Positions 1 through 64,000 of a stretch of 64,000 nt of DNA are shown piece after piece. The DNA is from Rhizopus arrhizus. Taxonomy: Eukaryota > Mucoromycota > Mucoromycetes > Mucorales > Rhizopodaceae. The translations under genes and the position numbers were made by a program. Each line of letters starts with the position of its first letter. Positions within the stretch are counted from its first letter, which is position 1. The DNA is taken from positions 1,137,663 to 1,201,662 of the forward strand of contig JAKZZE010000018.1 of assembly GCA_024220505.1 (NCBI GenBank). Direction: 5' to 3'. Below the pieces are notes generated by a model that was given only the letters and a program-made list of their open reading frames with translations, did no database searches and had not been told where the DNA came from.

Positions 1-62
1 AAAGGACTATGATAGTAAACCCAGTTAAAATGAATATACAGTTTTTTAAAAAGAGAGCTGTC
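1..62. other. flank of LINE-A, unassigned
   Basis: AT-rich sequence before the first LINE. It has no similarity to the DNA preceding LINE-B, whose homology to LINE-A starts a few bases before the ORF1 start codon. I see no gene or motif here. An upstream in-frame ATG at position 9 would extend ORF1 into this stretch, but the shared start context (ATGGTTCTTTC) at position 63 argues that it is genomic flank. Confidence 0.4.
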
Positions 63-1472
63 ATGGTTCTTTCCGATAAAATATCTAACCAGTCAGTCAA
101 CGCAGTCACGCAGCGACCACAGACACCAGAGCCTACTACTAAATTGAAAAATATGCCCTGGTCCCAAGTAGTGGCCAGGAAGCGAACATCACTTATGAAT
201 GCTACTTTCGAAAACAATATTCACAACAGTCAACAAGACAAAGTTATTTACTCTAAAGTGTGGAGAGCAGGACGTTCTCCAGGTAGTGTCCTCCTGGACA
301 TGACTGATAGATCTGAATCGCCCGTGCAGCTTATGGCCTTAATTGCAAAATAATTTCCATCACAAATCGCGGTTGCAACTACCAAAGAAGGCAGTCGAAA
401 GATCGCTGAAATCAATTTTGATCCCTTAGATCCAGCTATTGATCAAATTCTTAAAGACGGCATCACTTTTGAAAATGATGCGGTTAGGCTTTTACCTTGT
501 CGAGCCTTAGATCCAGCTGTCCCTTTAGTTCGACTTCGACTATCGAACCTTCCCTTTCTTAAAGAGGACATTCTTAACGAACAATTAAAAATGAGTTTGG
601 AACCTTATGGCTCCGTTCTTGATTTGGGAATCCTACGAGAATCCCACACCGGTACCTATATGGGTACGGGCTATGCTATACTGAGTGTCCCAAAAAATGA
701 TGACAGATTCTCTCCCCTTTCTCACCATCTTCCTTGGTACCAGTCAGAAGATGAAGGCTTTTATGCTGTGTGGAGTGACATGCCCACCTACTGTCGTTAC
801 TGTCATGCTGAAGGACATGCCGTCCCTGATTGTCCAAAAAAACGGTCATCCCGTGTTTGTTGGAATTGTCGCACTAGTGGCCATATTGCTGCTGAATGCA
901 CAAAAAGCAAGAATAAGCCATTTAAAAAGGCCAGGAAAACTCCTAATGCTTCACAGGGTAGAATAGCTCAAGATGAGGTCCAGTCGAGCCAAGCTTCTAA
1001 TGGCATAGCTATGCCTAGCACCTCCCCCCAACCTCTCACTTCGAATATCATGAAACGTAAACGTTCTATTCGGAACGAATCTGGTGATGACCCAAAGATC
1101 CATTCCTCAAATTTGCTGACAACTGAAGAGGACTCTATCTTGGTATCCACTCAAGAGGTTTTGAAAGCTCTCTTCACTACACCCGCTGATTCGCAGGATG
1201 ATATTCAAATGAAAACTAACACTGAAAGTATCGACGATTCACATGTTGCTACAGACGAAGTTACTATGGACCAAGCCATCAAAAACATTCCTCAGTCTCA
1301 ACATCAGGTTGCCATGGATAGCCACCATAATGACGCCCCAACAGGATATAACTTTCGTCATGACTCTTTAGATAATCTGGGATTACCAATACCAGAATGT
1401 ATCCCTAGAGATCAGCAGCACGACACCACAGTGTTCAACATTGATGGTGCTCTAACCCAATCTAAGCAATAA
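63..1472 (+). pseudogene. LINE-A ORF1, zinc-knuckle nucleic-acid-binding protein (one nonsense codon)
   Basis: ORF1 of LINE-A, expected to coat element RNA. The frame is open from ATG 63 to TAA 1470-1472 except for one in-frame TAA at 351-353. A C-to-T change in a CAA codon is the simplest cause. The middle part has an RNA-recognition-like stretch also present in LINE-B (..VRLRLSNLPF.., ..YGSVLDLGIL..). Two CCHC-type knuckles follow near nt 790-895 (CRYCHAEGHAVPDC and CWNCRTSGHIAAEC). The C-terminal tail is polar and low in complexity. The stop overlaps the ORF2 start as TAATG, typical of termination-reinitiation coupling. Functional assignment rests on the knuckles and on LINE-B synteny. Confidence 0.85.
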
Positions 1473-1473
1473 T

Positions 1474-1501
1474 GAATAATAGATCGAAAGAACTATTATT
1501 C
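1474..1501 (+). other. hairpin at LINE-A ORF1/ORF2 junction
   Basis: GAATAATAG (1474-1482) is perfectly complementary to CTATTATTC (1493-1501), with a 10-nt loop. It lies immediately after the overlapping stop/start TAATG at 1470-1474. LINE-B has a different but equally perfect hairpin at the same place. A role in reinitiation at ORF2 is inferred. Confidence 0.55.
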
Positions 1502-1704
1502 AACATTTCTTCATTGAACTGTAACAGTTTGGTGAAGGCCCATGATACCCAAAAACAATACAATTTCATACGTTACTTACGCTCTTTAAATTTCAACATA
1601 ATGGCCTTTCAAGAAACACACACCACCACAGACCATGAAAACTTCATCAATGTACAATTTCAAGCATCTCAGTCCCTATGGACTCGCCATTGTGGCTTAC
1701 TTTT

Positions 1705-2282
1705 GTTGTAGAACAGCGTCTGATCATAACGGACATTGAATAATCACAACTAAAAGAAGTATATTAAAACTGATAAATCTTTATCAAATAAAATATATTC
1801 TTCTTCTTTTTTATATAAAACTATCACTATTAGATTCATCCTATAAAGTAAACATGAACAATAAATAAGTCATGACCTTTATTATTCATCATTTCTGTAA
1901 ATGAATAATAATGGATCAGGTACCTAGTCAACTATGATCTGACTGGAGGCATTTCATATAAATATATCTTTCCTCTCAATGAAGACGGGACAATTCTCCC
2001 AGATCAGTTAAAGAACAATAAGATCTATAAAACAACGAATTAAAAATTTTCATAATCGATTCAGTGATCATTCTTCAATCAAACATGTCAATTATTGGAT
2101 CTACGCTCATAACAACTCATTTACCCGCCAACTGATAGAAGAATATAAATAGTAGACTTTGTAATGATTTCTTTTGAACAATTAAGATTGTCTTAAATAA
2201 AGTTCAGTCTCAAAAAGTATTCTTTGGTTTTTTATCGCTACCTTAATTACTTTACCAGAACATAACAACTTTCGTTTTCTTC
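1705..2282. other. unidentified insertion in LINE-A ORF2
   Basis: About 580 bp of AT-rich DNA interrupts the endonuclease domain between the residues matching ..TWTKHCGIL.. of LINE-B and a later block beginning near 2283. I found no convincing ORF, terminal repeats or target duplication. Its identity is unknown. Confidence 0.5.
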
Positions 2283-2981
2283 CAAATATCAACTATCAGA
2301 CAATCTGATTCCGTCAAACCCTCGCATTATTCTATCCAAAATCAGTCATCCACAAAATCTTTATGCTCCTTTCCATATACTAGTGGTTTATGCTCCAGCT
2401 TCTACAGGTAAGGACAGAATAGAGTTTTTTGATTCTGTGTTAGATGCTCTCAATTCTGTATCTGATATTGACCCACACCGGATCATTATCCTTGGAGACT
2501 TCAATTATTCTTATCATCGTCGTAACTTGTCAACTTAAACATCTCTAAAATGGGTATCATATCTAGAGGAATCCTTTTATAACGTGATGCATAGTGGGGA
2601 CAATAGTAATATCCCAACATTCCGCCGCAATGATGAGATCTACTCTACAATCGATTACATCTTCATTAGTAATCAGATGCGCCCAATGCTTAAGTCTACC
2701 GATATACACCGACTACACTCTTCGTGGACTGATCATCAATTGCTCTCTCTTTCGATTAATTTAGGCCAAACTCTCACTGGGTTTGGTCTCTGGCGTGCCA
2801 ACCCCATTTTGGCTCAACAGAAAGCGTACCGCGTACAATTAAAGCAACGACTCACAGGTATTATATCTTCTTTGCCTAATCAGATGACAGCACAAGAGCA
2901 ATGGGACTACGTCCAATCTGAGATACGGCTATTTACTCAACGCTATGCAGTCGACTACACCAACCGGCGTAAAAAGTCAAT

Positions 2982-3450
2982 TAAGGTTGTTTTAATCGCA
3001 AGATTAAATAAAAAATTAAACAGAAAAACAATAGCAGCAATATAAAATTAAAATCCTTCTTTATTGCAGATTTCTTTATATTGCGAAAAGGCCTCGCTTT
3101 ATGGATAAAAAGTTGGCATCTATTTATATTCTTTGTGAGCGTAGATATAAAAGATATAGACTCGGTCACGATGTCGTGCTGAAGAACCAATGATTAAGCT
3201 AAAGCTTGTCGATGTTCTAATATATGCATCTGAAATTGAACAATAGAAATAATAACCAGTCAATTAACTTTGATCTAATTACTTTTGGGGTTGACAATTG
3301 ATTAGACTCTCTAGGATGACAGATATTGATCTTATTGTTCTAAATTTGGAAAAGTGTGGAATTGTTCAATCATAGTTTAATCTTTTGTGCATCGTTATTT
3401 ATTTTAATACAACTGATATCATATAGAAAATAACTATGTTTACAACAAAG
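2982..3450. other. unidentified insertion in LINE-A ORF2 linker
   Basis: About 470 bp separates ..NRRKK.. from ..LQRKRNAFLRS.., which are contiguous in LINE-B (..NWRKKQLNKLQKKRNRIL..). It is AT-rich, without recognisable coding capacity or clear terminal repeats. The edges are approximate. Confidence 0.5.
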
Positions 3451-4790
3451 GTCTTACAGCGCAAGCGTAATGCTTTCCTCCGAAGCCAGCCACCTATAGC
3501 CATCCGGCTACGGTGTCTTCCTGTTATGGACCAACAAAATTGAATCTCTTCAACAAGAGTTGGTGGATATTGCAGCATTAAAGGCGGGAATACGTTGAAG
3601 AGAACATGGAGAGAAATTGGCCGGTTATCTCAAGCGGATACATCAGGTACAAACCGTCGAACAGAGCATAAACTGTTTACAATATACTACATCGAGATCG
3701 ACTGTATCCTCTCGTACACAACTCCTGGAGGCTAGTCAAGCATTTTACCAAGAACTCTATTCCGTTGATCCTGTGGATGAGCATGATATTGATTGCTACC
3801 TGCAAGATATAGCAGATCTACCACAATTAAATGAAGATGATCGTCATTATCTCACTTCTCCAATTACAATTGAGGGCATAATTGAACAGTCAAAGAAAGT
3901 CATTGGGAAGCAAAGTAGTCCTGGATAGGATGGTTTAGGTTATGTCTTCATGCATCTCATTTATCAGTTCTCACCGTTAAAGGATCTTATTACCAAGATA
4001 TACAACACCGCGCTAGCTACTGATTCCTTTCCTTCATCATGGCAAGATTTACGTGTACGATTACTGCCAAAGAAAGGGGATCTCTCTACCCTAAAAAATT
4101 GGAGACCAATTTCCTTGATCAACTGTGATGCAAAGATCTACACGCGCATTATTAACCAACGGATGAGATCCGTTATGGACACAATTGTCAATCATTATCA
4201 AACTGGTTTTCTTGGTGATCGCTTTATAGCTGAAAATGACATGATTCTCAACATACTCATGGAACAAGCTCATGTTCAAAAAAGGCCTGAGATTGGTCTC
4301 TTATTAGATCAAGAAAAGGCCTATGATCGCGTCCACCCTATGTACTTGCGTCAAACAATGCTAGCCTTTGGTTTTCCTCCATCTTTAGTCCATTCTCTTG
4401 AGAGTCTTTTCTTTGGAAATGCGGTGAGAATCAATATCAATGGGTATTTTACCAACAGAATTGATCAGCGTCGTGGTCTTCGATAAGGCGATCCATTATC
4501 GCCTCTTCTTTTCAACATTGCGATGGAACCGTTTCTTCGACATATCCTTCAAGATTCTTCCTTTCAAGGCTTCCAATTCCAAGTTGTGAGCAACTCGGCC
4601 ACCACAACATCCAATACCATGCCCCCTCCCTTAAAGGTACTTGCCTATGCGGGTGATGTATGTGTCCTGTTGCATTCCACGGATGATTACTGTCGCCTAC
4701 GCCACCATTTAGACCGCTATGGGTCTGTATCCAATGCTAAGGTTAATATTCACAAGACTGAAGCATTTTCTTTGGATGGACGCTCCTGTT

Positions 4791-4921
4791 GTATAATGGT
4801 AATAGTTATTAAGAAAAAGGTAGAAACAAAAATAAAGAAACAGTGTAGGTACTTTTTGAGACTGATCTTTGTTTCAGTTTAAGTTAAAGTAAAAATTATT
4901 CTAATTGAAGGCAGGTATTTA
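4791..4921. other. unassigned AT-rich stretch between LINE-A and Tc1-A
   Basis: The remnant after truncated LINE-A and before the TA target site of Tc1-A (TA at 4920-4921). Before Tc1-A inserted it was contiguous with the sequence now starting at 18285. Nothing recognisable. Confidence 0.4.
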
Positions 4922-5516
4922 CAGTAGGTCAAAAAATTGCTGCAAGGAATCCATTTTTCTCAATTTTTGTAGCGTACATCCTGCCACAATGGTACAAACT
5001 GCCTCTGTTTCCACATAGTAGATTTCCTACATGTCTTGAAAAGTCCGAAAGAGTTTAAGCCCTATTGGATAAGTATTGAAGGAAGTATGAGGCGCGCAAT
5101 TTGAAAATTTGAAAAAACGAAAATTTGAACGCAATGAATTTATTTATTAATATTTAGTTGATCCTCCTTTTCTATTAATAACCTCTTGAATTCTTACCGG
5201 CATGCTATCGATGTACCTTTGGCAAAGTTCTTTATCAAATCCATTCCATGCTTTTTGTACTCGTTCCCAAAGCTCATCCGTATTCTTTGCTCTACGTTCG
5301 TAACAGCTGAGCTTTAACTTCAGCTGATGCCATACATGTTCTATTGGATTTAAGTCCGGACTCTGAGCTGGCCAATCGTTAATATAACTCTATTGGTGAC
5401 TATTCAACCAGGCTACTGTAGATTTTATCTTGTGCTTTGGGTCATTATCATGCTGAAAGTAAATGTAGGACCAGTCGGAATTATAGTGCTCCATAGTATC
5501 ACGAAGCGTGGTGTTC

Positions 5517-5529
5517 AAATTATGCTGGT
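5517..5529 (+). repeat. target-site duplication of LINE-B, left copy
   Basis: AAATTATGCTGGT, 13 bp, recurs at 11025-11037 straight after the LINE-B poly(A) tail. It belongs to the Tc1-A sequence. Confidence 0.9.
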
Positions 5530-5532
5530 GGC

Positions 5533-6984
5533 ATGGTTCTTTCGTATAAAAATCATTACCCAAGTTCAAACTCAGCTAACCCTGGGAAGAACGCACCCAA
5601 CAATTCAAACTATGCTTGGACCAAGGTCGTTACGAAGAATATCTCATCTTTGAAACACCCTCCTCCTGGCAACGATTACCGAAATCGAAAACACCGTTCT
5701 CCTGTCGCTTCTCGTCGCAGCAGCGTTGCATCTGCGGATTCGTTATTTAGCAATGTGTCTATTGCCCAACATCCCTCAACCATCCGTCCATTTATAAAAG
5801 GAATGGAAAAGCACAGTATTTTAGTGGATGTTACTGATGTGAAAGATGCCGAATTGTTAAAAAAGGCATTCCAAGAATTTAATAAAGTTGAAAGTGAGAA
5901 TGAGGACGGCGATGAAGACTACCTTGGTCGCTCGTTAATTAAGCGTACCTATCTGAATCGCACATTCATTGAAACGCAATGGACCCTAGGTAGCCGAGGC
6001 TATACCACTATTTTGAATGATGGTATCACTTTGTCCGATGGCACCTTTGTGAAAGGGTATAAAAGTCTTCCTTCTGATGCCAAAATCGTCCGTTTGAGAC
6101 TTGAAAGATTACCTCTCCGCCCTGTTAAGAAGTTGACAAAAGAGATGGAAGCCAGGCTTTCTTGCTTTGGCGAAGTGCTTGACCTTGGCTTGATTAAATC
6201 AGGAGGTTGTAACGTTGGTATTGGCTATGCCACGCTGAATATCGACCCTGTTGAGAGCCCACTTGAACACCTGGAAAAACTTCAGAGAGTGATTGACTGG
6301 GATGACGGCGAAGGCGACATTCGTCATGTATATCTGCAATGGGATGAGATGCCTCCCTTCTGCCGTATTTGCCAGAAAGAGGATCATTGTAGAGCCGACT
6401 GCCCTGACCTGAAAAAGTACTTGGAGTGCTACAACTGTAACAAGAAGGGGCACATGATGCGTAACTGTCCCCGCAACAACCATATAAATCCGGTCGTTAC
6501 TCCCAATAAGAAAAAGAATATTGCAGCACCCACTAAGGCCACGCGTAAGGGGGAGGTTGCTCGCCAAATCATTACTCGGCCAACCAGTAGCGGTGACCAA
6601 CAGCAAACAGCTGCACCGGTTAATGGTCTCCAGACTGGTTTACGCTCAAACAATGCTGACACACACCATCCTACGAATACGGAAGATGCCGACATGTCAG
6701 AAAACGACATAATTAATACGGAAAAGGAGGATGATCCTATGAACGGCACGACAGGTTCTGATCATCCTAACAGAGAGTCTAACAAGATTAGAACAATTGA
6801 AAGCGACGATGAAGATCTCACAACCCTTTGCCGCGATCTAGATAACCGACCGACCAAACACCCTAGAGTGGATTTGAATAAGGATGTTACAAACTCAAAG
6901 ACCGATCAGTGTGATAGTATAGAATCACAAGCTTCCAGTAACTATGAGGATACCGGAGGCAACAGTTCAACCAACCGACAATAA
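5533..6984 (+). CDS. LINE-B ORF1, zinc-knuckle nucleic-acid-binding protein
   Basis: A 483-residue protein, open throughout. The first 80 residues are basic and Ser/Asn-rich. Residues about 100-260 contain an RRM-like region (..KIVRLRLERLPLRP.., ..CFGEVLDLGLI.., ..GIGYATLNI..) shared with LINE-A. Two CCHC knuckles lie at about residues 277-311 (CRICQKEDHCRADC, CYNCNKKGHMMRNC). The tail is acidic. The family role is RNA binding and RNP formation in the cytoplasm with return to the nucleus; that is known for LINE ORF1 proteins and inferred here. The start at 5533 is shared with LINE-A. No foreign 5' UTR precedes it. Confidence 0.88.
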   Translation: MVLSYKNHYPSSNSANPGKNAPNNSNYAWTKVVTKNISSLKHPPPGNDYRNRKHRSPVASRRSSVASADSLFSNVSIAQHPSTIRPFIKGMEKHSILVDVTDVKDAELLKKAFQEFNKVESENEDGDEDYLGRSLIKRTYLNRTFIETQWTLGSRGYTTILNDGITLSDGTFVKGYKSLPSDAKIVRLRLERLPLRPVKKLTKEMEARLSCFGEVLDLGLIKSGGCNVGIGYATLNIDPVESPLEHLEKLQRVIDWDDGEGDIRHVYLQWDEMPPFCRICQKEDHCRADCPDLKKYLECYNCNKKGHMMRNCPRNNHINPVVTPNKKKNIAAPTKATRKGEVARQIITRPTSSGDQQQTAAPVNGLQTGLRSNNADTHHPTNTEDADMSENDIINTEKEDDPMNGTTGSDHPNRESNKIRTIESDDEDLTTLCRDLDNRPTKHPRVDLNKDVTNSKTDQCDSIESQASSNYEDTGGNSSTNRQ

Positions 6985-7016
6985 TTTTAATGTTATTACA
7001 CAATAACATTAAAATT
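6983..7016 (+). other. perfect 15-bp hairpin spanning the LINE-B ORF2 start
   Basis: AATTTTAATGTTATT (6983-6997) pairs with AATAACATTAAAATT (7002-7016) around a 4-nt loop (ACAC). The ORF1 stop (TAA 6982-6984) touches its 5' foot and the ORF2 ATG (6990-6992) is inside the 5' arm. LINE-A has a non-homologous hairpin at the same junction, which suggests selection for structure rather than sequence. Confidence 0.65.
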
Positions 7017-10000
7017 GCCACACTCAACTGTCGTGGCCTCACCAAAATAAATCAAGAAAAGAAACAAAAAAAATTCATTCGCTTCCTTCGCAACTCTGGT
7101 GTTGATATCTTGGTTCTTCAAGAAACTCATGCCAGCAATATGATCATTCAAGACTCGTTTAATATGCAGTTCCAAACACATTCAAGTACTTGGACCAAAC
7201 ACTGCGGTATACTCTCCTTAAATAAACATTATTCAGTTTCTACTAATTGTGTAGGAATTGATGGTAGATTCATTTTATCGAGCATCGTGCCTTCTATTCA
7301 CTATGCTTCCTATGACAACACTACCAATAACCAACAAACAATCCTTCAGATCTTAAACATATATGCTCCAGCTGTCCGCCAAGAAAGAAAACTCTTCTAT
7401 GCACAACTAATGGACACTTCAATAATACGCAACCTATTACGTGATACCATCGGTCATTTATTCATTATGGGCGATTTCAATCACACTTACAGCTCTTCCT
7501 CCACCATTCTCCCAACTGGTACCACGCGGGAATGGATAGACTGTTTGCAGTTGCACTACCACGATTGTTTTGAACATGATAAACTGGCTACCTTTCGTAG
7601 GGGTGAACACTTTTCTACCATTGACCATATATTTTGTCGACCCGATACCTCGCTCAATGTCAAGGAAAAACACCAAGGTTTTCTCAACAGTGATTGGACA
7701 GATCACTCAATGTTGGAAATCTCGTTTATGTTCAATATCCCTGATCAAGGACCCGGCACATGGAAAGCTAACCCTTTCTTAGCCAAAAACATCCACTTCA
7801 AACATGCTTTTCAAGATCATCTACAGTATCTCCAATCACAGTTACCTTCACAGGCCGAGTACCTAGCTGATCGAGAAATCTGGGACTGGATCAAAGTTCA
7901 AGCCAAGACGTTTATCCGAACTTTTCAACTGCAACAAAACAATTGGCGGAAAAAGCAACTGAATAAGCTACAAAAGAAGCGTAATCGAATTTTGAGGACC
8001 TACAAGCACTTCAACATTCTGAATACAGTCTTGCCAACTATTGAACAGCAAATTGGATCTCTTCAAGATCAAATATCCGAGATTGAATGTCTTAAAGCTG
8101 GGAAATTCTGGAGAGAGAACAATGAAAAGTCCCCTGGCTTCTTGAAAAGGTTGATTAAGACTCGAGAAAGTCAAAGGTATATACCAAACTTAACCGACCC
8201 AGTAACGGAGACTATGCGTTCCTCCAAAGAAGAGAAGATGAATATTGTGGAAGCGTTTTATGGTCAGCTGTACGATCCAGATCCTGTCGATGACTCTGCG
8301 ATGACCTCCATCTTGACTCACATCCCCGATTCGTGCAAACTTACTGACACTCAAAAAGCAACCTTGACGGAGCCGATTACGATCGAGGATGTACTCCTTT
8401 ATAGCAAACGCTCGCCAAAAAAAAGTAGCCCTGGCCCAGACGGCTTGCCCTATGAAATCTTGAACTTGATCGTGGCATTCGAGCCTTTCCACTCGTTGAT
8501 CTGTCGCGTCTATAACGATGCCTTAGACCACGGTGTATTTCCAGCTACTTGGGACGAATCACTGATGAGCTTACTCCCCAAAAAAGGAGACTTGACTCAA
8601 ATGAAAAATTACCGTCCGATTTCATTGGTAAATACTGATACAAAGATATTTACTCGGCTTGTCAACAGCCGGCTTATGCGTGTCTCTCGCAAGATTGTCA
8701 ATGAGAATCAACTTGGCTTCATACCTGGTCGCTATATTGCAGAAAATGGAATGATCACTCAAATCATAATGGAACACGCCGCCTGCCAATCTTCCTCTGA
8801 CGATAAGAGCCTAGCCTTACTACTAGATCAGGAGAAAGCGTATGATCGGATCAATTTACATTACTTGGAGCAAGTCATGCTTACTTGGGGCTTTCCAGCT
8901 TCAATTGTGAACAGCATCATCACCATGCTTGCCAACAACCGTATCAAGATCAACGTTAATGGGTTTACCTCAGCTGATGTTTTTAAACGAAGAGGCTTGA
9001 AACAGGGCGACCCCATATCACCCATCCTGTACAATCTTGCTTTGGAGCCAATTTTTAAGGTCAGTCCTACAAGACTCTACCTACTCTGGCTACATTATGG
9101 CTTTACAACCTCATCTTGTTACTGGCGGCTCTACTGATGCTTCGGTGAACGTCAAGATCCTTTGCTATGCTGATGATACGCTCGTATTCATCAAGAACTT
9201 ACAGGATCTCTCCAGGTTAAAACATCATATAGAAGTTTATAGTCGATCTTCTAATGCTCGCATCAATTACAACAAAGTGGAAACCATCTCGCTATCAGGT
9301 CGAGACCACTCTAGCTATTGGGGGCGAGATCTAACTGATATGAATATACCTCGAATTCATCTACCAACAAATCCAGATCCTATCGTGTATCTTGGTTTCC
9401 CATTAATACAGTCCAGCCTCCAACGTCGCACATTCATGTCTCAGTTTACCAACAAGATCAAACAGATTGCCTTACTGCACTCAACTCGCTCCTTATCGAT
9501 ACTTGGTCGAGCAACAATTGTCAATTCTCTGCTACTCTCTATGTGCTGGTATCTGTTCCGGGTAACTCCCATAACTAAATCAGATATCTCCAAAATTCGC
9601 TCAGTAGTATCCAAATTTATGAACCAAGGAATCTTCCCGCGGATAAAATGGACCATATTGACACTTCCAAAGCATCTTGGTGGTCTTAACCTGATTGACC
9701 CTCACATTCAGCAAGCTGCCTTATACTTTCGATGGATCCAACCACTATTGGTTACCAGACAACGATCTCGTCCTTCGAAAGTTACAAGATTGTTACGAAT
9801 ACACTTGAAAAACACGTACAACACGCAGCACCATGAAATACCTCTTTTGTTTCAAGATGGACGGAAGTCAACTCAACTTCGTTTATTCAACATTTGCAAC
9901 CTGCTAACCAAGTCAATTGATTTAATTCCAAGGAATTTCAGCACAATGGAGCTCAATCCACACGCATGTTTACTATTGCCCATCCAAGACATTTTCATGC

Positions 10001-10881
10001 ATCCTGAACAACGTTTCAAGTTTCCTTCGATCTGTGGTCAGATGAAAGTACAAGATCTATTTCAGTACAATCAGCAAACACACACGATTGCAAGAATCCC
10101 ACATGCTGATATGGACAACCGATTTAAACGAGCTGCCAACAAAATCTTCCGTGGTGTCGAAGCCAGCAAGTTGTTCCTCAGTTACTTCTTTGGTAAACAT
10201 TGCATACCAGATGCATCTCGCCCTCAACAAATAGATACATCTATCGACGAGGATCCACCACAGCTCAGCTTTACCCCATTCGTCGACTGCTTGCAATTCA
10301 CACTTCCTTCCACCAAAAGCTTCACCGATGTGACAACAAAAATATTTCGCAAAACCTGCAACCAACTCAACACTGCACCAAAATACTTGACAGATATTCT
10401 TCCTCAGCGCTGGTTGGCCTTTTGGAGTCTTTATCTTACTGCAACACAACGAAATGTTATTTATCGGCTTATCAACAAAAAAATACCGCATAAAGATATA
10501 CTTCACAAATTCTTTCCCGACAAATTCGATACTCCTAATTGTTCATTTTGTGCATCTACTATCGATTCCTTGCAACACTTTCTCTTCGATTGCCCTGTCA
10601 AACAAGTCGTTTGGCAAGGTCTTGTTCGCGAATTCCTATGGCCAACAGTGGACACGCAAGATATTTTTAAAGCTTTTACCACATTAGACTACTACTCTGT
10701 TTCCTACTGTCAATCCTCCGATATCACCGCAGAATCAGTCCTCATCATTGCCCTTGGCCAAGTTTGGAAATGCCACTGGCAAAGCATTTTCAACCAACAA
10801 CCGTTCTTGTCAAGCACTGTACTACAGGCTATCCGCAACAATGTCCAACAACACATCGCTGAAGAAGGTGACCTCGACTAG
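6990..10881 (+). pseudogene. LINE-B ORF2, endonuclease/reverse transcriptase with one frameshift
   Basis: The protein is about 1297 residues. N-terminal APE-type endonuclease: LNCRGLT (about residue 11), QETHA (about 44), GDFNHTY (about 160), TIDHIF (about 210), SDWTDHSM (about 234). Reverse transcriptase: SSPGPDGLPYEI (about 479), PKKGDLTQMKNYRPISL (about 530), LDQEKAYDR (about 612), LKQGDPISPILYN (about 670) and the intact active site YADD (about 726). A C-terminal zinc-finger-like CxxC..H..C block (CSFCASTIDSLQHF..DC) sits near residue 1185. Near nt 9050 one extra base in the run CCAATTTTTAAGG shifts the frame; dropping it gives EPFLRSVLQDS, which matches LINE-A. The frameshift could be a recent mutation or a sequencing slip in a homopolymer. 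Endonuclease nicks target DNA and RT copies the RNA in place (family knowledge). Confidence 0.9.
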
Positions 10882-11024
10882 TACCCCTCTATCAACCTTA
10901 TCTTTCTTTTTATTGTACGCATTCTTTTATTATCATTAACTCTTTTAATTTGCGCCCGCCTCTTACCGAAACCAATCATTTTGGGTAACGCGGAGCAATA
11001 AATAAAAACCTTTTAAAAAAAAAA
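10882..11024 (+). other. LINE-B 3' UTR and poly(A)
   Basis: A short 3' UTR with an imperfect stem (TTACCGAAA near 10966, TTTTGGGTAA near 10980), a possible RT recognition hairpin, followed by AATAAA-like sequence and a pure A run that passes into the right target duplication. Confidence 0.7.
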
Positions 11025-11037
11025 AAATTATGCTGGT
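11025..11037 (+). repeat. target-site duplication of LINE-B, right copy
   Basis: AAATTATGCTGGT, identical to 5517-5529. Confidence 0.9.
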
Positions 11038-11780
11038 AAACATCCGAATAAATGCTTCCATCGTAAATTTGGCAGTCATATCCTGGACTTCCGCATGTTA
11101 TACAGCCTCACGTCATCAACTTGGTAGCTCTATGCTTGACTGTAAATTTCAGGTCACGATGTTGAAAAAGACCACTTGGCCTTTTCCAATAGTAGTTACC
11201 ACCATCAGATCCCCATACATTGATCTCAGATTCATTAAAGAATACCGTTTATTGTCAGTCGTCTACTGTCTAATCCTGATGATCGTTGACACATTCTAAC
11301 TGATGCTACATATGTGCTTTTGTCGGAAATAGCTTCTTTTTTTCTATTGAAAAATGGAACTCCATTGATTTCAGTACCTTAATTGCTGACTGGTATGAGA
11401 TATCATAGCCAAGTTCAGCCAGCTCCCGGCATACCTCTTTGGCAGTATTTGGAACCCCTTTAACGAATTTTCTTTTGCTTAACCGCTTCGTCACTTTGGA
11501 GTTTATTGTAGGTCTACCACCTGTATTTATTGTCCTGTTTAAAAACAACCTTCTAAAGTAACTACTAACAGTTGATTTATGTACTCCAGTCTCCTTAGCA
11601 ATAGCGTACGCTGATGTGGGCTCAGTTAATGCTTGTTTGAGATTGTTTACTTTCTCGTTTGATAGTCGTTTAGGCATGTGGTTGATGATAGGGTAAAAAA
11701 GATAAATAGTGCAAGCAAGACAATTTAAAATTTAAAATAAAGGAATTGCAAGCGTCTTTATATACTGCTAACATTCTTAC

Positions 11781-12203
11781 TGTTGTATCCACACAACTAG
11801 TAAAGTGAACATTCATGGATAAACGAGAGATCTCCGCAATAGCCAACTTTGCCCTGTTGTCTCTACCCGCGTTCCCACGACTATATCGGAACCTGATTAT
11901 AACAACGGCAGTTCAATCCAACCTTATTCGATAATTATCGTTAGATCAATAATTTATCTACTTCATTGTCCCTTGATTCGTCAAGAAGACAGCGGCTATT
12001 GATTATCTACTATCTTTCCTTTATCTTCCCATCCTTCCCACATTATTCTTTTAACCGATCAATTGAAATAGCGGTAAAGATCCAGACATCCAAAAAGTAT
12101 AAATAGTCTCAAATGTTTTTATTAATAAAGCAACATATAATCTTTAGTTTCACAACTATTGTCTTTTTAGTTTTTGTCTTTTATTTTAATACTTGGCAAA
12201 ACA
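11781..12203 (+). repeat. 5' LTR of chromovirus
   Basis: 423 bp, TGTTGTATCC...GGCAAAACA. It contains a TATAAA motif near 12098 (..AAGTATAAATAG..) as the likely core promoter and AATAAA near 12123 as the likely poly(A) signal, both in the last quarter. Preceded by the duplication CTTAC. Confidence 0.95.
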
Positions 12204-12279
12204 TTTTTTTTTGTGAATTCTTTATTGACTTTATTTTTAAAAACAACCCTTTTTTATTATTACTACCTACCTTACCAAT
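12204..12279 (+). promoter_or_regulatory. chromovirus leader without a standard tRNA primer site
   Basis: The 76 bases between the 5' LTR and the gag ATG are T-rich and begin TTTTTTTTTGTGAATTC. No TGG-starting primer-binding site follows the LTR, so first-strand priming probably uses another mechanism: self-priming, an internal part of a tRNA, or an offset site. Confidence 0.6.
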
Positions 12280-15200
12280 ATGTCAAACACAAATGACTTT
12301 AACTCTGCTGCTGCTGGTTCTTCCAGTAGTAATGCCAAAACTTATCCTGATAACGCTCGTCGTATGTCAGATGTTTCTACTTTATCTTCAGAGGCAGAGT
12401 CCTCTGGAATGACCACTTCTGCAGTTTCTTCTGGTTCTCTTGAACCTAGCATCGCAGCTCCATCCATCCACTCTTCTATTGAGGAGTTGGATTCCACCAT
12501 CATCGGTGCCACCCAAGTTATTCTTAACTTGTCTGTTCGTCTTCTTTCTACGACGCCTGAGTCAGAGGAAGATAGCATGGTGCGCGCTAAGTTCGAAGCC
12601 TGCTCTAAGGACCTAGAGAGACTAGTTCATACTAGAGATCTCCTCCAGCGAGCCATGAACCATGCTGTTCCCACCGCTTGGACTGGTTCACCTAAGGTTG
12701 CGCCTGCAGCCTTGAATGTTGTACCTCCAAACCTACCCCTCATGCAGTGGAAGGGTGCAGTCTTTGACCCATCTGCCCCTGTCTCTGTGGATGTCAAGCA
12801 CTGCTTGAAAAAATTTCAGGACGTAATGTTCGCACATGGTCTTGACCTTGATCAACACTGGCTTCGTCTTCTCCCTCCTTGCTTGTCATCGAGTCAACGT
12901 ACTTGGCTTGATGAGTACCAAGAAAAAGAGGATGTCCATACGTGGAGTCAGTTCAAAAAGGCTTTTACTAGCCATTATGGTGTTGGATCGGCTGAAGAAA
13001 AAGCCACGTCTACAACGGAGTTGTTACGCATCTCCATGACTGCTGCTGAAACTGTTGACCAGTACGTTGAACGTTTCAACAACCTTCGTCGCTTGGCACA
13101 GATCCAAGATCGCTGTGTCTTGACTCGTTGCTTTTTGATCGGTCTTCAGGCCGACATCTACAAGAAGGTGGTCGTGTCCTTAGCCAATTGTACGGACGCG
13201 GAAAAAGAATCGGTCGACTACGTTGTCAAGTTGGCCAAGACCTTGTACCATTCGCTGTACAAAGTTCGTAAAGTGGCTAACGCTGCTCACACTTCTGCTG
13301 GCCCTTCAATGGTCAATGACTCTTCTTCTTCTTCTGGTCGAAAGAAATCTTCTGCTTTTGTCTCTGCTTCTGCTGTTCGTTCTGCACCTTATCCGCAGGC
13401 TTCTAGGAAGTATTGCAGATTCCACAAGACTACCACCCATAGCAATGATGAATGTCGTGCTATGAAGAAAGCTTCCTCTTCTTCTCCTTCTTCGGGTTCT
13501 ACCCAAGTTGATGTCTCCTCTGGTTCTGCTGCCTCCCAGTGGAATCCAAGAAACCAACCTTCCGGTTTGGGACGTCCGTGCCGCTCTTGTGGTGCTGACA
13601 ACTGGCGTCCTGGTCACCGATGCAAAGGAAAGGGTCGTTCAACCGGTTCCTTGGCTGACGATTCTGCCGGATCTTCTCACATGTTCCGAGCAATGAGCCG
13701 ATCCCCTGCTTCTTCCTTGTCTTCCGTTGCCTCTTCTGGTAACGATGTTTCTGTTTCTGTTGGTTCTTCTGCCACTGCTACTTCGAGTAGTAGTGATGCT
13801 TCTCCCGGTCGCAAGACTGATGCTGCTGGTCCCGTTGTTCCTGTTCCCGATTCGTCGGATGATATGGACATTGATGTTGCGGAAGCCCTTACTGTGGCTG
13901 AAGCTGCTCAGGCCTGTAAGTACATTACACATCACATCTTTTCTAAATCGCCTTCAAACACTAATACGCTTTATGTTCCTATTATTATAGAGCACATCAA
14001 AACATGGGCCATGATTGATACCGGTTCGTCTTTTTCGTGTGTGTCTCCTTCGTTCTGTTCGACACTTGGTTTAGTTCCAACACCTAATCCAGGATCGATC
14101 AAGTTAGGACATAATAGTTCAAGTACTGTAAGCCGGTTAGGCATAATAAATCTTACTGTTTATTATAACCAAATCCGTTTGTCATATGAATTTGAAGTGT
14201 TTAATTTTAGCAGTGATGTTCCCATTTGTTTAGGACTTGACATTTTGCCTAAACTAAGAATAGGTTTAACAGGATTAGCCACTTCTTGGTTAAATTCTAA
14301 TATTCCTAAAATACCTGATCCAGTTAACCCTGATGATTATAAGCCAAATGAAACTCCTGTTGGCACTATGCAGGAAAGACAACGTTTGATGAGCACTATT
14401 CAACCTTTGTTAGATGCTAATACGAGTATCCCCATGTCTTCTCATTGTAATTTACCTGGTGCTATCATCACTCTTGATACTGAACCCAATGCCTTTGCTT
14501 ATCGAAGACAACCCGATATTGCTATTGCTAATAGAAAGATCATGGAAGACCAAATTGAAACTTGGTTGGATGATTGTGTCATTGAACCTGCTCCTTCCAA
14601 TACTCGCTTCAATAACCCTATTTTTCTTGTTGGAAAAAAGGATGTCAACGGATTATACACTAAGAAAAGAGCAGTTATTGATCCACGTCTGCTTAACCAA
14701 CTTGTAAAGAATGTTGATAGAATGCCTTTACCTCTAATCAGCGATCTTCATCAACGTATGGGTTCTGCTACTATATTCACTACCTTCGACATACGAGCAT
14801 GCTTTCATCGTTTTCTTATCCAAGAATCTGATAGACCCAAAACCGCATTTACTCATCCATTTACTGGTATGCAGTATCAATTTCGTCATTGTCCTTTTGG
14901 CTTGACAAGTACCGGTAACATTGTACAGCGTGTTCTTACAAATTTGTTCGCAGATCTTCCTTACACTGCACTCTATATTGATGATCTATGTGTCTTCAGC
15001 TCTGGTGACATGAATCAACATATTGAGTATGTCCGTGAAGTGTTGAAACGTCTTACTGCTGCAAATTTAATCATTAATGTTGAAAAGACGCATTTTGCAC
15101 AAAGTTGTGTAAATATTCTCGGATGGACTATTGGTAACAATGGTTCTCTAATCCCTGATCAACGTAAACTGACAAATATACATTCTTGGCCCACACCTAA

Positions 15201-17340
15201 AACTGGTAGACAAGTCATGAGTTTTCTTGGGTTTGCAAACTATTTCCGTAATAGTTTACCAATGTTTTCTCGTTTGACTGCTCCACTTGACCGGTTGCGA
15301 TCTCTTAATTCTTTAAAAGGAATTTGGAATGAAACCCATGAATGCAGTTTTCGTAACATTAAGGATGCCTTAGTGAATGCCCCAGTTATTCACATTCCTG
15401 ACCTTAAGTACCCATTCTACGTTGCAACAGATGCTAGTGCTTATGGTATCGGCGGTGTCGTTTATCAAGTCATCGACCAAGACATTAAATATAACGCCTT
15501 TGCTGCAAGATCTCTTTCCCCTACCGAACGTCGTTATCATACAAACAAACGAGAGTTGTTAGCGATTGTATTCATGTTTGAGAGATATAATAAATGGTTA
15601 TACAACCGTCATTTTACCTTGACAACTGATCATAAAGCCTTGATTTATATCAAGAAGCAAGTTGTTCCAAATGCTGCCATGCTTGTTTGGTTTGAAACAA
15701 TTTTCGAATATTCATTTGATATTGTTCATTGTCCTGGCATTAAGAATATTATCCCAGACGCACTTAGTCGTTTATTCCCAGATGACAATAAACTGGAGGG
15801 GGGTAACAATGTCAATAATGTTGCCATCTACAATATCCGTGGTAAAGAAAAAGAAAAAAGAAAACCAACTTTTAAAGAAAAATCTAAAAGTTATGAAACA
15901 CAAACATATGCAGTCACTTCTGCAACACCATTATCATTATCAAAACCCTTATTGCATCGCGCTTTGCAATATGAAGATTATATCACACCTCCTCCTGAGG
16001 AAAGAAAAGATATAATATTGAAGGCTCACTTATTAGGTCATTACGGAATTAAAGCCATAGAACAAACCATTCATGGTGATAATCTCCACTGGACTAATTT
16101 ACGTCAAGATATTCAGGATGTCATATCCAAGTGTCATGAATGCAAAATGTTTAACATTGCCAAAACAGGTTATCATCCCCCTAGAAGTATCCTACCTGAC
16201 GGACCTCTAGATCATTGGGTTATGGACCTCGGCACTTTTAATATAACATCTACGAGCGGAAATAATTTCCTTCTTGTCATGGTTGATTTATTTTCTCGCT
16301 TTACTATCTTGAAAGCCATTCCTGATAAACAAGCTCTTACTATTGCCAAACAGCTTGTTGATATCTTCTGTACATTCGGCTGGCCTAAGGTCATCGCTAG
16401 TGATAACGGAAAAGAGTTTACTGCTACCATCGTTACTGAACTTATTAATAACAGTGGTATCGATAAGAGAGTGTCTAACCCTTTTAATCCCCTTGGTAAC
16501 TCAGTCAATGAAGCATTTGTAGGAATTGCTAAAAAGACTATCGTTAAACAGTTACAAGGAAGAAAAGAAGATTGGGATCTATATGTACCTGCAACCCAAT
16601 ATGCTATGAATCTGAAATACTCCAGACTTCATAAGAGCAGGCCATACACAGTAATCTTCAATAAAGTACCAAATGATATGAAAGATTATTCTCATATTAA
16701 ACCCACTCTTAGAAGTGATGCTATAGATTCTAAAGCAATAGAAAACAGACTTAAATATGCTACCGAAGTTGTTATCCCTGCTCTAGCTAAACGCATTAAG
16801 GAAACTCAGGATGTAGACAATGCATATTTTATGAAAACAAACAAAATCGTTCACACACCGTTTCCACTCCATAGTGAAGTCATGATTAAAAATGTGAACA
16901 AGGAAAACAAAACTGATCCGCATTATGAAGGACCTTTTTATATAAGTGGAATGACAACTAATGGCAGTTACATATTAGTTGATAAACAAAATAACCTCTT
17001 ATCAAGAGATGTACCCACTTCACACTTAAAACTTATTGCATTACCCAGTAATAAAAGTGCAGAATCAATCGATGGCCAACATTATGAGATTCAAGCAATT
17101 ATACAACACAAAGGAACTCCAGGTAATTACCAGTATCTTGTTCATTGGAAAGGATACGATGATCCTACAGATTACACTTGGGAACCTACTTCTAGCTTCG
17201 ATGATCGATCTTCAATTGAAACATATTGGGCTCGTCGTCAAGCAGGTAACAATACTGCTGTCTCAAAGAAAGCAAGACTACCTAAACGTACCGTTCTTAC
17301 TCGTGAACATCACAGTAGAAGCAAGAGATCAAGACGTTAA
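12280..17340 (+). CDS. chromovirus Gag-Pol polyprotein (gag, PR, RT, RNase H, IN, chromodomain)
   Basis: 1686 residues in one uninterrupted frame. A Ser/Thr-rich N-terminus is followed by a retrotransposon gag domain at about 150-310. Cys/His clusters lie at about 379 (CRFHKTTTHSNDEC) and 434 (CRSCGADNWRPGHRC), not standard CCHC. Protease AMIDTGSSFSCV at about 576. Reverse transcriptase from about 760, with FTTFDIRACFHRF and active site YIDD near 900. RNase H starts with YVATDASAYG near 1047. Integrase: zinc domain (HLLGHYG..H..CHEC) near 1248-1290 and D,D-35-E core with D near 1316 (VMDLG), D near 1373 (ASDNGKEF) and E near 1409 (NEAF). The C-terminal chromodomain at about 1602-1655 (YLVHWKGYDD..YTWEP) should direct integration to modified histone tails (family knowledge). 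All key residues are present. One ORF without a gag-pol frameshift is common in chromoviruses. Transcription should come from the 5' LTR. Confidence 0.97.
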   Translation: MSNTNDFNSAAAGSSSSNAKTYPDNARRMSDVSTLSSEAESSGMTTSAVSSGSLEPSIAAPSIHSSIEELDSTIIGATQVILNLSVRLLSTTPESEEDSMVRAKFEACSKDLERLVHTRDLLQRAMNHAVPTAWTGSPKVAPAALNVVPPNLPLMQWKGAVFDPSAPVSVDVKHCLKKFQDVMFAHGLDLDQHWLRLLPPCLSSSQRTWLDEYQEKEDVHTWSQFKKAFTSHYGVGSAEEKATSTTELLRISMTAAETVDQYVERFNNLRRLAQIQDRCVLTRCFLIGLQADIYKKVVVSLANCTDAEKESVDYVVKLAKTLYHSLYKVRKVANAAHTSAGPSMVNDSSSSSGRKKSSAFVSASAVRSAPYPQASRKYCRFHKTTTHSNDECRAMKKASSSSPSSGSTQVDVSSGSAASQWNPRNQPSGLGRPCRSCGADNWRPGHRCKGKGRSTGSLADDSAGSSHMFRAMSRSPASSLSSVASSGNDVSVSVGSSATATSSSSDASPGRKTDAAGPVVPVPDSSDDMDIDVAEALTVAEAAQACKYITHHIFSKSPSNTNTLYVPIIIEHIKTWAMIDTGSSFSCVSPSFCSTLGLVPTPNPGSIKLGHNSSSTVSRLGIINLTVYYNQIRLSYEFEVFNFSSDVPICLGLDILPKLRIGLTGLATSWLNSNIPKIPDPVNPDDYKPNETPVGTMQERQRLMSTIQPLLDANTSIPMSSHCNLPGAIITLDTEPNAFAYRRQPDIAIANRKIMEDQIETWLDDCVIEPAPSNTRFNNPIFLVGKKDVNGLYTKKRAVIDPRLLNQLVKNVDRMPLPLISDLHQRMGSATIFTTFDIRACFHRFLIQESDRPKTAFTHPFTGMQYQFRHCPFGLTSTGNIVQRVLTNLFADLPYTALYIDDLCVFSSGDMNQHIEYVREVLKRLTAANLIINVEKTHFAQSCVNILGWTIGNNGSLIPDQRKLTNIHSWPTPKTGRQVMSFLGFANYFRNSLPMFSRLTAPLDRLRSLNSLKGIWNETHECSFRNIKDALVNAPVIHIPDLKYPFYVATDASAYGIGGVVYQVIDQDIKYNAFAARSLSPTERRYHTNKRELLAIVFMFERYNKWLYNRHFTLTTDHKALIYIKKQVVPNAAMLVWFETIFEYSFDIVHCPGIKNIIPDALSRLFPDDNKLEGGNNVNNVAIYNIRGKEKEKRKPTFKEKSKSYETQTYAVTSATPLSLSKPLLHRALQYEDYITPPPEERKDIILKAHLLGHYGIKAIEQTIHGDNLHWTNLRQDIQDVISKCHECKMFNIAKTGYHPPRSILPDGPLDHWVMDLGTFNITSTSGNNFLLVMVDLFSRFTILKAIPDKQALTIAKQLVDIFCTFGWPKVIASDNGKEFTATIVTELINNSGIDKRVSNPFNPLGNSVNEAFVGIAKKTIVKQLQGRKEDWDLYVPATQYAMNLKYSRLHKSRPYTVIFNKVPNDMKDYSHIKPTLRSDAIDSKAIENRLKYATEVVIPALAKRIKETQDVDNAYFMKTNKIVHTPFPLHSEVMIKNVNKENKTDPHYEGPFYISGMTTNGSYILVDKQNNLLSRDVPTSHLKLIALPSNKSAESIDGQHYEIQAIIQHKGTPGNYQYLVHWKGYDDPTDYTWEPTSSFDDRSSIETYWARRQAGNNTAVSKKARLPKRTVLTREHHSRSKRSRR

Positions 17341-17566
17341 ATTGTCTAAGTAGTTGACCGTCTTTTTCCCTAAGACAATTTTTCCTAAAGAAGGTTTTTT
17401 TACTATCAGGTTTTTATGACAACTTACTACTACGATCTATCCTCAATTATACTATGTCTAATTATCTACCCTATGATCATTACCGCACTTATTGTGTATG
17501 ACCTTTGCTCTTTTCCGAATCTTCACTTTTCCTTTTTACCGTTTGCTTCAAACTAGAAGGGGGCAA
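17341..17566 (+). other. chromovirus 3' untranslated region and polypurine tract
   Basis: Non-coding T-rich sequence that ends in the purine run AACTAGAAGGGGGCAA directly before the 3' LTR. That run is a good polypurine tract for plus-strand priming. Confidence 0.8.
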
Positions 17567-17989
17567 TGTTGTATCCACACAACTAGTAAAGTGAACATTC
17601 ATGGATAAACGAGAGATCTCCGCAATAGCCAACTTTGCCCTGTTGTCTCTACCCGCGTTCCCACGACTATATCGGAACCTGATTATAACAACGGCAGTTC
17701 AATCCAACCTTATTCGATAATTATCGTTAGATCAATAATTTATCTACTTCATTGTCCCTTGATTCGTCAAGAAGACAGCGGCTATTGATTATCTACTATC
17801 TTTCCTTTATCTTCCCATCCTTCCCACATTATTCTTTTAACCGATCAATTGAAATAGCGGTAAAGATCCAGACATCCAAAAAGTATAAATAGTCTCAAAT
17901 GTTTTTATTAATAAAGCAACATATAATCTTTAGTTTCACAACTATTGTCTTTTTAGTTTTTGTCTTTTATTTTAATACTTGGCAAAACA
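17567..17989 (+). repeat. 3' LTR of chromovirus
   Basis: 423 bp, apparently identical to the 5' LTR on reading through. Followed by the duplication CTTAC (17990-17994) and then by the rest of Tc1-A. Confidence 0.95.
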
Positions 17990-18282
17990 CTTACGATGTC
18001 CAGGATGTGAATTCATACGATAACAATCGGCTGGGTCGTATTAAAATTCGTTATTCCAAACATATGTAAACAAGTAAAAGATGCCAGATGTTTATAACAT
18101 TCCCTTTAACTATATCAAATTCCGCCAATAACCATTGTCCATATCAGATAATCGACGAATAAATGCCCTTTCTAGTGAGGTACAAACGATCAAAGTTTGA
18201 GATAGTTTGGTGCAGTATCCATAGACAACCAGCTGTAAAACCGGTATTTTGCAATTCCTTGCAGCAATTTTTTGACCTACTG

Positions 18283-19329
18283 TATATCTTATTGAGTGAG
18301 TGGCTTGATATCTTCTATTGTAAGCGTTCTTCTAACATTCAGCTACTTTAACAAGTGTCATCTATAATTATGATTATGAAAACTTTTCATTTGTTCTTTT
18401 GTATGTCTGTCATAGATTATCTTTTATTCTGGGAATTTCTCACTGATTTGAATAACGTTATTTTACGCGTTATTTCTGATTTATCCAAAAATAGAAAAGA
18501 ACAAGAGAGGACGAGACTCGATGAAGAGATTGCTTTATTTAATAAGAAAATGATACTCTATTTATACTTTTCATACACGGATAATATTTCATGTCATGGA
18601 TTAATAATTAATGAGTATGATATAACTGATGACAAATAGATAATGGTTACGTGTTCTTCCATTGTTATCTTTGTCATCATAAGCATTTATCCATAGAATA
18701 CTCGTATATGATTGACTGCGATTGACTGTGATTTAGTTCCTGGATTTAATATAATTTAACCGTGCAATTACGCAGCATCTTATCCTTAATGAAGATTATC
18801 CGAATTAACCTGTAGCCTATCTATTGGATATATTTTACATGTAGCTTATTAATACTGTTTTCATATCGAGTTATGAATGATGGATACATCAATTTCAATT
18901 ATGTGAAAGATTAGCAATATTCCTGATATTGAATTGGATCTTGTTATTTTAGTTGATACTTCTTCTTATCAAAGAACTCTCATTAATACAAAACATATTC
19001 TAAAAGAACATGTTTAATTGGAATTGATTGTATAATATTATTTAAATAAACTTATTTGTTTTATTTAATTAGGATCTTTTATTAAGACTTATATTTATCA
19101 ATGTCAACTACAATCAATTACTGTTCTACAACAGTTGGGATATACTGTTTAGGAAAGGGGAGTTTTAGGTAAATATAATATATCAATCAAAGATAAAGAA
19201 ATACTGTTAGAACTTGGTATCTCTTTATTAAGTTAAGATAACTATGATTAAGATTAAAAAATAAATTCTACATGTAAAAAGTGAGAGTATTTATAGACAT
19301 GATACGGATAAAGAACTAGGACAGATTTA
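18283..19329. other. unassigned AT-rich region
   Basis: About 1 kb between Tc1-A and Tc1-B. The longest open frame (18355-18639, 94 codons) is AT-rich, resembles nothing I know and has no splice or promoter context, so I do not call it. No repeats or RNA genes seen. Confidence 0.4.
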
Positions 19330-20989
19330 CAGTGGGTGGAAAAATGGTTCCAATGTTTTCGTCTCGCAACTTTAACGCTTTATAACTTTTGAACTACAAA
19401 TGGTAACGACCCATAAAAACATGCATTTTGTAGCGCTTTTGCAGCTTATATCAGTGAATAAATATTTTGATTGCATCGTTACACAATCGGGAATAAACTA
19501 AGGTTAAGTACAAAAACCAACATTGGAACCATTTTTCCACTACAATTGTAGATAAGTTTATTTGTTATTTAATGGAGTTTTCACTAGAGCTTTTTAGCTG
19601 ATTATGAGTCATACCATTCCGGCTATCGCCGAAAAAGTCTACGTGACTTATAAAATTAATTTATCCCCGGTCAAAGCTTTTTTTTCCTTTTCTTTCTCCA
19701 CATATCAAAGATTTGGGGTATCACTACACATATGGTTCGCGCTCTCTCTAGAAACAAGCAAGAAAGCATCAAATCATTGGTTTTACAAAACAAGCCATAC
19801 TCAGTGATAATGGAACGTATTTCTAACTTATAAAAATCTACTTTTAGATATGCCGAGAAGTTTTCTCCTGGTAGAGTAACAGCAAACCCTGGTAGAAAGG
19901 CTGCTGTAAGCGTTACCACCAAGCCTTATATACGTAAGCAGATTGTTAATGGTACCCTCAAGACTGCGAAGGCTGTCCATAAGTACCTAGTATGCACTGG
20001 TCACAATATTAGCTACTCAGGTACCATTAAGGTTATGAAAAGCATGAACTTCCATGCTAAGGTAAAGGTAAAAAAGCCTTTATTGACTAAGGTTCAGAAA
20101 GCAAGACGACTAGCATGGGCGGAAGAGCATAAAAACTGGACAAGCGATGACTGGAGACGTATGGTATTAAGTGACGAAACAAAAGTCAACGTTTATGGGT
20201 CAGATAGTTGCAAATACTTTTGGAGTCGACCAGATGATAAACTTCAACCCCATCATCTCGACTTGACAGTTAAAGGATGGGGCGGTAGCATTATGGTATG
20301 GGGTTGTATTACCTATGACGGGCCTGGCTATGCATGTTGGATTAGTGAAGGCGCAATGAAGGCTTCTGATTATGTCGGAATCCTCAGCACAACTCTTATG
20401 GATAGCCTTAATTACTATGGTTACAATCATCAGGACATCTATTTTCAGCAAGATAACGATCCTAAACACACGTCTAAGATTAGCTAGGCGATGGTTCAAG
20501 GATAATAACTTCAAGTGTGGCCATACCTTCAACTGGCCTTCGCAAAGTCTAGATCTAAACCCAATAGAGCACATCTGGCACCACCTTAAGCTCCAGTTAA
20601 GTGCATATGATACTAGGGCAAAAGGTGTGCATGAATTATGGGATCGTGTTGAAAAATAATGGTCTACTTTTACAGCAGAAGACTGCAGGAGATACATAGA
20701 CAGTATGCCTGATCATTGTAGAGTTGCAATGGATGCGAAGGGCGGTCATACAAGATATTAATAAAATAAAGCATGTAGTGGAGAAATGGTTCCAATGTTG
20801 GTTTTTGTACTTAACCTTAGTTTATTCCCGATTGTGTAACAGTAAAAACAAAAATTTGTTTTCACTGATATAAGCTGTAAAAGCGCTACAAAATGCATGT
20901 TTTTGTGAGTCGTTACCATTTGTAGTTCAAAAGTTATAAAGCGTTAAAGTTGCGAGACGAAAACATTGGAACCATTTTTCCACCCACTG
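19330..20989 (+). mobile_element. Tc1-B (Tc1/mariner, long-TIR type), decayed
   Basis: 1660 bp with TA on both sides and CAGTGGGTGGAAAAATGGTT ends. The TIRs are about 225 bp. Each contains, at its inner edge, an inverted copy of the terminal motif (GGAACCATTTTTCCAC near 19530 on the left, its mirror near 20785 on the right). The transposase is mutated. Confidence 0.92.
19604..20761 (+). pseudogene. Tc1-B transposase, degraded
   Basis: Similar to the intact transposase at 33876-34907. Legible blocks: VLSDETKVN (first catalytic Asp, about nt 20170), MVWGCITYDGPGYA, QQDNDPKHTSK (second Asp, near 20455) and LDLNPIEHIWHHL (Glu, near 20560). The N-terminal third is scrambled by frameshifts and stops near 19820-19930. 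A frameshift after the DNDPKH block puts the last catalytic Glu in another frame. A stop precedes WSTFTAEDC near 20657. Inactive. Start position uncertain. Confidence 0.8.
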
Positions 20990-21420
20990 TATAATAAACT
21001 TGACAGAATAGATGATTACTATTTCTAATTATTAGTTTAGCCTGTTACTAGCCTGTATTGTCAATTATGCTATTGGGATGGTTTCAGATATAACTATTTA
21101 AGGAGACGGTACGGATGAATATAAAGACTTTTAGTTCCGTGATTGGATATCATTGCTAACTATAATATCTCAGTCAGGATAAATGTTTTCATGACTAATG
21201 ATGATCCGGTAAGTAATCGTCATTCCTTATTCAACATGCTCATATTATCAATAAACTATATTACAACCATGTCATCTTATTTGACTATGTGAAGTTAATA
21301 TGAATAAAGCTTAATATAAAATCTAATCAAAGTATTTTATTGATCTGTGTTGGGAATAATGTTATAAATGATTTCAAGTTATGTCAACATATTATTCAGG
21401 ATCATATCTGATTCCTTTTA
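20990..21420. other. unassigned AT-rich region
   Basis: About 430 bp between Tc1-B and the DIRS fragment. No ORF, repeat or RNA gene recognised. Confidence 0.4.
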
Positions 21421-22262
21421 CTAAAATAAAGTGACTATAATCTTATGTATCCTTAACACCCAGTGAATGTCTCGATGTTGTAAACGTGCTATATCCGAAC
21501 TCGGTCTTCCCATCGTAGCCATACACAGTAAAAGCAACGCCTTTTGCTGAAGATCGGGTAAAGACAGATTTTTGGAATCCAACATTGTCTTTTGAATATA
21601 GGTTGTCATCAAGTTCAGATCCCAAGTTTCCAATTGTTGTATTGAAGGAATTTTTATTTCTGTACGTCATTTTGCCTTGAAGCAATCGGCTATAAGAGGC
21701 TGGTCTGCTAATGCTGGTTTGTTGGGATGTATAATCTTGAAGACTGATGCTATCGCTGATCTCATCACATTCAAATATTGATATGAATAATGCTGATTTT
21801 GTACTAAAAATTCCAAGACGTTGTGAAAATTGTATTCTTCAGGTTCCAACCTCGGGTCGTGATGCGTGCACCAGTCGCTCCAGCGTTTCCATCCTTTATC
21901 ATACGCTTTTTTAGTATTGTTACGTGTTGATTTCAAAAGGAACTGGTTTGCTTGTGATGATACACCTGTTTCTTTTCTTGAACGCCAGATAATAGCCATG
22001 CGGCCATTGTCCATCTTTTCACCGGGAACAGCAGAGGAGTTGCCAGTTGTCGCATCTTCAGTAACATCGGAAACCAATACTGAGTTGGCCAGTATGGTGT
22101 CACCATCACCGCTCGTTTCACCCGTTGTTGTGTGATTTCTTGCAAAACCTTGGGGATCAATTTCCACGGTGGGTTGAGATATATACCTGTCTTGGGCCAT
22201 TTCTGTTGGAATGCATCGAACGCTGTGGCTTCTGGGTCTGGTTTTTGGCTCCAAAATGTTCT
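21421..22262 (-). pseudogene. DIRS-type retrotransposon fragment: RNase H end and tyrosine recombinase
   Basis: Read on the minus strand, the right part (22260 to about 21935) gives the C-terminal end of a DIRS RT/RNase H ORF (..PDPEATAFDAFQ.., ..YLNPPWKLIPKVL.., TPYWPTQYWFPMLLKM). In an overlapping frame the tyrosine recombinase N-terminus begins (NTKKAYDKGWKRWSDWC, then ..LEFLVQNQHYSYQYLNVMRSAI..). Near 21667 the frame breaks and a second block resumes (..LSLPDLQQKALLLLCMATMGRPSSDIARL..), which holds the first catalytic Arg region. The rest of the recombinase is missing. DIRS elements integrate through a recombinase rather than a DDE integrase (family knowledge). The upstream part is cut off exactly at Tc1-C1. 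Confidence 0.8.
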
Positions 22263-22264
22263 TA

Positions 22265-23902
22265 CAGTAGGTGAAAAAATACGAGCAACCTTTTGGCAAA
22301 ATCGACTTTTTTCGCTATATCAAAAGGTGCATGCCAGCTACCGGCTTGAGACCCCTATGGTATATTTTCGGGGTCATGTGTCTTGAAACAGTAAAGGTCT
22401 CATGTAGCAATGCTGGAAATTGAGAGAGGAATGAGAATCCGAATTTAAAAATTTGACTTCCGACCAGCTTAAATTATATACGGTAATCATACGTTTACAT
22501 TTAAGTCAACAAAGAACATATCGGAAGACTATATAGCGTACTTGTATGGAACTGTGAGTGTTCCTTATTGTATTCATATAAAAGCAAGTGCGACTTCAAG
22601 AGTCCTTGGTTTCTTTTTTTTTACTCAACTTCTCTCACTACTTTTCATCGTCATGCCTAAATCTATACCAATGGAAAAGCAATCGAGAAATAAAAGATAT
22701 ATCACTAAATAGTATGAAGCTAGAGGATATCGCAGATAAATATTACGTTCATTCTCGCACAGTTAAAAGGTATACTAGGAAGATTTTTCCATGAAATTCA
22801 CACCTGTCGGCTGGAAGACATACTATTGTCTCTTATGCCATGAAGTACTATATCAAGCTGTGAATTATTACTGGTCATCAAACAGTAGCGAAAGAGCTAT
22901 TCAGGGAGTTAGGTAAGTTTGGTTACTTGTTCATGTACCGTTCAGGAGTAAATGCGCTAAGATCCATAAACTGCCACCGAGAGCTAAAAAAAAGAAGGCA
23001 TTTTTAAAAAAGGATCATTGAAAAAAGCAGATGACCTGAGCAAAAAGGCATCGCAACTGGTCAAGTTAAGAGTGACGACCAGTAGCATTCTCAGCTGAAG
23101 CAAAGATCAGCATCTAGTGATCAGATGGAGTAAAATACTATGGGGTAGTATCAAATGACATTTTGCTCCCTCATCACATCGACATTACAGTAAAGCACAG
23201 CAGTGGTAGGATGAACATGTGTTGTCACATACCTGCTCAGGGACCAGCTTAGACATGTCAGCTTTATGATGGTAACATAAACTCAACGACTTATCTGCAT
23301 ATACTTAGCATTATTTACATGAATACGTTAGAGTACTATTATTTGAAGACGTCCGATGTATACCTTCAGAGTGATAGCGGCGTAAAGCATAAATTAAAAT
23401 TCATAACTCTATAGGTATGCGGTATCAGTGTAAGGTATATAAATTATTGGTATGCTCAAAGTCTGGATTTAAATCATATAAAGCATGTTTGGCATCAGCT
23501 CAAACTTAATCTGACACCACATGAAGTCGGAGAAAGAGGTGTCAGAAAGCTTTAGCCATTTGTGGATGTAGAGCGAAATAAACTCAATGCAAATGCTTGC
23601 AAGGGGTACATCAATAGTATGCCAGCCAAAGTAGAAGCACTATTTAAAGCAAAGGGAAGATATAGAAAATATTAAATAAACATAGCGAATTTTGAAAAAT
23701 CATCATTGGCTTTTTTTATGACTGTCTTTCCCTTTTTAAAAAGCTTGTACTTCAAGTAGAGTCAATCTCTTTAGTGTATTGTATGTATCTTTGTTGTCTT
23801 AATTAGTGTGTGTGATATCAAAGCTCTGGCGAATGTACACACGAAAATAAAAAGATATGAAGACAAATCGAACAGAGGTTGCTCGTATTTTTTCACCTAC
23901 TG
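22265..23902 (+). mobile_element. Tc1-C copy 1 (defective Tc1/mariner, 1638 bp)
   Basis: The ends CAGTAGGTGAAAAAATACGA and inverse are flanked by TA. It is nearly identical in content to copies at 27049-28686 and 58394-60030. Its flanks do not fit one interrupted element: DIRS on the left, gypsy-2 protease on the right. That suggests recombination between Tc1-C copies. Confidence 0.93.
22653..23675 (+). pseudogene. Tc1-C copy 1 transposase relic
   Basis: The start (MPKSIPMEKQSR, ATG 22653) and scattered matches to Tc1 transposases (..HSRTVKRYTRK.., ..TVAKELFRELGKFGYLFMYRSGVNALRS..) survive among many stops and frameshifts. No complete catalytic triad can be read. The other two copies share most of the same lesions. 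Confidence 0.75.
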
Positions 23903-23904
23903 TA

Positions 23905-24215
23905 TTGATGCTGCCTCTGAAAGTATATTCACCTTAGGAAATGGAACCAAACAGCCTGCTTTAGGAATTATATATGACGTACCTATATGTGTCAAGGACA
24001 ACATGATCATTCCATGCACTGTAGAAGTCTTACCCTCTTGTCCAAATCCACTTATTATTGGAAACAATGGTTAAATAGAGCAAAAGCCAAAATTGACTTC
24101 AATAGTTCAATATTAAAGGTGGCATATAAAAACAAGAAAGCTGAATTAGAGATATCCTTTTTAAGAAAAAATACGACATTGCCAAAAGTCTCAAGCTATA
24201 CTCAGAAGTATGAAC
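23905..24215 (+). pseudogene. gypsy-2 protease C-terminal part
   Basis: Encodes ..LGIIYDVPICVKDN.., ..CTVEVLPSCPNPLIIGNN.. then WLNRAKAKIDF.., typical of the last strand and flap end of Ty3 aspartic proteases. The catalytic DTG is upstream of the break and absent. One base is missing near 24068 (AATGG where AATTGG is expected), causing a frameshift. The frame then runs to ..SYTQKYE at 24214 and continues after Merlin as HPISLTNSKD at 26434. Confidence 0.8.
24208..24215 (+). repeat. 8-bp target duplication of Merlin, left copy
   Basis: GTATGAAC, repeated at 26426-26433. Confidence 0.92.
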
Positions 24216-24442
24216 GGCTAAATGAAAGATTTACCGTCCACATTTTTGCAAGCCTGTAGCGGAGCTAAAATCAAGCATATAGGCATAAGCTATACATCAT
24301 TCGAAAGCTCGGACAATTTACTCTCAGATGGTGTAACACTTATGTCCCAAAAAGGCAACTAGCGGACATTATTGAAGCAAGAATATAGACACTATATGGC
24401 CCTGATTTGTATGGTTATCTATGAAAGTTTTATTTGTTTATT

Positions 24443-25769
24443 TTAAGCAGTGCGGGGCTTTTTCATGGTGGTACGAGAAGTAGGAGTATAATCTTCATCG
24501 TATTCGTTTTCGGAATCCTCATCTGAGATGAAAATAATTGGTTCCATTTCCCCTTGATCACTAATGCTATCCTCTAAGACGGTAGTCAGCAAAGATACCA
24601 GTGGACCTTGGTCGGCAATGCCTGCTCTATTGAACGACACTTGCGAAAAGCAAGCAAGCATTGCCTTCCAGTGATTACTGGCATGTTTCCTACGCCATAT
24701 GAACTCCACTAACTTCCATGGCATCATCGATGCTGTGCGGTGACGACTAGTCACTCCTCGTTTGATACCATTCCAGGTGCCTAGTAGCAGGCTGTTAGCA
24801 TAGTTTAAGGATTCTACGGTCTACACAAGTACATACCTTCAATAGTATTAGTACAAGCACCTGTCTTCGGATCACGGAACGTTTTTGAGTGATTGACCGT
24901 TTCAACAATCAAGTTTCGGCTTGGATCACTGTCAATCCCTTTATAGCCTTTCCAGCAATCTACCATAACATGGGAGCCTGTCATCAATGATTAGGTGCAC
25001 TGATCATCTAGCATATACATATTCTAATCATTACCATCCTTTACGAATGTATCGATTATTAACTTCAAGGTATTTTGATTGCGGTTAGGTACCGTCAACA
25101 AGAACACCTTACGCTCGGGCGTACGCTCTACACCCCCAACAACCCAAACACCATCTACCCTCTTTCCCTTATTATATTTTCGCTTGCCAAACTTACTTTC
25201 GTCTATTTCAACGACAATTGGCTGCCCATCACTGTTAACTCCACCTAAGTATGACTTGTTAATCACATACTCTGATGTAAACAAAGCATCACGTACCGAC
25301 TTGTACATCTTCAATTCGCAGATCTGCCTCCATTATTTGGTATATGTCCTTAATAATGCTGCGGACCGTTGGCAGACTAAGACCAGTCATGATAGATATT
25401 GTTCCATTTGGAACTTGTAATAGAAAGAGGTACACTACCAATAGTGTTTGGTGGATGATGGACTTGCGACCTTGGAAAAAGGAGCCGTCCAGGTAAGAAA
25501 TACGGCTACGACCGCACGCACAGTTCCTTGAGCCACATCGCCAAAAGAATCCATCTCGGCTTGACTGGTTCAAGCGCATTTCAGAACCTTCTTTACACTT
25601 GCGTGTAGAAAAAAAAGCGACATTTTCCTTTAAATAACTTATACCAGTTGCCTTTAGTTACGTTCCCTCCCATTTAAAAACGAACTTACTTTATGGTACA
25701 GTCAGCCGTCATAGTTTTTTCGGCAATATAGGCAAGAGTTGGCATGTTGTTAGCAGCGTTGGAAGACAT
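24443..25769 (-). pseudogene. Merlin transposase gene, multi-exon
   Basis: The start ATG is at 25769 (MSSNAANNMPTLAYIAEK), with a first exon probably ending near 25690. Then come a zinc-ribbon-like N-terminus (..CKEG.., DGFFWRCGSRNCACGRSRIS.., SFFQGR) and the DDE core: VVEIDESKFGKRKYNKGKR (first Asp), SHVMVDCWKGYKG (second Asp) and H-SKTF..GACTNTIEGTWNGIKR (Glu). GT-AG introns join KDG to SHVMVDC (about 24978-25030) and TIEG to TWNG (about 24780-24835). The C-terminal tail is acidic (..SDEDSENEYDEDY..). The frame changes near 25310-25340 without an obvious intron, so one indel is likely. The splice between the first two exons is also unresolved. It would catalyse cut-and-paste of the Merlin element in the nucleus if intact. 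Confidence 0.8.
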
Positions 25770-26024
25770 GAGGTTTTTATGAAATGGAGAAACAGATGAA
25801 GGAAAGAAAAAAAAAACAAAAAGCATCTCTTTTTATATTTTTTTACAAGCTTTGTTATCATTCCGAGATCAGCCGATAGATACGAAGCATCTCCGCAACG
25901 GAAGCTCGTTTTGCCGTAGTGAGATGACAAAAGTTTTCCCGAAACTCTTGAGGTTTTGAAAAAAAAAATGCTAAGTAACTTAGAGCAAAAGTTATGCAAA
26001 AAGCAGATGACGACGTACGAACAC

Positions 26025-26095
26025 CTACAAGGAATCGAACCAACGACCTCCACATTTGAAAGCTATCGACATAGCTATTTGACCAACAATGCTGA
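26025..26095 (-). pseudogene. tRNA-like relic inside Merlin
   Basis: On the minus strand an exact B-box consensus GGTTCGATTCC (26031-26041) is preceded by an A-box-like TAGCTATGTCGATAGC (about 26062-26077) at tRNA spacing. The T-stem pairs only partly and the acceptor stem does not close. It is therefore a degraded tRNA or a tRNA-derived promoter rather than a working gene. Confidence 0.4.
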
Positions 26096-26425
26096 TTTGC
26101 CAATTTTCGTTTTGCAAGTCCTTCTGTCGTCAAATTTCTGATTTTTGACGCGGATTTTCTCGACCTTCAGAAGTCGTATCTCGACCCGGATTTTTTTAAT
26201 GATCTTCTATTTGCCCGCACTCTTGCTTGGAGTAATAGGATGGAGGAAAAAAACAACGGAACTTCGAGAATCTCGCAGTTGACCATTTTTGGTATAATAA
26301 ACTCCGCTTGAAAATAGCAGAATCGTGTTCTGTGACCCCAATAACCATATTAAGCTTATTAAACTCCGCACGCGGAGTTTATATATGTATATATAGTATG
26401 TGGACGGTAAATCTTTCACAGATCC

Positions 26426-26433
26426 GTATGAAC
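26426..26433 (+). repeat. 8-bp target duplication of Merlin, right copy
   Basis: GTATGAAC, matches 24208-24215. Confidence 0.92.
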
Positions 26434-27046
26434 ATCCTATCAGCCTAACAAACTCAAAGGACACCAAACATGTACGCTTTGAAGCAGAGCCACAACATGA
26501 TGACGATAGCACAGATCAAGACGAAGAATCTGAAGGCAGCTCAGAGGAATCGACAGAAGAAGAATTAGAAGATGAAGAAGACGAATCGCTTCTATTATTG
26601 GAAAATGATAAAGAAGACGACATAAAAGTATTAAGTCAAGGAAATGACATGCTACTGAAAGCTCCTTCACATGGATTGACTATAGCATCAAATACTTCAA
26701 AAACAATATGGGTCAGAAAGTTGAAGAACGAAAGGAAGGATATAATATATAACTTGGAAATAACAAACCCTAAAATAATGGATGCCATGGGATATTTTGA
26801 CTCTTGTTTAAATCTGGTCACAAATCGTAGAAGCATAGAAATACGAATATACAATCGATCATCAAAAGATATACTATTGGACCCTGATGAAGAAATCGGC
26901 ATCATTGAAAAGATCAATCCACAGGAAGATTCCATAGCACAAGCATATAATGTTGACACGAATCCTCACTTGTGTGCGATGGAAATGTCTGAATCAAATA
27001 ATAAAGAAAAAAATGAAGAAGGCATGCTGCTAGAACCAGACAAATA
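26434..27046 (+). pseudogene. gypsy-2 linker between protease and RT
   Basis: Open frame continuing ..SYTQKYE-HPISLTNSKDTKHVRF.., with a strongly acidic stretch (about 26500-26620, runs of Glu/Asp) and then a region read as ..SHGLTIASNTSKTIWVRKL.. that resembles the linker or dUTPase-position segment of some fungal Ty3 elements. The last part is ..MLLEPDKYT, joined after Tc1-C2 to KLEIGEINQDI at 28689. No stop in this part. Function unknown. Confidence 0.75.
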
Positions 27047-27048
27047 TA

Positions 27049-28686
27049 CAGTAGGTGAAAAAATACGAGCAACCTCTGTTCGATTTGTCTTCATATCTTT
27101 TTATTTTCGTGTGTACATTCGCCAGAGCTTTGATATCACACACACTAATTAAGACAACAAAGATACATACAATACACTAAAGAGATTGACTCTACTTGAA
27201 GTACAAGCTTTTTAAAAAGGGAAAGACAGTCATAAAAAAAGCCAATGATGATTTTTCAAAATTCGCTATGTTTATTTAATATTTTCTATATCTTCCCTTT
27301 GCTTTAAATAGTGCTTCTACTTTGGCTGGCATACTATTGATGTACCCCTTGCAAGCATTTGCATTGAGTTTATTTCGCTCTACATCCACAAATGGCTAAA
27401 GCTTTCTGACACCTCTTTCTCCGACTTCATGTGGTGTCAGATTAAGTTTGAGCTGATGCCAAACATGCTTTATATGATTTAAATCCAGACTTTGAGCATA
27501 CCAATAATTTATATACCTTACACTGATACCGCGTATCTGTACAGCTATGACTTTTAATTTATACTTTACGCCGCTATCACTCTGAAGGTATACATCGGAC
27601 GTCTTCAAATAATAGTACTCTAACGTATTCATGTAAATAATGCTAAGTATATGCAGATAAGTCGTTGAGTTTATGTTACCATCATAAAGCTGACATGTCT
27701 AAGCTGGTCCCTGAGCAGGTATGTGACAACACATGTTCATCCTACCACTGCTGTGCTTTACTGTAATGTCGATGTGATGAGGGAGCAAAATGTCATTTGA
27801 TACTACCCCATAGTATTTTACTCCATCTGATCACTAGATGCTGATCTTTGCTTCAGCTGAGAATGCTACTGGTCGTCACTCTTAACTTGACCAGTTGCGA
27901 TGCCTTTTTGCTCAGGTCATCTGCTTTTTTCAATGATCCTTTTTTAAAAATGCCTTCTTTTTTTTAGCTCTCGGTGGCAGTTTATGGATCTCAGCGCATT
28001 TACTCCTGAACGGTACATGAACAAGTAACCAAACTTACCTAACTCCCTGAATAGCTCTTTCGCTACTGTTTGATGACCAGTAATAATTCACAGCTTGATA
28101 TAGTACTTCATGGCATAAGAGACAATAGTATGTCTTCCAGCCGACAGGTGTGAATTTCATGGAAAAATCTTCCTAGTATACCTTTTAACTGTGCGAGAAT
28201 GAACGTAATATTTATCTGCGATATCCTCTAGCTTCATACTATTTAGTGATATATCTTTTATTTCTCGATTGCTTTTCCATTGGTATAGATTTAGGCATGA
28301 CGATGAAAAGTAGTGAGAGAAGTTGAGTAAAAAAAAAGAAACCAAGGACTCTTGAAGTCGCACTTGCTTTTATATGAATACAATAAGGAACACTCACAGT
28401 TCCATACAAGTACGCTATATAGTCTTCCGATATGTTCTTTGTTGACTTAAATGTAAACGTATGATTACCGTATATAATTTAAGCTGGTCGGAAGTCAAAT
28501 TTTTAAATTCGGATTCTCATTCCTCTCTCAATTTCCAGCATTGCTACATGAGACCTTTACTGTTTCAAGACACATGACCCCGAAAATATACCATAGGGGT
28601 CTCAAGCCGGTAGCTGGCATGCACCTTTTGATATAGCGAAAAAAGTCGATTTTGCCAAAAGGTTGCTCGTATTTTTTCACCTACTG
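27049..28686 (-). mobile_element. Tc1-C copy 2 (defective Tc1/mariner, 1638 bp)
   Basis: Same length and ends as copy 1, in reverse orientation, flanked by TA inside a gypsy-2 Tyr-Thr codon pair. Excision gives PDKYTKLEIGE in frame. Its transposase relic (start ATG near 28298, read on the minus strand to about 27276) shares the stops and frameshifts of the other copies. Confidence 0.95.
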
Positions 28687-28688
28687 TA

Positions 28689-29010
28689 CGAAACTTGAAA
28701 TTGGAGAAATAAATCAAGATATCAAACAATGCTTACAGAAGTTACTAAAGAAGTACGAGAATATATTTGATTGGGACAATAACACAATTGGATACACAAA
28801 CTTGATAAAGCATAAGATAACGATAAAAGAAGATACTATGCCTATAAGTCATCGACCTTATCGCATGAGTCCTATTGAGACTGAGCATCTGCAAAAAGAA
28901 TTAGATAAGTATTGCAAGTTGGGTGTGATTGCTCCATCAAATAGCCCCTGGGCAGCCCCTGTGATATTAGTAAAAAAGAAGAATGGCGAATACAGAATGG
29001 TGATAGATTA
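28689..29010 (+). pseudogene. gypsy-2 reverse transcriptase, N-terminal part
   Basis: ..KLLKKYENIFDWD.. then ..HKITIKEDTMPISHRPYRMSP.., ..LGVIAPSNSPWAAPVILVKKKNGEYRMVIDY, the canonical start of Ty3 RT. It is cut in the VIDYRKLN motif. The Tyr codon TA|T is completed by TAGAAAGC.. at 36124 once the nested insertions are removed. Confidence 0.9.
28997..29010 (+). repeat. 14-bp target duplication of the ORF1 retroposon, left copy
   Basis: ATGGTGATAGATTA. The right copy is split by the solo LTR: 32359-32369 plus 32783-32785. Confidence 0.85.
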
Positions 29011-30242
29011 CGATTAAAGATTATTTTTATTTATAAAAATTAAAAACCCCATGTGAGCACATAATCACTTTTAGGATTGCATTGCCTGGGTTAGATCAAA
29101 AAAATGGTTAAATGAACGAAAAACCTTTTTGATAGTCAAAAAGGGAAAAAGGAAGGGAAGGGAAGTGGACAAAGAAGACATAATTATAAATACTAGATTA
29201 GTTGTGGAATAGGCGTGTTGTTTCTCTCGATTAATAAAATTAACAATAAATCAAATAATCGATGAGTCTCTTGAACCTCTTTATTGAGTAAGGACGAGAG
29301 AGAGAGCCCATTCAATACAAACTACGTCTTAGAATATAACAATATGATTTAGGGTCCGAGGTAGTACGGTATAAATTGTGTGGGCTGTTTATCGTACATA
29401 GCACGAAGTGCTATATATGATATACAGTCAAATTATTAATTTTAAGTGATCTCACACGACATTAAGGAAGTTATTAGAGTAAATACGACACGATGTCTGA
29501 TCGAAGATTGAAGTTAACTTTGTGTTATACCGATCTGCCATAATTTCGTCCTATCTGGTGCGGGAAATCCATTCTTGGTCTAGAAAATAGCGAGCTACAG
29601 CATATTTGACTGGGGATCTGATGTAGTCAAGTGCGCGAGAGAGACGAAGTTTCTGGAGTCTGATGGCAATGGAATCACGTTCTTCCTGAGGAAGTGCGGT
29701 ATATTTGGGGTCGGCTAGGATTTTACCATTAAACGGAGTAAAATCGGTTCTAATGTGGATGTTCTTACGGGTGAGGAGTTCAACAAATTCAGTTTCATAA
29801 TCGTTGTGAATAAGCACAGCGACCGTATTGCGAGCAGGATAGTGTATGTCAAGGAGACGTGCATTATTGACACCGAGTTTACGAAAAGTGGTACGAATAG
29901 TGCCGACGGGGATACGGGCTTTGGTAGGAATGTAAAGGTATTTAAATCCCTGGTTCTCAGAGGGAGGTTGGAAGAAGCGTGCTGCAGTGGCTTCTCGTTG
30001 GATACGACGTTGTTCAATACGTTGTATTGACGGTTGTTTCAGTGCTTGAAGTTTAACGGGGTTATTCCATGGTGCATCCGGGAAAGCGGTAGGGCGAATT
30101 TGGGATTCTTGGAGGGTTGGAAATTCCAAGGACGACAGAGGGGTAGTAGTTGAGTGCATGGTATTAATACGTTCTTGTAAGTGTTGAATTTCACTGCGAG
30201 CTTGGGAAAGTTCATTAGTTAGGCGTTCTACAGTTTGACATA

Positions 30243-31881
30243 CAGTAGGTCAAAAAATTGCTGCAAGGAATCCATTTTTCTCAGTTTTTGTAGCGTACAT
30301 CCTGTCACAATGGTACAAACTGCTTCTGTTTCTACATAGCAGATTTCCTACATGTCTTGAAAAATCCGAAAGAGTTTAAGCCCCATTGGATAAGTATTGA
30401 AGGAAGTATGAGGCGCGCAATTTGAAAATTTGAAAAAACGAAAATTTGAACGAAATGGGTTTATTTATTAATATTTAGTTGGTCCTCCTTTTTTATTAAT
30501 AACCTCTTGAATTCTTGCCGGCATGCTATCGATATACCTTTGGCAAAGCTCTTTATCAAATTCATTCCATGCTTTTTCTACTCGTTCCCAAAGCTCATCC
30601 GTATTCTTTGCTCTACGTTCGTAACAGCTGAGCTTTAACTTCAGTTGATGCCATACATGTTCTATTGGATTTAAGTCCGGACTCTGAGCAGGCCAATCGC
30701 TAATATAGCGCACTTGATGATTATCTAACCAGGCTATTGTGGATTTTGCCTTGTGCTTTGGATCATTATCATGCTGAAAGTAAATGTTGGACCAGTTGAA
30801 ATTGTAGTACTCCATAGTATCACGAAGTGTAGTGTCTAATATATGCTGATAAACATCCGCATTCATGTTCCCATCGTAAATTTGACAAGCATATCCTGGT
30901 CCTTCAGATGTTATGCAGCCCCACATCATCAACTTGCCGCCTCCATGCTTGACTGTAAACTCTAGATGATGCGGTTGAAGAGGATCACTTGGTCTTTTCC
31001 AATAATACTTACAACCATCAGAGCCCCATACGTTGATCTTGGTTTCATCAGAAAAGACGACTTTTCGCCATTCTTCCACTGTCCAATCCTGGTGCTTCTT
31101 GGCCCATTCTAATCGATGCTGCATATGAGCTTTTGTCAGAAACGGCTTCTTTTTTTTTATTGAAGAATGGAACTCCATTGATTTCAGGACGTTAATTGCT
31201 GACTGGTATGAGATATCATAGCCAAGTTGAACCAGCTCCCGGTGTACCTCTTTGGCAGTCTTTAGAACCCCTTCAATGACTTTTCTTTTGATTAGCCGTT
31301 TCGTCACTTTGGAGACTAATGTAGGTCTACCAGCTGAGCCCATTGTCCTATTTGAAAACAACCGCCTAGAGTATCTACTAACAGTTGATTCATGTACTCC
31401 AACCTCCTTAGCAATATCGTACGTTGATGTGGATCCAGTTAATGCTTGCTTGAGATCGTTTACTTTTTCTTCTGGCAGTCGTTTAGGCATGCGATTGGTA
31501 ATAAGGTAAAAAAGAGAAATAATTTAAATAAGAAAATTTAAAATTTAGAATAAAGGAATTGTAAGCGCTTTTATATACTGGCAACATTCTAATCATGTCA
31601 AGAATGTGAAAAATTATGATAGCAACCGGTTGGGTCGTATTAAAATTTGTTATTCCAAACATATGTAAACAAGTAAAAAATGCCGGATGTTTATAAAATT
31701 CCCTTTAACAATATCAAATTCCACCAATAACTATTGCCCATATCAGATAATCGACGAATAAATGCCCCTTCTAGTGAGGTACAAAGAATCAATGTTTGAG
31801 ATAGTTTCATGCAGTATCCATAGACAACCAGCTGTAAAACCGGTATTTTGCAATTCCTTGCAGCAATTTTTTGACCTACTG
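30243..31881 (-). mobile_element. Tc1-A2, intact Tc1/mariner element (1639 bp)
   Basis: Exactly the length of the reconstructed Tc1-A, with TA on both sides. TIRs are about 31 bp (CAGTAGGTCAAAAAATTGCT..). It contains a full transposase gene, so it is a potential autonomous element. Confidence 0.96.
30468..31490 (-). CDS. Tc1 transposase, family A (DD35E), intact
   Basis: 340 residues, the usual Tc1 length. Two helix-turn-helix motifs fill residues 1-110 (..STYDIAKEVGVHESTVSRYSRR.. and ..SYQSAINVLKSMEF..), with a GRPT AT-hook-like GRP at 55-57. Catalytic Asp148 (FSDETKINVWG), Asp241 (HDNDPKH) and Glu277 (SPDLNPIEHVW) give 35 residues between the last two. It binds the TIRs and cuts and pastes at TA (family knowledge). 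No stops or frameshifts. Its decayed relative is Tc1-A at 4922. Confidence 0.96.
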   Translation of the reverse strand: MPKRLPEEKVNDLKQALTGSTSTYDIAKEVGVHESTVSRYSRRLFSNRTMGSAGRPTLVSKVTKRLIKRKVIEGVLKTAKEVHRELVQLGYDISYQSAINVLKSMEFHSSIKKKKPFLTKAHMQHRLEWAKKHQDWTVEEWRKVVFSDETKINVWGSDGCKYYWKRPSDPLQPHHLEFTVKHGGGKLMMWGCITSEGPGYACQIYDGNMNADVYQHILDTTLRDTMEYYNFNWSNIYFQHDNDPKHKAKSTIAWLDNHQVRYISDWPAQSPDLNPIEHVWHQLKLKLSCYERRAKNTDELWERVEKAWNEFDKELCQRYIDSMPARIQEVINKKGGPTKY

Positions 31882-32369
31882 TAACTGTTGTACGAGAGCG
31901 GATTGGCTATCCCCATTTTTGGGGTCAGGTGAGGTGTTAGACTCAGCGTCCATAGCTTGAGATTGGGCCGATGAAGTTTGGGTCCCTAAATACATAGCGT
32001 GAATAATTGGATACAATTCATAGGCTTTAATAGTTTTGTGGCATGCGGTGCATGTGAATTGGGGTTGGAAAGGTTCTTTAGGTGAGGAGCCGTGTCGATG
32101 GAAAGTGGTGGTTTCGAAACATGCAGGGCACGTCAACTGCTTTCGAACGGCTTGGAATTCAGCTTCCAAAGTAGACAGCTGTGCTTCCGAAAGTGCGGGA
32201 TCTGGAGTTTTGTTATAGACGCCTCTAAGGGGTCCCATTGCAATTGTCAAAGGTTTTGTTTTCGAAATGTAGTTTTGTTGAATGTGTAGAAAGTCTTTTG
32301 AATCGCTTGCCAAATAAGGAAAAAAGTTATAGAAATTAATGGAAAGCGGAAAAAAGGCATGGTGATAGA

Positions 32370-32777
32370 TGTTTTGCCAAGTATTAAAATAAAAGACAAT
32401 AGTTGTGAAACTAAAGATTATATATTGCTTTATTAATAAAAACATTTGAGGCTATTTATACTTTTTGGATGTCTGGATCTTTACCGCTATTTCAATTGAT
32501 CGGTTAAAAGAATAATGTGGGAAGGATGGGAAGATAAAGGAAAGATAGTAGATAATCAATAGCCGCTGTCTTCTTGACGAATCAAGGGACAATGAAGTAG
32601 ATAAATTATTGATCTAACGATAATTATCGAATAAGGTTGGATTGAACTGCCGTTGTTATAATCAGGTTCCGATATAGTCGTGGGAACGCCGATAGGGACA
32701 ACAGGGCAGAGTTGGCTATTGCGGAGATCTCTCGTTTATCCATGAATGTTCACTTTACCAGTTGTGTGGATACAACA
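32370..32777 (-). repeat. solo LTR of the chromovirus family
   Basis: Reverse-complement match to the 423-bp LTR at 11781. It lacks 15 bp in the T-rich tract near the LTR end, so it is 408 bp, with a few substitutions. Flanked by ATAGA on both sides (32365-32369, 32778-32782), so it is a clean solo LTR from LTR-LTR recombination. It lies inside the right target duplication of the ORF1 retroposon. Confidence 0.93.
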
Positions 32778-33648
32778 ATAGATTACACTATTTTCAGAAA
32801 TTATTCGCCAAACTTTTGAAAAAATTAGCTGAATTTAAAAAATACAATTAACCATTTTCCTGAGGCAATCTTAGCCAAAAAATAAAAATCCTTTTAGCCA
32901 AATTCAGCATATAAATTAGCCATTTCGTAGTACACTTTCTTTACTGTTTCTTTTTACTTTGATTAATCCCTAGTTATGAGTACTTTTGTATATGAAGACG
33001 GCCTTGGAAATTTTGTGGGAGAGAATGGAGAAGAAGCAATAATTACTGAAATGGAGGTTGACGATGAAACTTATCCACTAGACAGCGTTACAAACTATGA
33101 TCAGTACATCGACTTGAAGCCTCCTGAGAAGCAAGTTATAAAAAAGAAAAGATTGAGAGCGCTGGTGGAGTACTAGTCGAGGCTCATTCAACAGGAAAAG
33201 GAAGACGTGCTTACAGAAAGTACTCAGACGAGGATAAAGAGTATTTCTTTGAGCTAGTTTATGAAAAGGGTTTGAAAGTAGCTGAAGCCGCAAGGAAGCT
33301 AGGTATGCCTACGCGGACTGCCCAGGGCTGGTACGATAGAGACCAAAAAGATCCACAAGATATTATTCAGCGAAAAGCTGCTAAGAATCCTGTTGGAAGA
33401 CCACCATCTTTAGGCGAGGAACACAGGGTATTTTTAGTTGATTACATTGATAAGAAGCCATCGTTAACATTAGATGAAATAATGGACGGTTTATCAGCTC
33501 AATTTATGGATCTGAGCATCTCTAAAACTGCTGTATACAATTTCATGAAAGAAAAATGTAGAATCAGCTTGAAGAAGACACACTTCCATTCAGCGGAAAG
33601 AAACTCATCTGAGAACATCGAAAGAAGATACAAATGGATTAAAAGATA

Positions 33649-35303
33649 CAGTAGGTGGAAAAATGGTCCGGATGTTTTTAAATTATTCACAAATATCGCT
33701 ATAGCTTTACCAAATCTCAATCAAATTGAACAAAACAAACATTATTTTGAAGAGAAAACATTACTTTATTTTTAGTAAAAATTTGATATGTCACACAAAA
33801 GTTCAAAGGGAGCTACAAAAGATCAAATATTTCAGCAACATCCGGACCATTTTTCAGGGTGTTCCATAATATCTGTTAGTAGTCCGTATATCCCCCTTTT
33901 GCTTGAATAACAGCTTTGATTCTATCTGGCATACTGTCCATATACTTTCTACAATCATCTTTTGTAAAGCTCGCCCATTGTTCTTCAATTCGATCCCATA
34001 GTTCATGTACGCCTTTAGCTCTGGTTTCATATGCACTTAACTTTAGCTTCAGGTGATGCCAAACGTGTTCAATCGGGTTTAGATCAGGGCTCTGAGCTGG
34101 CCAACTGTAAACAGACTTGCTGTCGAAGTTGTTTTCTTCAAACCAAGCTTTTGCGACCTTCGACGTATGTTTCGGATCGTTATCCTGCTGGAAGTAGATG
34201 CTTTTAGGGTCATAATTGTAGTAATTTAGGGTGTCCATTAGCGTTGTGTCCAATATATGTTCGTAATCCTCTTTCTTCATTATTCCATCATAGATACGAC
34301 AAGCATACCCAGGACCATCGTATGTAATACAGCCCCACATCATAACGCTGCCTCCACCTCCTTTTACTGTTAAGTCAAGATGGTGGAATCGAAGCTTATC
34401 ATCTACTCTCTTCCAGTAGTATTTCACACCGTCTGATCCCCAAACGTTTACCTTAGTCTCGTCAGAGAATACCATACGATGCCAACCATCTTTTGTCCAA
34501 TTCTTGTAGGCGTTGGCCCATGCAAGTCGCTTTTTCATATGAATAGCCTTTAAAAACGGCTTGCGCTTCTTAATACGGGCCTGGAATCCCGTCGATTTTA
34601 AAAGTTTTAAGCAAGCAGAGTAGTCAATTGCGCATCCAACGTCACATAAATATCGTTGTACATCCTTCCCCGTCTTTAATTTACCTGTTATGACTGACCG
34701 TCTGATGTAGGACTTGGTTGTAGCAGTAATTTCGGACTTGCGGCCTGATTTAAGGGGCCCCATGTTAGGAAACCACCTTCGCTTATAGTCGCTGATGGTG
34801 CTTTTCTTGACTCCAGGCACTCGTTTTATGATGGATGAGTAAGAATGACCAGATTTGAGTAAGGACTTGATGTTATCTTGTACATCCAAAGGCAAAGAGC
34901 GAACCATATTTGTATAAAACAGCAATAATAACGAAAGAAGAAGACGTGCTAAATCAGCAAAAAAAAGTAGATATTTATATTTTTTTTGATTATTAATACG
35001 AATCTAATGTATAATTAATCATCTGAGACAAAATTGACGGCTTCTGAGTCAGCAGCATTGAACAATCTGGGTAATTAAAATTCTATAAGGCACCCTGAAA
35101 AATGGTCCGGATGTTGCTGAAATATTTGATCTTTTGTAGCTCCCTTTGAACTTTTGTGTGACATATCAAATTTTTACTAAAAATAAAGTAATGTTTTCTC
35201 TTCAAAATAATGTTTGTTTTGTTCAATTTGATTGAGATTTGGTAAAGCTATAGCGATATTTGTGAATAATTTAAAAACATCCGGACCATTTTTCCACCTA
35301 CTG
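33649..35303 (-). mobile_element. Tc1-D, intact Tc1/mariner element, long-TIR type (1655 bp)
   Basis: TA on both sides. Terminal motif GGTGGAAAAATGGTCCGGAT. About 210-bp TIRs with the inverted inner copy of the motif (CCGGACCATTTTTCAG near 33842; mirror near 35095). Encodes a complete transposase. Confidence 0.96.
33876..34907 (-). CDS. Tc1 transposase, family D (DD37E), intact
   Basis: 343 residues from ATG 34907. An upstream in-frame ATG (34925) would add six residues, but paralogues start at the position chosen. HTH motifs lie at about 20-45 (..YSSIIKRVPGVKKSTISDYKR..) and 75-110. Catalytic Asp149 (FSDETKVNVWG), Asp242 (QQDNDPKHTS), Glu280 (SPDLNPIEHVW). 37 residues separate the last two, two more than in families A and E. 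No lesions. Tc1-B is a decayed relative. Confidence 0.96.
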   Translation of the reverse strand: MVRSLPLDVQDNIKSLLKSGHSYSSIIKRVPGVKKSTISDYKRRWFPNMGPLKSGRKSEITATTKSYIRRSVITGKLKTGKDVQRYLCDVGCAIDYSACLKLLKSTGFQARIKKRKPFLKAIHMKKRLAWANAYKNWTKDGWHRMVFSDETKVNVWGSDGVKYYWKRVDDKLRFHHLDLTVKGGGGSVMMWGCITYDGPGYACRIYDGIMKKEDYEHILDTTLMDTLNYYNYDPKSIYFQQDNDPKHTSKVAKAWFEENNFDSKSVYSWPAQSPDLNPIEHVWHHLKLKLSAYETRAKGVHELWDRIEEQWASFTKDDCRKYMDSMPDRIKAVIQAKGGYTDY

Positions 35304-36125
35304 TAGATGGAGACTGATATGGACTATCTCAGTAATTGTATATTTATCGATGAAGCTGCTTTTCATATCAATATGAAGAGAACTGTAGCTTGGTCTAAGA
35401 TAGGTAGTCGTGCCGAAGTAGTTATACCCAAGACAAGAGCAAAGACTACGACCATACTTGGGGCAATTTCTCCATATGGAGTTATCAATGTGAAAGTGAG
35501 AAAGCCAAGAGCCGTTAAGCAAAATAAGAAGAGAAAATCAGGAGGCGGTAAAGCAGTAATCAACACTCAAAGTAGAGGTGGTACTGTTACAGGCCACTAT
35601 TTCAATTTCATATGCAACACAATGGATATTTTAGACAAGCACGAGGAGTTCAAAGATTGCTACATAGTAATGGATAACGCGCCTATTCACAAGAACGCTG
35701 ACATTGAAAAAGAGATTAACAGACGGGGATATGGTTGTATATATCTTCCTCCATATTCCCCTGAGCTAAATCCTATTGAGCAGTTTTGGTCTGTTTGTAA
35801 GAGCAAAATGAAAAGAGAAGAACTCTTGCAAGAAGAAACATTATCCTCAAGAATACGTGATGCATGCAATAGTATTCTTTTGAGTGATCTTAAAGGATTT
35901 TGTAGATATTCTATGACAAGGTTTGAAGATTGCTTAAATAGAAAACATATTTAATAGAGAAAGAATTACACTTAATTAGCATAAGTTGGCTAATTTATAT
36001 GCTGAATTTGGCTAAAAGGATTTTTATTTTTTGGCTAAGATTGCCTCAGGAAAATGGCTAATTGTATTTTTTAAATTCAGCTAATTTTTTCAAAAGTTTG
36101 GCGAATAATTTCTGAAAATAGTGTA

Positions 36126-37215
36126 TAGAAAGCTAAATTCAGTTACAAAGAAAGACGCCTATCCCTTACCTCGCATTGATGATTTGCTGGATACATTAGG
36201 CAAGGCAAAAGTGTTCTCAGCCTTGGATATGCGAGCTGGATTTCATCAAGTTCCCCTGGAAGAAGATAGTAAAGAACTAACGGCTTTCACAACAAAGTTT
36301 GGCACGTATCACTATAACACACTGCCAATGGGTCTTGTAAATTCCCCAGCAACTTTTCAACGATTAATAGATTTATGCTTCCGGCCTCTTATCAACAAGT
36401 GTTTAGTCGCTTACATTGATGACCTAAATGTATATTCTCTCAATCATCAAGATCATTTGCAACATTTAGAACAAGTGTTTCAATGCATCCAAGTAGCGAA
36501 TCTCAAATTAAATCCAGAAAAATGTTTCTTCTTCAAGGACCATCTTAAATTTCTTGGATATATCGTTACGAAAGAAGGATTGCAAACAGACCCCAGTAAA
36601 ATTCAAAAAATAGTCGAATATCCACAACCAAGAACAATTAAACAAGTTCGAGGATTCCTTGGAATAGCATCGTACTACAGACGTTTTATTAAAAACTTTG
36701 CTGCTATTGCAAGACCTTTGCATGATCAAACGAAAACCACAAAGAAAATCCCTTGGACAAGCTTGACTACTGAATCATTTGAAACATTAAAGAAATTACT
36801 TACTACTGCACCTATCTTGTCAAGACCTGACTTCAACAAACCATTTATACTAGTAACCGACGCATCCAAATTAGGACTTGTTGCTATATTAACTCAATTG
36901 GATGAAAATGGTCATGAACACCCAATTGTCTATGCAAGTCGTGGCCTCAAGTCAACTGAATCGAATTACGCTCCCACTAAATTAGAATGTTTGGCAGTCA
37001 TATGGGCAGTAAAATTATTCCGTCCCTATTTACTTGGAAAAAAGTTTACCGTCATTACCGATCACTCGGCTCTAAATGGGTTACTAAAAACGCCAAACCC
37101 CACTGGAATAATCGCCAGATGGATTACTATCTTATCAGAATATGAATTCGAGGGGAAGTATCGACCTGGAAGTGTCAACGAAAGCGCCGACTTCCTATCT
37201 CGACTTGGATACTAG
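36126..37215 (+). pseudogene. gypsy-2 reverse transcriptase/RNase H
   Basis: Continues the RT from 29010: YRKLNSVTKKDAYPLPRIDDLL, SALDMRAGFHQVPL (first catalytic Asp), LPMGLVNSPATFQRL, AYIDDLNVYS (YIDD active site), LGYIVTKEGLQ, then RNase H with FILVTDASKLGLVAIL, ..KLECLAVIWAVK.. and VITDHSALNGLL, ending DFLSRLGY and TAG. No internal stop. The gene is broken only by the nested insertions upstream. Confidence 0.93.
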
Positions 37216-37452
37216 AAAACTCAACACTCACAATTAATTAACAACTTGCATATATTATCAACTTTATACTTTTATCAAACTACATGGAGGCAGGGAGGGG
37301 TAGTTGAAATAAATAATCCAGAAAAATTCATTAAAAACAGTACAAAACCAAATTAAGCAGAAAAAAAAATTTCCACATCAACAAAAAGAATCCTGAAACA
37401 ATAAGATTGCAAAAATTCAAAACAGTAACACAAAATAATAATATATCAAAAA
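37216..37452 (+). other. gap between gypsy-2 RNase H and integrase
   Basis: 237 bp of AT-rich sequence with stops in the coding frame. It contains one purine-rich run, GGAGGCAGGGAGGGG (about 37285), which could act as an internal polypurine tract. No clear intron boundaries seen. Confidence 0.5.
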
Positions 37453-38797
37453 ATGGAACAACGAAAAATCGATCAGATGGCAACATATTTGCAAATTATG
37501 CAAATTCCAGAAGATGAAGCAAGAAGCTTACAAAAATTCCTCATTAGGGAATCCCCTAATTTCACTTTGTACAAAGACACATTATATAGATACAATACGG
37601 AAAATGGAACCATACGAAAGGTTCTCAACAAGCAAGAAGCCCAAGAAATGATGAATGCGTATCATCAACATCCTCTAGGTGGACACTTAGCATACAATAA
37701 TATCTTACATAAAATTGCAACTCGGTACTATTGGGACAACATGGCGAAGGATATTTTTGAATACGTCCAAACGTGTTCTAGATGTCAAGTATTTGGGAAA
37801 AAATCCTTGAAAGAAGAACTTTATCCAGTTCCCGTTTCCATAAAACCTTTTGATAGAGTAGCATTGGATGTGAAACACGTACAAACCTCAAGATCAGGAC
37901 ACCGGTATATTGTCGCAGCAATTGATTACCTCACAAAATATGTTGAAGCAAGACCGTTACGATTTCAGACTTCTTCAGAGATTGCTCTATTTCTATGCGA
38001 AGATATTATTTGCAGACATGGATGCCCAACCATCATGGTTACTGATAACGGAAAACCTTTCTTAAGTGGTTTGGTACGAAAAGTTTGCCAAGCTTATTCT
38101 ATTATTCACAACACTACAACCCCGTACAACCCACAAAGTAATGGCCTGATTGAAAGATTCAATCGAACACTTGGTCAGATTCTACAAAAACGATCAGACA
38201 CTGAAAAAGAAGACTGGGATCTCTATCTACCAGCTACCTTATTTGCATATCGTTCAATTAAGCAAGCTACGACAAAACAGTCGCCATTTTTCTTAATGTA
38301 TGGCTATGAACCAAAAACGCCGTTTGATATAGACAATCGAGTATTTGAGAAAAGCTCTCACAAATTCGAAACAGTGTTATGGCACAGGACCACTCACCAA
38401 ATTCATAATCTTAATTGGGTGCGTGAGCAATCAGCACAGGCCATTAAGCAAACTCAGCCTGCTCAAAAAAAGGCTATAGAGAACAAGATCCTAGATGAAC
38501 GAAAAGAACTGAAGCCCCATTTCAGACTAGGTGATATGGCTCTCCTGTACAAAGACTACATGTCTACATCTTGGTCTGGAAAGTTACAAGACAAATGGGA
38601 AGGCCCTTACATCATTCAAAATAATTTGGGAAAAGGAACGTATCACATTAAAAATACGAATCCAAATGATACTCGGATAAGAAGAGTTCATGGGAATAGA
38701 CTGAAACCGTATGTTATACCAAATACAATGTGGAACGCTGAAAACGAGAGAAATGTTTCAAGTTTGGTTTTGGACAAGGAAACGAATGAATTGTTTC

Positions 38798-38802
<5 letters not shown>
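37453..38802 (+). CDS. gypsy-2 integrase on its own reading frame
   Basis: 449 residues from ATG 37453, no stop. HHCC zinc domain His73, His78, Cys108, Cys111. Core Asp139 (ALDVKH), Asp198 (VTDNGKPF), Glu234 (GLIERFNRTL). The C-terminal domain has ..GDMALLYKDY.. and ..DKWEGPYII.., the GPY/F-type module. No chromodomain follows. Integrase splices Ty3 cDNA into the genome (family knowledge). Separation from RT/RNase H by a stop and 237 bp is unusual, because integrase is normally part of one Pol. It could be a separate subgenomic ORF, or a fused ancestor now broken. Confidence 0.9.

Positions 38803-38831
<29 letters not shown>
38803..38831. repeat. poly(A) tract
   Basis: About 29 A residues directly after the integrase stop. 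Confidence 0.8.
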
Positions 38832-38832
<1 letters not shown>

Positions 38833-38869
38833 GAAACAAAAAGTTACACAACAGTTTTTCAACAATATA

Positions 38870-40501
38870 CAGTAGCGGACAAAACTGGTGCACAAAAATT
38901 AAAATCATCATTGCATCTCCGCTATATGTTTGTGACTTTTGTGGCATATACTATTTGAAAGGCAGTCTAAAATATACATTGTGATAGATAAGCCGGAAAT
39001 GTACCGGACAATCCCCAGCTGTAAGGTCATTTTTAGTGATTTTTTGAATATTTCAATTTTCGCCAAAAATGTAGTACTTGTTTAGCCTTCTTTCGAATTT
39101 ATCCATTTCTTTGTAGTTCACTGTAAAATTTCATAATACACTAGTGCATTCCGATGGCTTTTAAAAAATATATAAATCCTTGCTTAATTTGCATTTCTCA
39201 TTGAATCTCACTTCTTGCTTTTACCCTATTCATTATAACAAAGTACCAGCACTCTATGCCCAAAAAAATTAGCTACGATAAAAAAGAAGCTGTGAAATCT
39301 GGAATACGCTCAGGTCGTACGACAATGGATATTTCTAGAACAACGGGAGTCTCTAAATGGACGATCAACAGGATAAGGAAGGAAGAAAAGAACATGAAAA
39401 CCCATGACCGTGGTGGTCGACCGCTTGTAGTCAGCAAAATAACTAGTGCGATCATCCGCCTAAAGTTTCGACAAGGTCTCTTAGGCACAGCTTCCGATGC
39501 TCAGCACTTTTTGAGATCGCTAGGTTACAATATAAGCAAACGGTCGGTCAGAAGGCTTCTTCGAAAGCTAGGTTTCAAGTCTGGAATTAAGAAACACAAG
39601 CCTTTCATCAGCTACACAAACCAGAAAAAGCGAATAAAATGGTGTCGTGACAAAGCATCATGGACTGTGGAAGACTGGAAATCTGTGGTCTTCAGTGATG
39701 AAACAAAGATCAATGTTTGGGGTGCCGATGGTATACGCTACTATTGGAAGCAAGTCGAGCAACCTTGGCGATCTTTTCATGTTGATCAAACAATGAAGCA
39801 TGGTGGAGGCTCTATTATGCTTTGGGGCTGTATTACATCTCGAGGACCGGGATATGCTTGTCGAATATACGATGGTGCAATGGACTCACAAGTCTACACG
39901 CATATTTTGTCCACTACGTACCGAGATAGCCTAGCATATTACGGTCTGAAACATCGTGATGTCTTGTTTCAGCATGACAATGACCCAAAACACAAGTCAA
40001 GGCACACCACCAAATGGATATCTGATAATGGGATATCGGTATTAAAAGATTGGCCGCCACAAAGTCCCGATTTAAATCCCATTGAACACGTTTGGCGACA
40101 GTTAAAGTCAAAGCTATCTCGATACGATACCAGACCCAAAAGTATAGACAATCTTTGGAAAAGAATTGATAAAGAGTGGAACTCTTTTACTGAAAATGAT
40201 ATGCAGCCATACTACGAAAGCATGCCAAAACGAATTGCTGCTGTTATCAAACGACGAGGCAATTATACGAATTTTTAGATTTTAACTATTTTTATTGTTT
40301 TTTTAAAAATATGTATTCTTATAAATAAAAAACATGTTTCTCCCTCATTTTTAGCACTACAATGATGGAACTTCGTGTAAGTTGCAATGTTTAGTATGTC
40401 TTCTATCTGGTATAGTTTCATAGCTATCGCAACTAACATGAGCAAGTACTGGTAGTTAAAAGCCGAAAAAAAGTTTTGTGCACCAGTTTTGTCCGCTACT
40501 G
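38870..40501 (+). mobile_element. Tc1-E, intact Tc1/mariner element (1632 bp)
   Basis: Ends CAGTAGCGGACAAAACTGGT and inverse, TA on both sides, short TIRs of about 28 bp. It has an intact transposase and sits between gypsy-2 integrase and the downstream ORF. Confidence 0.96.
39256..40278 (+). CDS. Tc1 transposase, family E (DD35E), intact
   Basis: 340 residues. HTH motifs at about 20-42 (..MDISRTTGVSKWTINRIRK..) and 85-108 (..SKRSVRRLLRKLGF..), with GGRP at 53-56. Asp148 (FSDETKINVWG), Asp241 (HDNDPKH), Glu277 (SPDLNPIEHVW). No stop or frameshift. The TATAAAT near 39170 upstream could be its promoter. Confidence 0.96.
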   Translation: MPKKISYDKKEAVKSGIRSGRTTMDISRTTGVSKWTINRIRKEEKNMKTHDRGGRPLVVSKITSAIIRLKFRQGLLGTASDAQHFLRSLGYNISKRSVRRLLRKLGFKSGIKKHKPFISYTNQKKRIKWCRDKASWTVEDWKSVVFSDETKINVWGADGIRYYWKQVEQPWRSFHVDQTMKHGGGSIMLWGCITSRGPGYACRIYDGAMDSQVYTHILSTTYRDSLAYYGLKHRDVLFQHDNDPKHKSRHTTKWISDNGISVLKDWPPQSPDLNPIEHVWRQLKSKLSRYDTRPKSIDNLWKRIDKEWNSFTENDMQPYYESMPKRIAAVIKRRGNYTNF

Positions 40502-40558
40502 TATATATCGACATTATTATCAAAAAAAAAATATCATCAAGCAAATAAATATCAAGAC

Positions 40559-41353
40559 ATGGATCAAACTCAATATCTCAAAGAACGGGCAAAAATTACT
40601 GTTGAAAAAATGGCCAAAGACATCCAAGTAGGTAATGGGAATGCTTCTGGGCATATCAAATGGTTATTGTAAGATTACTTCAAACCACTATATGTGGCAA
40701 AGGGAACAAACGGCCTAAGGGAATGTCTGGAGCTATACATTAACTATATGGAGAATGAAGAAGGTCTAAAAGACTTTGAATCTCTCATTGAAGAAGAAAC
40801 TACAACTAAGAAGGACTACATTGATAAGCTGGTACTAAAGATCCAACAAGAAGTGGACAAAGAAGAGTTCGAAAACATGATAGCGAACCCAGCGAACAAT
40901 GAAATACCTATTGAATATGGAGTAAATTACAATGAAGAAATACTTACCGAACTTGAAAACTGGTCTTGGGAAACACCGGACATGAAGCCCATTGTTGTCC
41001 TCTATGAAGAAAATATCAAGGAAGAATTTGACCTGTTACAATTCCACCAGAAGGATCAGGAAAAAATTGAACATATCAAAGAACGTGTACTAAACAGGTT
41101 AGCAACGACAATTGTGGATTGGAGCCACATCAAGTTCGAAAAACCCAGAAAAAATGAAAGAAGCATTCAAATTTACACATCATCCAGAAACGAGGCCCTA
41201 AGGTTCTTGCTAAATAGCTATACTGTCCACAGTTCTCTACACGAAAAGATCAAAAAGTTGGATACATGGGGTAAGATCTCAATGCTCGAGGACGACCAAG
41301 CTGTTGGGGCGGGCATCTGTGACGAAGCAAGTTATGATGATTGCGCCTTGTGA
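40559..41353 (+). pseudogene. extra ORF downstream of gypsy-2 integrase, one stop
   Basis: About 264 codons from ATG 40559 (MDQTQYLKERAKITVEKM) with a single in-frame TAA at 40670-40672, after which the frame stays open from ..DYFKPLYVAKGTNG.. to 41353. Charged and acidic, with a likely helical middle (..LILKIQQEVDKEEFENMI..-like composition). No signal peptide or membrane segment, so not an envelope-type protein. It sits where some Ty3 elements carry a third ORF, or it could be displaced gag or unrelated host sequence. Family not recognised. Confidence 0.5.
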
Positions 41354-41386
41354 GTACCCCATATTGAACCTTGTTCAATATTTGAA

Positions 41387-41507
41387 CTTTATTTCAAAAA
41401 TCAGAGCTTATTTCAAAAATCGAACCTTATTTCAAAAATCGAACCTTATTTCAAAAAGTAAAGCTTATTTCAAAAAGAAAAGCTTACTTCAAAAATCAAA
41501 CTTTATT
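41387..41507 (+). repeat. 19-bp tandem repeat, about six units
   Basis: Degenerate units of the form CTTATTTCAAAAATCGAAC in direct tandem order. No spacers of constant length, so not CRISPR. It may lie in the damaged 3' LTR region of gypsy-2. Confidence 0.75.
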
Positions 41508-43000
41508 TTCTTTTGTCTATAAAATAGACAAGCTTTTATTTTTATTTTACTTCACTTATCTTGACTTACTTCTCTTGACTTATATATTTTAACTTCTCTT
41601 ACTTATCTTAAATATATTTTATCCAATAAATCAAGTATCTTTATCCCTGAATCTTTTGGTATAACACTCTTAAAACACAAGCAAGACAAGTCCCTTGAAG
41701 TCAATTATCTTCATTGTAAACATTTTAATACTTCTATCAAGTTACTTTATTACAAACAAGTTTGATCTACTTAACAAGATCTGGTGGTCACTTACAAGCG
41801 AACCTAATATCAATACTCTACCCAACTCTTATTTTTTTATCCATTTTCATCAACTTTACTTTATTTCAAAACCGTTAACTCTTACAAGCCACTGAAGCAA
41901 CAAAAAATTACAACACTGTTATTTTTCTTGGAGTAGTAAAGGTTGTTATTAATAAAGAGAGTTTTCTTGAGTTTTTACAAGTTTAGTTGCTTGATGTGAC
42001 CACCAGATCTTTTAAGTAAGATCAAATATAAGATAAAAGATAAAGATAAAAATAAAGGGAACAGGGACTTTTGTAACTAAAGATTGCCTGTTTGTGTAAA
42101 TGAAAAGATAAAAAGAATTGAACTTGAGTTATTTATTGAAAAAACTGAATTGAATTGACTTCAACAAGAGAAGGTATTTATATTGTTTCTTTGTTTGTGC
42201 TTTTGACCTTTTTCACAAAAATAAAAGTTTTCATTTGACCGACAATTTTCGATCTAGCGACTAAAGTCGCTATTTTGAAAATTTTCGGCTTGATCGGGTG
42301 TTACATTGTTACTTTCTTCTTGGTTACAACACTATCCAAAATGAGAATAAAATATTGTTATTTTTGTAACCTTGTGTGTTTATTGAGTGCTTTATATAGA
42401 AGTTTTTCTTGAAGTTTCAAAGTAAGGTACTGTAGTGACCACCAGATCTTTTATGTAAGATCAAATATAAGTAAATAAAATGTAAAGATAAAAATAAAGG
42501 GATCAGGAACTTTTTATGAGAAGGTTGCCTGTTTATTGAACAAAATGTATAATAAAATATATGAGTAGAACTGTACTGTCCTTTTCTTTGACTAAATGGT
42601 TGGGATATTTATATGTAATAATTTTTTTTTTTCTTTTTGACTTTTTTCATTTTTTTGACCTTTCTCATTTTTTTGACTTTTTTCATTTTTTAGCTTCTTT
42701 GTTACAATATACGACAGTGTAACTTGTTAGTACTTGCGATTTGGATTGTGTTAAAGTGTTGTAGATTTGTTTAGTTTGAAGTTTGAAGCATTGAATGACT
42801 TGTATTTGATGACTTGAGTGAACGTTTAACAGTTCTTTTGATATAGTAATTTGGTTTTAAGTAGTGACCACCAGATCTTAATAGATCAATAAGGTTAAGA
42901 GTAAGATTGTTTAGTAAAAGATAAAAATAAAAGGGGTCTTTCTTGATTCGTGATAAATCAGGTATCAGATCAGAAAGAATAAGTAAAATAAAAAGAAAAG
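41508..43000 (-). repeat. degenerate 430-bp repeats, possible LTR debris
   Basis: The motif GTGACCACCAGATCTT recurs near 41995, 42434 and 42863 (spacing about 439 and 429 bp), each time followed by GATAAAAATAAAGGG-like sequence. A reverse-oriented version (AGATCTGGTGGTCAC) is at about 41780. On the minus strand each unit ends with a TATATAAAG-like box. Consistent with tandem LTR fragments of an unidentified element. An additional palindromic TATA (GTCTATAAAATAGAC) lies near 41514. Confidence 0.5.
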
Positions 43001-43336
43001 AAAAGGTAATTGTGACCCAATAAGAAGAGATTGCTTTTTAAGCCCAAGAAGATATGATTTATTGGATCTGAATTGGATTCAAATTGGATGTCTTTTATTT
43101 GTTCAAAATATTCATCTTACTTATATAAAAAAAGCCGTGGCTTATTGTTTATGTCGAACGACATCAATGTCGCTGGACATCGAAATTTGTTCTTGTGATC
43201 ATCATTGTTCTCCGGATCCAAAACTTCATCATTTGTGCTACAATATATAGCCATTTGAGAGGTCAAAAAGGAAGTTTAATGTAACATACCAAAAGTAGAA
43301 TAAAAATGCGACAACAATGTGAAAAACCAAAAAAAT
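43001..43336. other. flank of tRNA-Leu, no gene seen
   Basis: AT-rich and unassigned. The stretch directly after the tRNA 3' end (minus strand) is a T run (43329-43335 as A on the plus strand), the Pol III terminator. Confidence 0.5.
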
Positions 43337-43419
43337 TGAAGGGAGTGGGATTCGAACCCACGCCTCCGAAGAGAACACGACCTTAACGTGTCGCCTTAGA
43401 CCAACTCGGCCATCCCTCC
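43337..43419 (-). tRNA. tRNA-Leu(AAG)
   Basis: An 83-nt type II tRNA including the discriminator A. Acceptor GGAGGGA pairs with TCCCTTC. The D-arm region is GGCCGAGTTGGTCTAAGGC. Anticodon stem ACACG/CGTGT holds the loop TTAAGGT, giving anticodon AAG (reads CUU). There is a long variable arm, and the T-arm is GTGGG-TTCGAAT-CCCAC. No intron. An oligo-T terminator follows. Its 5' end is 56 bp from the first CACTG of element E4. Confidence 0.97.
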
Positions 43420-43475
43420 GATGGTTTTGTGACAGGTGACTGGTAATTGTGGGCAATAAACTCAACTCGGTTCGC
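43420..43475 (-). promoter_or_regulatory. 56-bp tRNA 5' flank between tRNA-Leu and E4
   Basis: The only native upstream sequence left to this tRNA. Its length equals that at 63910-63965. Both flanks share GAGTTTA at the same offset (bases 13-19 from the element edge) but are otherwise divergent. This is the region where TFIIIB would sit on a tRNA gene (family knowledge). Confidence 0.7.
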
Positions 43476-44777
43476 CACTGCACCCAATCACCGTTATCCA
43501 AGTTGATAAAGTTGATCTTTTTTGATAGTGGTAATTCTATTAAATGAGTGAGAACTCGGATTTAAATGTTAGAAAGCTGATTTTTATATCAGAAGAAAGC
43601 TTGAAAAAAATAGATTGTAAATCTATAAAAATAATCAAAAGTATATAATATGTTTGTTGAATAAAAAGACATTGTATTTTTTAAAAAAATAAATAATTTT
43701 CTGTTGTGCTACATGATGCCATACAAGATTACAAATTGGGAAGACTATGCTTTTTCAACTTCAGTGCAATATTTTTTAACTTCAACAAAGATCGAAAACA
43801 CAGTTCTATTGGCCTACAAGCTCGGAAATCCAAGTGATTGAGTCGTGACGTTTTCTTTTCAAGCATTCTTCGGCTCTCATGTCGTATTTTACAAAAAAAA
43901 AACTTTGTTTAATACAAAAGGAGATTTATTTTGGTTACTAATGAACAAAAGGAAAAAAAAAAAAAAAGAAAGAGTAAAGAGGTACATATGAATAAGAGGG
44001 ATGAAACTCTTATATAAGTGCATAATATCACTATAATAATAAGTATAAAAGTATGTGTTTATAAATTAGAACAAAAAAAAAAGAATGTGAATATAGTAGA
44101 AAGTTTAAAAGATTGAATAAAATATATAAAAAAAAGAAGGATTCTTTTGGCTCTAAAGAAGTTAAACTTGTTTTAAAGCTGAAAAAGATATGTTTTAAAT
44201 AGTAAGATCACGGCATAAAAAAGACAGAGTATTTTTGATAATCAATTTTATTTTTTGAGAGTAAAGAAAAAAAAGGCGGCAACGGAATGAATGTCTATTA
44301 TGCTACACGTCTTGAGATTTCTATGAAAAGGTTAAAAAACAAAAGAAAAAGTATATTGTTACTGAGTGCTTTTGAAAAAAAAAAAAAGTTGCAATGTTGA
44401 AATTGTAAAAAAAAAAAAAAAAAAAAAAAATTACATTCCCAGCATTGACATTACAAAAGGAATCTCCATTCAATGTATTGTTTAAACTTGAATAAAAAAA
44501 AAGGAGCGTTTTAAATTTGGGTTTTAAAAAAAAAGTACTTTAGAAATTTTTTCATTAAAAAAAAAATAAAAGTGGACTAAATATGACGAAGGTGGAAAGC
44601 ATTAAGCAGAAATCTAAAATAAGATTCAAAGACCACAATACAAACGGCAAACTGATTTTATCTGTAACCAAATCTAGAATGAAACAAAGGTAAAAAAAAA
44701 AAATTAATTTAAAGATCTAAACACCGCTTTCATTTTTTTTTTTGTTTTATTTATTTCACAAGTTTTTTATTTTTTTT

Positions 44778-46118
44778 TTAAAACAGCAAGTTGATTTCAT
44801 CCAACTCTATTTCACCACCAAAAGCCCAAGCGATACTCTCTTCAGTTATATTTTCTTTTTTGATGAAGTCAGGAACAGGCAACGAGCATTTTCTTTGTAT
44901 ACGAGGAAGAAATTGGATGCTGCTATTTCCAGTTCTTTGCCTCTTTGCCTTGTCACTTGCTATCTGATCATCCAACAGCTTAAAAAATTCGGTACACTGA
45001 ATATTGGATAATTAGTTGATTGCGCTTAAAAAGATATTAATTAAACTTACAGTAGGTGATCTGTACTTTGGTACGCGAACTTCAAAATAATCAACTGTTT
45101 TCTTGCACAAGACAGACATACGTTCCTTTTCAGTAAAAGGAGCCATTCTATCTGGATTTTGCTCCAGAAGAATTTCCTCCACCTTATCGATTGTTTCATT
45201 GTTGTACATGTCTTCTTCTTCAGACATGTATTGCTGTTGAAGCAAATACTCACAGTTTGGATAGCTTTCGTAAACGCCTTGATCCTTGTACTGCTCGTAT
45301 ATAGCCTTACGAGCTCTTGTTTTCTAAAAAAACAAAGTTAGTTATGCGATTACAATATTTTATGTGGCACTTACAGCGCTTCTACGGGTGACTTTTGCTG
45401 CTTTTCGTTTTCTTATAAATTCTTCAACTGGATCTTCCTCTTCACCTGTGGATATTCCCGCCTTCTTTGTATAATATTGGCGCTCGAGGTACTTGCGCAA
45501 ATCGCGGTTGTTGGTATTTTTATATGAATAATGGCTATTCACATAATCCTGCAGCAATTTAAATACTCTTTGATTTTCAGCAGACTTCAAAGGCTTTTCA
45601 AGAACATATTGAGATGATAGTGGCAGGTTGTTGTAGTGATTTCTCACAGCATCCTATATTTCAGAGAAAAGCGATTAGTATATTTGTTTAAAATTGAATT
45701 TTAATGTTCTTACTTTGACAGCAGTAGCAATCGGCTTTGCGCCTTTGCCTGATTCTGCTTCAAGCTCATCGTATGCTTCTTTGAGCTTGCTGTATGCTAC
45801 TTGCAAGGCCTGCTTTTCCTCTTGCTCTTTTCGAAGCATCTCTTTCAAACCATCGTTTTCTTTTCTTAGCTCCATATAAATGGAAAAAGAAAGAGATACT
45901 TCATCAGTCTCCATGTCTTCGGCTTGGCGCATTCGCTTCTGAACATGGGTCATGGGAGGAAAACCAGGCCTAGGATAGGCAAAGCTATCTGGAATGGCAT
46001 CGCTTGAAGCAAGCTCAGGAACAACAGCACGAGAAGGAACAGCGATTGGTTGCCCAACAGAGTTAGAGCCACGAGCATTGGCAGGAGCAGGGTTGAATTG
46101 AATACCACGATCAGACAT
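44778..46118 (-). CDS. E4 orphan protein, four exons, 391 residues
   Basis: Exons 45714-46118, 45375-45653, 45051-45323 and 44778-44996, all in phase 0. GT-AG introns of 60, 51 and 54 bp. Joined, they give an uninterrupted frame from MSDRGIQFNPAPANARG to ..DEINLLF. Residues 1-75 are Pro/Ala-rich and disordered. About 82-130 form a coiled coil (..LRKENDGLKEML..LKEAYDELEAE). Exon 2 carries a compact helical region (..QRVFKLLQDYVNSHYSYKN..NRDLRKYLERQYY..). Exon 3 is acidic, exon 4 basic then acidic. No catalytic motif or zinc site recognised. A paralogue lies in E1 (50798-53150), with a first exon of exactly the same length (405 nt), and a relic in E3 (56079). Conservation in this transposon family suggests an accessory DNA-binding or targeting factor; that is inference. 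Confidence 0.8.
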
Positions 46119-46259
46119 ATTGTTATAAGAGTAATTTGAAATAAAGATAAGTGAGCTTGGCATCAAAATTGAATCTTTCTTAAATATCATCGAGTTTACA
46201 ATGAAACTCAGTCTTAGTATAGCAAAAAAAAAATATAAAAAGATTTCCTTTTCGAAATT

Positions 46260-46775
46260 GTGTTCCTTTTTTTTTCTTTCTGTTCAGCAATTTCCTTTTT
46301 CAACATCGCTCCGGTTATCGCAAGGTAAGTAAAAAAAAGAAAAAAAAAAGAAAAGAAAAAGAAAAAAAGAAAACTTTAGTTCTAACATGCTGTAGTAGAC
46401 ATTCATACATGTATCCATGGCTGCTGTAGTTCCTTTGGTTCTTTGCATATCTGCTCAAAAGGTAAATACATTCATATCTTTCAGTAATCTTTATTAAAAG
46501 TAAAATTAACTTCCTTTAGTTTGTAGCTGAAGCTTTATGGATGTCTTGGCATCCTGTTTTGTTAGCAAAAGAGCTTTAAGGTAAATAAATCAAGTATATC
46601 ATGGTTTACTTTTATTAATATTTTATTTTATACAACTTTAGACGCTTTGGCTTCTGTTGCTCCCTGTTGTCTATAACCTGTTATAGCTTTGGATTCTTTT
46701 TACTACTGGCGCGCTTTTCTTTATGGGCTTTATTTACTACACTCTTTTGTTTGCTGCTTCTATGGTCAAGGTAAG
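46260..46775 (+). ncRNA. divergent chain of short exons in E4 (putative spliced transcript)
   Basis: On the plus strand, divergent from the orphan gene, GT-AG introns at 46325-46379, 46462-46519 and 46581-46641 separate exons 46380-46461, 46520-46580 and 46642-46770, followed by another GTAAG donor at 46771. The donor and its exon end (GTCAAG|GTAAG) are conserved in inverted E3 near 55470. Only a very short peptide could be coded (start ATG 46420), so a non-coding spliced RNA is the more cautious reading. Expression is unproven. Confidence 0.45.
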
Positions 46776-47358
46776 CGTATTTTCCTTTTTTTTTGCATCT
46801 ACCGTTTGAATTTTTTTTATTTGATCGTTTCCATGGATCCCCTGCTCGCTTTCCCTCCTTCCCCTACCCTTTTGTAATACTGTAATGAACCAATAATATA
46901 TAATCAATATGGCAATAAAGCCCAAAAATAAATGAATAAAACTACATTTTTGACCAATAATACCGTGTTTTAAGCCTATTTTATTTCCCAATATAAATCA
47001 TTCAAAGCTAAATATAGTCATAATAAGCCAATAAGGAAGCATTGCTAAAGAGCAACAGACGAATAAGGAAGCATTAGGAAAAGGTAACAAGCCAATAAAG
47101 AAGTGGTATTAAAGAGAAACGCAAGCATGTAAGGTCCAATAGAAAGGCATCATGCTTGTGTTTCATCGTTAAAAGAATAATGAAGCGGCGCGTTGCCAAA
47201 CAGTGATACTTGGTTATCGCACTGAAATAGTTAACATTCAACGTAAACAGGTTCAACTTGGCATACTGCAATAACGCTGCATTAAATATGATAAATCCCG
47301 ATTAACTGAGGTATATCTGAGGGCTATCATACTTTGTAAATAACAATTATGTGCAGTG

Positions 47359-47362
47359 GCGC
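47359..47362. other. E4/E1 junction, two CACTG ends back to back
   Basis: ..GTGCAGTG-GCGC-CACTGCAAAT..: only four bases separate the two element ends, making a 14-bp palindrome CAGTGGCGCCACTG. Confidence 0.85.
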
Positions 47363-47363
47363 C

Positions 47364-48593
47364 ACTGCAAATAATCGTTCCCATTAGGTACCGGATTGCG
47401 CAAGATTGCTCTTCTTTTGGGTAACGGATAGTTATTTTTTTTCCTGAAAAAAATTAAATCTTGCTGTATTGATCATTTTCGAATTTTGAAAAAAGATTTA
47501 GATGCGAAAAAAATAAAGAAATTTAACGATGTTATTATTTTTTTTGTAGGGTAAGTATTCATGAAGTTATTCATGTTTTTAAAAAAATGTCTTTTTTTAC
47601 AAATGATCTTTTTTTGGAAAGCGTATTTCTCTCCATTGTTTAAAGACCGATATTTTCTTTTTTTTATTTTTGAGGGCAAAATGCGGAAATCAAAAGCATC
47701 ATGCGATTATTTTGTTCAGGAGAATACATATTAGGAAGGCAATCTGTGATTTTTAGCGTAGCTCATTAGAAATGTGTAACAGGGCGTAACAAAATAGTTG
47801 CGTCTAGTAAAAAAAAAAAAAGAAGCTGAAAAATAAAAAAAAGAGCATAGCAATAAAAGGTTCCTTATTCAAATGAAAACAATAATCTAACAGCAAATAT
47901 ACTTTATAGAAATGCAAATGCTTTTATGTTATAACAAAAGAATACTTGTATATTCTAAGAAGAAAGAAGCTTTGCTCACATTTTATTACAAGGCAGTTAT
48001 AATTGACAAATACAAGCAAAAGTTTTTGCTTTTCAAGTAAATAGATTGCTTTATTATTTTTTATGACAGATAATATAATAGAATATATGTTTTTAAACTT
48101 ATACTAGTTCATTACTTACTTTGTGTTTGCACATGATGTAATTTGCAATTAGCCATTAGCCATTAGAAATGTTAGCAGTGGCAGCTTCCTTTACTAAAAA
48201 GAGATTTTCAGCAGCAAGCAGCAATATAAGTGATATTCTTATAGCTTTATCATGTTGGAAAGAAAAGCTTCTCTCATGAGGTTAATGTTCATCATCCGAA
48301 TGTGTCCCATTAGGAATTTCTAATGTAAAAAAAAAAAAAAAAAGAAACCGATATTAGACTTGGTTGTTGTTATTTTTTTTATAAACTTACATTTGACCAA
48401 TACTTGAGTTTTCTTTTGTATCTTTTGTATCTTGGGCATCTCGTGCATTCCATGAAACAAAACAAGGGAAAAAAAAAAGGTTACTTTAAGCACCGACTTT
48501 GTTTTTTAAATTTAACGTTTTTTTTTTTTTATCAGGCATATTTTCTCTTTCTACCTATTTTCTTTACTATTTCCAAATTTAAAAAATATAAAC
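47364..48593. other. E1 left subterminal region
   Basis: About 1.2 kb without convincing genes. AT-rich, with A/T runs and a short CATTAGC-type repeat near 48155-48170. It is conserved, inverted, in E2 (61560-61100 and 63909-63210), so it probably holds cis sequences for transposition and the transposase promoter. The short open frame at 47473-47679 overlaps conserved A/T-rich DNA and I do not call it. Confidence 0.6.
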
Positions 48594-50870
48594 ATGAACA
48601 ACTTCAACGCCACCAAAATTATTTGCACCTGTTCTGAATGCAGCAACCATCCCAATGGATTTAGAATGCTTGCAAAGAGAACTGTAAGAGGCCATGAACT
48701 TATCGACAGAGTTAGAAATAGAGGTTTTTGTTTTATTTTTTAATAAAAATCCAAATGTGCTAATGTTCAAAAAAAAAAAAAAACTAGAATCAAGAAGAGT
48801 ATCTGAAGCTAACGACAACGGGGAGGAAACTCTCGAATACTCATCAACCATTCCTGAGCCAGCAACTGAAGGTATATTTTTAATCAACAAAGTATTTAAT
48901 ATACGAAAGGATTTATTTATTGAAATGTATTTTGCAACTTGTTAGACGAAATGAATGTTGACGAAGAGGAGGGAATGAGTAATGAAGAACAGCTTCGTCA
49001 CCTTTTGCTGTTGTTCATTGTGCTTTTTCAAGCAAAGCACCTCTCGGTGAAAGCCGGTGAAGACTTGTTGGCCTTTCTTTCCTTCTTTGTCCGTTCTCTT
49101 GGCCATGGTATGGAGATTCCTACAAAGATCTCTACTGCCCGTACTATGGTCAATTATTCCACTGCCAGCAATGGTTTGTCCCGTTTTCTTGTTTGCTCTG
49201 CCTGTCGAAGCGTTTACACTTCTGGAAGCTTGCATTCTCGCTCCTGTGGTTATGTACGCTTCCCTAACAACCCTTATCGACAAGCACAACCATGTGGAAA
49301 TGCTCTTTTTGTAGGCAGCAGTTTAAAGCCAGTGCTTGAGTATCCCTACAACTCAATTACTGAGACTTTAAAAAAGTTCTTTATGCGACCCAGTTTTGAA
49401 CAACAAATTGAGCAATGGAGAAGAAGATCAGTTGATGAGGATGTCATGTTCGACATATATGATGGCAGAGTTTGGAATCAGCTTGTGGACTCAAACGGGC
49501 AAATTTTTACCAGTCAACCAAGATCATTGATGGTATCCTTGAATGTGGATTGGTTCCAGCCAAGTGACAACATGAAGCATTCTAGTGGTGCCATTTACCT
49601 TGCAATTAACAATCTGCCAAGAAATACACGTATGAAGTTTTCCAACATCGTTTTGGCAGGTGTTATTCCTGGACCACATGAGCCCAATGATGATCAAATC
49701 CAAAACTTCTTGAAGCCATTGGTAGATGAATTGCTTGTACTGTACAATGGTGTTATAATGCCCACTTACCAAAATCCTAACGGAGAAGTAGTTCGTGTGG
49801 CATTGATGTCCATCAATTGTGATATGCCTGCAGCAAGAAAAGTAGCTGGATACATGGGCGCCATGGCTACTAAAGCATGTAACAAGTGCTCAACTGCTTT
49901 TGGCCGTCTATCAACTGGTACCAGGTCTTCAAAGCCAAACTTTTCTGATTTCAACGATGAAAACTGGGTGCAAAGAACGTGGGAACAGCAAAGATTTGAT
50001 GCGTATGACTGGTTGACTGCTACGCACAAGGCACAACAAGAAGAAAAACAGGCAAGTTCTGGTACAAAGTGGAGTGAAGTACATCGACTTCCTTACTTTG
50101 ATGTGGTGAGATATGTAACTGTCGATCCAATGCATAACTTGTTTCTTGGAACACCCAAAAAAATGATTGAAGTCTGGCAGGATTTTGGCTTGCTTGTTTC
50201 TACTGATTTTCCAGCAATGGCAGCAGAGTCGACCACTATCATCGTTCCTCAGCAATATGCTAAGCTATCTGAAGGTATGTAATACTGCTTGATCGTGTTT
50301 ATATATACATGGAATAAAGCTTTATTTCATGGTGGAACAAAATACTTATTTTTTTTCTTTTTTTTTAAAAAAAAAATAGGAAAAATCTCTGGTGCTTTTG
50401 CTAATATGAAATCAGATGAGTGGAGAACTTGGGTTGTTGTGCTGTCACCTTTCCTTCTCAAACAAAAACTGGCAGGTGAACATTTTACAAACTGGTTGCG
50501 GTATGTCGATGCTGTAAAGTTGGTCACTGGCCCTTCCATCACAGTAGAAGACATAGATACCGCACATCTATTGATGAAAAACTTTGGCAAGACCTGTGTC
50601 GAGCTGTATGGTGAATCTATGCCCACTCCAAATATGCATATGCATCTCCATTTGAAAGAAAGCTTCCTGGACTTTGGTCCATCATACTCTTTTTGGCTTT
50701 ATGGCTTTGAACGTCTTAATGGCGATATGAAACATATAAACATCAATTTTAAGACTGGATTTGAAACAACTTATGCTACTATGTTCATTCAAAATGTTCA
50801 CACACAAGATCTAGTATATTCTTTACATTCCTTTATCAATTCAACAAACGAAGACATACTCCTACTAATT
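48594..50870 (+). CDS. E1 transposase, Tnp2 family, four exons (3' end cut by Tc1-F)
   Basis: Exons 48594-48723, 48788-48871, 48946-50274 and 50380 onward. GT-AG introns of 64, 74 and 105 bp, each with matching phase 1. The N-terminus MNNFNATKIICTCSECSNHP has the CxC..C zinc-type start common in this family. A C-rich block follows (CSACRSVYTSGSLHSRSCGY). Catalytic residues expected for the RNase H-like fold: Asp about 272 (SLNVDWFQP), Asp about 362 (INCDMPAARK, followed by CNKCS) and Glu about 624 (LYGFERLNGDM). The signature VDPMHNLFLGTPKK lies at about 463-476. About 680 residues remain. If Tc1-F is removed the frame stays open 45 more codons, but these overlap the convergent gene, so the true C-terminus is uncertain. 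Acts in the nucleus on CACTG ends (family knowledge). Confidence 0.88.
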
Positions 50871-50871
50871 A

Positions 50872-52507
50872 CAGTGGGTCAAAAAACTGCACCAACCTAA
50901 CCTAATTTTTCGGAAATAAGAGCATAGGTCTGTCAGTTTTATAGCAAACATTATGAAACTTGAACCAAACAAATTTAATACTATTATGATTTATTGACAA
51001 AAATTTCAAAGTCAGAAGCTGAGTATACACTTAAAGCGAGCCCAGAAAAAAGCGGAGGTCGGTTGGTGCAGTTTTTTGACTTTTAAAATAAAAGTGGGTT
51101 TGACACTATATGCCCGGACTGAGGCCATTCCGGCAGATATAAATTAGTCTGTGGAGTATGTAGTCACACTGGGGATCTTAAAATAAACTTTTTTGCAATT
51201 ATTTTCCTTTTTTTTCTTTCCTACTTTACCCAAACGTATCATACATCGCCAGTGTCTATCCATCATTAGAAATGCCCAAAACGGTTCCATTCGATGTTCA
51301 AAACAGTATCAAACCACTATTGGAAGATAGCGTTGACCCCACAGTCATTGGGAAACGAGTTTGAGTGCATAGAAATACCGTTAATAGGTACGCAAATAAC
51401 TGGATGCATAATAGAATACGTAAAAGCGGAGATAAATCGAGCATTATGGCAAAATCAGCGCGTCGATACATCAAGAGACAAGTACTCACGGGTTACTGGA
51501 AGACTGCCAAGGATGTTCAAATGAAGTTGGAGGAGCTTGGACACCCTATGTCGTATCAATCGGCCATTAATGTTTTACATTCAGTTGAAATTTATGCTGA
51601 GATCAAAAAGAAGAAGCCATTATTGACTGAAAAGCATAAGAAGGCTCGATTGACATGGGCAAAAAAGCATCAATACTGGACAGTACATGATTGGCGACGT
51701 GTGATATTTTCTGGTGAGACCAAAATTAACATTTGGGGCTCAGATGGTTGCAAATATTATTGGAAGAAAAAATGCGATCGTTTACAGCCCCACCATATCG
51801 ACGTTACTGTGAAGCATGGAGGCGGCGGTCTCATGTTATGGGGTTGTATAACCAGCGCACGACCTGGATACGCATGTCAGGTCTATGATGGTACCATGAA
51901 TTCAGAGCTATACCAAGAAATTCTTGCTACAAGTCTGAAGGACACCATGAAGCACTATGGTCTGAATTGGAAACCATCGGTATTTCAGCACGACAATGAT
52001 CGTAAACATCGATCAAAGTTCACAACGCAATGAATGAAAGATAGGGGCATGGTTTACATTGACGATTGACCATCACAAAGTCCAGATCTTAATCCTGTTG
52101 AACATGTATGGCATCATTTGAAGTTAAAGCTGAGCATGTATGATAATAGGGCGACCAGCATCCATGAACTGCGGGAAAGAGCCGAAAATGAATGGAATTC
52201 GTTTACTAAGAAACAATGCATCAAATATATAGACAATTTGCCCGCCAGAATACAAGCAGTATTAGCAGAAAAGGGTGGATCCACTCGATTTTAAGAAAGT
52301 CAAAAAACTGCACCAACCGACCTCCGCTTTTTTCTGGGCTCGCTTTAAGTGTATACTCAGCTTCTGACTTTGAAATTTTTGTCAATAAATCATAATAGTA
52401 TTAAATTTGTTTGGTTCAAGTTTCATAATGTTTGCTATAAAACTGACAGACCTATGCTCTTATTTCCGAAAAATTAGGTTAGGTTGGTGCAGTTTTTTGA
52501 CCCACTG
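50872..52507 (+). mobile_element. Tc1-F (long-TIR Tc1/mariner, 1636 bp), inactive
   Basis: TA on both sides and terminal motif GTCAAAAAACTGCACCAACC. Each TIR of about 210 bp ends internally with a perfect inverted copy of that 20-mer (inner copies near 51061-51081 and 52299-52318). The transposase is mutated. Confidence 0.95.
51272..52294 (+). pseudogene. Tc1-F transposase, three stops and a catalytic change
   Basis: 340 codons plus stop in one frame, from MPKTVPFDVQNSIKPLLEDS to ..KGGSTRF. In-frame stops lie after ..VIGKRV (51362), after ..SKFTTQ (52031) and in place of Trp before PSQSPDLNPVE (near 52067). The first catalytic Asp is Gly (FSGETKIN), and the second block reads DNDRKH where family members have DNDPKH. 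Cannot be active. Confidence 0.92.
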
Positions 52508-52668
52508 TACTTGTGAGGTGGTGAGCAAATCAAAACGATGGTGCTTTCTGGCTTGCTCATACAACAATGCCTTGACTTTTCTGTTATTTTTATGGGCGAA
52601 GGTAACGTCCAAGTCAAATTCGCTTCTGCGACCAACAACGTAATCACGGTAGTATTCTGCTAAATAGC
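52508..52668 (-). other. rest of E1 orphan-paralogue exon 2
   Basis: Covered by the split gene above; no separate gene. The plus-strand open frame here is its antisense shadow. Confidence 0.6.
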
Positions 52669-53469
52669 TCTATATGACACAGAAAGGTATAAAATATAGT
52701 TATTAAATTACAATTACTAATTTAATAAATATGTCCTAAACTTACACTGCATTCTTTTTTGGCCGCGTCGACCTCAGCTTCTGAAGCTCGGTGTTGCTGC
52801 TGCTGTTGCTGTTCCTGCTGCTGTTGCTGTTGCTGCAGCAATTGTTGGAATTGCTGTATCTGAGCAGCTATTATCTCTGGTGCGGCACCAGAGGCTGCTC
52901 TGATGGCTTCAGTACCAACAGGGCTCTCCAAGCGAGGAGCTGTAAAGCTACTGAAGCCTGCAACAGGAACAGAAGCGAAAACAGGAGCAGGAGCAAGAGT
53001 AGGAGCAGGAGCAGGAGTAGGAGCAGGAGCAGGAGCAGGAGCAGAAACAGGAACAACGGTGGATGATGATCCAGCAATGCTCACGGAAATTCTTGCTCTC
53101 TTGGGAGCATTGCTGGGAACGTTGATGGGAGTGGCAGCACGACGAGACATTTTTTAAAAGAAATTATATAAAAAGGAAGAAAAAAAAAAAAAAAAAAAAA
53201 AAACAGGAGTACAAAATAAATTGAAGATGAATACAAAACAAGGTGATACTCATTTATTTTACAAAAAAGCGAAGAAAAAAAAAGCCTTTGGTGTTAAAGA
53301 TATTACATTTAAATAAAAAAAAAAAGAAGAAAAAGTTTAAACTGTTTATGAATAGTCTCTCTGAATATTTCAATAGTTAAGCAGTATTAAAGAAGACTTA
53401 TTTTTAATCGATAGTGGATAACTGTAACACTGGTAAAATGAGGCTATAAAAAAAGTACTTTTTTTTTTT

Positions 53470-53786
53470 CCTTTTTTTTTTCTTTTTTTTTAAAACAAAA
53501 CATTCTCTCTAAAAGGTAAGTTCTTAATATTATATGTACTCTATTATTGTTCTAATGGTACTTGTACTTTAGTAAAATTGTATTGGTTGATTTCTTGATG
53601 TTTCAAATGGTCTTTATAAAGTCTTTTTCCCAGGATTATAGTTGCTTCTTCTTTTACTTGTTAGTATAAGCTTGGCTGGTGGTTTTTTTTTTTTTCTTTT
53701 TTTTTCTCATGGTCCATCTAAAGCAAGGTACTATTACTTTTACTATATACTCGATAACTAATAATTATTATAGAGGAGTACTGCTT

Positions 53787-53820
<34 letters not shown>

Positions 53821-54260
53821 GTTGGTAAAGCTTAGCAAGGTTTTTCTCTTAGCCCATCTAAAGAAAGGTACTATCACTTTTATTATATATACTCAATAGC
53901 TAATAATTATTATAGATATCTGCTGCTTTTTTTACTTGTGAGTATACGCTTAGCTAGTTTTCTTCCCATGGTCTATCTAAAGAAAGGTACTATTACTTTT
54001 ACTACATATACACGATAGCTAATAATTGTCATAGATGAATGCTGCTTTGCTTTGGCCTCTTCTATCTCTTTTCTGTCTTTGCTTTGGTTCTGAAGTACTG
54101 ATGTCTTTTTTCTTTTGCTTTAAGTGCCCCAGTCCTTTAATCCTTGAATCCTTGAGCTTGGCTTTTTTTTTTTTTTTTTTTGAGAACTTCTTGAGTTCCA
54201 CGAGATTAATTGATGTATTTTTAGATTAGATGCTGCTATTCTGGTGACATTAGGTAAGTC
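53470..54260 (+). ncRNA. tandem exon-intron cassettes in E1 (putative spliced transcript)
   Basis: Four or more intron-like units run on the plus strand, divergent from the gene at 53150. Introns: 53516-53572, then three similar ones at 53728-53773, 53868-53915 and 53987-54034 (46-48 bp). Each of these three starts GTACTATNACTTTTA, contains CTAATAATT as a branch-like site, and ends TAG. The exons between are duplicated too (..CATCTAAAGAAAG|GT). A further donor is at 54254. T runs of variable length inside exons rule out a conserved protein. E2 keeps the splice sites in inverse orientation (60430-60720). Confidence 0.5.
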
Positions 54261-54389
54261 AAGTACACTTTTAAAACGCTACAAGCAAAGAAATACCATG
54301 TATTATTATTATTTTATTCAAATAAAAAAAAAGCTATTTTTTATAAACAAAATCCCTATTTTTTGTATATATAAAGCAATATTTATTGC

Positions 54390-54520
54390 AATATGAATGG
54401 TCAATAAAGAAGTATATAAAGCTATATAAGTGGTCAACAAAGAAGTATATAAGGCAATATGAGTGGTCAATAAAGAAGTATATAAGGCAATATGAGTGGT
54501 TTATAAAAGAGCAAAAAGAC
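54390..54520 (-). repeat. minisatellite in E1, about 33-bp unit
   Basis: Units like AATGAGTGGTCAATAAAGAAGTATATAAGGC (shown in part: GTATATAAGGCAATATGAGT) repeated about four times. The E2 counterpart at 58240-58393 continues at 60033-60080 after Tc1-C3. Confidence 0.8.
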
Positions 54521-54843
54521 AAATAAAGTAGTGTTTTACAAAGCGTGATTGGTTGCCAAGCACCATTAGATATCAAATTGATAATAAACAAGAGCCACAA
54601 CGTAACTGATGAAAGGTCCACCTTGCAAGATCAGTTAACGAAAAAGTCTCCCAACAGTCTCCTGTGTTGGCCACAAATCTTGAACCATCAATTAACCAAA
54701 GGACAAACAATAACTTACACGATTTGTGGCAGAGACAGGAGGCTGTGCGTGGATAAATCTCTTACCTGATTGTACACGAATGTAAATTATTTCGCAAGAT
54801 TGTTAAACGATTTGTTACCCAATTTACACTATTATTTGCAGTG

Positions 54844-54846
54844 CGA
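54844..54846. other. E1/E3 junction
   Basis: ..TTGCAGTG-CGA-CACTGCACAT..: three bases between two CACTG ends. Confidence 0.85.
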
Positions 54847-56078
54847 CACTGCACATAATTGCTATATATATAGCATTATATTTGACAGAATATAATGAGA
54901 TATTTCGGGTTTACGTCAATATATTTACAGATTCCATAAAATATGTACTTCGTATATTTTGCTCGAAATGTTAAGATATGTATATAAAATACCGTGTTAC
55001 TTTTGGTGACGCGCCGCTTCATTGTTCTTTCTACGATGATACACAAACATAACGCTTTTCCATTGGACCTTACATGCTTGCGTTTCTCTTTGATGCTATT
55101 TCTTTATTGGCTTATAGCCTTTTAGCAAAGCTTCCTTATAGGTCTATTTCTCTTTAATATTACTTCTTTATTGGCTTATTGCCTTTTCACAATACTTTCT
55201 TATTGGTTTATTATGATTATATATAGCTCTGGATGATTTGTATTAGGAAAAAAATAGGCTTAAAATACAGTATTATTGGTCAAAAATGTGGTTTTATTCA
55301 TTTATTTTTGGGCTCTTTTGCCATATTGATTATATATTATTGGTTCATTTGATTATTAAATATGATTTAAAAAAAAGAGGGGGGGGGCAGGGAATTTATG
55401 GGAATAATGAAACATCATCTTTAAACGGTAGATACAAAAAAAAAATTTCTTTTTTCAAAATTGCACTTACCTTGACCTCAGAAGCATCAAACAATAGAAT
55501 ATAGCAGATAAATCAGGCAAAACAAACAAATACAATGAAGCAGCGTCAAAAGAGATCAAAAGCAATATAAAGATGAAGACAGTAGACTAAGCAGGAGGAA
55601 AGTAGTCAAAGCTAGATAAAATGAAAGATTAATTACAGTGAAACATGATGTACCCGATTTTCTTACATTAAACCTCTTTAAAAACCAGAAGACGATGCCA
55701 AACTATTCAAACAGCTTCAGAATCAAGCCTAAAAAACTAAATTTGATTGTTAATAAAGATAATGAAGGTTTAAAAGCATACTTACCACATAAACAGATAC
55801 AGAAAGACTCAAGAACTTATGATAGCCATGAGCATATCTATAAATCTTTAATAAAGAACATTAGAAAAAAAAAATTTAAAAAAAGAGAGACTTACCTGGG
55901 ATAACTAATCAAAAAAAAGAAAGAAAGAAAAGAAAAGATTCATCTGAGACATCAATCCTTTTATAGATTTTTTGACTTGAATAGAACTGAGTTTACAGTT
56001 GAACGCAATAGTATTTAAGGTGTGTCTAGCTTCAATGTTAAGTTTCTTTACTTTTCCTTCAAAGTACCTTATATCAAT

Positions 56079-56204
56079 ATGTCTGACCGTATTATCGAAT
56101 TCAACCCTGCACCTGTCAATGCTCGTAATCCTAGCTCTACCGATATGAACAATACATCAAAGGTGATCATTGCAGAGGTCTCATATTTATTTATAGAGAT
56201 ATAG
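56079..56204 (+). pseudogene. E3 relic of the orphan gene, first exon
   Basis: From ATG 56079: MSDRIIEFNPAPVNARN, matching MSDRGIQFNPAPANARG of E4, then it diverges and stops at 56204. The coiled-coil part and later exons are absent. It shows the orphan gene is an old component of this family. Confidence 0.8.
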
Positions 56205-57960
56205 TTTTACTGTAATTCAGTAGTATTAAATTTATCTATGAGTATTTACTTTTTGTATAAATACAACAAAAACTTTTATACAATTGATACGTCGCTTTAT
56301 GAACTCCTTATATACAGCTCCAAAATCAAACAATAAGAATCTTTAATACTCAGTTTGAAGTTCCAGAGGAAGAACAAGTTTCAATTGATGTTGTTACATT
56401 ACCGACATTATACAAGTGCCGCTAAACAAGAATAAATTTTTCATCGAGTAAAATCAATTCAACTTTTGTGATAAGATATTTGAATCTTTTCCCATCATAT
56501 TCAGTATTATATTGATTAGTTTACATAAGTGCACTACTTTACAAAAAAGAAATGATGGAGTTTAGTTAAGTGTACTGCGGTAATCCAAAAAAAAGAAAAA
56601 AAAAAGGCAAAGTGATGATATTCTTAATCAAAGATAGGACAAAAAGCTCATAAGTAAAAGCATAGATATTGAATAATAAATTGTAATTAGCACACAAAGG
56701 TAAATGAAGTAAAGCATTTTTAGTTGACGTCTCAGCTAGATTTTTTTTTTCAAAGTACTTAATCAAAAAAAAAATTACAATTTCAGTGCAATTTCTAAAA
56801 CCGCTTTCTATAACCTAAAGTAAGTCTCTGTATGCTCTATGAATAAAACGAAGATCCTGTAAGTAGGTTTGTTCAACTTAAGACAGTTTGTAAAAGTAAG
56901 TATTCTTTTGCAATGTCACTTTTAACATTCTCTTTTTTTAACATGCAAGTAATCCCAACATTGCTTTTTTCACATGCAAGTAATTCCGACATTGCAATTC
57001 TCTAATTTCAACATTACTTTTTCTTTTTTTCTAAATCTATCAAAAGGTTCTATTTTATTTCATCAACAATAACTCTTTCTTATAGTCTCTGTTATAAGGA
57101 ATCTCAAGACATGTAAATTCACTTGATGTTAATATTGTTGTTTCTTTTTGCAATTAAAAATAAAAATGATTACCAAACCCATACCCTTCTATTTTCTGCT
57201 TAGCTTTAGTCCTTTAAACATTGCACTATCATCTTTGATAGATGCTATTTTCCTTACGGTCAAAAAAAGAAATACCATTTTCTTTTTTCTTTCTTCTTTT
57301 TTTTTTTCCTTTTTCTTTGTTCATTTTTGTTTCTAGCTTTTATCTTTTATTTAACGTTTATATTTATTACTTCCCTATAGACTATTCTTTTATTTCAATT
57401 GTAGATAATTAATATTACACTTCGTTGGATAAAAGCATTAAACTCATGTTCCCTTTCACAATTTAAGTAATGTTGCTCTCTATCTTTTCATTATAAACGT
57501 ACAAAATTATTTTTTCTGGGTAGATGTACTAAGTACTTTCTTTTTTTTTGCAGTATAGCAAATCAAGTATGCTTGGCAAGAGGACGTCGCAGCTCAAGCA
57601 GTTAAACTTCCGAGCTCACAGTCCAATGGATTTACGTTATTGACCTTTGTTGAAATTAAAAAATCATACACTGAATTTGAAAACTTTTCATTTTCCCAAT
57701 TTATAAGTTTGCATGGATTCATGTAGTACAAAAGAGACAAAAAATTTTTTACAAGAAATACAATTTCTTTTTATTCAATATACAGATTATAAACATATAC
57801 ATATCGTTATAGATATAACATATATTTTTTTCTAGGTTTTTTTTTGATACAAATATTATATCTCTATCCTGCAAATTCAAATTTGTATTATTTTATTCGA
57901 AGTTCAACTGTTAAAACACCCGAAGTATAATAATTTAGAATATAGGGTTTGGGTGCAGTG
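56205..57960. other. E3 right part, no gene
   Basis: AT-rich with many homopolymer runs. The repeated phrase CATGCAAGTAATNCC..CATTGC near 56943-56995 echoes E4 at about 44390-44450. Nothing coding. Confidence 0.5.
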
Positions 57961-57964
57961 GGCC
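57961..57964. other. E3/E2 junction
   Basis: ..GGTGCAGTG-GGCC-CACTGCAAAT..: four bases between ends. GCC here matches GCC after the right end of E2 (63910-63912), a likely 3-bp duplication for E2. Confidence 0.8.
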
Positions 57965-58393
57965 CACTGCAAATAATTGGAGATATTAAACGTAGTTTTT
58001 TAGCATAAATGAGCGCAACTACGCGAAGTTTAACGCAAATCCGCGGAATTTTATTGCTCTTTTAAACGATTTTCGATGCAGTTCAGTAAGCGTTAAATAA
58101 CTTTTACGCAAGCAAGAGGAGGCCATTTAGTGTTCTTTTACCGAACCATTTTTTAAGTTTCAATTAATACCAGTCAACGTTTGAGCAACGAATGATACGT
58201 TTTAAAACATTACTCTATATGTCTTTTTGTTCTTTTATCGACCGCTCATATTGCCTTATATACTTCTTCATCGAACACTCATATTGCCTTATATACTTCT
58301 TTGTTGACCACTTATATTACCTTATATATTTCTTTATAAACCACTCATATTGCTTTATAGACTTCTTTATGAACCACTCATATAGCTTATATA

Positions 58394-60030
58394 CAGTAGG
58401 TGAAAAAATACGAGCAACCTCTGTTCGATTTGTCTTCATATCTTTTTATTTTCGTGTGTACATTCGCCAGAGCTTTGATATCACACACACTAATTAAGAC
58501 AACAAAGATACATACAATACACTAAAGAGATTGACTCTACTTGAAGTACAAGCTTTTTAAAAAGGGAAAGACAGTCATAAAAAAAGCCAATGATGATTTT
58601 TCAAAATTCGCTATGTTTATTTAATATTTTCTATATCTTCCCTTTGCTTTAAATAGTGCTTCTACTTTGGCTGGCATACTATTGATGTACCCCTTGCAAG
58701 CATTTGCATTGAGTTTATTTCGCTCTACATCCACAAATGGCTAAAGCTTTCTGACACCTCTTTCTCCGACTTCATGTGGTGTCAGATTAAGTTTGAGCTG
58801 ATGCCAAACATGCTTTATATGATTTAAATCCAGACTTTGAGCATACCAATAATTTATATACCTTACACTGATACCGCATACCTATAGAGTTATGAATTTT
58901 AATTTATGCTTTACGCCGCTATCACTCTGAAGGTATACATCGGACGTCTTCAAATAATAGTACTCTAACGTATTCATGTAAATAATGCTAAGTATATGCA
59001 GATAAGTCGTTGAGTTTATGTTACCATCATAAAGCTGACATGTCTAAGCTGGTCCCTGAGCAGGTATGTGACAACACATGTTCATCCTACCACTGCTGTG
59101 CTTTACTGTAATGTCGATGTGATGAGGGAGCAAAATGTCATTTGATACTACCCCATAGTATTTTACTCCATCTGATCACTAGATGCTAATCTTTGCTTCA
59201 GCTGAGAACGCTACTGGTCGTCACTCTTAACTTGACCAGTTGCGATGCCTTTTTGCTCAGGTCATCTGCTTTTTTCAATGATCCTTTTTTAAAAATGCCT
59301 TCTTTTTTTAGCTCTCGGTGGCAGTTTATGGATCTCAGCGCATTTACTCCTGAACGATACATCAACAAGTAACCAAACTTACCCAATTCCCTGAATAACT
59401 CTTTTGCTATTGTCGGATGACCAGTAATGATACGTAACTCGATGTAGTGCTTCATGGCATAAGAGACAATAGTGTGTCTTCCAGCCGACAGATGTGAATT
59501 TCATGGAAAAAGCTTTCTAGCATATCTTTAAACTGTGCGAGAATGAACGTAATATTTATCTGCGATATCCTCTAGCTTCATACTATTTAGTGATATATCT
59601 TTTATTTCTCGATTGCTTTTCCATTGGTATAGATTTAGACATGACGATGAAAAGTAGTGAGAGAAGTTGAGTAAAAAAAAAGAAACCAAGGACTCTTGAA
59701 GCCGCATTTGCTTTTATATGAATACAATAAGGAACACTCACAGTTCCATACAAGTACGCTATATAGCCTTCCAATATGTTCTTTGTTGATTTAAGTGTAA
59801 ACATATGAATACGGTACATAATTTAAGCTGGTCGGAAGTCAAATTTTTAAATTCGGATTCTCATTCCTCTCTCAATTTCCAGCATTGCTACATGAGACCT
59901 TTACTGTTTCAAGACACATGACCCCGAAAATATACCATAGGGGTCTCAAGCCGGTAGTTGGTATGTACCTTTTAGTATAGCGAAAAAAGTCGATTTTGCC
60001 AAAAGGTTGCTCGTATTTTTTCACCTACTG
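58394..60030 (-). mobile_element. Tc1-C copy 3 (defective Tc1/mariner, 1637 bp)
   Basis: Same ends, length and lesions as the copies at 22265 and 27049. TA on both sides, inserted in the E2 minisatellite. The transposase relic begins near 59643 on the minus strand and is readable only in patches (..TIAKELFRELGKFGYLLMYRSGVNALRS..). Confidence 0.95.
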
Positions 60031-61544
60031 TACTTCTTTATTGACCATTCATATTGCAATAAATATTGCTTTATACACATAAAAAAATAGGGATTTTGTT
60101 TATAAAAAATAGCTTTTTTTTATTTAAATAAAATAATAATAATATCTAGTATTTCTTTGCTTGTAGCGTTTTAAAAGTGTACTTGACTTACCTAATGTCA
60201 CCAGAACAGCAGCATCTAATCTAAAAATACATCAATTAATCTCGTGGAACTTTAAAATTTTTCAAAAAAAAAAAAGAAAAAAAAAGCCGAGCTCAAGGAT
60301 TCAGAGACACAAGGATTCAAGGATTCAAGGACTTGGGCAATCAAAGCAAAAGAAAAGACAGAAAAGAGATAGAAGAGGCCAAAGCAAAGCAGCATTCGTC
60401 TATAACATTTATTAGCTATCGTGTATATGTAGTAAAAGTAATAGTACCTTTCTTTAGATAGACCATGGGAAGAAAACTAGCTAAGCGTATACAAAAGACT
60501 AAAAAAGCAGCACGCATCTATAGTAATTATTAGCTATTGAATGTATGTAGTAAAAGTAATAGTACCTTGCTTTAGATAGCCCAGAAGAAACTAGCTAAGC
60601 TTATAGCAATAAGTAAAAGAAGAAGCAATGATAATCCTGGGAAAGAGACTTTGTAAAGACCATTTAAACCATAAAGAAAGCAGCCGATACATCTTTACTA
60701 CAGTAAAAGCACCATTAGAGCTGGAATAGAATATATATAATATTAAGAACTTACCTTTTATAAAAAAGAGAAGAAAAAAAAAAAAAAAAAAGTGCTTTTT
60801 GTAGCCTTATTTTACCAATGTTACACTTATTCAATGTCTATCCACATTAGAAATCAAAAACTGTTGCTTTTCATATAGTTTACATTTAATGGTATCCCAA
60901 AAGATAACTAATACATTGCTTGAGTAAGTTTTATTACTTGAATGCAATATGTTTAGGAGGAAGGTCGTTATTTTATTTTATTTTATTTTTACTTGAAATA
61001 AAAAAAAAAAGTCGGTATCTTAACAAATTATAACAGTAAAACAATATCTTTTTTTTTTCTCCCTTGTTTTGTTTCATGGAATACACTAGATGCCAAAGGC
61101 ACAAAACAAAAAAAAGGGAAGCACAAGCACTGGTCAAATGTAAGCTTATAAAAAAGTAATAACAACCAAGTCTAATGTCGGTTTCTTTTTTTTTTTTTTT
61201 TACATTAGGAATTCCTAATGGGACACATTCGGATGACGAACATGAGCCACATGAGCAAAGTTGTTCGTTTTAACACGATAAAACTATAAGAATATCAAAC
61301 TTATATTACTGCTTGTTGTTAAAAAGCCCTTTTTGATAAAGGAAGTTGGCAATGTTAACAACTCTAATGGCTAATGGCTAATGGCTAATTGCAAATTACA
61401 CCCATGTGCAAACATAAAGTAAGTAATGAACTAATATAAGCTTAAAAACATATATTCTTTTATATTATTTGTCATAAAAAATAATAAAGCACTTTATTTA
61501 CTTGAAAAACAAAAAAAAAACTGTGCTTGTATCTATTAATTATA
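60031..61544. other. E2 middle part
   Basis: Inverse of the E1 short-exon cassettes (60250-60760) and then the left subterminal region (61050-61544). The E1 deletion junction lies at about 60860-61000. No protein gene. Confidence 0.6.
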
Positions 61545-63204
61545 CAGTGAGTTAAAAAACCGTTTCAGTGTTTTTCCTAAATATGGTTTTGCTACCATAA
61601 CTACTGATATACTAAATAAAATGCTACATTTCATACATCATATGAAAGCACTAGTTCTGATGTATAATACAATATAAAAATAGTATTGCTTTTTCAATAT
61701 TTGCTCCCTAAAACTTATAAAATTACTGCAGTCGGTGCACTGAAACGGTTTTTTAACTCCATTAAAAAAAACATAAATACCAATTACAATTATGCAGACT
61801 TCATTTTTAATTTATGCAATACACATAAAGTTAGGGGAAGAGTATAATACTTTGCATTTATTAAAAAAACGAGTATATAAACACGTTATTCTATTAATAG
61901 ACGCGTAACAAATTTCATCCTTTTTCATTTTACATTTTCAACCCAATCTTTATTAAAAATGACTCGCTCCATTTCCCAAGATACTCAAAATGATTTGAGA
62001 GTGCTCTTAGAGTCTGATTTGTCTTATGAAGAGATTGCTAATCGGTTGACTCTCTCTAAAGCCACTGTTCATCGATATTGCAAAAAATGGAATATCCAAA
62101 GACCTGATAACACTGGCGGACGACCTCAGATTTTAACTGAAGCAAGCAAGTCCCTCATGAAGAGAATGGTAATCTTAGGACGATTGAAGTCAGGTGTTGA
62201 GGTCTTCGATTATTTTAAGGCCATTTACCCAAGGTTGACTTACAACACCACCCTAAACGCCTTAAAGAGCCTAGGATTCAAAGCCCGACCAAAAAGAAAG
62301 GTACCTCTTTTGTCAGCAAAACAGAGGAAAGCACGCTTGGAATGGGCACTTGCTCACGGGTACTGGAATACTGACGACTGGAGAAAGGTTATCTTCTCTG
62401 ACGAGTCGAAAATCAACGTTTGGGGCTCTGATGGAGTTGAATTCTATTGGAGTCTACCTGGAAGCCCATTACAGCCTCATCATGTAATCCCAACCGTAAA
62501 ACACGGCGGTGGAAGTGTTATAATGTGGGATTGTATGACTTCTCATGGAGTTGGATATATCTGCGAGATATACGACGGCAGAATGACTGCATCCGATTAC
62601 ATCCATATCCTAAAAACCGAACTGGCAGATACCCTTCATTACTACCGATTAGGAGATGGTGATTTCATCTTTCAGCATGATAACGATCCGAAACACACTG
62701 CCAAGGTAACGACGACTTATCTTATAGAAGAAGCAAAGTACCTAGTATTGCCTTGGCCTTCTCAATCGCCTGACCTGAACCCAATTGAGTACATGTGAAG
62801 ACATTTGAAGTTGAAATTAGCTTTATATAAACAAAGAGCAAGAGGTGTCCATGAACTAAGGGAAAGAATCAAAATTGAATGGGAAACATTTGATAAAGAT
62901 ATTTGCTGTAAATATATTGATGGTATGCCGGCTAGAGTTCAAGCTGTAATAAAAGCTAAGGGTGGAAATACTATATATTAGTATTTTTTACCTAGTTAAA
63001 AAACCGTTTCAGTCATCCCCTTTTTTTAAAATGGCCATTGCTTAAGATGTAGTTCATATATTAAGATGAGATGTACATTGCTTTGTTGCAAAAAAGCCAT
63101 ATAATAACATAATAAAAAAGAACACGTATACTCTAAATATTTCTTTCTAAAAGAGGATAAATGTGTGAGTTTCAATTTTACTGAAACGGTTTTTTAACTC
63201 ACTG
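61545..63204 (+). mobile_element. Tc1-G (long-TIR Tc1/mariner, 1660 bp)
   Basis: TA on both sides. Terminal motif GAGTTAAAAAACCGTTTCAG. TIRs of about 210 bp with inverted inner copies (near 61735-61757 and 62994-63013). The transposase is disabled by one stop only. Confidence 0.95.
61959..62981 (+). pseudogene. Tc1-G transposase, single nonsense codon
   Basis: 341 codons from MTRSISQDTQNDLRVLLESD to ..AKGGNTIY. HTH (..YEEIANRLTLSKATVHRYCKK..), GGRP at about 53, FSDESKINVWG (first Asp), QHDNDPKHTAK (second Asp) and SPDLNPIEYM (Glu), with 35 residues between the last two. An in-frame TGA at 62796-62798 replaces the Trp of NPIEHVW (TGG to TGA). Otherwise complete; recently dead. Confidence 0.94.
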
Positions 63205-63909
63205 TAATTGCCTTGTAACAAGATGTTAACAAAGCTTCTTTTTTTTATTCTTTTTAGAATATACACGTATTCTTTTGTTATAATGTAAAAGCATTTGTAT
63301 TTTTATAAAACATATTTGCTCTTAGATTATTGTTTTCATTTGAATAAGGAACTTTTTATTACTATGCTCTCTTTTTTTTTTTTTTTTTCACTAGGTCTTT
63401 TTTGACTTTGTCTTTTTTTTTTTTTACTTTTAATTCTTCAGCTTCTTTTTTTTCCCAAACGCAACTATTTTGTTACGTTCTGTTACACGCTTCAAATGAA
63501 CTAAGCTAAAGATCACAGACTACCTTCCTAATATGTATTCTTTTGATCAAAATAATCACAATGTGCTTTTGATTTCCGCATTTTGCCCTCAAAAATAAAA
63601 TAAAATAAAATATCGGTCTTTCAACGATAGAGGAGAACAGGCTTTCCAAAAAGAGATTATTTGAAAAAAAAAGACACTTTTTTAAACATGAATAACTCTA
63701 TGAATACTTACACCACAAAAAAAATAATAAAATTGTTAAATTTCTTTATTTTTTTCGCATCTAAATCTTTTTTTAAAATTCAAAAAGGTGCAATACAAAG
63801 CATTTTAATTTTTTTCGTTTATTCAAGGTTATTTAGAACGTTGAAATTTTGATGTTAGCAGTGACTGTCAATGACTGATAACGTTGAAAATCACCAATTA
63901 TTTGCAGTG

Positions 63910-63965
63910 GCCACACAAATCGAGTTTACAATCATAACAACCTCGGAGAGTATCAAAATAGAGGT
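63910..63965 (+). promoter_or_regulatory. 56-bp tRNA 5' flank between E2 and tRNA-Leu
   Basis: Same length as the flank at the other end of the array. Starts with GCC, the putative E2 duplication. Confidence 0.7.
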
Positions 63966-64000
63966 GGAGGGATGGCCGAGTTGGTCTAAGGCGACACGTT
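63966..64000 (+). tRNA. tRNA-Leu(AAG), 5' part, cut by window end
   Basis: The first 35 bases are identical to those of the tRNA at 43337-43419 in opposite orientation. They run from acceptor GGAGGGA through the D-arm to the anticodon stem ACACG and the first two loop bases. Confidence 0.93.

Follow-up and report, generated by a model that had tools for sequence, protein, structure and literature searches.

CACTA/EnSpm-type transposons at a set distance upstream of tRNA genes in Rhizopus arrhizus

Targeting of Pol III genes and the array in the window

Retrotransposons that target Pol III genes are a well-known example of convergent evolution, and here such targeting is met in a DNA transposon superfamily. 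TRE5, whose ORF1 protein binds subunits of TFIIIB, inserts 40–54 bp upstream of tRNA genes, NLTR-B inserts 39–64 bp upstream of them, and Ty3 targets tRNA genes through TFIIIB, with TBP and Brf1 being needed (PMC5911963). For Ty1, an insertion ladder of about 80 bp has been described (PMC3545840). Among DNA transposons, Dada elements insert inside tRNA and snRNA genes (PMC3706591). The Ty3-like LTR elements of Rhizopus oryzae are frequently found together with tRNA genes, and the same report tabulates En/Spn elements without giving their location (PMC2699053). In mainly open-access literature (including PMC7175516, PMC12633428, and PMC13111411), we found no case of a eukaryotic DNA transposon, CACTA or other, that sits upstream of tRNA genes at a fixed distance, in line with a preliminary description of the present locus, which knew of no well-established CACTA/Tnp2 precedent.

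The window, by which we mean the whole 64,000-nucleotide stretch of R. arrhizus DNA that was analysed, has a G+C content of 36%. It contains four elements, joined end to end in the order A(+)-B(+)-A(−)-B(−) between two outward-facing tRNA-Leu genes (Table 1). All four elements have CACTGCA...TGCAGTG termini, the fifth base being G, and the spacers between them are GCGC, CGA, and GGCC. The coordinates bear out the preliminary description of a 20.4-kb CACTG-ended stack closed by outward-facing tRNA-Leu(AAG) genes, the right one being seen for 35 nt because the window stops at the end of contig C10; these 35 nt are identical to the corresponding part of the left tRNA. With CACTG starting at 43476 on the left, and CAGTG ending at 63909 before a tRNA start at 63966 on the right, both gaps measure 56 bp. 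Also as described earlier, the outer elements come from different subfamilies (A and B) and the window's flanks are mostly dissimilar, the two gaps falling in different repeat groups. Group I is present beside other tRNA genes too, and group II is also found beside tRNA-Glu, tRNA-Phe, and tRNA-Lys genes. Two different flank blocks, each of which also stands beside other tRNA isotypes, mean that the flanks of the window are not one duplicated junction.

Table 1. Parts of the array in the window
Feature	Position	Strand	Remarks
tRNA-Leu(AAG), left anchor	43337..43419	−	ARAGORN; Rfam RF00005
Left gap, 56 bp	43420..43475		Outer ~46 bp are flank repeat group I
Element A(+)	43476..47358	+	End a on tRNA side, other end b
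Element B(+)	47363..54843	+	Ends c and d1; Tnp2 reading frame and Tc1/mariner insert
Tnp2 transposase reading frame in B(+)	48951..50282	+	PF02992, E 2.4e-19
Further Tnp2 piece in B(+)	50406..50900	+	Aligns to other Tnp2 copies
Element A(−)	54847..57960	−	Ends b2 (left) and a2 (right)
Element B(−)	57965..63909	−	Ends d (left) and c2 (right, tRNA side); Tc1/mariner insert
Right gap, 56 bp	63910..63965		Flank repeat group II
tRNA-Leu, first 35 nt, right anchor	63966..64000	+	Contig-cut

The PF02992 match in B(+) scored 69.8 bits against a cut-off of 28.6, and the further Tnp2 piece gave no Pfam match of its own above cut-off. Element A(+) of the window aligns to positions 1–1207 and 4393–7065 of a 7,065-bp A copy at another locus (L020), in which the tblastn matches to Tnp2 lie within the segment absent from the window copy. 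Since this Tnp2-matching part is missing, the A element of the window is a deleted form. Tnp2-related frames were found in the full-length A copy and also beside an end of a further type, f (CACTGCAAATAATGTTG), in L022. The Tnp2 pieces of full-length A and of B are about 37–44% identical over their aligned parts. The Tnp2-type (Transposase_21) domain, the terminal inverted CACTA-like ends, and a 3-bp target duplication place these elements in the CACTA/EnSpm superfamily. Seven A copies are 97.7–100% identical among themselves, so that, judged from their sequences, transposition of A looks recent.

Both B elements carry tandem units of 33 bp a few hundred bp inward of their ends (54373–54504 and 58201–58398), which are candidates for the subterminal repeats of CACTA/EnSpm elements. 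The Tc1/mariner insert of B(+) spans 50867–52512 and has perfect inverted repeats of 217 bp, and that of B(−) spans about 61550–63220. In A, a second gene on the minus strand (45015–46190) is apparently multi-exon, has a coiled-coil-like part, and is 97–100% conserved in most of the A copies examined. Searches with parts of this gene and of the second gene of B gave no Pfam match over cut-off, and the product of the A gene is a candidate for a targeting partner protein.

Distance and orientation of element ends relative to tRNA genes

The genome was searched from both sides, and all counts given here come from this one genome, the copy sets being the scored parts of larger candidate sets. On the tRNA side, an Rfam search in which 63 out of 2,878 first-look candidates were scored gave a sample that is blind to transposons because it was chosen by tRNA score, and that is not a random one. 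Sixty of these loci were read up to 400 bp upstream (L143 less far, as its contig ends there). The other three were left out as already in hand; L039 and L045 are occupied, and the tRNA-Lys in L011 is not. TGCAGTG was present 50–60 bp upstream of the tRNA in 20 of the 60 loci, i.e. about a third of the sampled genes are occupied, and was absent from the rest of the 23,687 upstream bases. The opposite orientation, CACTGCA, did not occur in the upstream DNA of these 60 loci. The shorter motif CAGTG occurred 20 times at 50–60 bp and 10 times elsewhere upstream; in 301 base-composition shuffles, the average was 0.31 loci and no shuffle exceeded 2. Downstream, 26 stretches of 200 bases (20 behind occupied tRNAs and 6 behind others) contained a single GCAGTG, immediately behind the tRNA of L190, and no CACTGC.

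Over 41 measured rows from 40 loci (L055 and L093 are one locus), the distance between element and tRNA was on average 56.4 bp, with a standard deviation of 1.8 and a range of 50–60 bp; 56–57 bp was commonest, and ARAGORN and Rfam disagree by one base on some of the tRNA starts. The tRNA genes concerned belong to 11 isotypes as assigned by ARAGORN (Leu, Tyr, Glu, Ala, Thr, Pro, Ser, Gly, Lys, Phe, and Asp). The elements thus show the narrow clustering at one distance from the gene by which Pol III-targeted mobile elements are recognised. The value of exactly 56 bp given in the preliminary description holds for both gaps of the window, whereas genome-wide it is the middle of a 50–60 bp spread.

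Random insertion, followed by selection that keeps copies in harmless places such as the upstream regions of tRNA genes, would agree with tRNA flanks being known, in compact genomes, as safe landing places for mobile elements (PMC5006619). However, selection alone would not be expected to produce a standard deviation of 1.8 bp, a near-fixed orientation, and no ends elsewhere within up to 400 bp upstream, and we regard it as very improbable. Segmental duplication of a single tRNA-plus-element junction seems more improbable still. It would suit L060 and L076, which have near-identical flanks and the same tRNA, and L121 and L122, which are similar on both sides and look like copies of one locus, so that the independent events in the tRNA sample are somewhat fewer than 20. 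As a general explanation, however, it is refuted by the 11 isotypes, by at least six types of tRNA-facing end (a, a2, c, c2, e, and f), and by many unrelated flanks.

On the element side, 80 ends were scored: 40 a ends (window 43476), out of 119 first-look candidates, and 40 c2 ends (window 63909), out of 117. Out of these 80 ends, 20 had an intact tRNA at 54–60 bp, 26 adjoined another CACTA element, and 26 showed a cut, broken, or blocked tRNA locus, including the contig-cut tRNA of the window. For the a end, an intact tRNA was present at 54–60 bp in 12 cases (window counted), a tRNA start of ~15 nt that runs into another repeat in 5, and a flank block known elsewhere from about −55 to −10 of intact tRNA genes in 6; 16 adjoined another CACTA end and one (L042) had no assignable tRNA sign. 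For the c2 end, 8 had an intact tRNA at 54–59 bp, to which the window copy with its contig-cut tRNA is added, 5 had a truncated tRNA, 9 had the flank block only, 10 adjoined another CACTA end, and 7 (L053, L058, L065, L068, L081, L084, and L086) had no assignable tRNA sign. The tRNA start was recognised by eye and from the shared insert in 4 of the 10 truncated cases (L011, L038, L051, and L085), and by an automatic 15-nt match in the others. Hence, among the 54 ends outside arrays, 21 face a tRNA at 54–60 bp, 25 more bear signs of a damaged or blocked tRNA locus, and 8 are without any tRNA-locus sign by the criteria used; these 8, together with the 15 of the 25 that have the flank block only, count against targeting. 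For the b end of A, where 40 of 69 candidates were scored and flanks were taken for 20, neither a tRNA nor a tRNA-proximal block was found in any of these 20 flanks.

Both searches, which found 20 of 60 tRNA genes with an element end and 20 of 80 element ends with a tRNA, peaked near 56 bp upstream, and the random placement relative to tRNA genes that the preliminary description had set against targeting was not seen.

In 19 loci scored against Rfam at the gathering threshold, tRNA was the only family found, with 7 matches; at E up to 1, the only matches in 20 loci were 8 weak ones, all in a palindromic stretch of L070. This long palindrome starts about 50 bp from a c2 end, as if two repeat ends had been joined head to head.

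Stacking, target duplications, and the repeats beside tRNA genes

Among the 20 tRNA-sample loci that are occupied, c is the end facing the gene in 7 cases, f in 6, c2 in 5, and a2 and e in one each. Nineteen of these ends belong to one end class, the exception being e, which elsewhere behaves as a distal end; b, b2, d, and d1 faced the tRNA at none of the 20. Within arrays, a and c2 ends had a neighbour of the distal type (b, b2, d, d1, or e) in 24 out of 26 cases, the b2 match of L047 being weak, and c, against the rule, in the other two. In the b sample, all six neighbours of a b end were proximal (c, a, or a2), one of them across an 8-bp spacer, the other spacers being 0–5 bp. In long loci, b ends meet a (L020 and L021), c (L027), and f (L021 and L022); in L011, b meets e, against the stacking rule.

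Applied to the window, this rule would give two stacks, each anchored by a tRNA gene: one runs A-B inward from the left gene and the other B-A from the right gene, and their tails abut at 54843/54847. The outer flanks are absent at this joint (d1-CGA-b2), which points to a later deletion or rearrangement; the joint could also be an assembly error. Several copies lie close to contig ends (on C10, C6, C38, C32, C13, and C5; e.g. L014, L019, and L025), and stacks may therefore break the assembly or be subtelomeric.

Identical 3-bp flanks were found in 7 out of 11 distinct A copies having both ends in one locus, and no match in L011, the first copy in L021, L027, and L028. In the window, A(+) is flanked by CGC and GCG, which do not match. 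Comparison of filled and empty sites in four flank repeats, the two sides of each comparison being taken from different loci, suggested duplications of ATC, GCC, ATC, and ATA. At 40 occupied sites, we found no target motif beyond extra G at the first three target positions (21, 15, and 18 of 40).

The stretch of ~47 bp that precedes many tRNA genes, of various isotypes, comes from a set of at least six repeat groups, the majority ending in TCA about 9 bp from the tRNA. L119 has such a repeat with no CACTA insert, and L015 has the remainder of the same repeat beyond an array. Judging from their TG...CA ends and their position near tRNA genes, and with no internal domain tied to them, these repeats are probably LTRs of Ty3-like elements; examples are L119, L098, L113, L102, L091, and both gaps of the window. 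That the shared ~47-bp flanks are part of the transposon is ruled out by empty sites (L098, L102, L113, L119, and others): the CACTA elements are inserted inside pre-existing LTR-like repeats beside tRNA genes. Because these repeats fill the last ~47 bp before many tRNA genes, flanks are often common to several loci, which corrects the preliminary description.

This raises the alternative that CACTA elements recognise a DNA sequence within the LTR-like repeats, and that the distance to the tRNA is second-hand, the repeats themselves ending at a fixed distance. Many flanks do fall in shared groups, and insertion points within one group lie only a few bp apart. Against this, at least six unrelated repeat groups are used at an equal tRNA distance and the 40 sites have no target motif in common. 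Occupancy was 11 of 32 with a shared block and 9 of 28 without one; as the criterion is crude and some "unshared" flanks match blocks, this comparison speaks only weakly against a need for the repeats. Overall, we consider recognition of LTR sequence improbable, and favour measurement from the tRNA gene.

A third kind of element using tRNA genes was observed at L011, L030, L037, L038, L041, L051, L071, L072, L077, and L085, where the tRNA gene is cut after about nt 15, in the D arm. The insert is joined at its AT-rich end, followed by a hairpin whose stem varies between copies. By eye it is LINE-like, and a 386-aa frame from the copy in L030 gave no Pfam match.

Proposed mechanism and comparison with known systems

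Given the position of the insertions, their spread and polarity, the 3-bp duplications, the filled and empty sites, and the end-to-end stacking, we hold it highly probable that several subfamilies of CACTA/EnSpm-type cut-and-paste transposons insert upstream of tRNA genes at a distance measured from the gene (mostly 56–57 bp, range 50–60 bp), with one end class inward. We propose that the transposase complex would be held by proteins assembled on the tRNA gene, most likely TFIIIB by analogy with TRE5 and Ty3, and that an asymmetric dock would set the orientation of insertion. As the site would be set by distance from the gene and not by DNA sequence, a new copy would land at the end of the previous one and push the older copy outward, and repeated insertion at the set distance would lead to arrays with spacers of mostly 0–5 bp. 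More broadly, we think it likely that this Tnp2 clade uses a protein ruler, in which asymmetric docking of the transposase complex on the Pol III initiation complex would lead to one-way, sequence-independent insertion at about −56. Since transposase lineages that are only about 40% identical share the habit, the trait would be old within the clade.

The dock could instead be TFIIIC, Pol III itself, or a positioned nucleosome, fixed-distance targeting being retained. Ty1, which relies on Pol III subunits such as Rpc40, offers a precedent (PMC5911963), and the results for other Pol III genes would agree with a dock confined to genes carrying A and B boxes. For 5S, where 47 of 1,059 candidates were scored, we obtained one match, with no CAGTG at 50–60 bp upstream; for U6 (47 of 5,827 scored), 14 matches were over cut-off, several of them pseudogene-like by eye, and none had CAGTG at 50–60 bp. 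One locus of this set, L178, has CAGTG at 65 bp upstream. As some of the 5S and U6 matches may be pseudogenes, the absence of CAGTG is compatible with TFIIIB, and the rule stays limited to tRNA genes. On the other hand, the narrow single peak, free of the ~80-bp ladder of Ty1 (PMC3545840), resembles that of TRE5, which is linked to TFIIIB and lies at 40–54 bp (PMC5911963). A dock other than TFIIIB is possible, though on the unlikely side, and TFIIIB is the one we prefer.

Tight distance and orientation in DNA transposons separate targeting from reverse transcription and provide an independent test of which dock the Pol III initiation complex offers. They also suggest that a DDE transposase of this kind could deliver DNA to defined safe sites in eukaryotes. 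With about a third of the sampled tRNA genes occupied, and with the LTR-like and the third repeat using the same genes, this is a good genome in which to study competition for landing sites.

The elements resemble CACTA/EnSpm (Tnp2) transposons in their PF02992 domain, their CACTG...CAGTG ends, and the 3-bp duplication in 7 out of 11 A copies, and differ from them in inserting at a fixed distance and polarity upstream of tRNA genes. Bacterial Tn7 is also a DNA transposon whose insertions lie beside a gene, one way round and at a constant distance; it serves as an analogy only, its proteins being unrelated and its target selector a dedicated DNA-binding protein. Dada elements are likewise DNA transposons tied to tRNA and snRNA genes, but they insert inside the gene, at a specific sequence, with duplications of 6–7 bp and another transposase (PMC3706591), whereas the insertions described here lie 50–60 bp outside the gene and have a 3-bp duplication. 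LTR retrotransposons of the Ty3/Tj1 type show a similarly narrow targeting of tRNA genes (PMC5911963); they insert near the transcription start, and the CACTA elements about 45 bp farther out. Dictyostelid TRE5 and NLTR-B insert at almost the same place relative to tRNA genes (PMC5911963), but these are non-LTR retrotransposons that use target-primed reverse transcription, whereas the elements of R. arrhizus belong to a DDE-type cut-and-paste family.
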